Shown here piece after piece: positions 1 to 37,879 of a stretch of DNA of 37,879 nt. The stretch's first letter is position 1. Every line of letters starts with the position of its first letter. The position numbers were made by a program, and so were the translations under genes. The notes below the pieces were generated by a model. The model was not told where the DNA came from, did not search any database, and saw only the letters and a list, made by a program, of their open reading frames with translations. The stretch covers positions 1-37,879 of the forward strand of contig JAFGDV010000023.1 of assembly GCA_016931955.1 (NCBI GenBank). The letters run 5' to 3'. Source of the stretch: Candidatus Altarchaeota archaeon. GTDB taxonomy: Archaea > Altiarchaeota > Altiarchaeia > IMC4 > QMZM01.

Positions 1-33
1 ACCTTGCGCTTGCACCTCCTTTGTTTTTGACAT
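1..33 (-). CDS. 5' end of a gene running off the window
   Basis: On the minus strand an ATG opens a frame reading MSKTKEVQAQG that leaves the window at base 1. It starts 18 bases after the stop of the nucleotidyltransferase gene on the same strand, so it is probably co-transcribed with it. Only eleven codons are visible, so neither the gene's reality nor its function can be judged. A partner of the nucleotidyltransferase (toxin-antitoxin or defence pair) would fit the arrangement, but that is inference. Confidence 0.35.
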   Translation of the reverse strand, partial: MSKTKEVQAQG

Positions 34-51
34 TTTAGTGTGTTTGTAAGT

Positions 52-627
52 TCATACCACACCCTTTAGGGTGTGGTTGTTGATTTTCTTTATTTTTTGG
101 ATTTCGTGTTCGTCCAGTTTTTCGGAGTATATTATCCTCAGGTGTTTGGCGTCTTCAAGGTCTTTGTCGGATTTCAGGTGTTCTTCTTTGAAGGCTATGT
201 TGGCTTCTATGCTTGAAAAATACACATCTAATCCAGTTAAAGGTATTTTTGTCCGGGTTTTTAGTTGGTATTCGTCTAATGCGTCTTTGGCTAGTTTTAG
301 CTCCATTTCTGGTATGAATTTTCCTTTTTTCACGAACCTTATGCTGCTATTCTCTGTGAGGTATTCGTCATAGACTTTTTCGGGTTTGCCGGGCTGTATG
401 CACTCAAATCCTCCTTTCTCTAAGTCGTGGTAGAGTTCTGTGAATTCTTCTCTGGTTATCCGCTCTATCACTACGTCGATGTCTTCTGTTCCTCGGCTTC
501 TGCCGTGTGCTATGGCTACGAATCCAGACACTATGATGTATTTGCAGTGTTTTTCCAGGATCTTGGTGAAGTCTTCTGTGAACTCATCTAGCAGCGTCTT
601 GTCGCTTACGGATCTGTCCGCGCTCAT
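52..627 (-). CDS. Nucleotidyltransferase-fold protein (DUF6036/AbiEii-like)
   Basis: This 191-residue cytosolic protein has the minimal nucleotidyltransferase signature near its N terminus: SGFVAIAHGRSRGTEDIDVV around residues 34-53. The glycine motif is followed by Arg, then the metal-binding pair Asp49 and Asp51. The pattern G-x-A-x-x-x-G-R-S-R-x-T-x-D-I-D is typical of DUF6036/AbiEii-type transferases rather than the GSx10DxD MntA type. Such proteins often act in toxin-antitoxin or abortive-infection modules by modifying a tRNA or a partner protein. The start is the ATG preceded by an A/T-rich stretch. The second gene of a possible pair begins at base 33 and is cut by the window edge. The family call is fairly firm; the substrate is unknown. 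Confidence 0.7.
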   Translation of the reverse strand: MSADRSVSDKTLLDEFTEDFTKILEKHCKYIIVSGFVAIAHGRSRGTEDIDVVIERITREEFTELYHDLEKGGFECIQPGKPEKVYDEYLTENSSIRFVKKGKFIPEMELKLAKDALDEYQLKTRTKIPLTGLDVYFSSIEANIAFKEEHLKSDKDLEDAKHLRIIYSEKLDEHEIQKIKKINNHTLKGVV

Positions 628-645
628 GATTAGATATTGACTTAA

Positions 646-882
646 AAAGAATTAAAGAAAACCATATGCCGAGGGCGGACAACTGTAGGGGATAGAAACG
701 CCTGCACGAACACAGTCGATTATACAGATGAAAGCGCAGTAGCGCCTAACAAATGCCAATACACTTGCTCGGAACCCTGGCCACCAGGAGGCATATCTGT
801 GCCTGAGTCCCTCGGAGTGTTGGCTGTGATTATGTTGACTGCGTCAGGGTTCGTGTACCTGATAGCGAGAAGAAGGGGGTAA
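646..882 (+). pseudogene. 3' remnant of a PEF-CTERM-like surface protein
   Basis: A frame open from 646 to a TAA at 880-882 has no usable start codon. Its C-terminal end shows a sorting-signal pattern: Ser-Val-Pro-Glu-Ser, then a hydrophobic segment (about VLAVIMLTASGFVYLIA), then Arg-Arg-Arg-Gly and the stop. Upstream are a Cys-bearing stretch and a Pro-rich spacer (EPWPPGG), as in secreted proteins. This tripartite end (P-E motif, transmembrane segment, basic tail) is the layout of archaeal PEF-CTERM proteins handled by archaeosortases. The 5' part of the gene is missing, so I read it as a decayed fragment. It occupies most of the otherwise gene-free stretch 628-987. Confidence 0.5.
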
Positions 883-987
883 CTTCTCCTCTTTCCCTTA
901 TCCTTATTTTATGTTTAACTGTATCAAGCCAGAAACCGCCTTTTATTGAACTGATTCTATTGAGTAAATACGGGAGGTGGTTGTTAG

Positions 988-1143
988 ATGACCGATAGAC
1001 GTACTAGTGTGGGTTTTCTCAGGAAGCAGGTATCTGAGTTCATCAAGGAACGGGACTGGGAGCGGTTTCATAATCCTAAGGATTTGGCTGTCTCGATTAG
1101 TATTGAGGCGGCTGAGTTTTATTGTCGCGTACTAAAGATATAA
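988..1143 (+). pseudogene. Truncated MazG-like nucleotide pyrophosphohydrolase
   Basis: A 51-codon frame starts at an ATG eight bases after a strong GGAGGTGG ribosome site (973-980). The protein matches the N terminus of small MazG-like (EAR/RS21-C6 type) pyrophosphohydrolases: FIKERDWERFHNPKDLA, then Ser-Ile-Glu-Ala-Ala-Glu, which is the first metal-binding helix. Family members run to about 100-115 residues, with a second EExxD-type helix pair. Here the frame ends right after the first metal-binding helix, with an unrelated tail (FYCRVLKI). The enzyme should therefore be dead, so the gene is probably a remnant, although the ribosome site is intact. The break lies about 85 bases before the restriction-modification operon, suggesting that insertion of the operon cut it. 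Confidence 0.65.
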
Positions 1144-1182
1144 TAATTGGGGACTAGAGTTGGATAGGTGTATGAATTGTTG

Positions 1183-1216
1183 ATATACCTAAAAGGCGAG
1201 AAATTAATATACCTAA
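1183..1216. promoter_or_regulatory. Direct repeat and TATA region before the R-M operon
   Basis: The 10-mer ATATACCTAA occurs twice (1183-1192 and 1207-1216), 24 bases apart. The second copy is part of an A/T-rich TATA-like stretch (ATTAATATA) about 20 bases before the ATG at 1229, which would make the transcript leaderless. Two same-face repeats next to a TATA box could be an operator controlling restriction-modification expression. No controller gene is seen beside it. Confidence 0.4.
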
Positions 1217-1228
1217 TGGTGTTTTGAG

Positions 1229-2584
1229 ATGTATGTTGACGCTGATATAGGGATAGATGAAGAAAAGATAAAATCTTCTGGTGAAATCCTGTCTATATTT
1301 GACAAGAAGGAGATAGATGGGGGGTGGTCCTTTGCTGAATATAAGCCTTCAGACACAGGCAAATGGAGTCATAATTATCATCGATATCCGGCTAAATTTA
1401 TTCCACAGTTAGTGGAAAAATTAATCGGCGAATACGTATCCTCTGAGGAAGCTCATGTAAATGATCCTTTTTATGGTTGTGGGACAACTATCGTTACTGC
1501 AATTTCTAGGGGATTAAAGGCAAGTGGGACTGACATTAACAGGATAGCCTATTTAATGACTAAGGTAAAATCAACGCCAATAGACCCAAGATATCTTGAC
1601 AAAAAAATAAATGACTTCTTAGCTAGCATAAAGAATTTGGATGATTCTCAGACACTATTAGATACTAAAAACATCGAACCTTTAATTCCAGAAAGGCAGA
1701 TTGAAAGAATCAATTACTGGTTTACAGAAGAAAATAAAACGAAGCTTGGTAGAATCCTAAGGATTATTCGTGAAGAAAACGACGAAAAAATAAGAGACCT
1801 TCTTACAGTTGCTTTTAGTCATATCCTCAAGAGTTGTTCTATATGGCTTCAAGGAAGCACGAAACCAACTCGGGATCCGAAAAAGAGACTTATTGATCCC
1901 TGTGTTGCTTTGAGAAGACATTTGAAGAAGATGCAGAGGGGGAATAGTGATTTCTACAAAGTTGTTCCATCAAATGTTCGAGAAAATCTTGGTGAATACC
2001 TTAATATCAAAATTGGCGACGCAAAGAAGCAACCTGTTGCAAATAGGAGTGTTGATTTGATAGTGACTTCAAGCCCTTATGTTACAAGCTATGAGTATGC
2101 AGACTTGCACCAGTTATCAACTGTTTGGCTTGACTTAGCTGAGGATTTAACCGAATACAAGAAGGAATTTATTGGAACCTCCTATAAGAGTTATAGCGAT
2201 AAAGAACTGAAAAGTAAGATTGCTGTAGACATAGTCAATAAAATGCTTGAAAGGAATCAAAAAATGGCAAAGGAAGTCGAGGCTTTTTTCATAGACTTGG
2301 AAGCAGTTTTTGATGAAAGTTTTAGGATTTTGAAGCCCGGAGGTAGATGCTGTTATGTTATTGGCGATACCAAGTTGAAGGGAGTAAATATACTGAACGC
2401 TGAGGTCTTTGCTGAGAGTTTGCAATATTCTGGATTTAGGCTTGATAGGGCTATAAAGAGGGAGATACCCTCCAAGATACTTCCTCAGAAGAGGGATGAG
2501 AAAACAGGTAGATTTGCCAATAATCATAATGCAAACTCGGAGGCTTATCCTGTTGAGTATATTGTAATTGGATTAAAGGAGTGA
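1229..2584 (+). CDS. DNA methyltransferase (N4/N6 amino type), R-M system
   Basis: The 451-residue protein has the amino-methyltransferase core: an AdoMet-binding motif I, DPFYGCGTT, at residues 79-87, and the catalytic motif IV, Ser-Ser-Pro-Tyr, at 281-284 (TSSPYV). Motif I precedes motif IV. The segment between them (about 100-275) is long enough to hold the target recognition domain. It should methylate an exocyclic amino group (N4-cytosine or N6-adenine) in the site cut by the neighbouring nuclease. It is the first gene of a four-gene operon, and its stop overlaps the start of the endonuclease gene (TGATG). The start is the first ATG of the frame, about 20 bases after a TATA-like stretch. 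The enzyme class is firm; the target site cannot be read from sequence. Confidence 0.85.
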   Translation: MYVDADIGIDEEKIKSSGEILSIFDKKEIDGGWSFAEYKPSDTGKWSHNYHRYPAKFIPQLVEKLIGEYVSSEEAHVNDPFYGCGTTIVTAISRGLKASGTDINRIAYLMTKVKSTPIDPRYLDKKINDFLASIKNLDDSQTLLDTKNIEPLIPERQIERINYWFTEENKTKLGRILRIIREENDEKIRDLLTVAFSHILKSCSIWLQGSTKPTRDPKKRLIDPCVALRRHLKKMQRGNSDFYKVVPSNVRENLGEYLNIKIGDAKKQPVANRSVDLIVTSSPYVTSYEYADLHQLSTVWLDLAEDLTEYKKEFIGTSYKSYSDKELKSKIAVDIVNKMLERNQKMAKEVEAFFIDLEAVFDESFRILKPGGRCCYVIGDTKLKGVNILNAEVFAESLQYSGFRLDRAIKREIPSKILPQKRDEKTGRFANNHNANSEAYPVEYIVIGLKE

Positions 2585-3273
2585 TGGATGTGAATTTTGA
2601 AGATTTGAAACAACTGTATCTTAAAAAACGAGAACAAAAAGGGGATGTTGTATATAGAAGTATTTCGGAATTACTGAAAGAAGCGAAGGTGATGCATAAG
2701 AGAGATTGGTTGGAGCATCCAACCCCAAATAGGGACCATGAACAAAGTTGGCGTGCATTTAAAGGGAAAAATTTGGAGAAATTAGTTCAATTTATTATAA
2801 CTGAAGAGGTTGAAAAACTTGGGCTAAAGGTGGTTAATGGTAATAAATTGGAAAAATCAACGAATTTATCGAAAGAACTAAGTCAGGTTAAGAGAAACTT
2901 GGCTATTGATTATGGCGAATTTGGCTTGCATTTACCGGATGTTGATATCATCATCTATGATCCTAAAAATTATAAGGTATTAGCTGCGATTTCAAGTAAG
3001 GTTACTCTGCGAGAAAGAATTGCCCAAACAGGTTATTGGAAACTTAAACTTCTTCAGGATGGAGCTACAAAACATATCAGGGTTTATTTTATTACACCCG
3101 ATGAGGATGGTACATTAACTTTTAAAAAACCGACGAAGAAAGGCAGAGCTATTGTAGAAGTAGACACAGATGGAAGTTATGTAATGTCTGAAGAGGAAAT
3201 TGAGGAAAGCAATAAAGTAAAAATGTTTGATAAATTTATTGAGGATTTAAAGAGGCTAGTGAATGATAGATGA
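2584..3273 (+). CDS. Type II restriction endonuclease, BsaWI-like
   Basis: This is a soluble 229-residue protein sandwiched between two methyltransferase genes. The central region resembles the BsaWI family as I remember it: SWRAFKGKNLEKLV around residues 58-71, then LPDVDIIIYD and AAISSKVTLRERIAQ followed by TGYWKLKLL. The Asp of PDVD and the Lys of SSK are the likely PD-(D/E)XK catalytic residues. BsaWI itself belongs to the CCGG-cutting group, so a CCGG-containing target is plausible but not shown. I take the ATG at 2584, which overlaps the upstream stop; a GTG one codon earlier is possible. Its 3' end overlaps the next gene by 11 bases, indicating translational coupling. Restriction function follows from the context and motif; the exact family rests on recall. 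Confidence 0.7.
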   Translation: MDVNFEDLKQLYLKKREQKGDVVYRSISELLKEAKVMHKRDWLEHPTPNRDHEQSWRAFKGKNLEKLVQFIITEEVEKLGLKVVNGNKLEKSTNLSKELSQVKRNLAIDYGEFGLHLPDVDIIIYDPKNYKVLAAISSKVTLRERIAQTGYWKLKLLQDGATKHIRVYFITPDEDGTLTFKKPTKKGRAIVEVDTDGSYVMSEEEIEESNKVKMFDKFIEDLKRLVNDR

Positions 3274-3946
3274 CAAACCCATTTTGCACCCAACTACTCT
3301 CTGGGATTTTCCTAAACAAAGTTACGGAAAAACTCCAAAAGGTGATTGGAAATTTAATGGCGTCACCCCTGCAGGAGCTATTTACAACCTTATCTTGAGA
3401 TACACAAAACTTAGTGATTTAGTCGTAGATCCGATGTGTGGAAGCGGTACGACAATAGATGTCTGTAAAGAGGAGGGTAGAAAGGTTATTGGCTATGATA
3501 TAGAACCCACAAGGTCTGACATTATCCGAAATGATGCGAGGAAGATACCCTTGTCCGATAACCATGTGGATATGGTTTTTATCGATTCGCCTTATGGGGA
3601 TAATGTTAATTACTCAGATAACCCGAATTGCATCGGTAAAATATCCTGTGAGACGGAAGAGTTTTATCAAGAATTGGAAAAAGTTGCTAAAGAGGCATAT
3701 AGAATCCTGAAACCAGGTAAGATTATTGCTTGGATTATTGGTGATCATTGGAGAAAGAAATCAGGATTTATACCCGTTGGATTTAGAGTCCATCAAATGC
3801 TTGAAAAATACTTTCAACCTGTTGATATAATATGTTTAATAAGACGGAATCAGAGATCAAACACGAACGCATGGGAGCAAAGGGCAATAAAATATAATTT
3901 TTATTTGCGGGGATTTAAACATTTATTTATAATGAAGAAACCCTAA
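3263..3946 (+). CDS. Second DNA methyltransferase of the R-M operon
   Basis: This 227-residue amino-methyltransferase has motif I DPMCGSGTT at residues 56-64 and motif IV Asp-Ser-Pro-Tyr at 108-111. It is compact, with little room for a large target recognition domain. The N-terminal segment TLWDFPKQSYG and the KFNGVTPAGAIYNLI stretch are typical of small archaeal enzymes that carry a tryptophan-rich motif X-like start. Two methyltransferases beside one nuclease usually means a non-palindromic site with one enzyme per strand, or two modifications of one site. It overlaps the endonuclease gene by 11 bases and is followed 14 bases later by a small Cys-bearing gene. The class is firm; the division of labour is inferred. 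Confidence 0.83.
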   Translation: MIDDKPILHPTTLWDFPKQSYGKTPKGDWKFNGVTPAGAIYNLILRYTKLSDLVVDPMCGSGTTIDVCKEEGRKVIGYDIEPTRSDIIRNDARKIPLSDNHVDMVFIDSPYGDNVNYSDNPNCIGKISCETEEFYQELEKVAKEAYRILKPGKIIAWIIGDHWRKKSGFIPVGFRVHQMLEKYFQPVDIICLIRRNQRSNTNAWEQRAIKYNFYLRGFKHLFIMKKP

Positions 3947-3960
3947 GAAACTAAATCGAG

Positions 3961-4221
3961 ATGACACTAAAAACAGTTAGACGAAAGGAGAGATATATAC
4001 CCGAGGAGACCAAAAAATTTAAAGAAAAGATAAGAGGGAGCATACAAGTTGGGTATCCAAGCTGTCATGGTAATAATCCTGACCCGGATAGAAACTGTCC
4101 GCCTTTGGATGAAATTAATCGTTGGTTAACTGAGAATAAAATAAAATCTAAAAAGCCCCCTGTGCATCTCATGCCTGCCAACTGGGAATGCAAAACATGT
4201 ATTTATCTGGATGATAGTTGA
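3961..4221 (+). CDS. Small Cys-bearing protein at the end of the R-M operon
   Basis: I do not recognise this 86-residue protein. It is basic at its N terminus (VRRKERYIPEETKKFKEKIR) and carries four cysteines in two groups: SCHGNNPDPDRNCPP in the middle and Cys-Lys-Thr-Cys near the end. This spacing could hold a zinc ion. It starts 14 bases after the second methyltransferase, so it is probably in the same operon. A DNA-binding or specificity accessory of the restriction-modification system is plausible but unproven. Confidence 0.6.
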   Translation: MTLKTVRRKERYIPEETKKFKEKIRGSIQVGYPSCHGNNPDPDRNCPPLDEINRWLTENKIKSKKPPVHLMPANWECKTCIYLDDS

Positions 4222-4312
4222 GTTGGATATAAATCATTACAACCTTTGATTAATCTAAAAGCCTGTGCTAAGATAGAGAGGAAGACGGGAAAAAGGGATG
4301 GAGGGATAAAGT

Positions 4313-4732
4313 ATGACAAATTTGATTCTAGAACGGGAGTGGAAGACCATAGACTATGAATTATTTGAAAACAAACCGGATAGTGCACCTTTTTCGGAGG
4401 ACATCATAAAAAGAAGAGAACTGCTTTTGATTGCTCAATGCCTGCTTTCAGATTACAGAGCAGCGAAGATCCTCAAAGACAAAGAAACAATAGGAGGACT
4501 CTACCGAGCAACCATGGATCTGTACTCTGACTGGGGACATTATGATGCAATCAAAAAGAATTACTCACAAAGCGAGGCAGGAAAGCGATATTTTATCAAG
4601 ATGTATGAAACGGCTGTTGCCAATAACGACAGGAAAATGATCAACTTCTGTAAGTCAGTATTCGACGCCTATAACCATTTTGGGATTAATGGACACATAC
4701 TCCGACCCAACGGCAAAAGAAAAAGAACCTAA
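4313..4732 (+). CDS. Hypothetical soluble protein
   Basis: This 139-residue protein is not recognised. It has a good GGAGGG ribosome site at about 4299-4304 before the ATG, no signal peptide and no membrane segment. It appears largely helical, with an aromatic central part (TMDLYSDWGHYDAIKKNY) and a strongly basic tail (KRKRT). The last 40 or so bases overlap, in another frame, a tiny Cys-x-x-Cys peptide frame. Its present C terminus may therefore have been created by fusion with repeat-derived sequence. It follows the restriction operon by about 90 bases but looks like a separate unit. Confidence 0.55.
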   Translation: MTNLILEREWKTIDYELFENKPDSAPFSEDIIKRRELLLIAQCLLSDYRAAKILKDKETIGGLYRATMDLYSDWGHYDAIKKNYSQSEAGKRYFIKMYETAVANNDRKMINFCKSVFDAYNHFGINGHILRPNGKRKRT

Positions 4733-4775
4733 AGTCTGTCCGAAGTGTAAGAGCCCGCTTCTGGGATGTGCCTAG
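4689..4775 (+). other. Tiny Cys-x-x-Cys frame or zinc-ribbon remnant
   Basis: A 28-codon ATG frame ends with VCPKCKSPLLGCA. If one base in the CTTCTGG run is skipped, it reads on as Trp-Asp-Val-Pro-Arg-Arg-Glu-Lys-stop, which is the usual tail of small archaeal zinc-ribbon proteins (CPKC...WDxPR). The same region belongs to the dispersed repeat family seen at 5371, 6540, 9030 and 9693. I read it as the decayed end of a zinc-ribbon gene rather than a working peptide. Confidence 0.35.
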
Positions 4776-4792
4776 ACGTGAAAAGTAAAACT

Positions 4793-5329
4793 CTATTTCT
4801 TCGTCAGCTTTTTTCGCCAGAAGTCTTCCGACTCCACCCACAGATTTATTGAGTCTTTCCTGTATCTCACATAGAATACGATCATTGCCCCTGCGACTAT
4901 TAGTGCCGCCTTCCAGTATGCATATGGCATCTCCGTTAAGATCTTGGTGTAATCATTTTTTGGGTCGCCTACTTGGAGAATAAAGTTAAGCAGCAAATCC
5001 AAGAAGGCAGTGTAAGGAATAAGTCTCAGAAATCTGTTCCGCGGTATCCTGAACGCGAATACGGCTAGTATCATTAAGTCCACTAGATAAGGTGCGATCG
5101 TCTTTAGGAACACGAACCCATAAGTTGCACCATAAATGTTTTCACAAGTCGTCGTCGGCTGAAGTTGACTACCAGACAAAGCTATAGACGCATCATACCC
5201 CCACCACACACAGACTAAATAATGCGCAGGCTCATGCACCAAAAAAGCCCACAAACCCCAGGATAGACCGAAAACCAGAACCAAATACGTTACTACGACA
5301 ATCTTAAGCAACGTAGACTTTTGGAGCAT
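4793..5329 (-). CDS. Polytopic membrane protein with HExxH motif
   Basis: A 178-residue membrane protein with about four hydrophobic segments. The motif His32-Glu33-Pro-Ala-His36 lies at the end of the first segment, as in intramembrane zinc metalloproteases of the M50/site-2 type. A second polar patch further on (Asp111, Asn115 and Gly121-Asp122-Pro inside or next to a hydrophobic stretch) could supply a third zinc ligand, as the Asn/Asp-Gly motif does in M50 enzymes. An extracytoplasmic loop with Cys and Thr-rich residues follows the first motif. No known substrate or partner is encoded next to it. The membrane topology is clear; protease activity is inferred from the motifs only. Confidence 0.6.
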   Translation of the reverse strand: MLQKSTLLKIVVVTYLVLVFGLSWGLWAFLVHEPAHYLVCVWWGYDASIALSGSQLQPTTTCENIYGATYGFVFLKTIAPYLVDLMILAVFAFRIPRNRFLRLIPYTAFLDLLLNFILQVGDPKNDYTKILTEMPYAYWKAALIVAGAMIVFYVRYRKDSINLWVESEDFWRKKLTKK

Positions 5330-5370
5330 TAAACTAAATAACGGAAGCTAAACAAAAAAAACATACAGAG

Positions 5371-5425
5371 AGCCGTATTGGTATGTGCCTGAGAGCATGT
5401 CTTTGATTTTCATGTTTTATTTATA
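5371..5425. repeat. Dispersed intergenic repeat, copy at 5371
   Basis: The stretch carries AGAGCC...GGTATGTGCCTGAGAGCATGTC and then TTTGATTTTCATGTTTTATTTATAG, matching the composite repeat seen whole at 9030-9128. Its right end supplies a TATA-like box (TTTATTTATA) about 30 bases before the DUF1016 gene, so the repeat may double as a promoter. Confidence 0.5.
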
Positions 5426-5449
5426 GAGTTCTAAAGATTATTAAATAGG

Positions 5450-6493
5450 ATGGACCGGAAAGACCAGAGAATAGACGAAACATATGCGAACATCAGAAGC
5501 ATACTGGAGACAGCACGAACAAAAGCATACAGAACAATCAACCAAACGATGACGGAAGCCTACTGGAACATAGGCAAAATAATCGTCAAAGAAGAACAAA
5601 AAGGAAAAAAGAGGGCAGAATACGGCAAAAAACTAATCAAAGAACTCGCCAACAGACTCACGAACGACTACGGCAAAGGCTTCACGGAAACCAACCTCAG
5701 ATACATGAGACAATTCTATCTCACCCAACCAAAACATCACGCATTGAGTGACGAATTAACCTGGACACACCACCGCCTCCTCCTAAGAGTAGAGAAACCA
5801 GCAGCCAGAAGCTTCTACCAAATCGAAGCAGAGAAAAACAGGTGGAGCACCCGCGAACTCGAAAGACAGATAAACACACTCCTATACGAAAGAATCGCGC
5901 TCAGCAAAAACAAAGAAACAATTAAAGCACTAGCACAAAGAGGACAGGAGATAGAGAAACCACAGGACGCGATAAAAGACCCCTACGTCCTCGAATTCCT
6001 AGGACTCAAAGAAGACAGAGACTACCTCGAAAAAGACCTTGAGCAGGCACTAATAGACAAACTCCAACAGTTCCTACTCGAACTCGGAAAAGGATTCAGC
6101 TTCGTGGAAAGACAGAAGAGAATAACAGTCGACGCAGACCACTACTATGTAGACCTAGTCTTCTACAACTACATACTCCGCTGCTTCGTACTCATAGACC
6201 TCAAAACAGGAAAACTCACCCACCAAGACATCGGCCAAATAGACTTCTACGTCAGATACTACGAAAAAGAAATAAAACAGGAAAACGACAACCCCACAAT
6301 AGGAATAATACTGTGCGCAGACAAAAACCAGACAATGGTAAAATACACACTACTCCAAGACAGCAGACAAATATATGCGCCCAAATACCAGCTACTGCTA
6401 CCAACCGAAGAAGAACTAAGAAAAGAAATAGACAGAGAAAAAGAACTCATCCAAAGAGAAAAAAACGCCGGCAGACGACGCAGACACGTCTGA
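5450..6493 (+). CDS. DUF1016/YhcG-type PD-(D/E)XK nuclease-domain protein
   Basis: This 347-residue cytosolic protein has the two-part layout of the DUF1016 (YhcG) family. The helical N-terminal domain contains the typical TEAYWNIGKIIV (35-46) and GFTETNLRYMRQFY (77-90) segments. The C-terminal restriction-like domain contains Glu220, Asp235 in YYVDLVFYN, and Asp250-Leu-Lys252 in LIDLKTGKL. These are the residues expected for a PD-(D/E)XK active site, so the nuclease looks intact. The tail is strongly basic (RRRRHV). Family members are often mobile defence or recombination-related nucleases whose biological role is unclear. A TATA-like box from an intergenic repeat lies about 30 bases upstream. 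Codon choice (A- and C-ending, AGA-rich) differs from the metabolic genes to the right, in line with acquisition by transfer. Confidence 0.88.
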   Translation: MDRKDQRIDETYANIRSILETARTKAYRTINQTMTEAYWNIGKIIVKEEQKGKKRAEYGKKLIKELANRLTNDYGKGFTETNLRYMRQFYLTQPKHHALSDELTWTHHRLLLRVEKPAARSFYQIEAEKNRWSTRELERQINTLLYERIALSKNKETIKALAQRGQEIEKPQDAIKDPYVLEFLGLKEDRDYLEKDLEQALIDKLQQFLLELGKGFSFVERQKRITVDADHYYVDLVFYNYILRCFVLIDLKTGKLTHQDIGQIDFYVRYYEKEIKQENDNPTIGIILCADKNQTMVKYTLLQDSRQIYAPKYQLLLPTEEELRKEIDREKELIQREKNAGRRRRHV

Positions 6494-6539
6494 GCCATTC
6501 TACTACAACAAAGCGCAGCTATAAGCCCTAAATGCAATG

Positions 6540-6575
6540 AGCCCACAGACTGGGACACGCCGAGGAAAAAGAAAC
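6540..6575. repeat. Dispersed intergenic repeat, copy at 6540
   Basis: This copy reads GAGCCCACAGACTGGGACACGCCGAGG, the cleanest version of the repeat core. In one frame it encodes Glu-Pro-Thr-Asp-Trp-Asp-Thr-Pro-Arg-Lys-Lys, resembling a zinc-ribbon protein tail. It lies between the ends of the DUF1016 gene and a small minus-strand gene. Confidence 0.5.
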
Positions 6576-6586
6576 AGGGGGGGATT

Positions 6587-6754
6587 TTAACGGATGATCT
6601 CTCCTCTAGTTTCTGTCTTATCCCCTTTGTCCTTGATCATACGCCTATAAGTCCACCAAAAAACCACGGCAAAAACAAAATAATTCAATGCCTGATGAAA
6701 CAACCTAAAAACCCAGTTAACAAGATCCATAACCCACATAAGAACATAGTCCAT
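6587..6754 (-). CDS. Small membrane protein
   Basis: A 55-residue protein with one or two hydrophobic stretches rich in Trp and Phe (ALNYFVFAVVFWWTY in the middle) and a charged tail. I choose the ATG at 6754 because a TATA-like box (TTATTTATT, about 6780-6788) lies 25-30 bases upstream, which suits a leaderless transcript. Upstream TTG and ATG codons at 6772 and 6766 are less well placed. Its 5' region closely matches that of the other small membrane gene at 7903-8073, although the proteins themselves are unlike. Function unknown. Confidence 0.5.
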   Translation of the reverse strand: MDYVLMWVMDLVNWVFRLFHQALNYFVFAVVFWWTYRRMIKDKGDKTETRGEIIR

Positions 6755-6793
6755 CTTGTCTATCATATACAAGTCTTACAATAAATAACTCGA

Positions 6794-6860
6794 GTTTTTC
6801 TAGGTTAACTTGACGTAGCCTGGAGGGAGAGGAGGAAGTCTGAGTAGCATGCCCTCTGAT
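6794..6860. repeat. Duplicated upstream cassette of the small membrane genes, copy 1
   Basis: The sequence TTTTTCTAGGTTAACTTGACGTAGC and the bases following it match 8111-8170. Read on the minus strand, both copies are the end of a small frame finishing in Tyr-(Val/Ile)-Lys-Leu-Thr-stop, and both sit just before a TATA box and a small membrane-protein gene. A duplicated promoter cassette or the remnant of an upstream gene would explain this. Confidence 0.5.
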
Positions 6861-6965
6861 GTGCCTATTCTTAACGGCCAGGTTATAATGATGAAATACC
6901 TAATATATATTGTGTGCAGCCGGCAAAGATGCTGGCAGCGTGATAAATAAGAGAGGAAAAACAAG

Positions 6966-7115
6966 ATGGCATACAACCTAACAAGTGACAGAACCATGCA
7001 CAAGGTAATCTGCTCTGACTGCGGGAGCGAAGCGGAAGTCCCCTTCAAACCCAGCGGCGACAGACCAGTCTACTGCAAGGAATGTTACAGAAAACACAGA
7101 CCCGAGAGATACTAA
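6966..7115 (+). CDS. Small CxxC zinc-ribbon protein
   Basis: A 49-residue protein with two Cys-x-x-Cys pairs (VICSDCGSEAEVPFKP and then VYCKEC) and a basic tail (RKHRPERY). This is the pattern of a small zinc-ribbon family seen in archaea and in candidate phyla bacteria, with the conserved V-P-F-x-P between the pairs. An A/G-rich ribosome site (GAGAGG) lies about ten bases upstream, and a TATA-like TAATATATATT lies at about 6901. It probably binds nucleic acid; the exact role is unknown. Confidence 0.75.
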   Translation: MAYNLTSDRTMHKVICSDCGSEAEVPFKPSGDRPVYCKECYRKHRPERY

Positions 7116-7285
7116 CAAAAATTATTCTGTTCAGTTAACACACTTTCTTGGTTTGAACTTTCAGCAACATAGCCTTTTTTTCTATGAGCTAAAAGACATC
7201 CAAAAAACGATGGAAAACACAAGCAAACCACTTACTTCTTTTTTTAAGTCAAACAAAAAAACCCCAGCCCCCACTCCAACCAAAA

Positions 7286-7325
7286 ACAAAGAGCCAACAG
7301 ACTGGGACGGGGCGAGGCGGGGGAA
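7286..7325. repeat. Dispersed intergenic repeat, copy at 7286
   Basis: The sequence GAGCCAACAGACTGGGACGGGGCGAGG matches the copy at 6540 and keeps the same peptide frame (Glu-Pro-Thr-Asp-Trp-Asp). It lies in a 259-base stretch before hicB (7116-7374), which otherwise holds only A/C-rich sequence and a TATA-like GATTTATT about 30 bases before hicB. Confidence 0.5.
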
Positions 7326-7374
7326 TTTCCTAGGGATTACAGATTTATTCCTGAAATACCAATAATCTATCAAG

Positions 7375-7623
7375 ATGACGGAAGAGTTGATTTCTATAAG
7401 GATAGAGGAGCTCGAAGAGGGGGGTTATCTGGCAACGAGTGACGAGCTTCCAGGGCTGGTTGCCCAGGGAAGGACGATAGCAGAGACGATGGAGATAGCT
7501 AGGGACGTTGCAAGGAAGCTGATAGAGTCCTATGTGGAACATGGAGATCCAATCCCCTTCAAGCTAAGACATAAAAAGAAGCTGATCTCAGAGCTGAAGA
7601 TTCCCGTCGGGATGGCAGTATGA
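7375..7623 (+). CDS. hicB: HicB-type antitoxin
   Basis: This 82-residue protein has the partial RNase-H-like fold of HicB antitoxins: the N-terminal strand EELEEGGYLATSDELPGLVA, where substrate mimicry is typical (G-Y-x-A-x-x-x-x-L-P-G), then a helix TIAETMEIARDVARKLIE. It would bind and block the HicA RNase and may repress its own promoter. The stop overlaps the hicA start by four bases (ATGA). Here the antitoxin gene comes first, the reverse of the classic hicA-hicB order but common in archaea. It lacks an obvious C-terminal ribbon-helix-helix domain. Confidence 0.88.
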   Translation: MTEELISIRIEELEEGGYLATSDELPGLVAQGRTIAETMEIARDVARKLIESYVEHGDPIPFKLRHKKKLISELKIPVGMAV

Positions 7624-7847
7624 CCAGACTGAGATCAATGAAGCCCGAGCAAGTCATAAAGAAACTTAAGAAGGCAGGGTTTCAGTTCGACAGACAAGCC
7701 AAGGGAAGCCATGAGATCTGGTATAATCCTATAACGAAGAGGAGAACCACAGTACCCAATCATCCTGGTGTTGACCTGCCCAAGGGGACATTGAAAGCAA
7801 TAATAAGGCAGACAGGTCTGACATTAGAAGAATTTCTTGGATTATGA
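7620..7847 (+). CDS. hicA: HicA-type mRNA interferase toxin
   Basis: A 75-residue double-stranded-RNA-binding-like toxin. The start MKPEQVIKKLKKAGF and the motif QAKGSHEIWYNP are diagnostic, the His of Gly-Ser-His being the catalytic residue of HicA RNases. The end, VDLPKGTLKAIIRQTGL, is the usual final helix. An internal Met (residue 7) is the more usual family start, but the overlap with hicB supports the ATG at 7620. The enzyme looks intact and should cleave mRNA when free of HicB. Confidence 0.9.
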   Translation: MTRLRSMKPEQVIKKLKKAGFQFDRQAKGSHEIWYNPITKRRTTVPNHPGVDLPKGTLKAIIRQTGLTLEEFLGL

Positions 7848-7902
7848 AATGTTTGTCCATTGGCGGAATTCAACCTGCTGCCCGGGGAAACGCTGAGTAA
7901 AA

Positions 7903-8073
7903 TCAGTCCTTTCTTAGCACCACCCTATAGAAGTAGTAAGAGAAGAACGCTACAATTGACACAGCAAACAACACCCCACGAGCCTCCAACAAAAAATCCA
8001 AGACAAAACCCACCACCGCGGCGACAAATAACAGGATAAAGTACTTCCTAGAGGGATAGACCCTATGAGCCAT
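7903..8073 (-). CDS. Small two-segment membrane protein
   Basis: A 56-residue protein beginning MAHRVYPSRKYF, with two hydrophobic segments (about ILLFVAAVVGFVLDFLL and VLFAVSIVAFFSYYFY) and a basic end. The open frame extends upstream to 8178, but that extension reads through a dispersed repeat. A TATA-like TTATTTATTTTTG lies about 25 bases before the ATG at 8073, so I prefer this leaderless start. The upstream cassette is shared with the gene at 6587-6754. Function unknown; a helper of the neighbouring toxin genes cannot be excluded. Confidence 0.5.
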   Translation of the reverse strand: MAHRVYPSRKYFILLFVAAVVGFVLDFLLEARGVLFAVSIVAFFSYYFYRVVLRKD

Positions 8074-8110
8074 ATTAACTATTACCCTAAACCAAAAATA
8101 AATAACAGGG

Positions 8111-8222
8111 TTTTTCTTTAGGTTAACTTGATGTAGCTGATGAGGGGGTAGGAGACGGGCATGTTCTGTGGTTTTCATGGGGATATATGGGGTTTAGTGA
8201 TTTATAAAATAAGAGATGTAAA
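8111..8222. repeat. Upstream cassette copy 2 plus dispersed repeat
   Basis: The left part (8111-8170) matches 6794-6860. The right part, CATGTTCTGTGGTTTTCATGGGG and then GATATATGGGGTTTAGTGATTTATAAAATAAGAGATGTAAAG, matches 9078-9128 and 10437-10475. It contains a TATA-like TTTATAAA facing the MntA-HepT genes. No gene lies in the remainder of 8223-8324. Confidence 0.55.
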
Positions 8223-8324
8223 GTTCACTTTGAGATAGGGAGAGGAAGAAGGAGAAGCCCCACAAGAACTCGAAGAATAAAACTATTTTTAGAGCCCGGC
8301 GTTGAAATAATATAATGAGACAGA

Positions 8325-8627
8325 ATGGAACAAACAGAAGACTTGGCAGCCGAAATCAGCAGACACCACAACGAAATAAAAGCATACGGTGTCAAAAAAA
8401 TAGGAGTCTTCGGATCATACGCCAGAGGACAACAAAAGAAGAGAAGCGACGTTGACGTATTAGTGGAGTTCCGGAAAGGCCAGAAGACATTCGATAACTA
8501 CATGGACCTAAAAATCCTCCTGGAAAAAAAACTCAAAAAGAAAGTCGACCTAGTCATCAAAGAAGCATTAACCCCCCCACTCAAAAAACACATACTCGCC
8601 GAGGTAAAATATGCACAGAAACCATAA
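8325..8627 (+). CDS. mntA: MntA-type nucleotidyltransferase antitoxin
   Basis: A 100-residue minimal nucleotidyltransferase. The signature GSx10DxD is complete: Gly30-Ser31, then Asp42-Val-Asp44, with a third acidic residue at Asp75 (KKVDLVI). In characterised pairs MntA adds AMP groups to a tyrosine of the HEPN toxin HepT and so silences it; the intact active site supports that role here. The gene overlaps the hepT start by 17 bases. Confidence 0.9.
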   Translation: MEQTEDLAAEISRHHNEIKAYGVKKIGVFGSYARGQQKKRSDVDVLVEFRKGQKTFDNYMDLKILLEKKLKKKVDLVIKEALTPPLKKHILAEVKYAQKP

Positions 8628-8940
8628 ACTACTCTTAGACGACATCCTAGAGGCTGCAGACCGCATACAAGAATACACCAAAAATCTGACGCTCGCAGAC
8701 TTCAAGAAAAACAAACTCAAAGTCGACGCCACACTACGAAACCTAGAAGTCATAGGAGAAGCAACAAAAAACATCCCAGAAGAAGTCAAAAAGAAGAACC
8801 CTCAAATAGAATGGAAAAAGATGGCAGGATTACGAGACATACTCATACACGCCTACCCCAACATCGACATAGAGACCATATGGGACATAATAGAAAACAA
8901 GATACCAGAACTCAAAAAACAGATCAAGGAAATAAGATAA
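8611..8940 (+). CDS. hepT: HepT-type HEPN RNase toxin (DUF86)
   Basis: A 109-residue helical HEPN protein. The toxin motif Rx4HxY is complete as Arg75-Asp-Ile-Leu-Ile-His80-Ala-Tyr82. The Tyr is the residue that MntA-type partners adenylylate. The conserved NLEVIGEATKNIP helix (44-56) is typical of DUF86. It should be an RNase held inactive by the partner encoded just upstream. Nothing suggests decay. Confidence 0.9.
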   Translation: MHRNHKLLLDDILEAADRIQEYTKNLTLADFKKNKLKVDATLRNLEVIGEATKNIPEEVKKKNPQIEWKKMAGLRDILIHAYPNIDIETIWDIIENKIPELKKQIKEIR

Positions 8941-9029
8941 CCTATGAGAGGCAGAAGAGTTCGTTCTAAAAAAATTAGAACATTTATTCTAAAAAATAGA
9001 ACACAAGACAGGAAATAAAGGCGGCATAA

Positions 9030-9128
9030 ATGTAAGAGCCCGCTTCTGGGACACGCTTAAACGAGAAGTCTTCGAGCATGTTCTTTGTTTTTCATGGGGA
9101 TATATTGGGTTTAGTGATTTATAAAGTA
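9030..9128. repeat. Dispersed intergenic repeat, most complete copy
   Basis: This copy links both parts of the repeat: TAAGAGCCCGCTTCTGGGAC on the left and GAGCATGTTCTTTGTTTTTC, then ATGGGGATATATTGGGTTTAG and TGATTTATAAAG, on the right. The TTTATAAA box faces the RelBE-like pair. On the minus strand the middle part opens with ATG-AAA-AAC-AAA-GAA-CAT-GCT, a short conserved start that soon stops. Confidence 0.6.
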
Positions 9129-9189
9129 TGGTTTCCTAAAAGATTTAAGCATGAAAACCCTAAGATACAACACAGGAGGATGCGCGAAC

Positions 9190-9393
9190 ATGACTGAATC
9201 AATGATCAACATACCCAAAAAAGAATACCTACTCCTACTAAAATACAAAAAACTAGTGGACGCCGAATTCAAGGAAAAATTCACCAAAAAATTCCTCGAA
9301 GACGTCAGAAAAAGCGAGGAAGCCCATAAAAAAGGAGAATACGCCAGATGCGAGAGCAAAGAGGAAAGAAAAAAACTGTTCGACTCTCTGTGA
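9190..9393 (+). CDS. RelB-like antitoxin
   Basis: A 67-residue charged, helical protein. I choose the ATG at 9190, eleven bases after a GGAGG (9175-9179), rather than the first in-frame ATG at 9151. The N-terminal INIPKKEYLLLLKYKKLVDAE and the C-terminal segment (Lys-Lys-Gly-Glu, then SKEERKKLFDSL) match small archaeal antitoxins that pair with RelE toxins. The toxin gene starts five bases after its stop. Confidence 0.75.
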   Translation: MTESMINIPKKEYLLLLKYKKLVDAEFKEKFTKKFLEDVRKSEEAHKKGEYARCESKEERKKLFDSL

Positions 9394-9398
9394 TATCC

Positions 9399-9659
9399 AT
9401 GGCCTACAAACAGGACTATACAAAGCCGTTTCTTCAAGACGTTAAAGACATAAAAAAAGACAAAAACCTGTTAAACAGACTCAACAGAAAAATTGATGAA
9501 ATCCTAGAAAACCCAGAACACTACAAGCCATTAAAGAAAGACCTGAAAGGAAAAAGAAGAACCCACATCGGATCATACGTCCTAATATTCGAAGTCCGAG
9601 AAGACACCATCATATTCCACACATTCAAACACCACGACTACGCCTACCAGATAAGATAA
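9399..9659 (+). CDS. RelE/ParE-family toxin
   Basis: An 86-residue protein of RelE fold: FLQDVKDIKKDKNLLNRL forms the first helices, then the strands HYKPLKKDLKGKRRTHI, GSYVLIFEV and DTIIFHTFKHHDYAY. The Leu-Lys-Gly...Arg...Gly-x-Tyr-x-x-x-x-x-Glu pattern is the family signature. The gene lies five bases after a RelB-like antitoxin. The ATG at 9399 (MAYKQDY) is chosen because upstream codons overlap the antitoxin gene. It probably cleaves mRNA at ribosomes; the catalytic set in this family is variable. Confidence 0.82.
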   Translation: MAYKQDYTKPFLQDVKDIKKDKNLLNRLNRKIDEILENPEHYKPLKKDLKGKRRTHIGSYVLIFEVREDTIIFHTFKHHDYAYQIR

Positions 9660-9692
9660 AACACTGCAACGAAAACAAAAACACCCAGATAC

Positions 9693-9760
9693 AAAAAGCC
9701 TGATTCTAGGATGTAGCCGAGGCAGAATAGGATTAAGAGAGCATGTTTTTGTTTTTCATT
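9693..9760. repeat. Dispersed intergenic repeat, degenerate copy
   Basis: AAAAAGCCTGATTCTAGGATGTAG and then GAGCATGTTTTTGTTTTTCAT follow the same order as the copy at 9030 but with many changes. It ends directly at the stop of the next minus-strand gene. Confidence 0.4.
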
Positions 9761-10099
9761 CTATTTGTAGCCGAATCGGCGGTCATACATTTTGTGGTTT
9801 AGGACTTCAAGGACGATGCAGGCCACCCCCGAGTTGTCGCCGACTAGTGAATAGATTAATCTCCAACGGCTGTCAAGGCGAAGCCTCCACAGGTTATTGA
9901 CGCCGAATCTTTGAATATAATACCTAGGGAATAATCTCTTCCGGATGCGTTGGCCGGCACAGAGATCAGATTCCAGCCTCTCTAAGCCTCGGCCGATGAT
10001 CCTGGAGAGGTACTCGGCTTCGCCGTCGCCGCCTGAAGCCTTCAATCGAAGATCCTGCAGTTCGCTGGCGAAACCCGGAGAAAACAGAACCTCGGTCAA
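9761..10099 (-). CDS. RelE-like toxin (DRRFGY type)
   Basis: A 112-residue protein with the RelE fold of an archaeal subgroup: VLFSPGFASELQDLRLKA at the start, WRLRLDSRWRLIYSL in the middle, and the diagnostic end CIVLEVLNHKMYDRRFGYK. The final Tyr-Asp-Arg-Arg-Phe-Gly-Tyr is typical of this group. Its start overlaps the stop of the upstream HTH-like gene by four bases, as in a toxin-antitoxin pair. GC content is higher than in the neighbouring toxin genes, suggesting a separate origin. Confidence 0.75.
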   Translation of the reverse strand: MTEVLFSPGFASELQDLRLKASGGDGEAEYLSRIIGRGLERLESDLCAGQRIRKRLFPRYYIQRFGVNNLWRLRLDSRWRLIYSLVGDNSGVACIVLEVLNHKMYDRRFGYK

Positions 10100-10368
10100 C
10101 GTCGATATGGGATAGAATCCTTCAGCAGCTTTTTGAGTTTCTTGTTGTCAGCGAACACCCAGACTATGCGGCCGTTTCTGTCGAAGACTATCTTGTTGCT
10201 GTCGGCCAGATACGCTAAGACTACGCCGAAGGTCTGCCACATCACGGCCTTGGGGAGAGCCCTCCAAAGCTGGTTCTTCGTCGGCGGCTCATCCAGCTTC
10301 CTGAGGGTTTCCTCGACCATCAGGATCGTGTCCAGCCGCGGCAGATGCACTATATTCAGGGGTTCCAT
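10096..10368 (-). CDS. HTH-like antitoxin paired with a RelE toxin
   Basis: Starting at the ATG at 10368 gives a 90-residue protein beginning MEPLNIVHLPRLDTILMVEE. A longer frame up to 10428 exists, but a TATA-rich stretch (ATATATAATATTATATA) lies directly before 10368. The pattern RLDTILMVEETL, then LWRALPKAVMWQTFGVVLAYL and an Asp-Arg-Asn-Gly-x-Ile-Val-Trp-Val hairpin, looks like a winged helix. I recall small archaeal proteins of this kind next to RelE-like genes. Antitoxin function is inferred from the four-base overlap with the toxin gene. Confidence 0.65.
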   Translation of the reverse strand: MEPLNIVHLPRLDTILMVEETLRKLDEPPTKNQLWRALPKAVMWQTFGVVLAYLADSNKIVFDRNGRIVWVFADNKKLKKLLKDSIPYRR

Positions 10369-10436
10369 CTTGTATATAATATTATATATATGGACACATA
10401 TATAAGCTGCAGGACTCCAGGCCCGCACCAGGAGAT

Positions 10437-10495
10437 TATAAGGTTTAAAGATTTATAAAGTAAGAGATGTAAAAGCCCACAGACCGGGGACAGAG
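10437..10495. repeat. Dispersed intergenic repeat, copy before the Cys-repeat gene
   Basis: AAGATTTATAAAGTAAGAGATG and then AAAAGCCCACAGACCGGGGACAG combine the right part of the copy at 8190-8222 with the core seen at 6540, in the opposite order to the copy at 9030. It lies between the HTH/RelE pair and the first Cys-repeat gene. Confidence 0.45.
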
Positions 10496-10529
10496 ATTTT
10501 TATTCTTGTCTGATGTAGAATACTGTAAC
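10496..10529 (+). promoter_or_regulatory. Shared promoter leader, copy 1
   Basis: TTTTTATTCTTGTCTGATGTAGAATACTGTAAC-ATG is nearly the same as the bases before the second Cys-repeat gene at 11758-11794. The T-rich TTTTTATT works as a TATA-like box about 27 bases before the start, so the transcript is probably leaderless. Confidence 0.55.
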
Positions 10530-11747
10530 ATGAAAAAGATGATGATAACATGCTTGACATTGATCCTGCTAACAAACGGATGCCTGCAAACAGACCCCGC
10601 ACTCTGCGAACATATCGCAGACCAAAACAAAAAAGACACATGCTACAACTCACTAGCCATAAACAAAGAAGACTCCCTCTTCTGCGAAAAAATCCAAGAC
10701 CAAAAAACCAAAGAAAAATGCCACAACGACATAGCAAGATATGGAGAAATAACCCTCTGCGAACAAATAACAGATTCACAACAAAAAGACACATGCTATA
10801 ACTCACTAGCCATAAACAAACAAGACCCCCTCTTCTGCGAAAAAATACAGGGCACACAACAAAAAGACGAATGCTACGAATGGATTAGCCAAATAAGAGA
10901 AGACCCCACATTATGCGGAAAAATACAAGACCAGACCACAAAAGACAGCTGCCACACTACAATAGCACAATACACAAAAGACCCCCTAATATGCGAACAA
11001 ATAACAGACCAAGACACCAAAGACAACTGCTACGAAAACATTTTTTCAAACAACAACGACCCCGCAATCTGCGGACGGATTACGGACTCACCACAAAAAA
11101 ACGAATGCTACCTAAAAACAGCCCACAACAACAAAGACGCCACATTATGCGAACAAATCACAGACCAAAACACCAAAAACAGATGCTACTGGACAACAGC
11201 CCTAAACAAAGAAGACTCCACATTATGCGAACAGATTACGGATCCACAACAAGAATATCAATGCTATGATCTGATTGCTAAATCGAGAGGAGATCCCTCA
11301 ATCTGCGAAAAAATCAGAGACCAAAGCACCAAAGACGACTGCTATTTCAGCGCCGCAATATACAAAAACCCCCTCTTCTGCGAAAAAATCCCAAACAAAA
11401 TAAAAAAAGAATACTGTTACACCATGGTCGCCATATACTCAAACAACCCCCTAATATGCGAACAAATCCAGGATCAACAAAAAAAAGGATACTGCCACCA
11501 GAGTATTCTACTTTATAATACAGGCCCAGCATATTGCGAAAAAATCAGAGACCAAAGCACCAGAGACAACTGCTATCTGTCAACAGCCTACGACAGAAAA
11601 GACCCCACAATATGCGAACAAATACAGGACACACAACAAGAATACCAATGCTATGATTTCATTGCTCAATCAAAAGGAGATCCATCAATCTGCGAACACA
11701 TCAGAGACCAAGACACCAGAGAAGTATGCAAAAAATTCATACAATAA
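10530..11747 (+). CDS. Envelope lipoprotein of fifteen 26-residue two-Cys repeats
   Basis: From the ATG at 10530 the protein has 405 residues. A short signal peptide MKKMMITCLTLILLTNGC ends in a lipobox-like Thr-Asn-Gly-Cys, so it should be a secreted lipoprotein. The rest is about fifteen tandem repeats of 26 residues with consensus DPxLCEKIxDQxTKDxCYxx and then a short helical Ile-Ala-x-x-x-Lys. Each repeat has Cys at positions 5 and 17. The spacing suggests a helical solenoid with one disulphide per repeat, folded outside the cell. The last repeat is cut short. I know similar repeats from other uncultivated archaea, but not a function. An upstream ATG at 10506 would add eight residues but lies inside the promoter leader. 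Confidence 0.82.
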   Translation: MKKMMITCLTLILLTNGCLQTDPALCEHIADQNKKDTCYNSLAINKEDSLFCEKIQDQKTKEKCHNDIARYGEITLCEQITDSQQKDTCYNSLAINKQDPLFCEKIQGTQQKDECYEWISQIREDPTLCGKIQDQTTKDSCHTTIAQYTKDPLICEQITDQDTKDNCYENIFSNNNDPAICGRITDSPQKNECYLKTAHNNKDATLCEQITDQNTKNRCYWTTALNKEDSTLCEQITDPQQEYQCYDLIAKSRGDPSICEKIRDQSTKDDCYFSAAIYKNPLFCEKIPNKIKKEYCYTMVAIYSNNPLICEQIQDQQKKGYCHQSILLYNTGPAYCEKIRDQSTRDNCYLSTAYDRKDPTICEQIQDTQQEYQCYDFIAQSKGDPSICEHIRDQDTREVCKKFIQ

Positions 11748-11757
11748 CACAGTTCTG

Positions 11758-11794
11758 GCTTTTTATTTTCTTGTTTCACGTAGAATAGTGTAAC
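11758..11794 (+). promoter_or_regulatory. Shared promoter leader, copy 2
   Basis: TTTTTATTTTCTTGTTTCACGTAGAATAGTGTAACATG repeats the leader of the previous gene with few changes. It is a TATA-like T-rich box plus about 25 bases to the start codon. The conserved GTAGAATA-n-n-GTAAC could be an initiator or a regulator site shared by the pair. Confidence 0.55.
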
Positions 11795-12832
11795 ATGAAG
11801 AAGATCCTGTTCTCAATAGTTTTGCTCAGCGAAACAGCAACGGCATCATCCAGTGGTCTTCTCATCCGGCTAATCCAGGCACTATACTATCCAGTGTTTT
11901 TCCTAGCAACGCTCATGTACCTATACTGTATCATAGAATACCTGAAAGAAAGAAAAGACAAAAAATACCTGAAACACATAATAATCACCACCATAATAGC
12001 AGCAGCCAGCATAGCAGCCATAAACCTGATAAGCTGGGCCACATATGGATGCGTAATGATGCCCTACGCAGTCAGCGAAAACCTAGACTGCTGGGGTGCA
12101 GGATGCTTCGAACAAGAATGCCACTACAATCTGGCAATTAAAAAACAAGACCCCCTATTATGCGAACAGATCACAGACCAAGAAATCAAAGAAAGCTGCT
12201 ACACTATAGTCGCCATATACAAAGAAGACCTCGACCTCTGCGAAAAAATACAGAACACAGGGCATAGAGAACACTGTTTGATGGAAACAGCCATAAAATC
12301 GGGAAATGCCACAGTCTGCGAAAAATGCCCATATAGAGAATCCAGAGACCTATGCTATACCGCGATAGGAATAGACAAACAAGACCTCACCATATGCGAC
12401 CGAATCCAACACGATTTTGAAAAAATACTCTGCTACCAAAATATTGCAGTTTCCTCATCAAACCCTTTAATATGCGAACACTTCACTCAACCAGAATTTT
12501 GTTATACAAATATTGCAGCAGGAACAAAAAACGAATCAATCTGTGAAAAAATCACAGATCAACAGAAAAAAGAATACTGCTACGAGTCAGTAGCCTCAAA
12601 CAAACAAGACCCTGCATTATGTGAAAAAATCACAGACCAACACGCTAGAGATCGATGCTATGATTCCATAGCCTTAAACAAAAAAGACCCCACATTCTGT
12701 GAACAAATCACAAACCAGACCATCAAGGACAGTTGCTATAATTACATCGCAATAAACAAAAAAGACCCCACTCTCTGCGAACAAATCACAGACCAGGATA
12801 TAAAAGACATATGCACAAACTACACGTCATAA
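11795..12832 (+). CDS. Membrane-anchored protein with about ten 26-residue two-Cys repeats
   Basis: A 345-residue protein. The N terminus begins MKKILFSIVLLSETATA, then come two more hydrophobic stretches (about YYPVFFLATLMYLYCIIEYL and IIITTIIAAASIAAINLI) separated by a basic loop, so it is membrane-anchored. From about residue 90 the C-terminal part holds ten 26-residue repeats of the same kind as the preceding gene (DPxLCEQITDQxxKDxCYxx), with a degenerate first and a shortened sixth unit. The two genes are probably duplicates of one repeat block on different anchors: a lipid in the first, membrane helices in the second. Function unknown; envelope location is inferred. Confidence 0.8.
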   Translation: MKKILFSIVLLSETATASSSGLLIRLIQALYYPVFFLATLMYLYCIIEYLKERKDKKYLKHIIITTIIAAASIAAINLISWATYGCVMMPYAVSENLDCWGAGCFEQECHYNLAIKKQDPLLCEQITDQEIKESCYTIVAIYKEDLDLCEKIQNTGHREHCLMETAIKSGNATVCEKCPYRESRDLCYTAIGIDKQDLTICDRIQHDFEKILCYQNIAVSSSNPLICEHFTQPEFCYTNIAAGTKNESICEKITDQQKKEYCYESVASNKQDPALCEKITDQHARDRCYDSIALNKKDPTFCEQITNQTIKDSCYNYIAINKKDPTLCEQITDQDIKDICTNYTS

Positions 12833-12857
12833 AAACACCCCCCCAGCTGACACATGT

Positions 12858-14111
12858 CTAGAGAAACTCTCTCGGATCCGTTATCTCACCCCTGAGGGCG
12901 GAGGCTGCCACAGTCGCAGGAGAAGCCAAATAGATGCTTGCATCGGGGTTGCCCATACGACCTTTGAAATTTCTGTTGGCAGTGGATATAGCGTTCTCGC
13001 CGTCCGCGGGAACACCATTATGGGTGCCAACACACGGACCACAGCCGGGAGTGACGACGGCGGCACCGGATTCCACAAGGGACTGAATTATACCCTCACC
13101 CATAGCCTCCAAATAAACCCCCCGAGAAGAAGGCGCCACAATGAATCTGACGCCGGATGAAACACGCCGGCCCTTCAATATACTGGCTGCTATTCTAAGA
13201 TCCTCCAAGCGGCCATTAGTACAAGTACCAAGATAAGCGACACTAATAGGAGTGCCCACGACATCAGAAACAGGACAGACGTTGTCCACCTTATGAGGCT
13301 TGGCTATCTGCGGCTCAAGGTCGGAGACATCATATTCCTGGATTTTTCCGAATTCGGCGTCAGGGTCATTTTTCACGACGACTGGTTTCCTCTTAGAATG
13401 CTTCTTGACCCAGTTCAGAGTCTTATCATCCGCTTCGATGAGGCCCGCCTTAGCACCCATCTCAATAGCCATATTACAGACAGTCAACCGGGCGTCGACG
13501 CTCAAAGAAGAGATAACTTCGCCGGAGAACTCCACTGCCTTATAGGTCGCGCCGTCAGCGGTCATCTTACCTATAAGGTATAGTATAAGGTCCTTGGAGT
13601 ACACGCCCCTGGGGAGTTTACCATCTATTACGAGTTTTATGGTCTCAGGCACCTTGAACCATAGTTTTCCTGAGGAATAGACGGCGGCGATGTCGGTGCT
13701 GCCGATCCCTGTGGAAAAAGCGCCTAAGGCGCCGTAGGTGCAGGTATGAGAGTCTGCTCCAACGACAAGGTCGCCGGGAACAACGTGGCCGTGTTCGGGC
13801 ATCAACTGATGGCATACGCCGCAGCCTACGTCGTAGACAGTAATGCCCTGATTATTGGCGAAGTCTCGCATCATCTTATGGAGGTTCGAAACATCGCGTA
13901 GGGGGCTTGGGGCGGAGTGATCTATTACAAAGGCTATCCTCTCTGGATTACTCACCCTCTTAGAACCCATCTCCTTGAATGCCCTGATGGCTAGGGGTGT
14001 TGTACCGTCTTGGCTCATGGCGTAGTCTATGCTAGCTATCACTATGTCGCCTGCGTAGGCGTCTTTACCCGAATGAGTGCTTAATATCTTCTCAGAAATA
14101 GTCTTACCCAT
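12858..14111 (-). CDS. leuC: 3-isopropylmalate dehydratase / homoaconitase large subunit
   Basis: A 417-residue aconitase-family large subunit of the short archaeal type. The 4Fe-4S ligands are present: Cys297 in LGTCTNGR, and Cys357 and Cys360 in PGCGPCVGTHNG. Early motifs VYDVGCGVCHQLMPEHG and VVGADSHTCTYGALGAF also fit. It isomerises 2-isopropylmalate (leucine) or homocitrate-type acids (coenzyme B or lysine pathway); these cannot be separated by eye. The small subunit needed for activity is not next to it or elsewhere in the window. The gene starts nine bases after the stop of the HTH-CBS regulator, so the two are probably one transcript. The symbol is a family name only. Confidence 0.85.
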   Translation of the reverse strand: MGKTISEKILSTHSGKDAYAGDIVIASIDYAMSQDGTTPLAIRAFKEMGSKRVSNPERIAFVIDHSAPSPLRDVSNLHKMMRDFANNQGITVYDVGCGVCHQLMPEHGHVVPGDLVVGADSHTCTYGALGAFSTGIGSTDIAAVYSSGKLWFKVPETIKLVIDGKLPRGVYSKDLILYLIGKMTADGATYKAVEFSGEVISSLSVDARLTVCNMAIEMGAKAGLIEADDKTLNWVKKHSKRKPVVVKNDPDAEFGKIQEYDVSDLEPQIAKPHKVDNVCPVSDVVGTPISVAYLGTCTNGRLEDLRIAASILKGRRVSSGVRFIVAPSSRGVYLEAMGEGIIQSLVESGAAVVTPGCGPCVGTHNGVPADGENAISTANRNFKGRMGNPDASIYLASPATVAASALRGEITDPREFL

Positions 14112-14120
14112 TTTAAAGTA

Positions 14121-14681
14121 TTATCGGCGTACAACCTTAAGAAGATCAGCGTTCGTGATAATGCCTTTGATGTCGCCCCCCTCCATGACAAGGATTGCTG
14201 TATTGTGTTCCAGGAGCTTGGAGAGTGTTGTCAATGATGTGGTGTTGTTCACGATGGGGAATGGGTGTTCCATGAAGTCTGCGACGTTTCTGTGGGAGAA
14301 GTCTTTCATGTTCGCTCCCTTCCCTATTTCGTTGAGTATTCTCTTCTCTGAGATGGAACCTGCGACCTTTTTTTTGTTGAATACTGGAATCTGTGATACC
14401 TTGAATCTGCTCATGATCCTTACGGTGTCTTCCATGGAGTCTGTTAATTGGACGCCGACGACCTTTGATGTCATCAGTTCTTTAGCGGTTATCTCTCTTT
14501 TCTTTAGCTCGTCCAGTGCCTTGCAGATGCGCTCCACCTTTGAGTATCTTGGGTCAACGGTTCCGGCTTCGAGTCTTGCGATGAGTGACTGGCTTACGCT
14601 GGCCTTCTCAGCCAGCTCGGACTGCGTTATACCTAAATCCTTGCGCAGCCGTTTTATCTCCGTTAGACCTAAGAGCCTCAT
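14121..14681 (-). CDS. HTH (XRE) regulator with paired CBS domains
   Basis: A 186-residue protein. The N-terminal helix-turn-helix (residues 5-60) reads LGITQSELAEKASVSQSLIA; two CBS domains follow (about 66-122 and 128-186). CBS pairs usually bind adenine nucleotides or S-adenosylmethionine, so this is a metabolite-sensing DNA-binding protein. Its start codon lies two bases from an 18-base imperfect palindrome and faces the homocysteine operon, which also carries CBS domains. Control of itself, leuC and the homocysteine genes in response to an adenosyl ligand is a fair inference. Confidence 0.85.
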   Translation of the reverse strand: MRLLGLTEIKRLRKDLGITQSELAEKASVSQSLIARLEAGTVDPRYSKVERICKALDELKKREITAKELMTSKVVGVQLTDSMEDTVRIMSRFKVSQIPVFNKKKVAGSISEKRILNEIGKGANMKDFSHRNVADFMEHPFPIVNNTTSLTTLSKLLEHNTAILVMEGGDIKGIITNADLLKVVRR

Positions 14682-14682
14682 T

Positions 14683-14700
14683 TTATGCGTATATGCATAA
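14683..14700. promoter_or_regulatory. Palindromic operator between regulator and homocysteine operon
   Basis: TTATGCGTATATGCATAA is palindromic at 16 of 18 positions, with perfect six-base arms TTATGC and GCATAA. It sits two bases before the regulator's ATG and about 50 bases before the DUF39 start. A TATA-like TATTTATATATG (about 14715-14726) stands between it and the DUF39 start, at leaderless spacing. It is probably bound by the HTH-CBS protein. Confidence 0.6.
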
Positions 14701-14749
14701 TCTTAGGTATTTGATATTTATATATGAATATTCAATAACTAAGACATTC

Positions 14750-16261
14750 ATGAAAACTATAAAGCAGATAAACGAAAAAATACGGAAAGGCGAAGCGGTA
14801 GTCGTCAGGGCTGATGAGATGCCCGAGATCTATGAAGAAAACCCAAGAAAGGCAGCCAAAGAAGTGGACGTAGTCACCACAGGCACATTTGGTGTAATGT
14901 GCTCTTCAGGGGCATTCCTCAACTTCGGCCACTCTGATCCACCTATAAAGATGCAGAAGGTCTGGTTGAATGAGGTGGAGGCCTACACTGGAATCGCGGC
15001 AGTGGATGCGTATATAGGCGCCACAGAACTCAGCATGGACAAAGGCCTAGAATACGGCGGAGGCCACGTTATCGAAGACCTGGTGTCCAGAAAAGAGGTA
15101 GACCTCAGGGCGACATCATATGGCTCCGATTGTTATCCCCGGAAAAAGATCGAAACAACCCTGACAATAGATGATCTGAGCCAGGCAGTGATGGTCAACC
15201 CAAGAAACTGCTATCAAAGATACAAGGCCGCAATAAATTCCACGAACACCATACTCCACACATACATGGGCACGCTGCTCCCCGACAAGAGGAATGTCAA
15301 CTTTGCAGGCACTGGCGAGATAAGTCCTCTGGCGAATGACCCTAACCTGGAAGTAGTCGGCGTCGGAACAAGGATATTCCTATGCGGGGCCCAAGGCATC
15401 ATACTAGGGGAAGGAACCCAGAGCTCTCCCCCGACCGGTTATGCGACCATACGCACTCAAGGAAACCTGAAGGAGATGTCTAAGGAGTTCCTAGCCGGTG
15501 CGTCGATTCTGGGGTATGGAGCGTCGCTCTTTATTGGCATTGGAATACCGATACCGATCCTGGATGAGCGAATAGCCCGGAATACTGCCGTAAGAAACGA
15601 GGACATAAGGGTGGACGTGCTGGACTTTGGTGTCCCCAAGAGGGACAGGCCCGTAGTAGGCCAGGTAAGCTATGCTGAGCTATTCTCCGGTAGGATTGAG
15701 ATAGACGGTAAAAAAGTTAAGACGAGCCCGTTGTCGAGCCTTAAGAAATCCCTCGAGATAATGGACACACTAAAGGGGTGGATTCAGGGTAAGGAGTTCT
15801 TCCTTTCAGAGACGATCCAGCCCCTGCCGAAGGACTCCATCTCTAAGCCGATGAAGCAGAGGAAGATGGTGCCTTTTGTTGGAGAAATCATGACCAAGAG
15901 GGTGATAACAGCTCATCCGGAAGACTCTATTGACTCCGTAGCAGAAACCCTCGTCAGGAAGGAGATAGATCAGATTCCTATAGTGGACGCAGAGAGAAAA
16001 CTTGTTGGGATAGTGACCTCCTGGGACATAACAAAGGCGGTTGCACTGAAAAAGAAGAAGCTGGGGGATATAATGACGAGGAACGTGATAAACTCAAGGC
16101 AGGATGAATACATAGATGCTGTCAGCCGCAGGTTTGAGAAATACAAGATACACTCCACTCCAGTAGTCAACGACAAAAAGGAGCTGGTAGGCATAATCAC
16201 GATGGCTGACATACTACACAGCGGCGTCACTAACAAGCTTCGTAGCAAGACGAAAAAATGA
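14750..16261 (+). CDS. Homocysteine biosynthesis protein, DUF39 plus CBS pair
   Basis: Taking the ATG at 14750, about 28 bases after a TATA-like box, gives 503 residues. The long DUF39 (COG1900) domain fills residues 1-370. It contains conserved Cys51 in FGVMCSSGAFLNFG and Cys128 in YGSDCYPRKK, and Gly-rich stretches such as YIGATELS. Two CBS domains follow from about 379 to the end. In Methanosarcina the homologue MA1821, acting with the NIL-ferredoxin MA1822, makes homocysteine from aspartate semialdehyde and sulfide. The stop overlaps the next gene (ATGA). The CBS pair may sense an adenosyl ligand and tune the reaction. An upstream extension to 14585 runs through the regulator on the other strand and is not credible. 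Confidence 0.9.
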   Translation: MKTIKQINEKIRKGEAVVVRADEMPEIYEENPRKAAKEVDVVTTGTFGVMCSSGAFLNFGHSDPPIKMQKVWLNEVEAYTGIAAVDAYIGATELSMDKGLEYGGGHVIEDLVSRKEVDLRATSYGSDCYPRKKIETTLTIDDLSQAVMVNPRNCYQRYKAAINSTNTILHTYMGTLLPDKRNVNFAGTGEISPLANDPNLEVVGVGTRIFLCGAQGIILGEGTQSSPPTGYATIRTQGNLKEMSKEFLAGASILGYGASLFIGIGIPIPILDERIARNTAVRNEDIRVDVLDFGVPKRDRPVVGQVSYAELFSGRIEIDGKKVKTSPLSSLKKSLEIMDTLKGWIQGKEFFLSETIQPLPKDSISKPMKQRKMVPFVGEIMTKRVITAHPEDSIDSVAETLVRKEIDQIPIVDAERKLVGIVTSWDITKAVALKKKKLGDIMTRNVINSRQDEYIDAVSRRFEKYKIHSTPVVNDKKELVGIITMADILHSGVTNKLRSKTKK

Positions 16262-16656
16262 ACAAATACATGCTGAAGATACCCTCGGAGGTTGTTGATT
16301 CACCCATAATCGCAACCACTGTCTTGGAGACAGAAGTGATGGTCAACATACTGAGGGCGAAGGTGGACTATGACGAGGGCACGATTGTGATAAGCATACT
16401 CGGAGACGCCGAGGAACAGAGGAGGGTCGTGGAAGCGCTCAGGGGGAAGGGGGTGGAGGTAAGTAAGCTCGAGAAAAATATAACAAACGACTTGAAGAAA
16501 TGCGTCAACTGCGGTGCTTGCATAGCTTTATGCCCTACTGACGCGATCTCATTCAACGCAGACCATTCTATCAGGGTGGAAAGTGAAAAATGCATCCGTT
16601 GCGGAGCGTGTGTGGTAGCATGTCCCCTCAGAAGCCTATCTATCCAGGTGATCTGA
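16258..16656 (+). CDS. NIL-domain ferredoxin of homocysteine biosynthesis
   Basis: A 132-residue protein with an N-terminal NIL domain (about 3-75), as found in methionine-uptake ATPases, and a two-cluster ferredoxin. The clusters are bound by Cys82, 85, 88, 92 (CVNCGACIALCP) and Cys112, 115, 118, 122 (CIRCGACVVACP). All eight ligands are present. It is the partner of the DUF39 protein in homocysteine formation (MA1822-type) and probably supplies electrons for sulfur reduction. The genes overlap by four bases, which implies coupled translation. Confidence 0.9.
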   Translation: MNKYMLKIPSEVVDSPIIATTVLETEVMVNILRAKVDYDEGTIVISILGDAEEQRRVVEALRGKGVEVSKLEKNITNDLKKCVNCGACIALCPTDAISFNADHSIRVESEKCIRCGACVVACPLRSLSIQVI

Positions 16657-17336
16657 AAAGATTCGAGCTCAGTTATAAGCAGACTAGCGTTGTTGTTTTC
16701 TCGGATCTTGACATAGCATCGGAAGTCTTGGAATTCCTCGAGGGGAGGTATGATGAGCTTGAAGCCTACTGCCTGAAGGAGCCTCTTTTCCTACTATCGT
16801 ATGACCCCGTGGGGTCGAGAAAGAAATCACCAACCATCGTTGAAATGATGGCAGCCGCCGCAGAAAAAGCCGAGGTTGGCCCAATGGCCGCAGTTGCTGG
16901 TGCTTTCTCTGAGCTAGTTGGCGGGTTCCTGCTGGAAAAGGGGGCGAGGGAGGTATTGGTCGAAAACGGCGGCGACATCTTCATGAAGTCTGAGAGGGAT
17001 AGGATTGTTGGAGTATACGCTGGGGATTCGGTTTTTTCTAATAGGATCGGCTTCAGGGTGAGGCCGGAGCAGACGCCCATGGCAGTCTGCACCAGCTCTT
17101 CCTCAGTCGGTCATTCTGTAAGTCTCGGTGACTCTGACGCGGTTTCCGTTGTTGCGGAATCCTGCCCTCTAGCGGATGCTGCTGCTACGTCCATTGGAAA
17201 TCATGTTAGGGGTGATGAGGGGATAAGCCTTGGGCTGAAGAGGGCGCAGGGGATAAAGGGGATCAAGGGGACGCTCATAATCCAGGGGGGGGAGATGGGT
17301 TTCTGGGGGGAACTGCCTGAGATAGTACCACTATAA
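16620..17336 (+). CDS. UPF0280 (COG2122) protein, sulfide assimilation
   Basis: Starting at the ATG at 16620 (MSPQKPIYPGDLKRFEL) gives 238 residues and a 37-base overlap with the ferredoxin gene. UPF0280 proteins resemble the FAD-transferase ApbE fold. Visible motifs are VGPMAAVAGAFSELVG, VLVENGGDIFM and SCPLADAAATSIGNHV. The homologue MA1715 of Methanosarcina acetivorans was reported to be needed for efficient sulfide use in homocysteine synthesis. The three proteins therefore form a complete set in one operon here, whereas MA1715 lies apart from MA1821-1822 in Methanosarcina. An upstream ATG at 16590 is possible but would overlap more. Confidence 0.85.
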   Translation: MSPQKPIYPGDLKRFELSYKQTSVVVFSDLDIASEVLEFLEGRYDELEAYCLKEPLFLLSYDPVGSRKKSPTIVEMMAAAAEKAEVGPMAAVAGAFSELVGGFLLEKGAREVLVENGGDIFMKSERDRIVGVYAGDSVFSNRIGFRVRPEQTPMAVCTSSSSVGHSVSLGDSDAVSVVAESCPLADAAATSIGNHVRGDEGISLGLKRAQGIKGIKGTLIIQGGEMGFWGELPEIVPL

Positions 17337-17378
17337 CTAATATTTTTCTTTGGTCGTGTAATAATATTAGGATGTAAA

Positions 17379-18731
17379 ATGCATGATCTGGTCATCATCG
17401 GCGGAGGAGGCGCAGGACTTACTGCAGCCATTAAAGCGAAGAAGACGAACATGGATGCAAGGATTACCTTGATAAATAAGGAGAGTGTGTCGTATTCACC
17501 CTGCTCCCTGCCCTTTGTCATCTCAGGGGAAATAGAAGGCCTTGATAGGATATCCCATGATCTGAGGGAGATATGCAAGGAGGATGAAATAACGTGTGTG
17601 ATAGACACAGTAACATCAATAGACGTGAAAAAGAAGGTCGTCAAAGTCGGGAGCGGAAGAGAGTTCCCCTACACCTCACTCATCATTGCGACAGGAAGCC
17701 TTCCATCTATACCCCCTACTCAAGGGATTGATCTGAAGGGGGTATACACCCTTCAGTGGATTGAGGATGCTCAAGCCATTCTTGAGGAATTGAGGGCGGC
17801 GAAGAATGCCGTCGTTATCGGTGGGGGCTCAGTCGGCTTGGAGATGGCGGAGGCATTCATCAAGAGGGGTATTAAGGTCACCATGATCCAAAGATCCGGG
17901 CACGTCTTGAGGAGGTCTCTGGATCCGGAGTTTTCAAAGATGGTCGAAGACGAGCTCATGAGGAATGGAGTGGAGATCCTCTTCAACACCCCTGTGAAGG
18001 AGATCCGGGGGGAAGGGGGCCATGTGAATGCTGTTGTCACACCCAATGGTGAGATACCTGCAGACATCGTCTTGTTTGGCGTCGGAGCCGTGCCCAATGT
18101 TGAACTGGCTAGGAATGCTGGAATAAAGGTCGACGAGGGGGGCATAGATACCGACGACTTGATGCAGACGAATATTGATGACGTGTACGCGGCAGGGGAC
18201 TGCGTGGACTCTATGTCGATCGTTACCGGGAAACTGATGCTCAGCCAACTCGGCACTACTGCGATCAGGCAGGGCACGGTTGCTGGCATGAATGCTGTTG
18301 GGGGCTATGTGACCTTTGAAGGCGTCTTGAATTCGATGGTCTTGAAGCTCTTCGACTTGGAGGTAGGTAGAACAGGTCTTACTGTTAAGGATGCTGAGGC
18401 AGAGGGCATAAAAGTCGTCATAGGAACGGCTGTTGGGAAGACGAAGGCGGAGTACTTTCCAGGCGCAAAAGATGTCAAGATAAAGCTGGTTTTTAATGCT
18501 TTGAATAGAAGATTGATCGGGGCGCAGATAGCTGGCGCAGAAGGTGTTGCAGGGAAGATAGACTTGCTCGCCTTTGCGATAGCCAACAATGCCGAAATAG
18601 TTGATTTGATGAAGCTTAAGTATTGCTATACCCCCCCAATCACTCCATCACATAACCTGATAGTTCTTGCGGCGGAGAACGCATTCAAGAAACTCAGAAG
18701 GTTTATAGAGGTTAGAAAGAGGAGGTTTTAG
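17379..18731 (+). CDS. CoA-disulfide-reductase / NADH-oxidase-like flavoprotein
   Basis: A 450-residue FAD- and NAD(P)H-binding enzyme. The N-terminal FAD motif VIIGGGGAGLTAA, the second nucleotide site VVIGGGSVGLEMAEAF (about 146-161), and the FAD-closing DDVYAAGDC (about 267) are all present. Cys42 in SYSPCSLPF is the redox Cys of the CoA-disulfide-reductase/NADH-oxidase/NADH-dependent polysulfide group. A C-terminal dimerisation domain follows. It starts 42 bases after the homocysteine operon with a separate TATA-like AATATTTTTC, so it may be a separate unit. Reduction of persulfide or CoA disulfide, linking to sulfide supply, is an attractive inference. Which substrate it uses cannot be read from sequence. 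Confidence 0.8.
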   Translation: MHDLVIIGGGGAGLTAAIKAKKTNMDARITLINKESVSYSPCSLPFVISGEIEGLDRISHDLREICKEDEITCVIDTVTSIDVKKKVVKVGSGREFPYTSLIIATGSLPSIPPTQGIDLKGVYTLQWIEDAQAILEELRAAKNAVVIGGGSVGLEMAEAFIKRGIKVTMIQRSGHVLRRSLDPEFSKMVEDELMRNGVEILFNTPVKEIRGEGGHVNAVVTPNGEIPADIVLFGVGAVPNVELARNAGIKVDEGGIDTDDLMQTNIDDVYAAGDCVDSMSIVTGKLMLSQLGTTAIRQGTVAGMNAVGGYVTFEGVLNSMVLKLFDLEVGRTGLTVKDAEAEGIKVVIGTAVGKTKAEYFPGAKDVKIKLVFNALNRRLIGAQIAGAEGVAGKIDLLAFAIANNAEIVDLMKLKYCYTPPITPSHNLIVLAAENAFKKLRRFIEVRKRRF

Positions 18732-18732
18732 G

Positions 18733-19185
18733 TTACTTGACGTTAAGGTAGACGTCGTCTTCTACGTGTCCTCCGCTGTATGTCACAGTAACGTCTACGC
18801 GGTAGGTTCCAGGGTATGTTGCATTAGCCTTCAGGTCGAAGTTGAGTTTCATGCTCTCCCCAGCTCCCAACTCAGCCGCTTTTTCAGTCTCCTGTTCCCG
18901 TTCGTCTCGGAATAATAGGGCGGGGTTCCTCGTCTTAAGCTTGACATATATGTTGAGATCATCTGTTCCCCTGTTTCGCAGATCAACCCAGAGTGTGCTC
19001 TCCCCTGTTAGCTCAACCTCGCCGGGCTCGGTGTAGGCGTTTATACACAACCCATTAGAGCATCTATAATCTGGTGTGAATGGGTTGAAGAAGGATATGG
19101 CCATGAAGATGAATATGACCACAGCTATCATGCTTATGACCACATTCCATCTTATCCTTGATATAAGGTCTTTGACTAGTTTCAA
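18733..19185 (-). CDS. Membrane-anchored extracytoplasmic beta-sandwich protein
   Basis: A 150-residue protein with one N-terminal membrane segment (about WNVVISMIAVVIFIFMAISF, 13-32) and an outer domain with beta-sandwich spacing. STLWVDLRNRGTDDLNIYVKL and YPGTYRVDVTVTYSGG resemble CARDB/archaeal Ig-like folds that bind or space surface partners. Two Cys (residues about 42 and 47) after the membrane helix could pair. It lies tail to tail with the flavoprotein gene. No specific function is known. Confidence 0.7.
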   Translation of the reverse strand: MKLVKDLISRIRWNVVISMIAVVIFIFMAISFFNPFTPDYRCSNGLCINAYTEPGEVELTGESTLWVDLRNRGTDDLNIYVKLKTRNPALLFRDEREQETEKAAELGAGESMKLNFDLKANATYPGTYRVDVTVTYSGGHVEDDVYLNVK

Positions 19186-19223
19186 TTTGATTACTAAATA
19201 TTCTGAAACAGTGTATAAATAAT

Positions 19224-20474
19224 CTAACGATGTATTATGTCTTCTATGACAGATTTTATCTTGTCTAATATGATGTCTTCCCCGTCCACCTTCCTGTCTT
19301 CCATCAGGATCTTTCCGTCACATATGGCCGTATCTATGCATGAGCAGTTTGCGGAATAGACCACGTCTGAGACCCGATTATGTCCTGGAGAAAGCTCAGG
19401 TTTCTTCAAGTCTATGAGTATCATGTCAGCAAGCCCATCTTCTCTGATGTCCCCAATATTGAGTCCAAGGGCTCTGCCCCCGTTCAAGGTCGCCGCCTCT
19501 AGGGCCTCTCCAGCCGGCATAACCGTGGGATCCATTGTAGAGTATTTGTGTATCAATGCAGCGGTCCTCATCTCCTCCAACATATCTAAGTTGTTGTTTG
19601 AGGCGCATCCGTCGGTTCCGATGGATATGATCAATCCAGCTTTTTTCATCTCCTGGTAGGGCATAATACCGGAGGCAAGCTTTAAGTTGGATGTTGGATT
19701 ATGTGATATCCTGACTTTGTGTGATGCGAGGGTCTTGATTTCCTTGGGTGTGAGCCATATGGAGTGCGCAGCTATCAGCCTATCCGAGAGGAAACCGATG
19801 TCTTCCAGGAAAGGAACCGGTCTCTTTCCGTGCATTTTTTTGCAGTCTGTGTTTTCTTTCTCCGTCTCTGCGAGATGGAAGTGTATCAGCAGTTCTTCTT
19901 TGTCTGCTGTCTCCTTAACCCACTGCAGGCTTTCCTTTGACATAGTATATACTGCATGCGGCCCCAATGCAGCCTTTACTCTGTCGTTTTTCATCTCCTT
20001 GACGTAGTCTATGAATTCTAGAGTGTTCTTCTTCATCTGCTCAGCCTGGTCTTCCCTGAATAGGTCGATGTATGATTCTGCTAGGACCGCCCTCAAACCC
20101 ATCTCTTCCGCTGCCTTCGCCGTTCCCTTCATATGCCAGTACATGTCGTTGAAGCACGTGGTCCCCGTCTTTATCATCTCCAAGCATGCTAGTTTAGAGC
20201 CCCAGTAGACGTCTTCCTCTGTTAGTTTAGCCTCAAGCGGCCATATCTTTTCCTGCAGCCACTCATGCAGTCGCATATCGTCCGCGTAACCCCTCAACAA
20301 CGTCATCGCAGAATGAGTGTGCGTGTTAACGAAACCCGGGAAAGCAGCCTTGTCTCTGCCGTCTATGACATGCTCAGCCTCAACTTTCTCCCCGATCTCT
20401 ACAATCCGGTTCCCCTCAATATAGATGTCTGTTTCATTACCACCTAAAAGCACGTCCTTGATCAGTATGCTCAT
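19224..20474 (-). CDS. dadD: 5'-deoxyadenosine / MTA / SAH deaminase
   Basis: A 416-residue metal-dependent amidohydrolase. The metal ligands begin with His52-x-His54 in VNTHTHSAMTLLRGYADDM; the later His of LIHFHLAETEKE and the Asp of SIGTDGCASNNNLDMLEEM complete the site. It matches the MtaD/DadD family, which in Methanocaldococcus jannaschii (MJ1541) deaminates 5'-deoxyadenosine, S-adenosylhomocysteine and methylthioadenosine to inosine forms. Its start overlaps the MTIP stop by four bases, so deaminase and phosphorylase are made together. This relieves product inhibition by SAM by-products. Confidence 0.9.
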   Translation of the reverse strand: MSILIKDVLLGGNETDIYIEGNRIVEIGEKVEAEHVIDGRDKAAFPGFVNTHTHSAMTLLRGYADDMRLHEWLQEKIWPLEAKLTEEDVYWGSKLACLEMIKTGTTCFNDMYWHMKGTAKAAEEMGLRAVLAESYIDLFREDQAEQMKKNTLEFIDYVKEMKNDRVKAALGPHAVYTMSKESLQWVKETADKEELLIHFHLAETEKENTDCKKMHGKRPVPFLEDIGFLSDRLIAAHSIWLTPKEIKTLASHKVRISHNPTSNLKLASGIMPYQEMKKAGLIISIGTDGCASNNNLDMLEEMRTAALIHKYSTMDPTVMPAGEALEAATLNGGRALGLNIGDIREDGLADMILIDLKKPELSPGHNRVSDVVYSANCSCIDTAICDGKILMEDRKVDGEDIILDKIKSVIEDIIHR

Positions 20475-21166
20475 CCCAGCTCCTCTATTGTTGTTTTAAG
20501 CAGTTTCTTGATTCTTTCAGTATTTCTTAGCGCGTCTTTCATGATCTCTTCGAAGTCCAGTTCCTCCTCCCTTATGCCGTGGGCGTAGTTGTCTACTGTG
20601 CAGATGCATGCGTATGGTATATCCAACTCCTTCGCCAGCGTCGCCTCAGAAGCCATCGTCATCCCCACGACGTCGGCGTAATCCTTGAAGAATCTTATCT
20701 CCGCCTTTGTCTCAAGCCGAGGGCCAATGGTCTGCGCATAGACCCCTTTCTCGATTACATCTATACCCGCTTTTCTCGCAGCGTTTATCATCGTCTCCCT
20801 GAGGAATTCATCCAAGCCAGGAGTGATGTGTTTTCTTTCATCATCAAAGAAGCTTTCTATCCCCCAGGGATTCAAGTAGTCGTCTGGTATGAGGATGCTT
20901 CCTGGCTTTATCTCCTTCTTCAGGCTGCCAGAGCAACCTACGCCGATTATTTTTTCGGCTCCGAGATCCCCTAGCGCCATGATGTTGGCTTTGTGGTTTA
21001 TCATGTGTGGCGGGATCTTCCTGTCTCGTCCGTGCCTCGGCAGGAATATAACTTCTTTGTCGACTAATAGGTAGGTTTTCCCATACCTGTTTCCAACAAC
21101 CGTTGGCTTCAAGTCCCCGAAGAAGTCTGCTTCTGAAAGCCCCGTCCCACCTACTACGGCAATCAT
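20471..21166 (-). CDS. 5'-methylthioinosine/methylthioadenosine phosphorylase
   Basis: A 231-residue purine nucleoside phosphorylase of the MTAP/MTIP group. The phosphate site residues PRHGRDRKIPPHMINHKANI, the ligand region QTIGPRLETKAEIRFFKDYA and the start of the ribose site VVGMTMASEATLAKEL all fit. The base-recognition stretch is CTVDNYAHG, with Asp192-Asn193. It lacks the Asp-x-Asp of adenine-type MTAPs, so a 6-oxopurine substrate (methylthioinosine) is favoured. That fits the deaminase gene that overlaps its 3' end, and it resembles MJ0060. The reaction gives hypoxanthine plus a sugar 1-phosphate. Confidence 0.85.
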   Translation of the reverse strand: MIAVVGGTGLSEADFFGDLKPTVVGNRYGKTYLLVDKEVIFLPRHGRDRKIPPHMINHKANIMALGDLGAEKIIGVGCSGSLKKEIKPGSILIPDDYLNPWGIESFFDDERKHITPGLDEFLRETMINAARKAGIDVIEKGVYAQTIGPRLETKAEIRFFKDYADVVGMTMASEATLAKELDIPYACICTVDNYAHGIREEELDFEEIMKDALRNTERIKKLLKTTIEELG

Positions 21167-21198
21167 GTTATTATTTTACCAAAAACATTAATTAAGTG

Positions 21199-21819
21199 AT
21201 GAAAGAATTCAGCTGTGATCTGCGCTCTTGGGATAATATGCGTGCTCTATCGGAGAAGGTTGCAGGAAAGATCATTGAGTTAGGTTACAGGCCTGACGTG
21301 ATCGTCGGCATTCTTCGGGGGGGTCTTGTTCCCGCTATGAACCTCTCCGATCTTCTTGGAATCTATAATATCCTAACTGTCAGAGTAAGGCACTGGGGCG
21401 TAACAGCCACCAAGGATGGGAGGGCAGTTTTGGATGTTCCCTTAAACCAAGACCTCTCAGGCAAGAAGATACTCTTGGTGGATGATCTAACCGATACCGG
21501 AGAAAGCTTTATGGTCTCCTTAGAGCATATCAAGACATTGAATCCAGCAGACGTTAAGACCGCTGCTTTAATCCATAAGTCCTCCTCCTCCATGAAGCCT
21601 GACTTCTACGCCGAAGAGGCCAAGGAATGGAAGTGGATCATCCTCCCTTGGAATCTCACCGAAGACCTCTGTAATCTAGTCAGGAAGGTCATGGGAGAAC
21701 AGAAGGTTAAGGATGTTTCTGGGATAAGGACTGCACTGAAGCAATCATTTGATCTGGCGGTGAGCGATGAGGGCATAGAAAAAATACTGGAGGAACTGAG
21801 GAGGAGGGGTCTTTACTGA
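21199..21819 (+). CDS. Hypoxanthine/guanine phosphoribosyltransferase-like protein (COG2236)
   Basis: A 206-residue type I phosphoribosyltransferase with the PRPP-binding loop ILLVDDLTDTGES (91-103) and the conserved IVGILRGGLVPA (35-46) of COG2236 proteins. It should turn a purine base into its nucleotide. It diverges from the MTIP-DadD operon with only about 32 bases between, so the two units may share a regulatory region. Salvage of the hypoxanthine released by MTIP is the natural role, but the base specificity is inferred. A GTG directly before the ATG is possible as a start. The tail has an extra helix pair. Confidence 0.8.
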   Translation: MKEFSCDLRSWDNMRALSEKVAGKIIELGYRPDVIVGILRGGLVPAMNLSDLLGIYNILTVRVRHWGVTATKDGRAVLDVPLNQDLSGKKILLVDDLTDTGESFMVSLEHIKTLNPADVKTAALIHKSSSSMKPDFYAEEAKEWKWIILPWNLTEDLCNLVRKVMGEQKVKDVSGIRTALKQSFDLAVSDEGIEKILEELRRRGLY

Positions 21820-22271
21820 GTGACCACTTCCAGGTATACCTCAAAATCGCCCTCACCCAGTTCAGGATCCTTAAGCAAGCTATAGGTAAAGTTCTCCCAG
21901 AATCTGCCTGAATCATAGACATGGTCTCTGCGCATTTTTTTGATGGTATCCATTGATCTGCCTGTTTCCTGGAGCCTCCAGTTCAATTCATTCTTGTGTT
22001 CTCTGAGCAGATTCAGCAGGTCCTCTGCTATCAAATCGTCTGCTTCGATCATCTTGCCTTCTGGGTAGAGGACGATGGCATAGCATTCAAGTATCTCTAT
22101 GCCCATTAATTCGTCTATGAGTTTTTCTGTGACTCCGTCTAGGAGCTTGTATTTTAGTGCATGGGGTCTGACTTCTTTTTCCCATCTCTTGATCTGGTGG
22201 TAGTCTTCGAAGCTGTCCAAGTCCTGAACAGGATCCTTCCGGGTGGTCACGAACAGGTGGATTGAGTTCAT
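21813..22271 (-). CDS. Hypothetical soluble protein
   Basis: An unrecognised 152-residue acidic protein without signal or membrane segment. The N-terminal strand NSIHLFVTTRK and the helices that follow resemble a small alpha/beta fold. A conserved-looking patch EVRPHALKYKLLDGVTEKLI and an acidic C-terminal strand EGDFEVYLEVVTQ are visible. Its end overlaps the phosphoribosyltransferase end by seven bases (tail to tail). No functional inference is possible. Confidence 0.65.
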   Translation of the reverse strand: MNSIHLFVTTRKDPVQDLDSFEDYHQIKRWEKEVRPHALKYKLLDGVTEKLIDELMGIEILECYAIVLYPEGKMIEADDLIAEDLLNLLREHKNELNWRLQETGRSMDTIKKMRRDHVYDSGRFWENFTYSLLKDPELGEGDFEVYLEVVTQ

Positions 22272-22303
22272 GTTTAATATCTTATTGATTTACTTATATA
22301 AAC

Positions 22304-23143
22304 CTATCTGTAGTCTGTCATATCTATTGTGTATTCTTCCTCCCCGGTGTGTTTGATCACGACGAACCTTATCTCCCGGTCCCTTAATTCTCCGTAGTCC
22401 TTGAAGACGTAGGTGTTTACTGCGAAGTAGGGGGGTGAACCCGGCCAGTAAGCTGTCGTCTCGGGTGAATCATCCGTTATCGTCTCTATTGGATGGATGA
22501 CTTCGCCCCTCAGCTTTATCACAGCCGCTATGTCGTCTGCGAAATCCTTTGAGTTGCCGTAGAGTTTCACCCTGAACTCTATCTCTCTCCGTGTCGTGAT
22601 TTCATAGATCTCCTCATCGCTTAGTTTCCTGTATTCTCTGGCCTTTGACGCCGCCCTCAGGGCCAGGTTCAGGTATGGCGTGTATACTATGATGTGTTCG
22701 TAGCCTACTGTGTAGTTGGGGTACGAGTATTCACTGAGGATATTCGCCAGATCAAACCGATTCTCTTCACCCCAGTTTATGGCTTCGTCGATTTCTTTTT
22801 CGGTGAGCCACCTCTCCAGGATGGGGATGGTTGTCGTAGTCGTTGTCCTGCAGACGAACTCGCACAGGCACGTTGTCTGATTGATTCCACAGTATTCTAC
22901 CGGTCTTGGATCGCATTGTTGCTGACAATATGTCTGGCAGTTGTCTTCAGTCCAAGGACATGGTTTTGTCGTAGTAGTTGTAGTGGTCGTCGTGGTTTCC
23001 TTGATCATGGTTGTTGGAGGGCAGTCCACTATGTCCGTCACTATTGTGCCGTCCCAGCACTGGTATTCTAGTTTAGGTTCTGATTGGCTGACACATCCGC
23101 AGAATAACGTGATAGAGAGTAAGAGGATTGTTTGCGCCCTCAT
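22304..23143 (-). CDS. Secreted lipoprotein with Thr-rich linkers
   Basis: A 279-residue protein with a signal ending in a lipobox Phe-Cys-Gly-Cys (residues 14-17), then a Cys-rich knot (CQTYCQQQCDP, YCGINQTTCLCEFVC) flanked by two runs of threonine. Thr runs are typical O-glycosylated spacers of archaeal surface lipoproteins. The larger C-terminal domain (about 120-279) contains HIIVYTPYLNLALRAASKAR, is unrecognised and lies outside the cell. The long (ACT)n DNA run encoding the linker is a microsatellite that may vary in length. A TATA-like TATTTATA lies 22-30 bases upstream of the ATG. Confidence 0.75.
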   Translation of the reverse strand: MRAQTILLLSITLFCGCVSQSEPKLEYQCWDGTIVTDIVDCPPTTMIKETTTTTTTTTTKPCPWTEDNCQTYCQQQCDPRPVEYCGINQTTCLCEFVCRTTTTTTIPILERWLTEKEIDEAINWGEENRFDLANILSEYSYPNYTVGYEHIIVYTPYLNLALRAASKAREYRKLSDEEIYEITTRREIEFRVKLYGNSKDFADDIAAVIKLRGEVIHPIETITDDSPETTAYWPGSPPYFAVNTYVFKDYGELRDREIRFVVIKHTGEEEYTIDMTDYR

Positions 23144-23209
23144 ATTATCCCTTTTATCCTTCTGCTATAAATACTTCAGGTTTTTTTATACCTAAGTGAA
23201 ATACTTTAT

Positions 23210-24607
23210 ATGAGTGGGCTTTTTGGGGTCGTCTGCAGAGGCGACTGCTCTAGTAGTCTATTTCTCGGCACAGACTACCACTCCCACCTAGGAACACAAT
23301 ACGGCGGCTTGGCTGTTTATTCCGGCGACTCCATAAAAAAGAAGATCCACGACATCAGCAGAAGCCAGTTCAAGTCCAAGTTCTTCGACGACATACAGCT
23401 GATGAAGGGCAACTCAGGCATCGGTGTCATAAGCAATAAATACGCTCAACCCCTCGTCTTCCAGTCCCAGCTGGGGTCCTTTGCCATATGCACCGACGGC
23501 TTGATCGAGAACGAAGACGAGCTCATAGCTGAATTGATCTCGGACGGCATATTCTTCAACGAACTCAGCAATGGCTCAACCAACGCGACTGAATTGGTTG
23601 CTAGATTGATCTGCCAAAAGGATTCAATAGTTGAAGGGATCGCCTACATGTTCAAAAAGATTGAAGGTTCTATATCCCTGCTCTTGTTGAATAAAGAAGG
23701 CGTATATGCTGCGAGAGACCGCCATGGTCATTCATCCCTCGTAGTAGGTATTGGCGAAGATAAGTGCGCAGTAGCCTCCGAATCATGTTCCTTCCCGAAC
23801 CTTGGGTTGGATTCTGTTAAATTCCTCGGACCCGGAGAAGTGGTCTTGTTGAAGTCTGACAGCTTTGAGTCCCTGAAATCTAATGGGGAGCTTAACAGGG
23901 TCTGCGCTTTTCTCTGGATCTATACTGGATTCCCTGCTTCAAGCTATGAGGGGAAGAACGTGGAATTCGTCAGGGAACGCTGTGGCATGGCTATTGCGGA
24001 AAAAGATGATGTGGAAGCCGACATGGTGGCGGGCGTCCCGGATTCTGGGACGGCGCACGCAGTCGGCTATGCCATGACGTCCGGAATCCCCTATAGGAGG
24101 CCGCTCGTCAAATACACTCCCGGATACGGGCGCAGCTATATTCCGCCTTCTCAGGAGATAAGGGACCAGGTAGCCTTTATGAAGCTTATACCAAGCGTTG
24201 ACTTGATAAGGGACAAACGCATAGTCTTGTGTGAGGATTCCATCGTCAGGGGGACTCAGTTGAGGAATTACACCCTAAAGAAATTGTTCGACGCCGGCGC
24301 CAAGGAAGTCCATGTGAGACCTGCCTGTCCCCCTCTCCTCTTTCCCTGCAAGTTCAACATCTCTACCAGGACTAGGGACGAGCTTATCGCGCGGAGGGCG
24401 ATCAAGTCCCTGGAAGGCAGAGATCTTGAGGACATCAGTGAATACCTTGATCCTAGTTCTGAGAAATACGGGAAGATGGTGGAGTGGATCAGGGAGGACA
24501 TAGGAGCCACTTCTCTGAGATATATCTCAGTCGAAGACATGGTGGAGGCCATCGGTCTTCCAAGGAATGAACTATGCCTCTACTGTTGGACTGGAAGATT
24601 TCATTAA
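23210..24607 (+). CDS. PurF-like amidophosphoribosyltransferase lacking the catalytic Cys
   Basis: A 465-residue protein with an N-terminal class II glutamine amidotransferase domain (1-220) and a C-terminal phosphoribosyltransferase domain. The PRPP loop RIVLCEDSIVRGTQL (337-351) and YTPGYGRSYIPPSQE fit PurF, as does the Cys-rich end LCLYCWTGRF. However, the chain begins Met-Ser-Gly-Leu-Phe-Gly, whereas active PurF begins Met-Cys-Gly, with Cys2 as the glutaminase nucleophile. The first Cys is at residue 9. Glutamine hydrolysis should therefore be lost. Either ammonia is used directly or the protein has another role; I recall a similar Cys-less group in some anaerobes. Promoter: a TATA-like TTTTTTTATAC about 25 bases upstream. 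Confidence 0.8.
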   Translation: MSGLFGVVCRGDCSSSLFLGTDYHSHLGTQYGGLAVYSGDSIKKKIHDISRSQFKSKFFDDIQLMKGNSGIGVISNKYAQPLVFQSQLGSFAICTDGLIENEDELIAELISDGIFFNELSNGSTNATELVARLICQKDSIVEGIAYMFKKIEGSISLLLLNKEGVYAARDRHGHSSLVVGIGEDKCAVASESCSFPNLGLDSVKFLGPGEVVLLKSDSFESLKSNGELNRVCAFLWIYTGFPASSYEGKNVEFVRERCGMAIAEKDDVEADMVAGVPDSGTAHAVGYAMTSGIPYRRPLVKYTPGYGRSYIPPSQEIRDQVAFMKLIPSVDLIRDKRIVLCEDSIVRGTQLRNYTLKKLFDAGAKEVHVRPACPPLLFPCKFNISTRTRDELIARRAIKSLEGRDLEDISEYLDPSSEKYGKMVEWIREDIGATSLRYISVEDMVEAIGLPRNELCLYCWTGRFH

Positions 24608-24631
24608 TTTTAATCCCTCCTATATTATATC

Positions 24632-25483
24632 ATGGACCTCAGCAATATCGGAGTCTTCGATATTTTATGGATTCTGTTCATTCTCTTGTTCCTGATTCCC
24701 TTGATCCGGAAGAAGTTCACGGACGCTGCAAGATTCGCATTAATCCGGAGTATTGAGCGGGCTAGGAAGTCTCGGGTTATCACGATGATCCACCGCCAGG
24801 AGGGTCTCAGCTTTCTTGGAGTCTCCCTCAGCTACATCAATATTGAAGACTCTGAGAGGATTCTCAGAGCTATCCGTTTGACTCCTGATGATGTTCCAAT
24901 AGACTTGATACTGCACACCCCTGGCGGCATTGTTCTTGCCGCGACTCAGATTGCTCTCGCATTGAAGAAGCACCCGGCTGAGGTCCGCGTTATTGTCCCC
25001 CACTATGCCATGTCCGGCGGCACCCTCATAGCCTTAGCAGCCGACAGGATCATCATGGACGAGAACGCCGTCTTGGGTCCGGTGGATCCTCAACTGATGG
25101 TGTTCATGAAGTCTTATCCTGCTGCTTCTCTGTTGACTGTCTCTCAGCTGAAGGAGCCTAAGGACATGGACGACGAGACATTGATCTACATCGATGTGGC
25201 CAGGAAGGCTCTCTCTCAGACCAAAAAATTGGTGTGTTCTCTCCTAAGCAGCAGACTGGAAGCTAACGAGGTCGAGTTCATCTGCGAGAAACTGACGGAG
25301 GGCGTGTGGACCCATGATCATCCTCTCACTGTCGAGGATCTTAGGGGGATGAATCTTCCAGTGGAAACGAAGGTCCCAGTGGAGGTATACTATTTGATGA
25401 GCCACTACCCTCAGCCTACGAGGCTCACTCCTTCAGTGGAATACATCCCTGCACCGTATAAGAAGGAACCTAAAGTAAAGTAG
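24632..25483 (+). CDS. Membrane ClpP-class serine protease (SDH/DUF114 family)
   Basis: A 283-residue protein with one N-terminal membrane helix (FDILWILFILLFLIPLI, about 9-25) and a ClpP/SppA crotonase-like domain. LHTPGGIVLAATQIALAL is the oxyanion region; HYAMSGGTLIALAADRIIM has the nucleophile Ser128; a Pro-His-Tyr precedes it. This is the archaeal serine-dehydrogenase-proteinase (SDH) family, thought to act with NfeD-type partners in membrane quality control. No NfeD or stomatin gene is adjacent. It ends 58 bases before the giant surface gene. Confidence 0.85.
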   Translation: MDLSNIGVFDILWILFILLFLIPLIRKKFTDAARFALIRSIERARKSRVITMIHRQEGLSFLGVSLSYINIEDSERILRAIRLTPDDVPIDLILHTPGGIVLAATQIALALKKHPAEVRVIVPHYAMSGGTLIALAADRIIMDENAVLGPVDPQLMVFMKSYPAASLLTVSQLKEPKDMDDETLIYIDVARKALSQTKKLVCSLLSSRLEANEVEFICEKLTEGVWTHDHPLTVEDLRGMNLPVETKVPVEVYYLMSHYPQPTRLTPSVEYIPAPYKKEPKVK

Positions 25484-25541
25484 GGCTTTTTAAAGAACCA
25501 AGTCTATAGATAATTCTATATCTACTGTAGGTGGTTGGCTT

Positions 25542-28500
25542 ATGAACCTTAAGCAGAGAATCTTGGCTGTGTTGGTCTTTTTTATATTATGCTCTGGACT
25601 TACTGTGGCGGATTATGGTCGAATCTTATCTGTCCAAGAGAATTCTGGCAGAGATCTCTCGGATTATCAGGTTTTGGTTAATCTTTCAGGGGATGATTTC
25701 CCTGTTGAGTCAGCAGCAGGCGGTTCTGATATACGCTTCTACGATATGTATGGCCTTATGCTGCCTTACTGGATTGAGTCTTTTGATCCCTCCTCGCCTG
25801 AGGCGCTTATCTGGGTCAGGGTGCCTTTTATCCCTGCTAATGAGACAGCAGCTCTCTTGGTTTCTTGGGGGGAGCCTTCTCTGCCTGCGGTGAGCAATGC
25901 TTCCGCCGTCTTTGAGTGCTTTGACGACTTTGAGTCAGGCAGCTTAGGGAACTGGCAGGTTGTCGCAGCTAGTTGGTCTATCATCAATGAATCAGGTAAC
26001 TTGGTTATTAGGGGTAGTGGGGGTTCGAACACCCATCATGGCTTGGCTTGGAAGGGATTTGTTCCCTTAGCGCCTGGGATTGAGGTGAAAGCGAGGGTTA
26101 AAAACATCGACCCATATAGTTCTAGTCCTGGTAGGGTGGATCCTGGCATCTATTGGGGTTATACTTCTCTTGCAGGTTCCGCACTCCCTGGTTATGCTGC
26201 TAACTCAGATAACAGGTATCATAGGCTTCGCGTTGTCAGGTCTACGGGTTCTGAGACCATCCTTGATTCTCAATACATATCCTCTATGAGTTCTTCAAAA
26301 TACTATACCTACATCCTTCGTGTACAGGATGATGGTTCTCTCTCTGGCATGATACTTGACGGCGATTCTGTGATATATTCTACGAATGCTGTTGACCTTA
26401 CCTATGTGAGCTCAGCAAACCATCCTGGCCTATTTGCCGACTTCGACGGCAAAGCAGGTTACTGGGATGATTTCGTGGTTAGAAAATATACATATCCTGA
26501 GCCGAATGTATCAATAAGCGAGCTTCCCGTACCTAGGCTTTTTGGGTTCTCTGACAACTTCAGCAGTGATTCTGGTATGTGGACGTATGTGGGCAGCGCC
26601 TATCGTGATGCAACGAACGAGTATGTGGTTCTCACGACAAATGGAGGCGGCCAGGTCGGCGTCGTCTGGCTGAAGGAGAATATTTCGTCGAATTTTTCTG
26701 TTGACTTCAGGTATTTGATCACCTACTGTGGGTTTTATAGGGGGGATGGTATGGTTTTCATGTTTTATAAGGACCGCAATTATGTGCCTGGCAGTGGAGG
26801 GGCTCTTGGGTTCATCGGCTCCCCTTCAGTTGTTCCAGGCTATGGCGTCGAATTCCAGACTTGGCTGAGCAATCATGTTTCCTTGATTAAGGACAGCGTC
26901 GACAACCATCTAAAGTCCGTCGGCGGCTCGTGCTACTGTGATGGAGTGTGGCATAATGTTTCAGTCAGAGTCAACGATTCCGGTGTCTCAGTCTTCCGTG
27001 ATGGCGCCTTCCTGTTATCTTGGAGTGGTACTATGAATCGTTCCTTTGGTGGCTTCGGTTTTTCGGCCGCCACTGGTATGGCTGTAGAATACCATATCAT
27101 CGACGACTTCAGGATAACTGCGGGTCATTCGCCTTCTCCTCCTGAACCAGGGCCGGCATTCAATTTCTCCATCTCTGATAACCAGACCACGTCTGTCGGC
27201 GGAGACGCAGTTTATGCGTTAACTCTGAGCAACCCGAACATGTTTCCATTAATTCTTAATCTGAGCGTCTCCGGCCTTGATGCAGGCTGGTTTACTCTGA
27301 GCGATGAGTCTGTGCTTCTGGTCGCCGGTGAAACACGTGATGTCTTGTTGTATGTGTCCGTCCCCGAAGACTGTGGCGCTGCCGGAGTCCGTCTCTTTAG
27401 TGTTTCTGCAGGCGGAAAGTCTGTTGATTCTGTTTTATTCGTCGATTCTGCGCCCATAATCTCTGATCTGATACCTCATAACTACTCTACTCTGAGCTCT
27501 AATGATGTCTTGTTTTCCTGGAAGACGTCTGTGAACTCCTCCACAGAGTTGTTCCTTAAAGAGGAATCTGAGCCTGATTTTTCATCCCTTGTGGGCGTTA
27601 ATGGATTAGATCATGTTGTGCTTGCATCTAATCTTACCAGGAATATGCTCTACTCTTGGTATGTGCGCAGCTATTCTGTCTGCGGCTGCTCTAACTCCTC
27701 TGAGAGAGTCTTCTACGTAGACAACGGCGTCGTATTCACTCAGGATGATTACTTCTTTAATGTTGAGCGGGACTATAACCAGTATGTTATCCTCTCTGTC
27801 AGAAACCTGGATTCTGAGTCTCATACCTTATTAGTTCAGGCCATGAACCCCTACGATGACCTTATTGTGGGCTTCGTCGGTAATGGTTCACTTGACCAGA
27901 ACCTCGGCCTTGATCCGGGTGAATCCGCTGACATGCATTTCATGGTCCATGCTCAGGATGCGATGCTTGAAGACTATTCTCTCCTTGTTAATCTCACAAA
28001 CCTTGGCGTGGAGAACATCTCAGACTATGCCGTAGTCCACGTCCATGTCCGCCGTCCCAACATCAATTTCACGTTAACTGAGCTTAGTGTGAATCCAGTG
28101 ACCTTGGCGAAGACTTATAAGATAACTAACTACGGGGATCCGATAACAGACCTCAAGGTGTCTGCGGATGATAGTCTTTCCGCTGGTCTTTTGTTTAATC
28201 CTGTTATAAACCACGGCAACCTCCGTAGCGGTAATTCAGTCGAATTTGAAGCCATCCCCGTCCTCTTTGAGAATTTCACGGGCATTGTGGGCGAGATCAG
28301 GGTTCAGGGGTTGGATTCTGTTGTGGTGGGGGGCGCTAACTTTACTCTGCCTCCAGGCAAGCAGGTCTATCTGGGTAAGGTGTATAATCCTCAGTTGTGC
28401 ATTCAACTGGAGGACTGGTATTGCAGTAACCGCCCTAATGTCGACATATACTTTGATATTCCTGCGGGGTACTTTGCGGATAATTCTCAGAGCGGCACCC

Positions 28501-29588
28501 TGCGTATGTCGTTTGACCCAAACTATGATAACTGGCATGTTAAACCCCATAATGTCTACTTGAGCGTTAACGGGCACTCGGTTGGCTCCATAATCAACAG
28601 GATTCCTGAAGATAGTTATTCCTTCTCCTTTAGTCCGGAGCTTCTGCACTATTCTGAGAGCGGCGTCGGACGTAACGTTATCAGTCTGCGCTCAACTCAT
28701 CCTCCAGGCCATTACTCCGTCTATTACGGCGTTGGAGTATGTACTTGTCTGGATGAGTATTCTGGCTATGTTGTCGCCACTAGTTCGGAGGAGGCCAGCG
28801 AGTTGTTGTGGAGTTTAAGTTTCCTATTCAAGAGTTCATCGTTTATCGACTTTGAGTTGTTGTCTCCTCTTCTTGGTGAAGAGTTGGTCGCCGGCAGGCC
28901 TACTGTGGTGAGGGCGCGGGTTATCGATGATGGTTCAGGCGGCACCTACCCTGTGAATGCTTCTTTTTCAGGCGGCAAGGTTGTCTGGTTGTTTGATGAC
29001 GGAAAGCATGGCGACGAGGTTGCTGGGGATGGGGTCTACACCAACTATGTGGTTCCTCCTATGGCTCATACAGGCAGCCTTAATCTCTACTCCGAGAACT
29101 GTGTTACATCTGCCTTGTTTGAATTGGATTTCAACATATCCTTGCTTCCTGACTTGGCGGTTTCCTCTGCAGGCATATCCTTCTCTAATCCTTCTCCTGC
29201 AGTCAATGAATCCATAACAGTTGATGCTAGAGTCCACAACATCGGATACGATAATATCTCGGATGTCCGGGTTCAGTTGTTCGTTGGCTCTGATACGTTA
29301 TCTGAGCAGGTTTTTCCGTTTTTGCCGGTTGGCAGCCACGTTTCTGTTTCAGCGAACTGGACTGCTTCAGCAGGCGACCATCTTTTCTCTGTTTTCGCGG
29401 ATCCCTACGACGCCATCCCTGAAGTGTATGAGACCAATAATTTTGCCTCTAGGCTGCTTTCCGTAGGCGGCGGAGGTGGGGGTGGCGGAGGAGGTAATGG
29501 GACAGGTAATGAGACAGCAGGTGATCTTCCCGACCTGGCCGTCTACGGCCACGAGATCATTTTCATGAAGATTGGGGGTGGCGGATGA
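25542..29588 (+). CDS. Giant surface protein: DUF2341, lectin-like, CARDB
   Basis: A 1,348-residue secreted protein. Signal peptide about 1-24. DUF2341 (about 25-115) shows DLSDYQVLVNLSGDDFP and DIRFYDMYGLMLPYWIE. A jelly-roll domain (about 125-325) and an L-type lectin-like domain (about 330-525; GDGMVFMFYKDRNYVPG) follow. Then come several beta-sandwiches, including an Fn3-like one near 640-730. A region at about 1105-1200 shows DDGKHGDEVAGDGVYTNYVV, a pattern common before surface anchors. CARDB begins at about 1203 (LPDLAVSSAGISF). The end is odd: a Gly run (about 1310), then the opening of a second CARDB (LPDLAVYGHEIIF), then the stop. It overlaps the toxin-type gene by four bases, suggesting joint production. 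Codon choice is strongly T-ending. Confidence 0.8.
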   Translation: MNLKQRILAVLVFFILCSGLTVADYGRILSVQENSGRDLSDYQVLVNLSGDDFPVESAAGGSDIRFYDMYGLMLPYWIESFDPSSPEALIWVRVPFIPANETAALLVSWGEPSLPAVSNASAVFECFDDFESGSLGNWQVVAASWSIINESGNLVIRGSGGSNTHHGLAWKGFVPLAPGIEVKARVKNIDPYSSSPGRVDPGIYWGYTSLAGSALPGYAANSDNRYHRLRVVRSTGSETILDSQYISSMSSSKYYTYILRVQDDGSLSGMILDGDSVIYSTNAVDLTYVSSANHPGLFADFDGKAGYWDDFVVRKYTYPEPNVSISELPVPRLFGFSDNFSSDSGMWTYVGSAYRDATNEYVVLTTNGGGQVGVVWLKENISSNFSVDFRYLITYCGFYRGDGMVFMFYKDRNYVPGSGGALGFIGSPSVVPGYGVEFQTWLSNHVSLIKDSVDNHLKSVGGSCYCDGVWHNVSVRVNDSGVSVFRDGAFLLSWSGTMNRSFGGFGFSAATGMAVEYHIIDDFRITAGHSPSPPEPGPAFNFSISDNQTTSVGGDAVYALTLSNPNMFPLILNLSVSGLDAGWFTLSDESVLLVAGETRDVLLYVSVPEDCGAAGVRLFSVSAGGKSVDSVLFVDSAPIISDLIPHNYSTLSSNDVLFSWKTSVNSSTELFLKEESEPDFSSLVGVNGLDHVVLASNLTRNMLYSWYVRSYSVCGCSNSSERVFYVDNGVVFTQDDYFFNVERDYNQYVILSVRNLDSESHTLLVQAMNPYDDLIVGFVGNGSLDQNLGLDPGESADMHFMVHAQDAMLEDYSLLVNLTNLGVENISDYAVVHVHVRRPNINFTLTELSVNPVTLAKTYKITNYGDPITDLKVSADDSLSAGLLFNPVINHGNLRSGNSVEFEAIPVLFENFTGIVGEIRVQGLDSVVVGGANFTLPPGKQVYLGKVYNPQLCIQLEDWYCSNRPNVDIYFDIPAGYFADNSQSGTLRMSFDPNYDNWHVKPHNVYLSVNGHSVGSIINRIPEDSYSFSFSPELLHYSESGVGRNVISLRSTHPPGHYSVYYGVGVCTCLDEYSGYVVATSSEEASELLWSLSFLFKSSSFIDFELLSPLLGEELVAGRPTVVRARVIDDGSGGTYPVNASFSGGKVVWLFDDGKHGDEVAGDGVYTNYVVPPMAHTGSLNLYSENCVTSALFELDFNISLLPDLAVSSAGISFSNPSPAVNESITVDARVHNIGYDNISDVRVQLFVGSDTLSEQVFPFLPVGSHVSVSANWTASAGDHLFSVFADPYDAIPEVYETNNFASRLLSVGGGGGGGGGGNGTGNETAGDLPDLAVYGHEIIFMKIGGGG

Positions 29589-32500
29589 TGGATCATAGAA
29601 CCTCTCTCTTGGTCGTCTTTGTTGTTCTGTTGTCGACTTTAGGCGCTGCTGCCGGCTTCGATGTCTCCGTTGTCCCGAAGAAGGAGGAGGTGTCGGTTGG
29701 TGAAGTGGTTGACGTCGTCGTGGAACTCTCGAGTAAAGACTTTGAAGGCAACCTCTCTCTTTCAGTAGTTCTTGATAAAGAGGGGATTGATCTTTCCTGG
29801 TTTAATTGGTCTTCTCTTAATGTTTCCCTTTCTTTGGGTGAAGTGAGGGTTATCCCCTTGCGGGTCAATGTTCCCTTCATCACTTCTTCTGGGAATAAGA
29901 AGTTTGTCGTGGAAGCTGTATCCTCTGACAAGTCCTCATCCGGTAAGTGTATGTTTAAGGTCTTTGATTCTTCGCCGAGTGTTTTTCTGTCTTCTCCAGT
30001 GAATGACTCCTTCGTTGAAGACATTGTTGGAGTGGATGGCTTTGTTTCTGGCACTGATGTCCTGGTTTCTTTGTCTGTGGATTCTTCCTTTGTCTCCAGT
30101 TCTTTGCCTTATCTCTGGAATACGTCAGAATACCTGGATGGAGGGCATGTTTTGTCTTTGACCGCTTCCAGTAAAAAGGATTCTAATTCATCGTCCGTGT
30201 TTGTGGAAGTGGATAATACCTGGCCTTCTGTTTTGTTCTATTCTCCCTTGAATGGTTCCTGTGTTGCGGGTTTGGTTGAAGTGGATGGTTCTTTCTCTGA
30301 TTTGTATCTTGATTCCACGAACTTGAGCATCGACGGCGTGGTCGTCTCCGATGTTTTGCCTTATACTTGGGATACTTCCATTTACTCTGATGGCTGGCAT
30401 ATCCTTTCTCTGTCAGCCTCTGACTTCATAGGTCATCAGTCATCTGTGAGTAATCATCTTTACGTTGACAACACGCCTCTTAGTCTCTCCGTCTTTGAGC
30501 TTACCGTGAATCCTACTTTGGAGGATCCTGAGTACACCCTCTTGGGTGTGGTGAACAAGAATGCCTCTGTCTACGTTAACGGCGTCCCTGTTTCTTTGGT
30601 GAATCTTTCTTTCATGCGCTCTCTTACCTTGCATGAGGGCCTTAACTCTGTAGAAGTCGTTGCCCTGGATTGCGTGGGTAGGAATGTTTCTTGGACTCAG
30701 TCTCGTGCCTTGGACGGCGACCGTCTTCCTGATTGGTATGAGTTGTCTGTTCTTGGAACTGATCCATTGGATGGTGACTCAGATGATAACAACATCTCGG
30801 ATGGTTTTGAGGATTTTGACTCTGATTGGGTTTTGAACTATTTTGAGTTTCTTTTCTTGACTGATCCCTTCAGTAATGACACCGACGGTGATTCTTTGTC
30901 TGACTTCTTCGAGCTCCAGTACCTGGGTTCTTCTCCTCTTCTTTTTGACTCTAATGGCGACGGCTTTTCTGATGGTGTGGACGACCCCGACGGCGATTCT
31001 TTGTCTAATCTGGAGGAGCAGTCTGCCGGCAGTCATCCTTGGCATAATGACTCCGACTTCGATGGTCTTTTGGATCCTGAGGAAATAGTTTTTGGCTCTG
31101 ATCCTATGTGGTTTGACTCCGACGGTGATTTTCTCAGGGATTGGAGTGAGCGTAACTTGGGAACTGATCCCTTGAATAATGACAGTGACTTTGATGGTGT
31201 CTTGGATGGTTTGGAGCTTTATTCTCTTAAATTCTTGAGCAATGATAGCCTGGCTTCTGCCGTTGTCACCGGAGTCGGCGACTTCACTGGCTTGGTTTCT
31301 GTGGAATATTTTTCTGAGAATCCCCTCTTCGCCTATGGTAGTCTTCCGGGTTTTGTTTCTGCCGCCGAATTCAGGTCAGCCAGAAATTTTTCGTCTGCCA
31401 TGATCAGGCTTTATTATCCTTCCTCCGTCAACGAATCTAACTTGTCTTTGTTTTACTGGGATCCAATTGACCTGGAATTCATTGAAGTCGCCAACCAGAC
31501 TTGGAACCCAGATGAAGACTACATCGAAGCCGAAGTAAGCCATTTTTCATTTTATTATCTGTTTGATTCGGGCAGGGTGTTTCGTTCTTGGGATAGTATC
31601 TTGTTTGACCTTGGTGATGTTGTCCGTATTTCTGTTCCCGTCTATAATTCAGGTAATGATTCTGCTTTTGATGTTCGTGTTGGCTTGTTTGTGGGTGATC
31701 CTTTTGATGGTGGTTTTTTGGTGGATGAGGATGTTATTTCTTATATTGCTCAGGATTCCTATGAGGTGGCTTCTTTTTCTTATACGTTGTCTGATGACTT
31801 GGAGTTGTGGGTTGTTGCTGACTTTGATGAAGCCATTAATGAGTCTAATGAGGCGAATAATGACGCTTTTGTTGTGTATTCTACGAAGGATTCTGATGGG
31901 GATGGTTTGTCTGATTGGGAGGAAGTCTACGGTACTAGGTTGACTTATCCTTGGTTGCTTGTCTCTCATCCTGATCCTTGGTCTGTTCCTGATTTTAAGG
32001 GTTATGGTCTGCCTAATGTTGACTCTGACTGGGATGGTGTCCCTAATTTCTTGGATAATGATTCGGATAATGATGGTCTTTTTGACTGGGAGGAGGTCAC
32101 TGGGGTGGAATTGTTGGGCGGCAGACGCTACCACACATACATCTCCGATCCCTACAGCCCGGACACAGACAGAGACGGATTGACCGACAAAGAAGAAGTC
32201 GACGGCTGGTATGTGAAGGTTATAGATACTAAAGAAGAAGCTATAGCCTGTTATATGGCGTTTTTGGATGCTGAGAATAGGGGAGAAGAACCTACGTCGG
32301 TGGATATTACGGAATACATTGAGGAGTATGCTGTGGTTTCTAATCCTCAGGTTAATGATTCTGATCTTGATGGTGTTTTGGATTCTGAAGAGCGTTGGGC
32401 TGGTTTAGATCCTAATAAGGGTGACACGGATGGAGATTATATCCCTGATCTGGTTGAGTTGCATGGTCCCTACTTGGATGCTGATTTTTTTGATATAACT

Positions 32501-34576
32501 GGCCCTAAGTTTTCGCTTATCGATACTGAAGAACTTGGTTATCTTAAGTTCAGGTTGACTTATCGTGTCTATGACGAGGCTGGTTTGAGCGAGGTTGCAT
32601 TGAGGAAGGACGCACCTTTTGATGTTATAGAAGAACCTCAAGTCTTACCTCCTGGTAATCCAACTGAACATAATTTTTATTTTACTATATCTGCTTTGGA
32701 TGCTGTGACGGGTTTTAATGTTGTCATGAATGGTTCTGATATTCACGACAATTTTGATTCGCATGTTATAAATTGGGATGGATTGTTTGTGGAGACTGCT
32801 AAGGGAGCATCTGAATGGTATATCTTGCATTATAAGGATAGTATGAATCCTTTTGCTGGTGGGGCTTTATGTGGTATGTTTTATGGTATAGGAGGTACTG
32901 CGCAGGATATCACAAGTATTGCTGCGGAGATTGCTGATGATCCCTCTACGTTCATAACTATTATTCAGGATACGGGGGAGAGTTTTGACGAGCATGGGAT
33001 TTCTTTTCCGCAGAAGGTTTTGGATGCAATGGGTGCTCAGGTTGAAGTGTATCAGAAAGATGTGAATCCGTTTGGTAATGGTTCTGTGGAGTATGATGAG
33101 TTTAGGACTGGTTTTTATTGGGGTTATGCTGGTGGTGTTGGTGTCACTTTTCTTGTGCCTGTGGCGGGTGTTGCTAAGGCTCCTCCGCAGATAGCTAAGT
33201 ATTTGAATGTGTTGTCTGGTGCGAAGCTGGTTAGGAATATTGCTTTTATCTCTAGTAGTGGGGCTGTTGTTGGTTATGTGTTGACTGAGGTTTTCCCGGA
33301 TAGTGAACTTATCAGGGATATTTATCATACTACTCTGGGTGTTGCTGTTTTCGCCGATACTGCTTGGATTCTTCATGGAGCTGGGGTGAATGTTGTTAAG
33401 CTTAAGAATTATGCTGTTAATAGTTGCAAGTTGAGTATTAGGTTTGGTAGGGCTAAGTTGGCTCAGTTTACCAGCAAACTTACTTCTGTTTGGGGGTCCA
33501 CTAAGACTGAGAGCTTTGTCAGTAAGTTGCCTTCGACTGTTCAGGATGATCTTTTCTTGGTTTATGAGTCTAATCCTGCAGTTGTCAATGAGGTGTATTT
33601 GACGAATCTTGACTCTAAGGTCACGGTTTTGTTGGATGAGGGTTGGTTTGGCGTTGATGCTTTGGAGGCTTCTACTGTTCGGGAGGTTGGTCTTACGTCT
33701 GTTGTGGCTGTCAACTATGCACCTGTTGAGTTTGTAGGGTTTACTGCTGCCGAGTTTGACAGTGTTTTGTTGTTGGAGGAGGGTATTCCTGGGAGCGTGT
33801 CTGCGTTGTCGTCTAGCAGCGAGTTGTCTGGAGTCAATAAGCTGGTTAAAGTCGCCGAAATTAATCGTCGGGTGCCGGGCAGTGGTCAGAGTATTGGGGG
33901 AATAATGGATAAGGCGGGTGCGTCTGAGTCTGTGGATGCTTTGTATGCGGCTCGGCGTCCTTATCTTGGTAAGGGTATTCGTGAAGTCATTGAGAGAGAG
34001 AAGACTTTGTTGAAGGTTAATGGTTTATCGGCGAATGCGCCTCAGGCTCAGGAATGTTTGGAGTATTTGGGTAAAATAGAGAGGAATGCTAATAATATTC
34101 GTGCCGCAGGTTTTGATCCGGGTGAGGTGTCGAAGTGGGCGAAGGGGCGCATAGAAGTGGATGGAGTAGGTAAACCAGTCAAGACAGCGGCAACATCCAA
34201 TAACGTAGGCAACCTTGAAGGCGACCTGTTCGAACTGGAAACCTCATACAAGAAACCAACATCTAGGGGCGCGGGAGTAAAAGATATGGGCAAAACAATA
34301 CGCAACAGCGCAGGCAGCACCGACGCGGATGTTAGATACCTTAACGGAGACATACGAGAAAGCAAAAACATAGACTGGAGTAAGGTTAAACCAGGAACAG
34401 ATGAGTATACGGACCTTACTAATAATTTACAGCATAAGTTGAATGTTTTCAAAGTGTATAAAAGTAGCAATCCTTCAGCAGAAATTAGATTTAGTTTTAA
34501 AGGTGATTTGAGCGACGTGGAGAGCGGAATCAGAACATGGCTTGAGGGAGAGGGATATATCGTGGAGGGTATTTGA
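29585..34576 (+). CDS. Giant secreted polymorphic-toxin-like protein with nuclease tip
   Basis: A 1,663-residue protein. Signal peptide (about 1-24), Ig-like repeats (about 25-370), then a first block of Asp-rich calcium-binding thrombospondin-3-like repeats (about 376-550; NDSDFDGVLD). Next come an extended beta region, a CARDB-like domain (about 670-765) and a second Asp-rich block (768-960). Residues 1177-1240 hold a Gly-rich hydrophobic stretch (YWGYAGGVGVTFLVPVAGVA), as in toxins that cross membranes. A pre-toxin module (1396-1500) follows. The tip (1520-1663) has Glu1545/1550, Asp1582 and Glu1592-x-Lys1594 in DADVRYLNGDIRESKN, a PD-(D/E)XK-like nuclease site. Its codon use switches from T-ending to A/C-ending at the tip, as expected if the tip was swapped in. 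Confidence 0.72.
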   Translation: MMDHRTSLLVVFVVLLSTLGAAAGFDVSVVPKKEEVSVGEVVDVVVELSSKDFEGNLSLSVVLDKEGIDLSWFNWSSLNVSLSLGEVRVIPLRVNVPFITSSGNKKFVVEAVSSDKSSSGKCMFKVFDSSPSVFLSSPVNDSFVEDIVGVDGFVSGTDVLVSLSVDSSFVSSSLPYLWNTSEYLDGGHVLSLTASSKKDSNSSSVFVEVDNTWPSVLFYSPLNGSCVAGLVEVDGSFSDLYLDSTNLSIDGVVVSDVLPYTWDTSIYSDGWHILSLSASDFIGHQSSVSNHLYVDNTPLSLSVFELTVNPTLEDPEYTLLGVVNKNASVYVNGVPVSLVNLSFMRSLTLHEGLNSVEVVALDCVGRNVSWTQSRALDGDRLPDWYELSVLGTDPLDGDSDDNNISDGFEDFDSDWVLNYFEFLFLTDPFSNDTDGDSLSDFFELQYLGSSPLLFDSNGDGFSDGVDDPDGDSLSNLEEQSAGSHPWHNDSDFDGLLDPEEIVFGSDPMWFDSDGDFLRDWSERNLGTDPLNNDSDFDGVLDGLELYSLKFLSNDSLASAVVTGVGDFTGLVSVEYFSENPLFAYGSLPGFVSAAEFRSARNFSSAMIRLYYPSSVNESNLSLFYWDPIDLEFIEVANQTWNPDEDYIEAEVSHFSFYYLFDSGRVFRSWDSILFDLGDVVRISVPVYNSGNDSAFDVRVGLFVGDPFDGGFLVDEDVISYIAQDSYEVASFSYTLSDDLELWVVADFDEAINESNEANNDAFVVYSTKDSDGDGLSDWEEVYGTRLTYPWLLVSHPDPWSVPDFKGYGLPNVDSDWDGVPNFLDNDSDNDGLFDWEEVTGVELLGGRRYHTYISDPYSPDTDRDGLTDKEEVDGWYVKVIDTKEEAIACYMAFLDAENRGEEPTSVDITEYIEEYAVVSNPQVNDSDLDGVLDSEERWAGLDPNKGDTDGDYIPDLVELHGPYLDADFFDITGPKFSLIDTEELGYLKFRLTYRVYDEAGLSEVALRKDAPFDVIEEPQVLPPGNPTEHNFYFTISALDAVTGFNVVMNGSDIHDNFDSHVINWDGLFVETAKGASEWYILHYKDSMNPFAGGALCGMFYGIGGTAQDITSIAAEIADDPSTFITIIQDTGESFDEHGISFPQKVLDAMGAQVEVYQKDVNPFGNGSVEYDEFRTGFYWGYAGGVGVTFLVPVAGVAKAPPQIAKYLNVLSGAKLVRNIAFISSSGAVVGYVLTEVFPDSELIRDIYHTTLGVAVFADTAWILHGAGVNVVKLKNYAVNSCKLSIRFGRAKLAQFTSKLTSVWGSTKTESFVSKLPSTVQDDLFLVYESNPAVVNEVYLTNLDSKVTVLLDEGWFGVDALEASTVREVGLTSVVAVNYAPVEFVGFTAAEFDSVLLLEEGIPGSVSALSSSSELSGVNKLVKVAEINRRVPGSGQSIGGIMDKAGASESVDALYAARRPYLGKGIREVIEREKTLLKVNGLSANAPQAQECLEYLGKIERNANNIRAAGFDPGEVSKWAKGRIEVDGVGKPVKTAATSNNVGNLEGDLFELETSYKKPTSRGAGVKDMGKTIRNSAGSTDADVRYLNGDIRESKNIDWSKVKPGTDEYTDLTNNLQHKLNVFKVYKSSNPSAEIRFSFKGDLSDVESGIRTWLEGEGYIVEGI
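33772..34086. repeat. Pre-toxin module, copy 1 (direct repeat with 35221-35531)
   Basis: DNA for the module GSVSALSSSSELSGV to INRRVPGSGQSIGGIMDKAG is nearly identical to 35221-35400, with a stretch of almost unbroken identity from TTAATCGTCGGGTGCCGGGC through ATGGATAAGGCGGGTGC. Similarity continues more loosely to a shared LEYLGKxER. After this point the two genes are unrelated. It marks the junction for tip exchange. Confidence 0.75.
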
Positions 34577-34579
34577 ACT

Positions 34580-35134
34580 ATGGGCGGAAGCTTTTTTATA
34601 AAAAATTATAGGGAAGTAGCTTTTTTCAAGTCCGATATTTGTGCGAAAATAGTATCCCAATTCATTGACTTGGGGGCCATATACAAGCCAGAATTTGGTT
34701 ATTGGAGTGAAACAAAAGGCAAAGTTAGTAAGGCAACTTTAAAAGAAGCCACCAATGACGTAAGCACACAAGGGGGCTCAATACATTTTTTTTACAAAGA
34801 CATAGACTTCAGCCTAAGTTTACATTTTAAGGGTTTCATCAACCTCAAGAAGTATGGCATAGTCAGTTTGTTCATTGATCGTTGTTTTTTTAATTGGGAG
34901 ACCCTTGATTTGCTTGAGAACTATGAAATCTTCACCAGATTTGCTGAGGAGGCTTACAAGCTGATCGATCCAGTATTCTGTTGCGCCTACTACAACCAAT
35001 ACGACAAGACGGTGGATGATGCTTTCCTTGATGAGGCGCGTAAGAAGAGGAGGACTTGGGAAGAACTGAAAGAGGAACTGGAAAAGGCAATCGAATTAGA
35101 CTTGAAGTTGAAAGACCTTAAGCCGAGTAAATAA
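34580..35134 (+). CDS. Candidate immunity protein 1
   Basis: A 184-residue protein starting three bases after the giant gene's stop. It has no signal peptide, so it stays in the cytosol, as an immunity protein must. It is not recognised: an alpha/beta front part (FFIKNYREVAFFKSDIC, IDFSLSLHFKGFINLKK), a patch with Cys-Cys (VFCCAYYNQYDKT) and a highly charged helical tail (RRTWEELKEELEKAIELDLK). Position directly after a toxin tip, size and location suggest that it neutralises the nuclease tip. There is no sequence proof. Confidence 0.6.
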   Translation: MGGSFFIKNYREVAFFKSDICAKIVSQFIDLGAIYKPEFGYWSETKGKVSKATLKEATNDVSTQGGSIHFFYKDIDFSLSLHFKGFINLKKYGIVSLFIDRCFFNWETLDLLENYEIFTRFAEEAYKLIDPVFCCAYYNQYDKTVDDAFLDEARKKRRTWEELKEELEKAIELDLKLKDLKPSK

Positions 35135-35136
35135 AA

Positions 35137-35991
35137 GTGGCGAAAGCTAAGTATCATGTTTGGTTGACGTTACTGTTCTGCTTATTAGTCTTATCCAGTC
35201 CAGTTTCTTCTACTAACTCCTTGGAGGAGGGTGTTACTGGTTCGGTGTCTGCGTTGTCGTCTAGCAGTGAGCTTTCGGGTGTCAGTAATCTGGTTAAAGC
35301 CGCCGAAATTAATCGTCGGGTGCCGGGCAGTGGTCAGAGTATTGGGGGAATAATGGATAAGGCGGGTGCTGGTCGTAGCTTGGATTTGTTGTATAGTGCC
35401 CAACGAAGTGATTTGTTGGCGGGTGAGTTGGCGGTTGTTCGCAGTGGTCGCACTATTCCTGAAGTCGCAGGTGGACTGTCTCCAGCTAAGACTGAGGAGG
35501 TGTTGGAGTATTTGGGGAAACTGGAGAGACGATACGGCAGCAGTGCAATAGAAGGGAAGAATACTTTGATCTGGGCTGTGGAAGATGAAGGAGGTGTTTC
35601 AACCATAAAAAACACCAAAATAAAGGGCACGACACTGGTAGTGGAAGGAGATAACTATTATGGGTATACGCACTACTGGAAAAAACATGTTACAGGCACA
35701 ATCCCCAACGGAGACTTGTTCAAAGACATGTTCCCCGAAATAGCCGGCAACGAAGAAGCTTTTCTTAGAGAATGGGTACCTAAAACAATAAAGAACGGAG
35801 ATGTAGTAGCCCTTAGTAGCAGTAGGTTTGGGTATGTTATTGAGCCTTTTGAAGATGGGAGAAAAATGTTGGTAGTAGTTGAATACAACTTTGATGTTAA
35901 AATTGGCATTGACTTTACTCAAAGTAGTGGTTCTACTCAAAGTAGGCTAATAACCACTTACCCCTGTATAACTAAACCAAATTGTTTTTGA
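35137..35991 (+). CDS. Short secreted toxin cassette with RNase-like tip
   Basis: A 284-residue protein starting at a GTG two bases after the previous stop. Signal peptide (about 1-25, VWLTLLFCLLVLSSPVSS), then the same pre-toxin module as the giant protein (31-80, VTGSVSALSSSSELSG, RRVPGSGQSIGGIMDKAGA), and a shared LEYLGKLERR (123-132). The tip (140-284) is unrelated to the giant tip. It has YGYTHYWKKHV (His179 and His184), then an Ile-Lys-Asn-Gly-Asp strand, and ends LITTYP. This layout resembles barnase/EndoU-like (BECR) RNase toxins. It looks like an orphan cassette: a signal, a module and a spare tip without the long stalk. A standalone secreted toxin is the other reading. Confidence 0.65.
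   Translation: MAKAKYHVWLTLLFCLLVLSSPVSSTNSLEEGVTGSVSALSSSSELSGVSNLVKAAEINRRVPGSGQSIGGIMDKAGAGRSLDLLYSAQRSDLLAGELAVVRSGRTIPEVAGGLSPAKTEEVLEYLGKLERRYGSSAIEGKNTLIWAVEDEGGVSTIKNTKIKGTTLVVEGDNYYGYTHYWKKHVTGTIPNGDLFKDMFPEIAGNEEAFLREWVPKTIKNGDVVALSSSRFGYVIEPFEDGRKMLVVVEYNFDVKIGIDFTQSSGSTQSRLITTYPCITKPNCF
35221..35531. repeat. Pre-toxin module, copy 2
   Basis: Second copy of the module at 33772-34086. The two copies could recombine so that the stalk gene takes over the second tip and its neighbour immunity gene; the deletion would remove the first tip and its immunity gene. Confidence 0.75.
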
Positions 35992-35997
35992 TTTAAA

Positions 35998-36537
35998 ATG
36001 GATAAATTTCGGATAGAAGTTGGGGATTTAACGAAGTATGGGGATAAATCTGAGCTGCGGGGCTTTTCTCATGAAAACCCAAATCTTCATCCACTGGATG
36101 TCTATACTTTTGCAGAAATCTCCGTTTATTTTAATGGCGAGCTTATTAATTCTCCTCGAGCAAAAGAAAAGGGTTGGAATTCATCAGCTACAGCATATTT
36201 ATTGAATTTCTTCCAGGATCTTCTTTCTGAAAAAGTATATTCTAATGGAGAACAATATGATGCTCGTTTAGATTATGGTGGTCCAGGATTTTATTTTAAG
36301 CGAACAGGTGAGAACATGGAAGTTAGTTTCGGCCCTTCGCCGCCAAATGAATACAGTCGAGTGACTGTCTCGTATCTGGATTTTCTCGAGGAGGTTCTCC
36401 GGGCTAGTGGAGAGTTCCTCGATAAGTTATTTGAGATTAATTCTAAGCTTAAGGATCATGAGGATATTGCGGCGTTGATTAAAGAGCGTGAGCAGGTTAA
36501 GGCATTATATGAGCGACTGAAGAATGAGAGTAAATAG
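35998..36537 (+). CDS. Candidate immunity protein 2
   Basis: A 179-residue cytosolic protein six bases after the RNase-like cassette. Not recognised. A beta-rich front (DKFRIEVGDLTKYGDK, YTFAEISVYFNGELI), a motif YGGPGFYFKRTGENMEVSFG in the middle, and a C-terminal coiled-coil-like helix (LIKEREQVKALYERLKNESK). It has no similarity to candidate immunity protein 1, as expected because the tips differ. The role is inferred from position. Confidence 0.6.
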   Translation: MDKFRIEVGDLTKYGDKSELRGFSHENPNLHPLDVYTFAEISVYFNGELINSPRAKEKGWNSSATAYLLNFFQDLLSEKVYSNGEQYDARLDYGGPGFYFKRTGENMEVSFGPSPPNEYSRVTVSYLDFLEEVLRASGEFLDKLFEINSKLKDHEDIAALIKEREQVKALYERLKNESK

Positions 36538-36634
36538 TTTTCTGTTCAGGTTAGGTGTATTATGTCTCCTGCTTAGTGTTGTTCTCTCACCCGCGGCGAC
36601 TGCTTTGGATTCTTTGTCTGAGTTGTCTGCGTAA
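36524..36634 (+). pseudogene. Decayed third toxin cassette (signal peptide stub)
   Basis: A 36-codon frame overlaps the end of the previous gene by 14 bases. It starts Met-Arg-Val-Asn-Ser, then a typical signal core (LGVLCLLLSVVLSPAATA), and runs into ALDSLSELSA before the stop. The end parallels the start of the pre-toxin module after the signal of the preceding cassette (SLEEG...SSELSG). I read it as the leftover of a third cassette whose module and tip were lost. A short secreted peptide is less likely. Confidence 0.5.
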
Positions 36635-36656
36635 GGTTGCTGGGGTTTCAGGGGAG

Positions 36657-36713
36657 ATATGTAAACTTTTTGTTCAGGTTATTTATATATGAGTTTCCTA
36701 TAAGTTTACATAT
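36657..36713. promoter_or_regulatory. Inverted repeat around a TATA box
   Basis: ATATGTAAACTT (36657-36668) and AAGTTTACATAT (36702-36713) are perfect 12-base inverted repeats, 33 bases apart. Between them is the TATA-like ATTTATATATG (36681-36691). The right arm runs into the ATG start codon at 36712, which is therefore leaderless. A protein bound at both arms would block the promoter. The downstream gene encodes HTH domains, so autoregulation is likely. Confidence 0.7.
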
Positions 36714-37833
36714 GGAGTATGAGATCCTATCCCACCTACTGTTAAGCGGGGAAAAATCTGTAAAAGAAATAGCCGAGTTATTGAAGATATCGGAGACCTA
36801 CGCCTCCAAACTCACGGATAGGATGGAGCGAGAAAATCTGGTATCAAAGAAGAGATCCGGCAGACAGGTTATTGTAAAACCAAATACAAGCAGCCCCCTC
36901 GTCAAGGAATTCTCAAGATTCGTCGTCATCGTGGGAAACCACCCACCATACACGCCAAAGGATTTCCTAACACCCGAAAGCAAAAGAATAATAACCAAGT
37001 CACTAATCAAAAAACCAAAAAGCATCAAAGAGATAAAAAAAGAGACAAAATACTCGAGAGTCACCATAAACAAGACACTGAAATCCCTGAAAAAATCAGG
37101 GATCGTGAAAACAGAAGACAGAAGACCTAGGAAGTATCATACCACAGACAGCCCACTAACCAAGGCATTGACTCCGATAATAGAATACCTAGAACTAGGC
37201 ATACGATCAAAAAATGTGTTAAACAGGATAGCATCCGACCCCAGAACAGAAGCCTTAGTAGTATACGGCTCAGAGGTGTGGGGCAGAAAAGACGAACTCA
37301 GCGACGTAGATGCGTTTGTGGTCGTTGATTCACCAGAGAACGTAAAGGCTATTAAAGAATATGAGCAAGAAGGTTTAGAACTGAACGCATTCTCCAGGAA
37401 AGGCTTAGTCCATCTGATACGAAGAGAGCCGTGGTTTTTCAGGTTAATCCTCCAAGGCAAAATCCTGACCGGAGAAGACTTCTTGAAGGACATATCTGAT
37501 ACCCGATCAAAGGGAGACACAGGTGAAGTGGTTGGAGAGATAAAGGAAATGCTTGAGGGCTTAGATAGGATTACATCGACAGAAAAAGCCAAGATCCTTA
37601 TGTACTGTATAAGAAGCCTCCTTGTATTAAGATTACATCAAGAAGACAAACTGTCCTGGGAAAACTATTACAGGGAATTAGATAAGGAGTATCCACGATA
37701 CAAGGAGATAAGGAGGATGCGTCATGGTCTGGGAGAAGTCAAAGCCAAGGACATAGAAAACATAAGAGATAAACTGTTGAAGGAGATAGGATATGTCAAA
37801 AAAGAGCAGAAAAAAATCAGCAACAAGCCTTGA
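36712..37833 (+). CDS. Winged-HTH nucleotidyltransferase protein
   Basis: From the ATG at 36712 the protein has 373 residues. Two winged HTH domains (about 1-60, LLKISETYASKLTDRME; about 85-150, TKYSRVTINKTLKSLKKSGI), then a minimal nucleotidyltransferase with Gly186-Ser187 and Asp198-Val-Asp200 (YGSEVWGRKDELSDVD). A C-terminal helical part (about 285-370, EKAKILMYCIRSLLVLRL) looks like a HEPN-type or scaffold helix bundle. Such three-part proteins occur in archaea near toxin-antitoxin loci; they may both regulate DNA and modify a partner. The inverted repeat at its start suggests autoregulation. The end overlaps the next gene by 41 bases. The GTG- or ATG-extended frame back to 36637 lies upstream of the TATA box and is not used. 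Confidence 0.75.
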   Translation: MEYEILSHLLLSGEKSVKEIAELLKISETYASKLTDRMERENLVSKKRSGRQVIVKPNTSSPLVKEFSRFVVIVGNHPPYTPKDFLTPESKRIITKSLIKKPKSIKEIKKETKYSRVTINKTLKSLKKSGIVKTEDRRPRKYHTTDSPLTKALTPIIEYLELGIRSKNVLNRIASDPRTEALVVYGSEVWGRKDELSDVDAFVVVDSPENVKAIKEYEQEGLELNAFSRKGLVHLIRREPWFFRLILQGKILTGEDFLKDISDTRSKGDTGEVVGEIKEMLEGLDRITSTEKAKILMYCIRSLLVLRLHQEDKLSWENYYRELDKEYPRYKEIRRMRHGLGEVKAKDIENIRDKLLKEIGYVKKEQKKISNKP

Positions 37834-37879
37834 AGCACAAGCCAGAGCACATGAGACACTCTACGGTAAAGACTGGTAT
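37793..37879 (+). CDS. 5' end of the gene after the HTH-nucleotidyltransferase
   Basis: An ATG at 37793 opens 29 codons to the window edge without a stop. It reads MSKKSRKKSATSLEAQARAH and continues to Gly-Lys-Asp-Trp-Tyr. It overlaps the HTH-nucleotidyltransferase gene by 41 bases, which suggests one operon and possibly a partner protein. Too little is visible to assign a family. Confidence 0.55.
   Translation, partial: MSKKSRKKSATSLEAQARAHETLYGKDWY

What the first reader, a model, noticed from the sequence alone, without database searches (positions are those of the whole stretch)
10496..12832. Pair of 26-residue two-Cys repeat proteins with a duplicated leader
Two neighbouring genes share the repeat and about 35 bases of promoter, but have different anchors (lipobox versus three hydrophobic segments). 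Fifteen and ten repeats each carry Cys at positions 5 and 17. One disulphide per repeat in a solenoid would be a stable extracellular rod. No function is known to me.
Basis: partly seen in the sequence, partly recalled or inferred. Interest (0 to 1): 0.65.

Follow-up and report, generated by a model that had tools for sequence, protein, structure and literature searches.

The report
Disulphide-clasped helical surface repeat proteins
Two neighbouring genes of an Altiarchaeota archaeon encode membrane-anchored surface proteins built from 9 to 15 short helix-pair repeats, each probably clasped by one disulphide bond; they belong to a large, apparently undescribed repeat family of Altiarchaeota, tiny symbiont-like archaea (DPANN) and tiny symbiont-like bacteria (CPR).

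Summary
Gene A (10530-11747) has a lipobox-like leader and 15 repeats. Gene B (11795-12832) has three hydrophobic helices and 9 regular repeats plus one degenerate repeat. Repeats are 26 residues with Cys at 5 and 17. The duplicated leader is real (37/44 bases). AlphaFold2 predicts a helix-pair solenoid with high confidence (pLDDT 95): a 6-residue plus a 15-residue helix per repeat. No solved structure, Pfam, NCBIfam or PHROG family matches.

The pair belongs to a family found across Altiarchaeota (about 13 genes in this genome), DPANN archaea (100 of 148 sampled genomes of one phylum) and Patescibacteria (19 of 192), and absent from 152 genomes of a control archaeal phylum. Nearly all members have a lipobox, signal peptide or membrane helix. 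Cys types alternate without exception (1,023 neighbour pairs); arrays begin with Cys5 and end with Cys17, which favours one disulphide within each repeat. Cys distances could not be measured, and this genome shows no DsbA, VKOR or thioredoxin, so the oxidation state is unproven.

Most likely function: extracellular, membrane-tethered binding scaffolds for contact with other cells or surfaces. This is inferred. I know of no earlier description, and found none in the searchable papers.

The parts
10497..10540 (+). Leader copy 1: T-rich TATA-like box, GTAGAATACTGTAAC, start codon and first codons of gene A
   Evidence: 37/44 identical to copy 2; core occurs only at the two genes plus one 2-mismatch site in the genome
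10530..11747 (+). Gene A: 405-aa putative lipoprotein with 15 repeats
   Evidence: ORF and Cys spacing; no Pfam, NCBIfam, PHROG or PDB match
10530..10583 (+). Signal peptide and lipobox-like LTNGC of gene A (Cys18)
   Evidence: Sequence; hydrophobicity; the same kind of leader recurs in about 40 relatives
10593..11744 (+). Repeat array of gene A, residues 22-405, 15 helix-pair repeats with Cys5/Cys17
   Evidence: Spacing; AlphaFold2 of six repeats (window 10824-11291): pLDDT 95, pTM 0.82, helices 2-7 and 11-25 of each repeat
11762..11805 (+). Leader copy 2 in front of gene B
11795..12832 (+). Gene B: 345-aa membrane protein with 9 regular repeats and one degenerate repeat
   Evidence: AlphaFold2 pLDDT 82.5 overall, 93-98 over most repeats
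11798..12046 (+). Three hydrophobic helices of gene B (residues 2-14, 21-53, 56-84); the basic KERKDKKYLK loop between the second and third suggests that the repeats face outside
   Evidence: Hydrophobicity; predicted helices; orientation inferred from the positive-inside rule
12149..12829 (+). Regular repeats of gene B, residues 119-345; residues 97-118 are a degenerate repeat
   Evidence: Cys spacing; helices; repeats of A and B match each other at 48-56% identity

Best explanation
Genes A and B are members of a multi-copy family of extracellular, membrane-tethered alpha-solenoid proteins. Each 26-residue repeat folds as a short helix (residues 2-7) and a long helix (residues 11-25); Cys5 and Cys17 lie on the inner faces and most likely form one disulphide per repeat, so the array is a helical rod or superhelix stiffened by one clasp per repeat. 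A is held by a lipid on its N-terminal Cys, B by three membrane helices. The outer face of the long helix (positions 12, 13, 16, 19, 20, 23, 24) is hypervariable, which is how repeat scaffolds present different binding surfaces. The most likely job is binding of partners (other cells, cell-surface polymers or proteins) at the surface of these archaea. Shown: repeat anatomy, relatives, N-terminal anchors, Cys alternation and array ends. Predicted: fold. Inferred: disulphide formation, orientation, binding function.
For: Predicted fold: pLDDT 95, pTM 0.82 for six repeats of A; same helix pattern in B, pLDDT 93-98 over most repeats. Disulphide pairing: 0 violations of 5-17 alternation among 1,023 adjacent typed Cys; the 17-to-5 gap is 14 in 476 of 510, while the 5-to-17 gap tolerates insertions up to about 30 residues. 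Arrays start with Cys5 in 75 of 79 and end with Cys17 in 75 of 79, with 3 more cut by contig or locus ends; pairing between repeats would leave two orphan Cys per protein. Both Cys sit in the hydrophobic stripe 4/5/8 and 17/18/21/22. Location: 40 lipobox and 42 hydrophobic N-termini out of 85 ORFs with complete N-termini; the 3 others are borderline, internal or mis-started. Several arrays sit on Thr-rich stalks, and some are fused to extracellular-type domains: arylsulfotransferase propeller (L032, L033), PKD-like (L022), MG2-like (L045), C39-like (L054). Distribution: 23 of 28 class-level relatives, 100 of 148 in a DPANN phylum, 19 of 192 Patescibacteria, 0 of 152 in a control archaeal phylum. 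Two other family genes in this genome lie beside type IV pilus-type genes: T2SSF pair in L025, class III signal pilin in L029.
Against: Cys-Cys distances were not measured. No VKOR, DsbA, Thioredoxin_4 or Thioredoxin was found in this 92%-complete genome, and only 1 of 13 genomes of its family has Thioredoxin_4, so oxidative folding has no known catalyst here. No partner, expression or binding data exist. Most of the other family genes in this genome stand among housekeeping genes, so neighbours say little about function. The alignment behind the model includes overlapping windows of the same proteins.
Confidence: 0.6

Rival explanations
1. The Cys bind metal ions or stay as thiols: the array is an extracellular metal-binding or redox-buffering strip in a reducing, sulphidic habitat.
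For: No known disulphide-forming enzyme in the genome and almost none in its family.
Against: Spacing 12/14 with no CxxC or His ligands at conserved positions; pairs kept strictly as 5-17 pairs from array start to array end; other lineages carrying the repeat do have DsbA-like proteins (family f5; CPR thiol-disulphide oxidoreductase with VKOR, PMC6744442).
Confidence: 0.15
2. Disulphides run between repeats (Cys17 of one with Cys5 of the next), stapling the solenoid along its axis.
For: The 17-to-5 spacing is the more rigid one (14 in 476 of 510), and both Cys face the core.
Against: Arrays start with Cys5 and end with Cys17 in nearly all proteins, which would leave two unpaired Cys each time.
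Confidence: 0.12
3. Passive structural rods: spacer or stalk proteins of the cell envelope, without a specific partner.
For: Regular rigid repeats, variable repeat number, simple anchors, Thr-rich stalks.
Against: About 13 strongly divergent paralogues in one genome, and hypervariable outer-face positions with an invariant core, look more like diverse binding surfaces than one material.
Confidence: 0.25

Closest known systems
Sel1-like / TPR-type alpha-solenoids, including the secreted disulphide-containing Helicobacter Hcp proteins (the latter from my own knowledge)
   Same: Tandem helix pairs; in Hcp, secreted with a disulphide in each repeat
   Different: Repeat 26 residues instead of 34-44; no Sel1 or TPR Pfam match at E<=0.1 in the repeat proteins scanned without other domains; no PDB structure at Foldseek E<=0.001; different consensus
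Leucine-rich variant (LRV) repeat
   Same: Similar short period (24 residues) with one short and one long helical element (own knowledge)
   Different: No LRV match in Pfam and not among the 50 best Foldseek matches; LRV is Leu-rich, without paired Cys in each repeat
Lineage-specific extracellular families of DPANN archaea (PMC8204110) and CPR (PMC6744442)
   Same: Unannotated, membrane-bound or extracellular families characteristic of symbiont-like lineages
   Different: Those papers do not describe this repeat in their main text; here the same repeat occurs in both domains

Membership tests
Sel1-like / TPR repeat proteins | Match to the family profile, repeat of 34-44 residues | tested here: not met
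   No profile match at E<=0.1; period 26
Sel1-like / TPR repeat proteins | Helix-turn-helix repeats stacked as a solenoid | tested here: met
   Predicted only: helices 2-7 and 11-25 in each repeat, pLDDT 95
LRV repeat | 24-residue Leu-rich repeat matching the LRV profile and structure | tested here: not met
   No Pfam match; not in the top Foldseek list
Cell-surface lipoproteins (gene A) | Signal peptide with lipobox ending in Cys | tested here: inconclusive
   LTNGC after a hydrophobic stretch; Thr and Asn at -3 and -2 are atypical; relatives have canonical lipoboxes
Disulphide-bonded secreted proteins | Exported and Cys paired | tested here: inconclusive
   Export supported, pairing pattern supported, oxidation untested and no oxidase found
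The C5/C17 26-residue repeat family defined here | Tandem 26-residue repeats [DN]xSIC[DE]KIxDxxx[KR]DxCYxx[IV]A behind an export signal | tested here: met

The most novel reading that the evidence does not exclude
A single disulphide-clasped surface repeat, shared and probably exchanged between Altiarchaeota, DPANN archaea and CPR bacteria, is a common recognition module by which these symbiosis-associated cells attach to or recognise partner cells.
Probability: 0.25. Interest if true: 0.78.

Novelty: new variant of a known kind. Interest (0 to 1): 0.58.

Why it matters
DPANN archaea and CPR bacteria are thought to live mostly attached to other cells, but most of their surface proteins have no known fold or function. 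Here is one sequence-defined, confidently predicted fold, present in two thirds of sampled genomes of a DPANN phylum and in CPR bacteria across the domain boundary, with many paralogues per genome and no profile in the libraries searched. It gives a concrete handle (pattern, fold, anchors, testable disulphides) for work on contact between these cells and their partners, and a very short natural helix-pair repeat of possible use in protein design.

Tried and rejected
Alignment queries for the search for related loci failed for lack of a conserved 7-10 column block; a degenerate DNA pattern worked instead. Viral contigs, phages and plasmids gave no relatives, so a mobile-element or phage tail role was dropped. 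I expected an LRV-like fold; Pfam and Foldseek do not support it. The weak Pfam, NCBIfam and PHROG matches are below curated cut-offs where those exist, mutually inconsistent, and were treated as composition noise. A first test of Cys loss within against between repeats was confounded by loop insertions and replaced by the typed alternation and end tests. Neighbour genes of the other family genes in this genome are mostly housekeeping; two pilus-type neighbourhoods are suggestive but not tested for enrichment. Some pattern hits (L064, L080) do not encode arrays and are chance; L063, binned as Mollicutes, repeats the proteins of L048 and looks like a misbinned contig.

Full report
What is there. 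Gene A (10530-11747, +, 405 aa) and gene B (11795-12832, +, 345 aa) follow each other. A starts MKKMMITCLTLILLTNGC, a signal peptide with a lipobox-like end, followed by 15 repeats. B starts with three hydrophobic stretches followed by a degenerate repeat and 9 clear ones. The start of A is the ATG at 10530, because the leader duplicated in front of B places B's ATG at the same point. The repeat consensus over 481 distinct repeats is [DN]-x-S-[IL]-C-[DE]-K-I-x-D-x-x-x-[KR]-D-x-C-Y-x-x-[IV]-A-x-x-K-x. The number of Cys-x11-Cys pairs exceeds all 5,000 shuffles in both proteins.

The duplicated leader. 10497-10540 and 11762-11805 agree at 37 of 44 bases. The block starts with a T-rich box about 33 bases before the ATG and runs through the start codon. 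By general knowledge of archaeal promoters this is a core promoter with a very short 5' leader; this is inference. The core sequence occurs nowhere else in the genome except at one site with two mismatches, so it is a local duplication of a gene front, not a regulon signal. The first residues of B (MKKILFSIVLL) look like a remnant of the same signal peptide.

Fold. AlphaFold2 on six repeats of A with 28 aligned rows gave pLDDT 95 and pTM 0.82, with a 6-residue helix at 2-7 and a 15-residue helix at 11-25 in each repeat. B gave the same pattern at pLDDT 93-98 over most repeats, with a low-confidence stretch around residues 210-225 where the alignment is poor, and helices 2-14, 21-53 and 56-84 in front. 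Foldseek found no solved structure at E<=0.001 for either model, only generic helix-repeat matches such as VPS35, alpha-SNAP, TPR and designed repeats, with TM-scores (by query length) below 0.45, and nothing significant among viral models. No Pfam, NCBIfam, PHROG or PDB sequence match is credible.

Disulphides. Over 79 arrays, every adjacent pair of typed Cys alternates 5-17-5-17 (1,023 pairs, no violation); the 17-to-5 gap is 14 in 93% while the 5-to-17 gap is 12 in 82% and accepts long insertions. Arrays begin with Cys5 in 75 of 79 and end with Cys17 in 75 of 79, and three of the other four are cut by contig or locus ends. Pairing within the repeat uses every Cys; pairing between repeats leaves two orphans in every protein. 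Both Cys lie in the hydrophobic stripes of their helices. The weak point is the enzyme: VKOR, DsbA, Thioredoxin_4 and Thioredoxin profiles find nothing in this genome, although related families and CPR bacteria do have DsbA-like proteins (PMC6744442).

Where the family lives. Contigs of relatives match public records of Altiarchaeota: G015 has the contig length of IMC4, G007 that of B80_G16 and G002 that of CSMAG_1619, so the window comes from an Altiarchaeota genome. 23 of 28 relatives within the class carry the repeat, and this genome has about 13 such genes. An exact pattern search of a collection of 84,980 species genomes hit Altiarchaeota, Pacearchaeota, Woesearchaeota, Micrarchaeota, Diapherotrites, Aenigmatarchaeota, Nanohaloarchaea and several Patescibacteria, and translation confirmed arrays in nearly all. 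In profile searches 100 of 148 genomes of the phylum of a Woesearchaeota record, 19 of 192 of the phylum of a Liptonbacteria record and 0 of 152 of a control archaeal phylum (unnamed, and with no positive control inside it) matched (Fisher p = 5e-43 and 1e-5 against the control, not corrected for phylogeny). Repeats of CPR and Diapherotrites are as alike across the domain boundary (44%) as within each group (43% and 48%), and share the AKQD end, which suggests transfer.

Location and architecture. Of 85 ORFs with complete N-termini, 40 have a lipobox and 42 another strong hydrophobic N-terminus; the other three are borderline, have an internal membrane segment, or were started too far upstream. 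No background rate was measured and the set includes a few spurious ORFs. Some members carry extra domains: arylsulfotransferase-like propellers (L032, L033), PKD-like (L022), MG2-like (L045), C39-like peptidase (L054), the last three below Pfam's curated cut-offs. Two other family genes of this genome lie next to pilus-type genes.

Function. The anatomy is that of a binding scaffold: invariant core, hypervariable outer face, variable repeat number, many diverged paralogues, surface anchors, and a distribution centred on lineages known or predicted to live attached to other cells. I commit to extracellular binding or adhesion as most likely, with a passive rod and a metal or thiol strip as rivals. 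No direct evidence of a ligand exists.

Novelty. The kind (alpha-solenoid) is known; this repeat, its length, its paired Cys and its distribution are not described in the libraries searched or in the papers I could search, which cover open-licence papers only.

Noticed in passing
window 29585-36537: A 1663-aa surface protein (29585-34576) and a 284-aa protein (35137-35991) share the stretch SVSALSSSSELSGV..LVK.AEINRRVPGSGQSIGGIMDKAGA before unrelated C-termini, each followed by a small gene (34580-35134, 35998-36537). This looks like a polymorphic-toxin locus with an orphan toxin module and immunity genes.
   Followed up: no
L032:4965-6659, L033:11003-12901 (one relative genome, G018): Arylsulfotransferase-like propellers (PF14269) with the Cys repeat array as a C-terminal tail, two copies in one genome.
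   Followed up: partly
L025:436-2348 and L029:2917-3372 (same genome as the window): Two family genes lie beside type IV pilus-type genes (two T2SSF proteins; a class III signal pilin).
   Followed up: partly
G000 (whole genome): No Thioredoxin, DsbA, Thioredoxin_4 or VKOR profile match in a 92%-complete genome; unusual for an organism that exports so many Cys-rich proteins.
   Followed up: partly
L048 and L063: A contig binned as Mollicutes carries the same two repeat proteins as a Paceibacterota contig; probably misbinned.
   Followed up: no
window 14585-17336: A CBS-domain protein, a ferredoxin-domain protein and an ApbE/UPF0280-like protein in a row, as in the archaeal homocysteine sulphuration genes (recognised from memory, not tested).
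   Followed up: no
window 8325-9659: MntA/HepT-like pair and a RelE-like gene: probable toxin-antitoxin modules upstream of the finding (recognised from memory, not tested).
   Followed up: no
L091 (G000:C2:22854-22873): Third copy of the GAATAxTGTAACATGAA leader core with two mismatches; the gene behind it was not examined.
   Followed up: no

What the first reader, a model, noticed from the sequence alone, without database searches (positions are those of the whole stretch)
25542..36634. Archaeal polymorphic-toxin locus with a giant stalk, swappable tip and orphan cassettes
The order is: surface protein, 1,663-residue secreted protein, small cytosolic gene, short secreted gene, small cytosolic gene, secreted stub. 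The two secreted proteins share a nearly identical module (33772-34086 and 35221-35531) and then diverge completely into different nuclease-like tips. This is the logic of bacterial contact-dependent toxins (full-length toxin, immunity, orphan tip, orphan immunity), here in an archaeon with Ig-like and Ca-binding repeats as the stalk. Such systems are barely described in archaea.
Basis: partly seen in the sequence, partly recalled or inferred. Interest (0 to 1): 0.92.

Follow-up and report, generated by a model that had tools for sequence, protein, structure and literature searches.

The report
Archaeal swappable-tip toxin and immunity locus
An archaeon carries a six-gene operon in which a giant secreted surface protein ends in a swappable, probably toxic tip followed by a likely immunity gene, with a spare secreted tip and its own likely immunity gene behind it; the same layout turns up in other archaea, so this is a real but not unprecedented weapon system.

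Summary
Six co-directional genes abut or overlap (25542-36634). The giant and the short secreted protein share one module (91% DNA identity over 149 nt), then diverge; both tips break sharply in codon composition from their modules. The host is archaeal by its SSU rRNA.

Relatives make the case. Residues 95-1325 of the giant align with a 2,892-aa protein from another archaeal order (31%, E 2e-123), and its pretoxin region with about ten haloarchaeal plasmid giants. Homology always stops before the C-terminal tip. In these loci the next gene is often an immunity-family gene (Imm49-like or TsiV-like), and tip class matches immunity class 10 of 10. Two further genomes repeat this layout: toxin, immunity, signal-peptide-bearing orphan tip, second small gene.

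So it is an archaeal polymorphic toxin system. Not shown: what this window's own tips do. Tip 1 has a PD-(D/E)XK-like motif and one weak match; tip 2 and both immunity candidates have no detectable relatives; AlphaFold models were useless. Contact dependence was not tested. Archaeal polymorphic toxins are already described. Signal peptides on the spare tips, seen in three genomes, are the most distinctive feature.

The parts
25542..29588 (+). Large secreted surface protein (1,348 aa): DUF2341, lectin-like and CARDB domains; first gene of the operon, role in the system unproven
   Evidence: Pfam DUF2341 E 2e-23, CARDB 1.8e-13, L-type lectin 3e-11 (below its cut-off); overlaps the giant gene by 4 nt
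29585..34576 (+). Giant secreted toxin candidate (1,663 aa): signal peptide, Ig-like and TSP3 and CARDB stalk, pretoxin region, shared module, C-terminal tip
   Evidence: CARDB E 9e-8; TSP3-rich match to CglD; residues 95-1325 align with L073 at E 2e-123
29657..32464 (+). Stalk of the giant (residues 25-960): Ig-like, TSP3 (Ca-binding) and CARDB repeats
32465..33289 (+). Ig-like plus hydrophobic pretoxin region (about residues 961-1235), the conserved part shared with haloarchaeal and other archaeal giants
   Evidence: tblastn E 2e-4; alignments A2/A3; profile hits
33770..34093 (+). Shared pre-tip module in the giant (residues 1396-1503)
   Evidence: 91% DNA identity over 149 nt with the orphan copy
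34094..34573 (+). Tip 1 (residues 1504-1663), candidate PD-(D/E)XK nuclease (TDADVRYLNGDIRESK)
   Evidence: codon break; Smith-Waterman against the L073 tip z 4.4-5.1, p 0.001-0.003; profile test negative; no Pfam hit
34580..35134 (+). Immunity candidate 1 (184 aa, no signal peptide)
   Evidence: 3 nt after the giant gene; position matches TsiV-like/Imm49-like genes in relatives; not itself recognised as one
35137..35991 (+). Orphan toxin cassette (284 aa): signal peptide plus shared module plus tip 2
   Evidence: same layout in L086 and L096
35218..35532 (+). Shared module in the orphan (residues 28-132)
35533..35988 (+). Tip 2 (residues 133-284); possible BECR-type RNase by eye only
   Evidence: codon break p 3e-4; no family hit; weak similarity to L086/L096 orphan tips p 0.012-0.017
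35998..36537 (+). Immunity candidate 2 (179 aa, no signal peptide)
   Evidence: 6 nt after the orphan gene; no relatives found
36524..36634 (+). Secreted stub (36 aa, signal-peptide-like), probable remnant of another orphan cassette
   Evidence: translation; overlaps the immunity 2 gene by 14 nt

Best explanation
A polymorphic toxin-immunity operon of an archaeon. The giant protein is exported by its signal peptide and stands on the cell surface or is shed, held out by a Ca-binding TSP3/Ig-like/CARDB stalk. Its pretoxin region positions or releases the C-terminal tip, which enters a neighbouring cell and acts in the cytosol, most likely as a nuclease; the adjacent cytosolic small protein protects the producer and its kin. 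The orphan cassette is a second tip with its own immunity gene. The near-identical module lets recombination swap tip plus immunity onto the giant, and its signal peptide suggests the spare tip can also be secreted on its own. Shown by sequence: operon, signal-peptide-like starts, shared module, tip divergence, codon break, conserved stalk/pretoxin with unrelated tips in other archaea, immunity-family genes and signal-peptide-bearing orphans in relatives. Inferred: toxicity, nuclease activity, immunity, surface location, delivery route, swapping in this lineage.
For: Module shared and tips different; codon break at both borders. Delivery part (residues 95-1325) aligns over 1,302 positions with L073 and stops before the tip; the haloarchaeal matches end by about residue 1234. 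Haloarchaeal loci: Imm49 directly behind the giant (L077, E 6e-7) and behind its orphan (8e-5). Six immunity genes form one family by leave-one-out (E 2e-7 to 9e-44), three weakly matching TsiV, immunity for VRR-NUC nucleases. Four relatives' tips form one PD-(D/E)XK-like family, one with a weak Mrr_cat match. Tip class matches immunity class 10 of 10. G424 and G428 repeat the layout with signal-peptide-bearing orphans. Patchy distribution: 4 of 394 archaeal genomes, none of the window's 28 class relatives.
Against: The window's module, tip 2 and both immunity candidates have no recognisable relatives in any search, and tip 1 has only one weak pairwise match. Tip 1 fails a profile test against relatives' tips. 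Structure models had mean pLDDT about 40. No experiment exists. Cognate pairing is inferred from position only.
Confidence: 0.86

Rival explanations
1. A phase- or recombination-variable surface adhesin or self/nonself recognition protein (VARTIG-like): the C-terminal regions are binding domains and the small genes are partners, not immunity proteins.
For: CARDB/Ig-rich giant first in an array with shorter relatives of its C terminus, as in VARTIG (PMC8416519); an adhesin-like gene opens the operon.
Against: VARTIG varies in a C-terminal Ig domain, and its small partners are mostly membrane proteins. Here the variable part comes after a pretoxin region and the small genes lack signal peptides; relatives carry PD-(D/E)XK-like or BECR-like tips with Imm49-like or TsiV-like genes.
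Confidence: 0.08
2. A decayed toxin locus: the stub and ORFan tips are degenerate leftovers and only the stalk still has a role.
For: The stub is truncated; frameshifted or split toxins occur in relatives (L096 toxin A; L067).
Against: Giant, both tips and both small genes are intact ORFs with tight spacing; the module pair shows 10 synonymous against 5 non-synonymous substitutions over 50 codons.
Confidence: 0.04
3. A secreted effector aimed at very different organisms (bacteria, a host cell or a symbiotic partner) rather than at kin or close competitors.
For: The target cannot be read from sequence; Zhang et al. 2012 (PMC3482391) link systems without immunity genes to distant targets.
Against: Immunity candidates follow both tips, which points to targets including close relatives.
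Confidence: 0.1

Closest known systems
Polymorphic toxin systems, Sec-dependent type (Zhang et al. 2012, PMC3482391)
   Same: Signal peptide, long repeat region, pretoxin region, variable C-terminal tip, adjacent immunity gene, orphan toxin-immunity cassettes that allow one-step replacement of tip plus immunity.
   Different: Stalk of TSP3/Ig-like/CARDB rather than RHS or filamentous hemagglutinin repeats; no peptidase domain recognised; tips and immunities outside known families; orphan cassettes carry their own signal peptide.
Haloarchaeal plasmid giants with the same pretoxin region (Halorussus, Haloprofundus, Natronococcus, Natribaculum, Haloterrigena, Haloarcula; L067-L070, L074-L079)
   Same: Homologous TSP3 stalk, Ig-like and pretoxin regions, small genes downstream; Haloarcula sp. 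CBA1115 also has an orphan tip with an Imm49-like gene.
   Different: Tips and immunities differ; annotated only as TSP3, VWA, dockerin or hypothetical proteins.
Giants and orphan arrays of another archaeal order (L073 G198, L084 G425, L085 G232, L086 G424, L096 G428)
   Same: L073 aligns with the window giant over 1,302 positions; L086 and L096 repeat toxin, immunity, signal-peptide orphan, second small gene.
   Different: Different pre-tip module; PD-(D/E)XK-like main tips with TsiV-like immunity; orphan tips of another family.
VARTIG modules of Thermococcales (PMC8416519)
   Same: Large Ig-domain protein first in a variable array with C-terminal relatives downstream.
   Different: Variable part is an Ig domain, partners mostly membrane proteins, no toxin domains found.
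Bacterial CDI (CdiA/CdiB/CdiI)
   Same: Tip plus immunity logic and orphan modules.
   Different: No two-partner secretion domain or CdiB seen; different stalk; spare tips carry their own signal peptides.
Haloarchaeal T6SS-like CIS (PMC11566945)
   Same: Archaeal toxin-immunity pairs in antagonism.
   Different: Delivered by a contractile injection machine, of which there is no sign in this operon.

Membership tests
Polymorphic toxin system | N-terminal export signal and long repeat region | tested here: met
   Signal-peptide-like start by eye; TSP3/CARDB/Ig-like stalk
Polymorphic toxin system | Constant delivery part joined to unrelated C-terminal tips in relatives | tested here: met
   Alignment with L073 stops at residue 1325; haloarchaeal matches stop by about residue 1234; Halorussus plasmids pair a 98% identical pretoxin with different C termini
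Polymorphic toxin system | Orphan cassette sharing the pre-tip module with a different tip | tested here: met
   replicated with other modules in L086 and L096
Polymorphic toxin system | Small gene directly after each tip | tested here: met
   Gaps of 3 and 6 nt
Polymorphic toxin system | Small genes belong to a known immunity family | tested here: not met
   No Pfam, NCBIfam or PADLOC hit; immunity 1 scores below shuffles against the TsiV-like profile. Immunity families are open-ended, so this is not a strict requirement; it lowers confidence in these two genes only. Met in relatives
Polymorphic toxin system | Tip is a toxin (nuclease or other) domain | tested here: inconclusive
   Tip 1 motif and pairwise p 0.001-0.003, profile negative; tip 2 unassigned; models pLDDT about 40
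Polymorphic toxin system | Tip inhibits a target and the immunity protein neutralises it | not testable with these tools
   Needs experiment
VARTIG | Hypervariable C-terminal Ig domain with mostly membrane-protein partners | tested here: not met
   Variable part follows a pretoxin region; small genes have no obvious transmembrane segment or signal peptide
CDI (two-partner secretion) | TPS domain and CdiB porin | tested here: not met
   No such Pfam domain in the giant; no such gene among the operon's ORFs
T6SS/eCIS effector | Contractile injection genes nearby | tested here: inconclusive
   None recognised among the ORFs read in the window; rest of the genome not searched for them

The most novel reading that the evidence does not exclude
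A distinct archaeal lineage of polymorphic toxins, spread across several archaeal groups, in which spare tips are complete secreted mini-toxins (signal peptide plus linker module plus tip plus immunity), so one operon could deploy both a stalk-mounted and a freely secreted toxin while using the spare as recombination stock.
Probability: 0.4. Interest if true: 0.72.

Novelty: new member of a known kind. Interest (0 to 1): 0.52.

Why it matters
It gives a concrete, intact archaeal toxin-immunity operon with two testable tip/immunity pairs of unknown families, and links it by homology to haloarchaeal plasmid loci, so tests could be done in genetically tractable haloarchaea. If the spare tips are secreted, archaeal arrays would differ from bacterial orphan cassettes, which are usually thought to be silent until recombined (own knowledge).

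Tried and rejected
Single-chain AlphaFold of tip plus immunity (the reading frames allow it): mean pLDDT 42 and 40, so no fold search was run. Direct searches for the module, tips and immunities: only the window itself or chance hits. Class relatives with TSP3 surface proteins: no matching toxin locus among those read. Immunity 1 as a TsiV-like member, from a shared motif seen by eye: rejected by profile against 500 shuffles. Tip 1 as a member of the relatives' PD-(D/E)XK tip profile: not supported, although pairwise scores against L073 beat nearly all shuffles. Tip 2 against L086/L096 orphan tips: weak (p 0.012-0.017 before correction), not claimed. Immunity 2 against the orphan small genes of L086/L096: no similarity. 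Makarova et al. 2019 mBio is not held in the library, so I could not check whether this exact architecture is described there; what I say of its content beyond its citation in PMC8416519 is own knowledge.
Full report
What is there. The window lies in a 1.55 Mb, 46-contig genome. Its SSU rRNA is archaeal: the archaeal model wins its clan with 888 bits. Between 25542 and 36634 six genes run the same way. Their borders overlap by 4 nt, then lie 3, 2 and 6 nt apart, then overlap by 14 nt, so one transcript is likely; TTTTTAAA lies about 50 nt before the first ATG. The order is: surface protein (DUF2341, lectin-like, CARDB), 1,663-aa secreted giant, 184-aa gene, 284-aa secreted gene, 179-aa gene, 36-aa secreted stub.

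The shared module is not chance. 33773-33921 and 35221-35369 match at 91% over 149 nt, with an identical run of about 60 nt, and these are the only two copies in the genome. Just upstream, identity is at background; beyond the module the proteins do not align. Codon third positions change at the same border in both genes: A rises from 8-12% to 31-32% (p 1e-11 and 3e-4), while stalk and pretoxin region do not differ from each other (p 1.0). Two tips of different composition joined to the same module is what tip replacement predicts. It does not prove a recent exchange.

Relatives. The module, tip 2 and the two small proteins found nothing beyond the window in archaeal genomes; direct scans of genome, viral and plasmid collections for the window's pieces were also negative, apart from one lead. 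That lead was the region just upstream: residues about 1090-1225 match haloarchaeal plasmid proteins (E 2e-4), some annotated as TSP3 proteins. With an alignment of that region a clear family appeared. L073 (genome G198, another order) has a 2,892-aa protein aligning to residues 95-1325 over 1,302 positions at 31% identity, E 2e-123. Haloarchaeal giants L067-L070 and L074-L079 align through stalk and pretoxin. The matches stop by about residue 1234 in haloarchaea and at 1325 in L073, always before the tip. The Halorussus strain carries the pretoxin on two plasmids at 98% identity with different C termini.

Toxin and immunity in the relatives. Haloarcula sp. CBA1115 has Imm49 directly behind the giant (E 6e-7, just below Pfam's cut-off), then an orphan tip with its own Imm49-like gene (8e-5). 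Six downstream genes from several genomes form one family by leave-one-out test (E 2e-7 to 9e-44); three weakly match TsiV, immunity for VRR-NUC nucleases (E 0.002-0.03, below cut-off). Main tips of L073, L084, L085 and L086 form one family by the same test; they carry a D...ExK motif and L073 weakly matches Mrr_cat (E 0.003). One Haloprofundus tip weakly matches PBECR3 (2e-4). Tip class and immunity class go together in 10 of 10 pairs: six PD-(D/E)XK tips of one class with TsiV-like genes and four of another class with Imm49-like genes. By simple counting this has probability 1 in 210, though the loci are not all independent and L074 is tied to its tip class only at E 0.003.

The layout is replicated. 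In G424 (L086) the order is toxin, immunity, 266-aa orphan with signal peptide plus pre-tip module plus a different tip, second small gene, then another signal-peptide orphan cut by the contig end. In G428 (L096) it is toxin with a frameshift, immunity, 346-aa signal-peptide orphan, second small gene, then a second complete toxin with its immunity. The two orphan tips are related (E 7e-20) and differ from the main tips. Their second small genes are not recognisably related (p 0.08), so orphan tip-immunity pairing is not shown there. The module in these genomes is unrelated to the window's, so the layout recurs with different parts.

What remains unproven. Tip 1 contains TDADVRYLNGDIRESK, matching the D...ExK pattern, and aligns with the L073 tip end to end better than nearly all shuffles (p 0.001-0.003). 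With about a dozen comparisons this is suggestive only, and the profile test was negative. Tip 2 has H/KH and TTYP motifs that remind me of BECR RNases; no search confirmed it. Immunity candidates rest on position and lack of signal peptide. AlphaFold without relatives gave pLDDT about 40. Distribution is patchy: 4 of 394 archaeal genomes by profile and none of the window's 28 class relatives, consistent with horizontal transfer.

Mechanism and place among known systems. The best reading is a polymorphic toxin operon as defined by Zhang et al. 2012 (PMC3482391), whose account of toxin-immunity cassettes replacing tip and immunity in one event fits this locus. Archaeal members have been predicted (Makarova et al. 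2019, cited in PMC8416519; also PMC6393860), so the kind is known. VARTIG (PMC8416519) resembles it in order but not in content. Haloarchaeal CIS (PMC11566945) shows archaeal toxin-immunity antagonism by another route. The distinctive point is that spare tips carry their own signal peptides here and in two other genomes. Whether bacterial or archaeal surveys already record that could not be checked.

Noticed in passing
10506-12832: Two Cys-rich repeat lipoprotein-like genes (CEQITDQ..K..CY repeats). A homologous repeat lipoprotein (E about 1e-14; repeats may inflate this) sits right beside the toxin/immunity pair in L085 (4977-6134).
   Followed up: partly
36637-37833: MarR/TrmB-type double winged-helix protein with a nucleotidyltransferase domain just after the stub; Haloprofundus L069 also has an ArsR-type regulator and a DUF6036 nucleotidyltransferase downstream of its toxin array.
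   Followed up: no
1229-3946: Two DNA-methyltransferase-like genes flanking a third gene, possibly a restriction-modification system; only the one at 3263-3946 has a family hit.
   Followed up: no
29500-29588 and L073:38-967: In both the window and L073 the ORF just upstream of the giant ends at what looks like the start of a CARDB domain (LPDLAVYGHEI; RPNLVISSSDI). Coincidence or a shared insertion point is unknown.
   Followed up: no
L096:2023-6470: Toxin A in G428 is split by a frameshift (or assembly error) inside the pre-tip module, leaving its tip as a separate ORF.
   Followed up: no
L069:1182-5951: Haloprofundus giant with a weak PBECR3 match in its tip, followed directly by a 183-aa TPR-like small gene.
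   Followed up: partly
L067:1646-7911: In Halorussus plasmid unnamed2 the stalk and pretoxin/tip lie in two adjacent ORFs, while the paralogue on unnamed3 (L068) is one ORF; a likely split gene.
   Followed up: no
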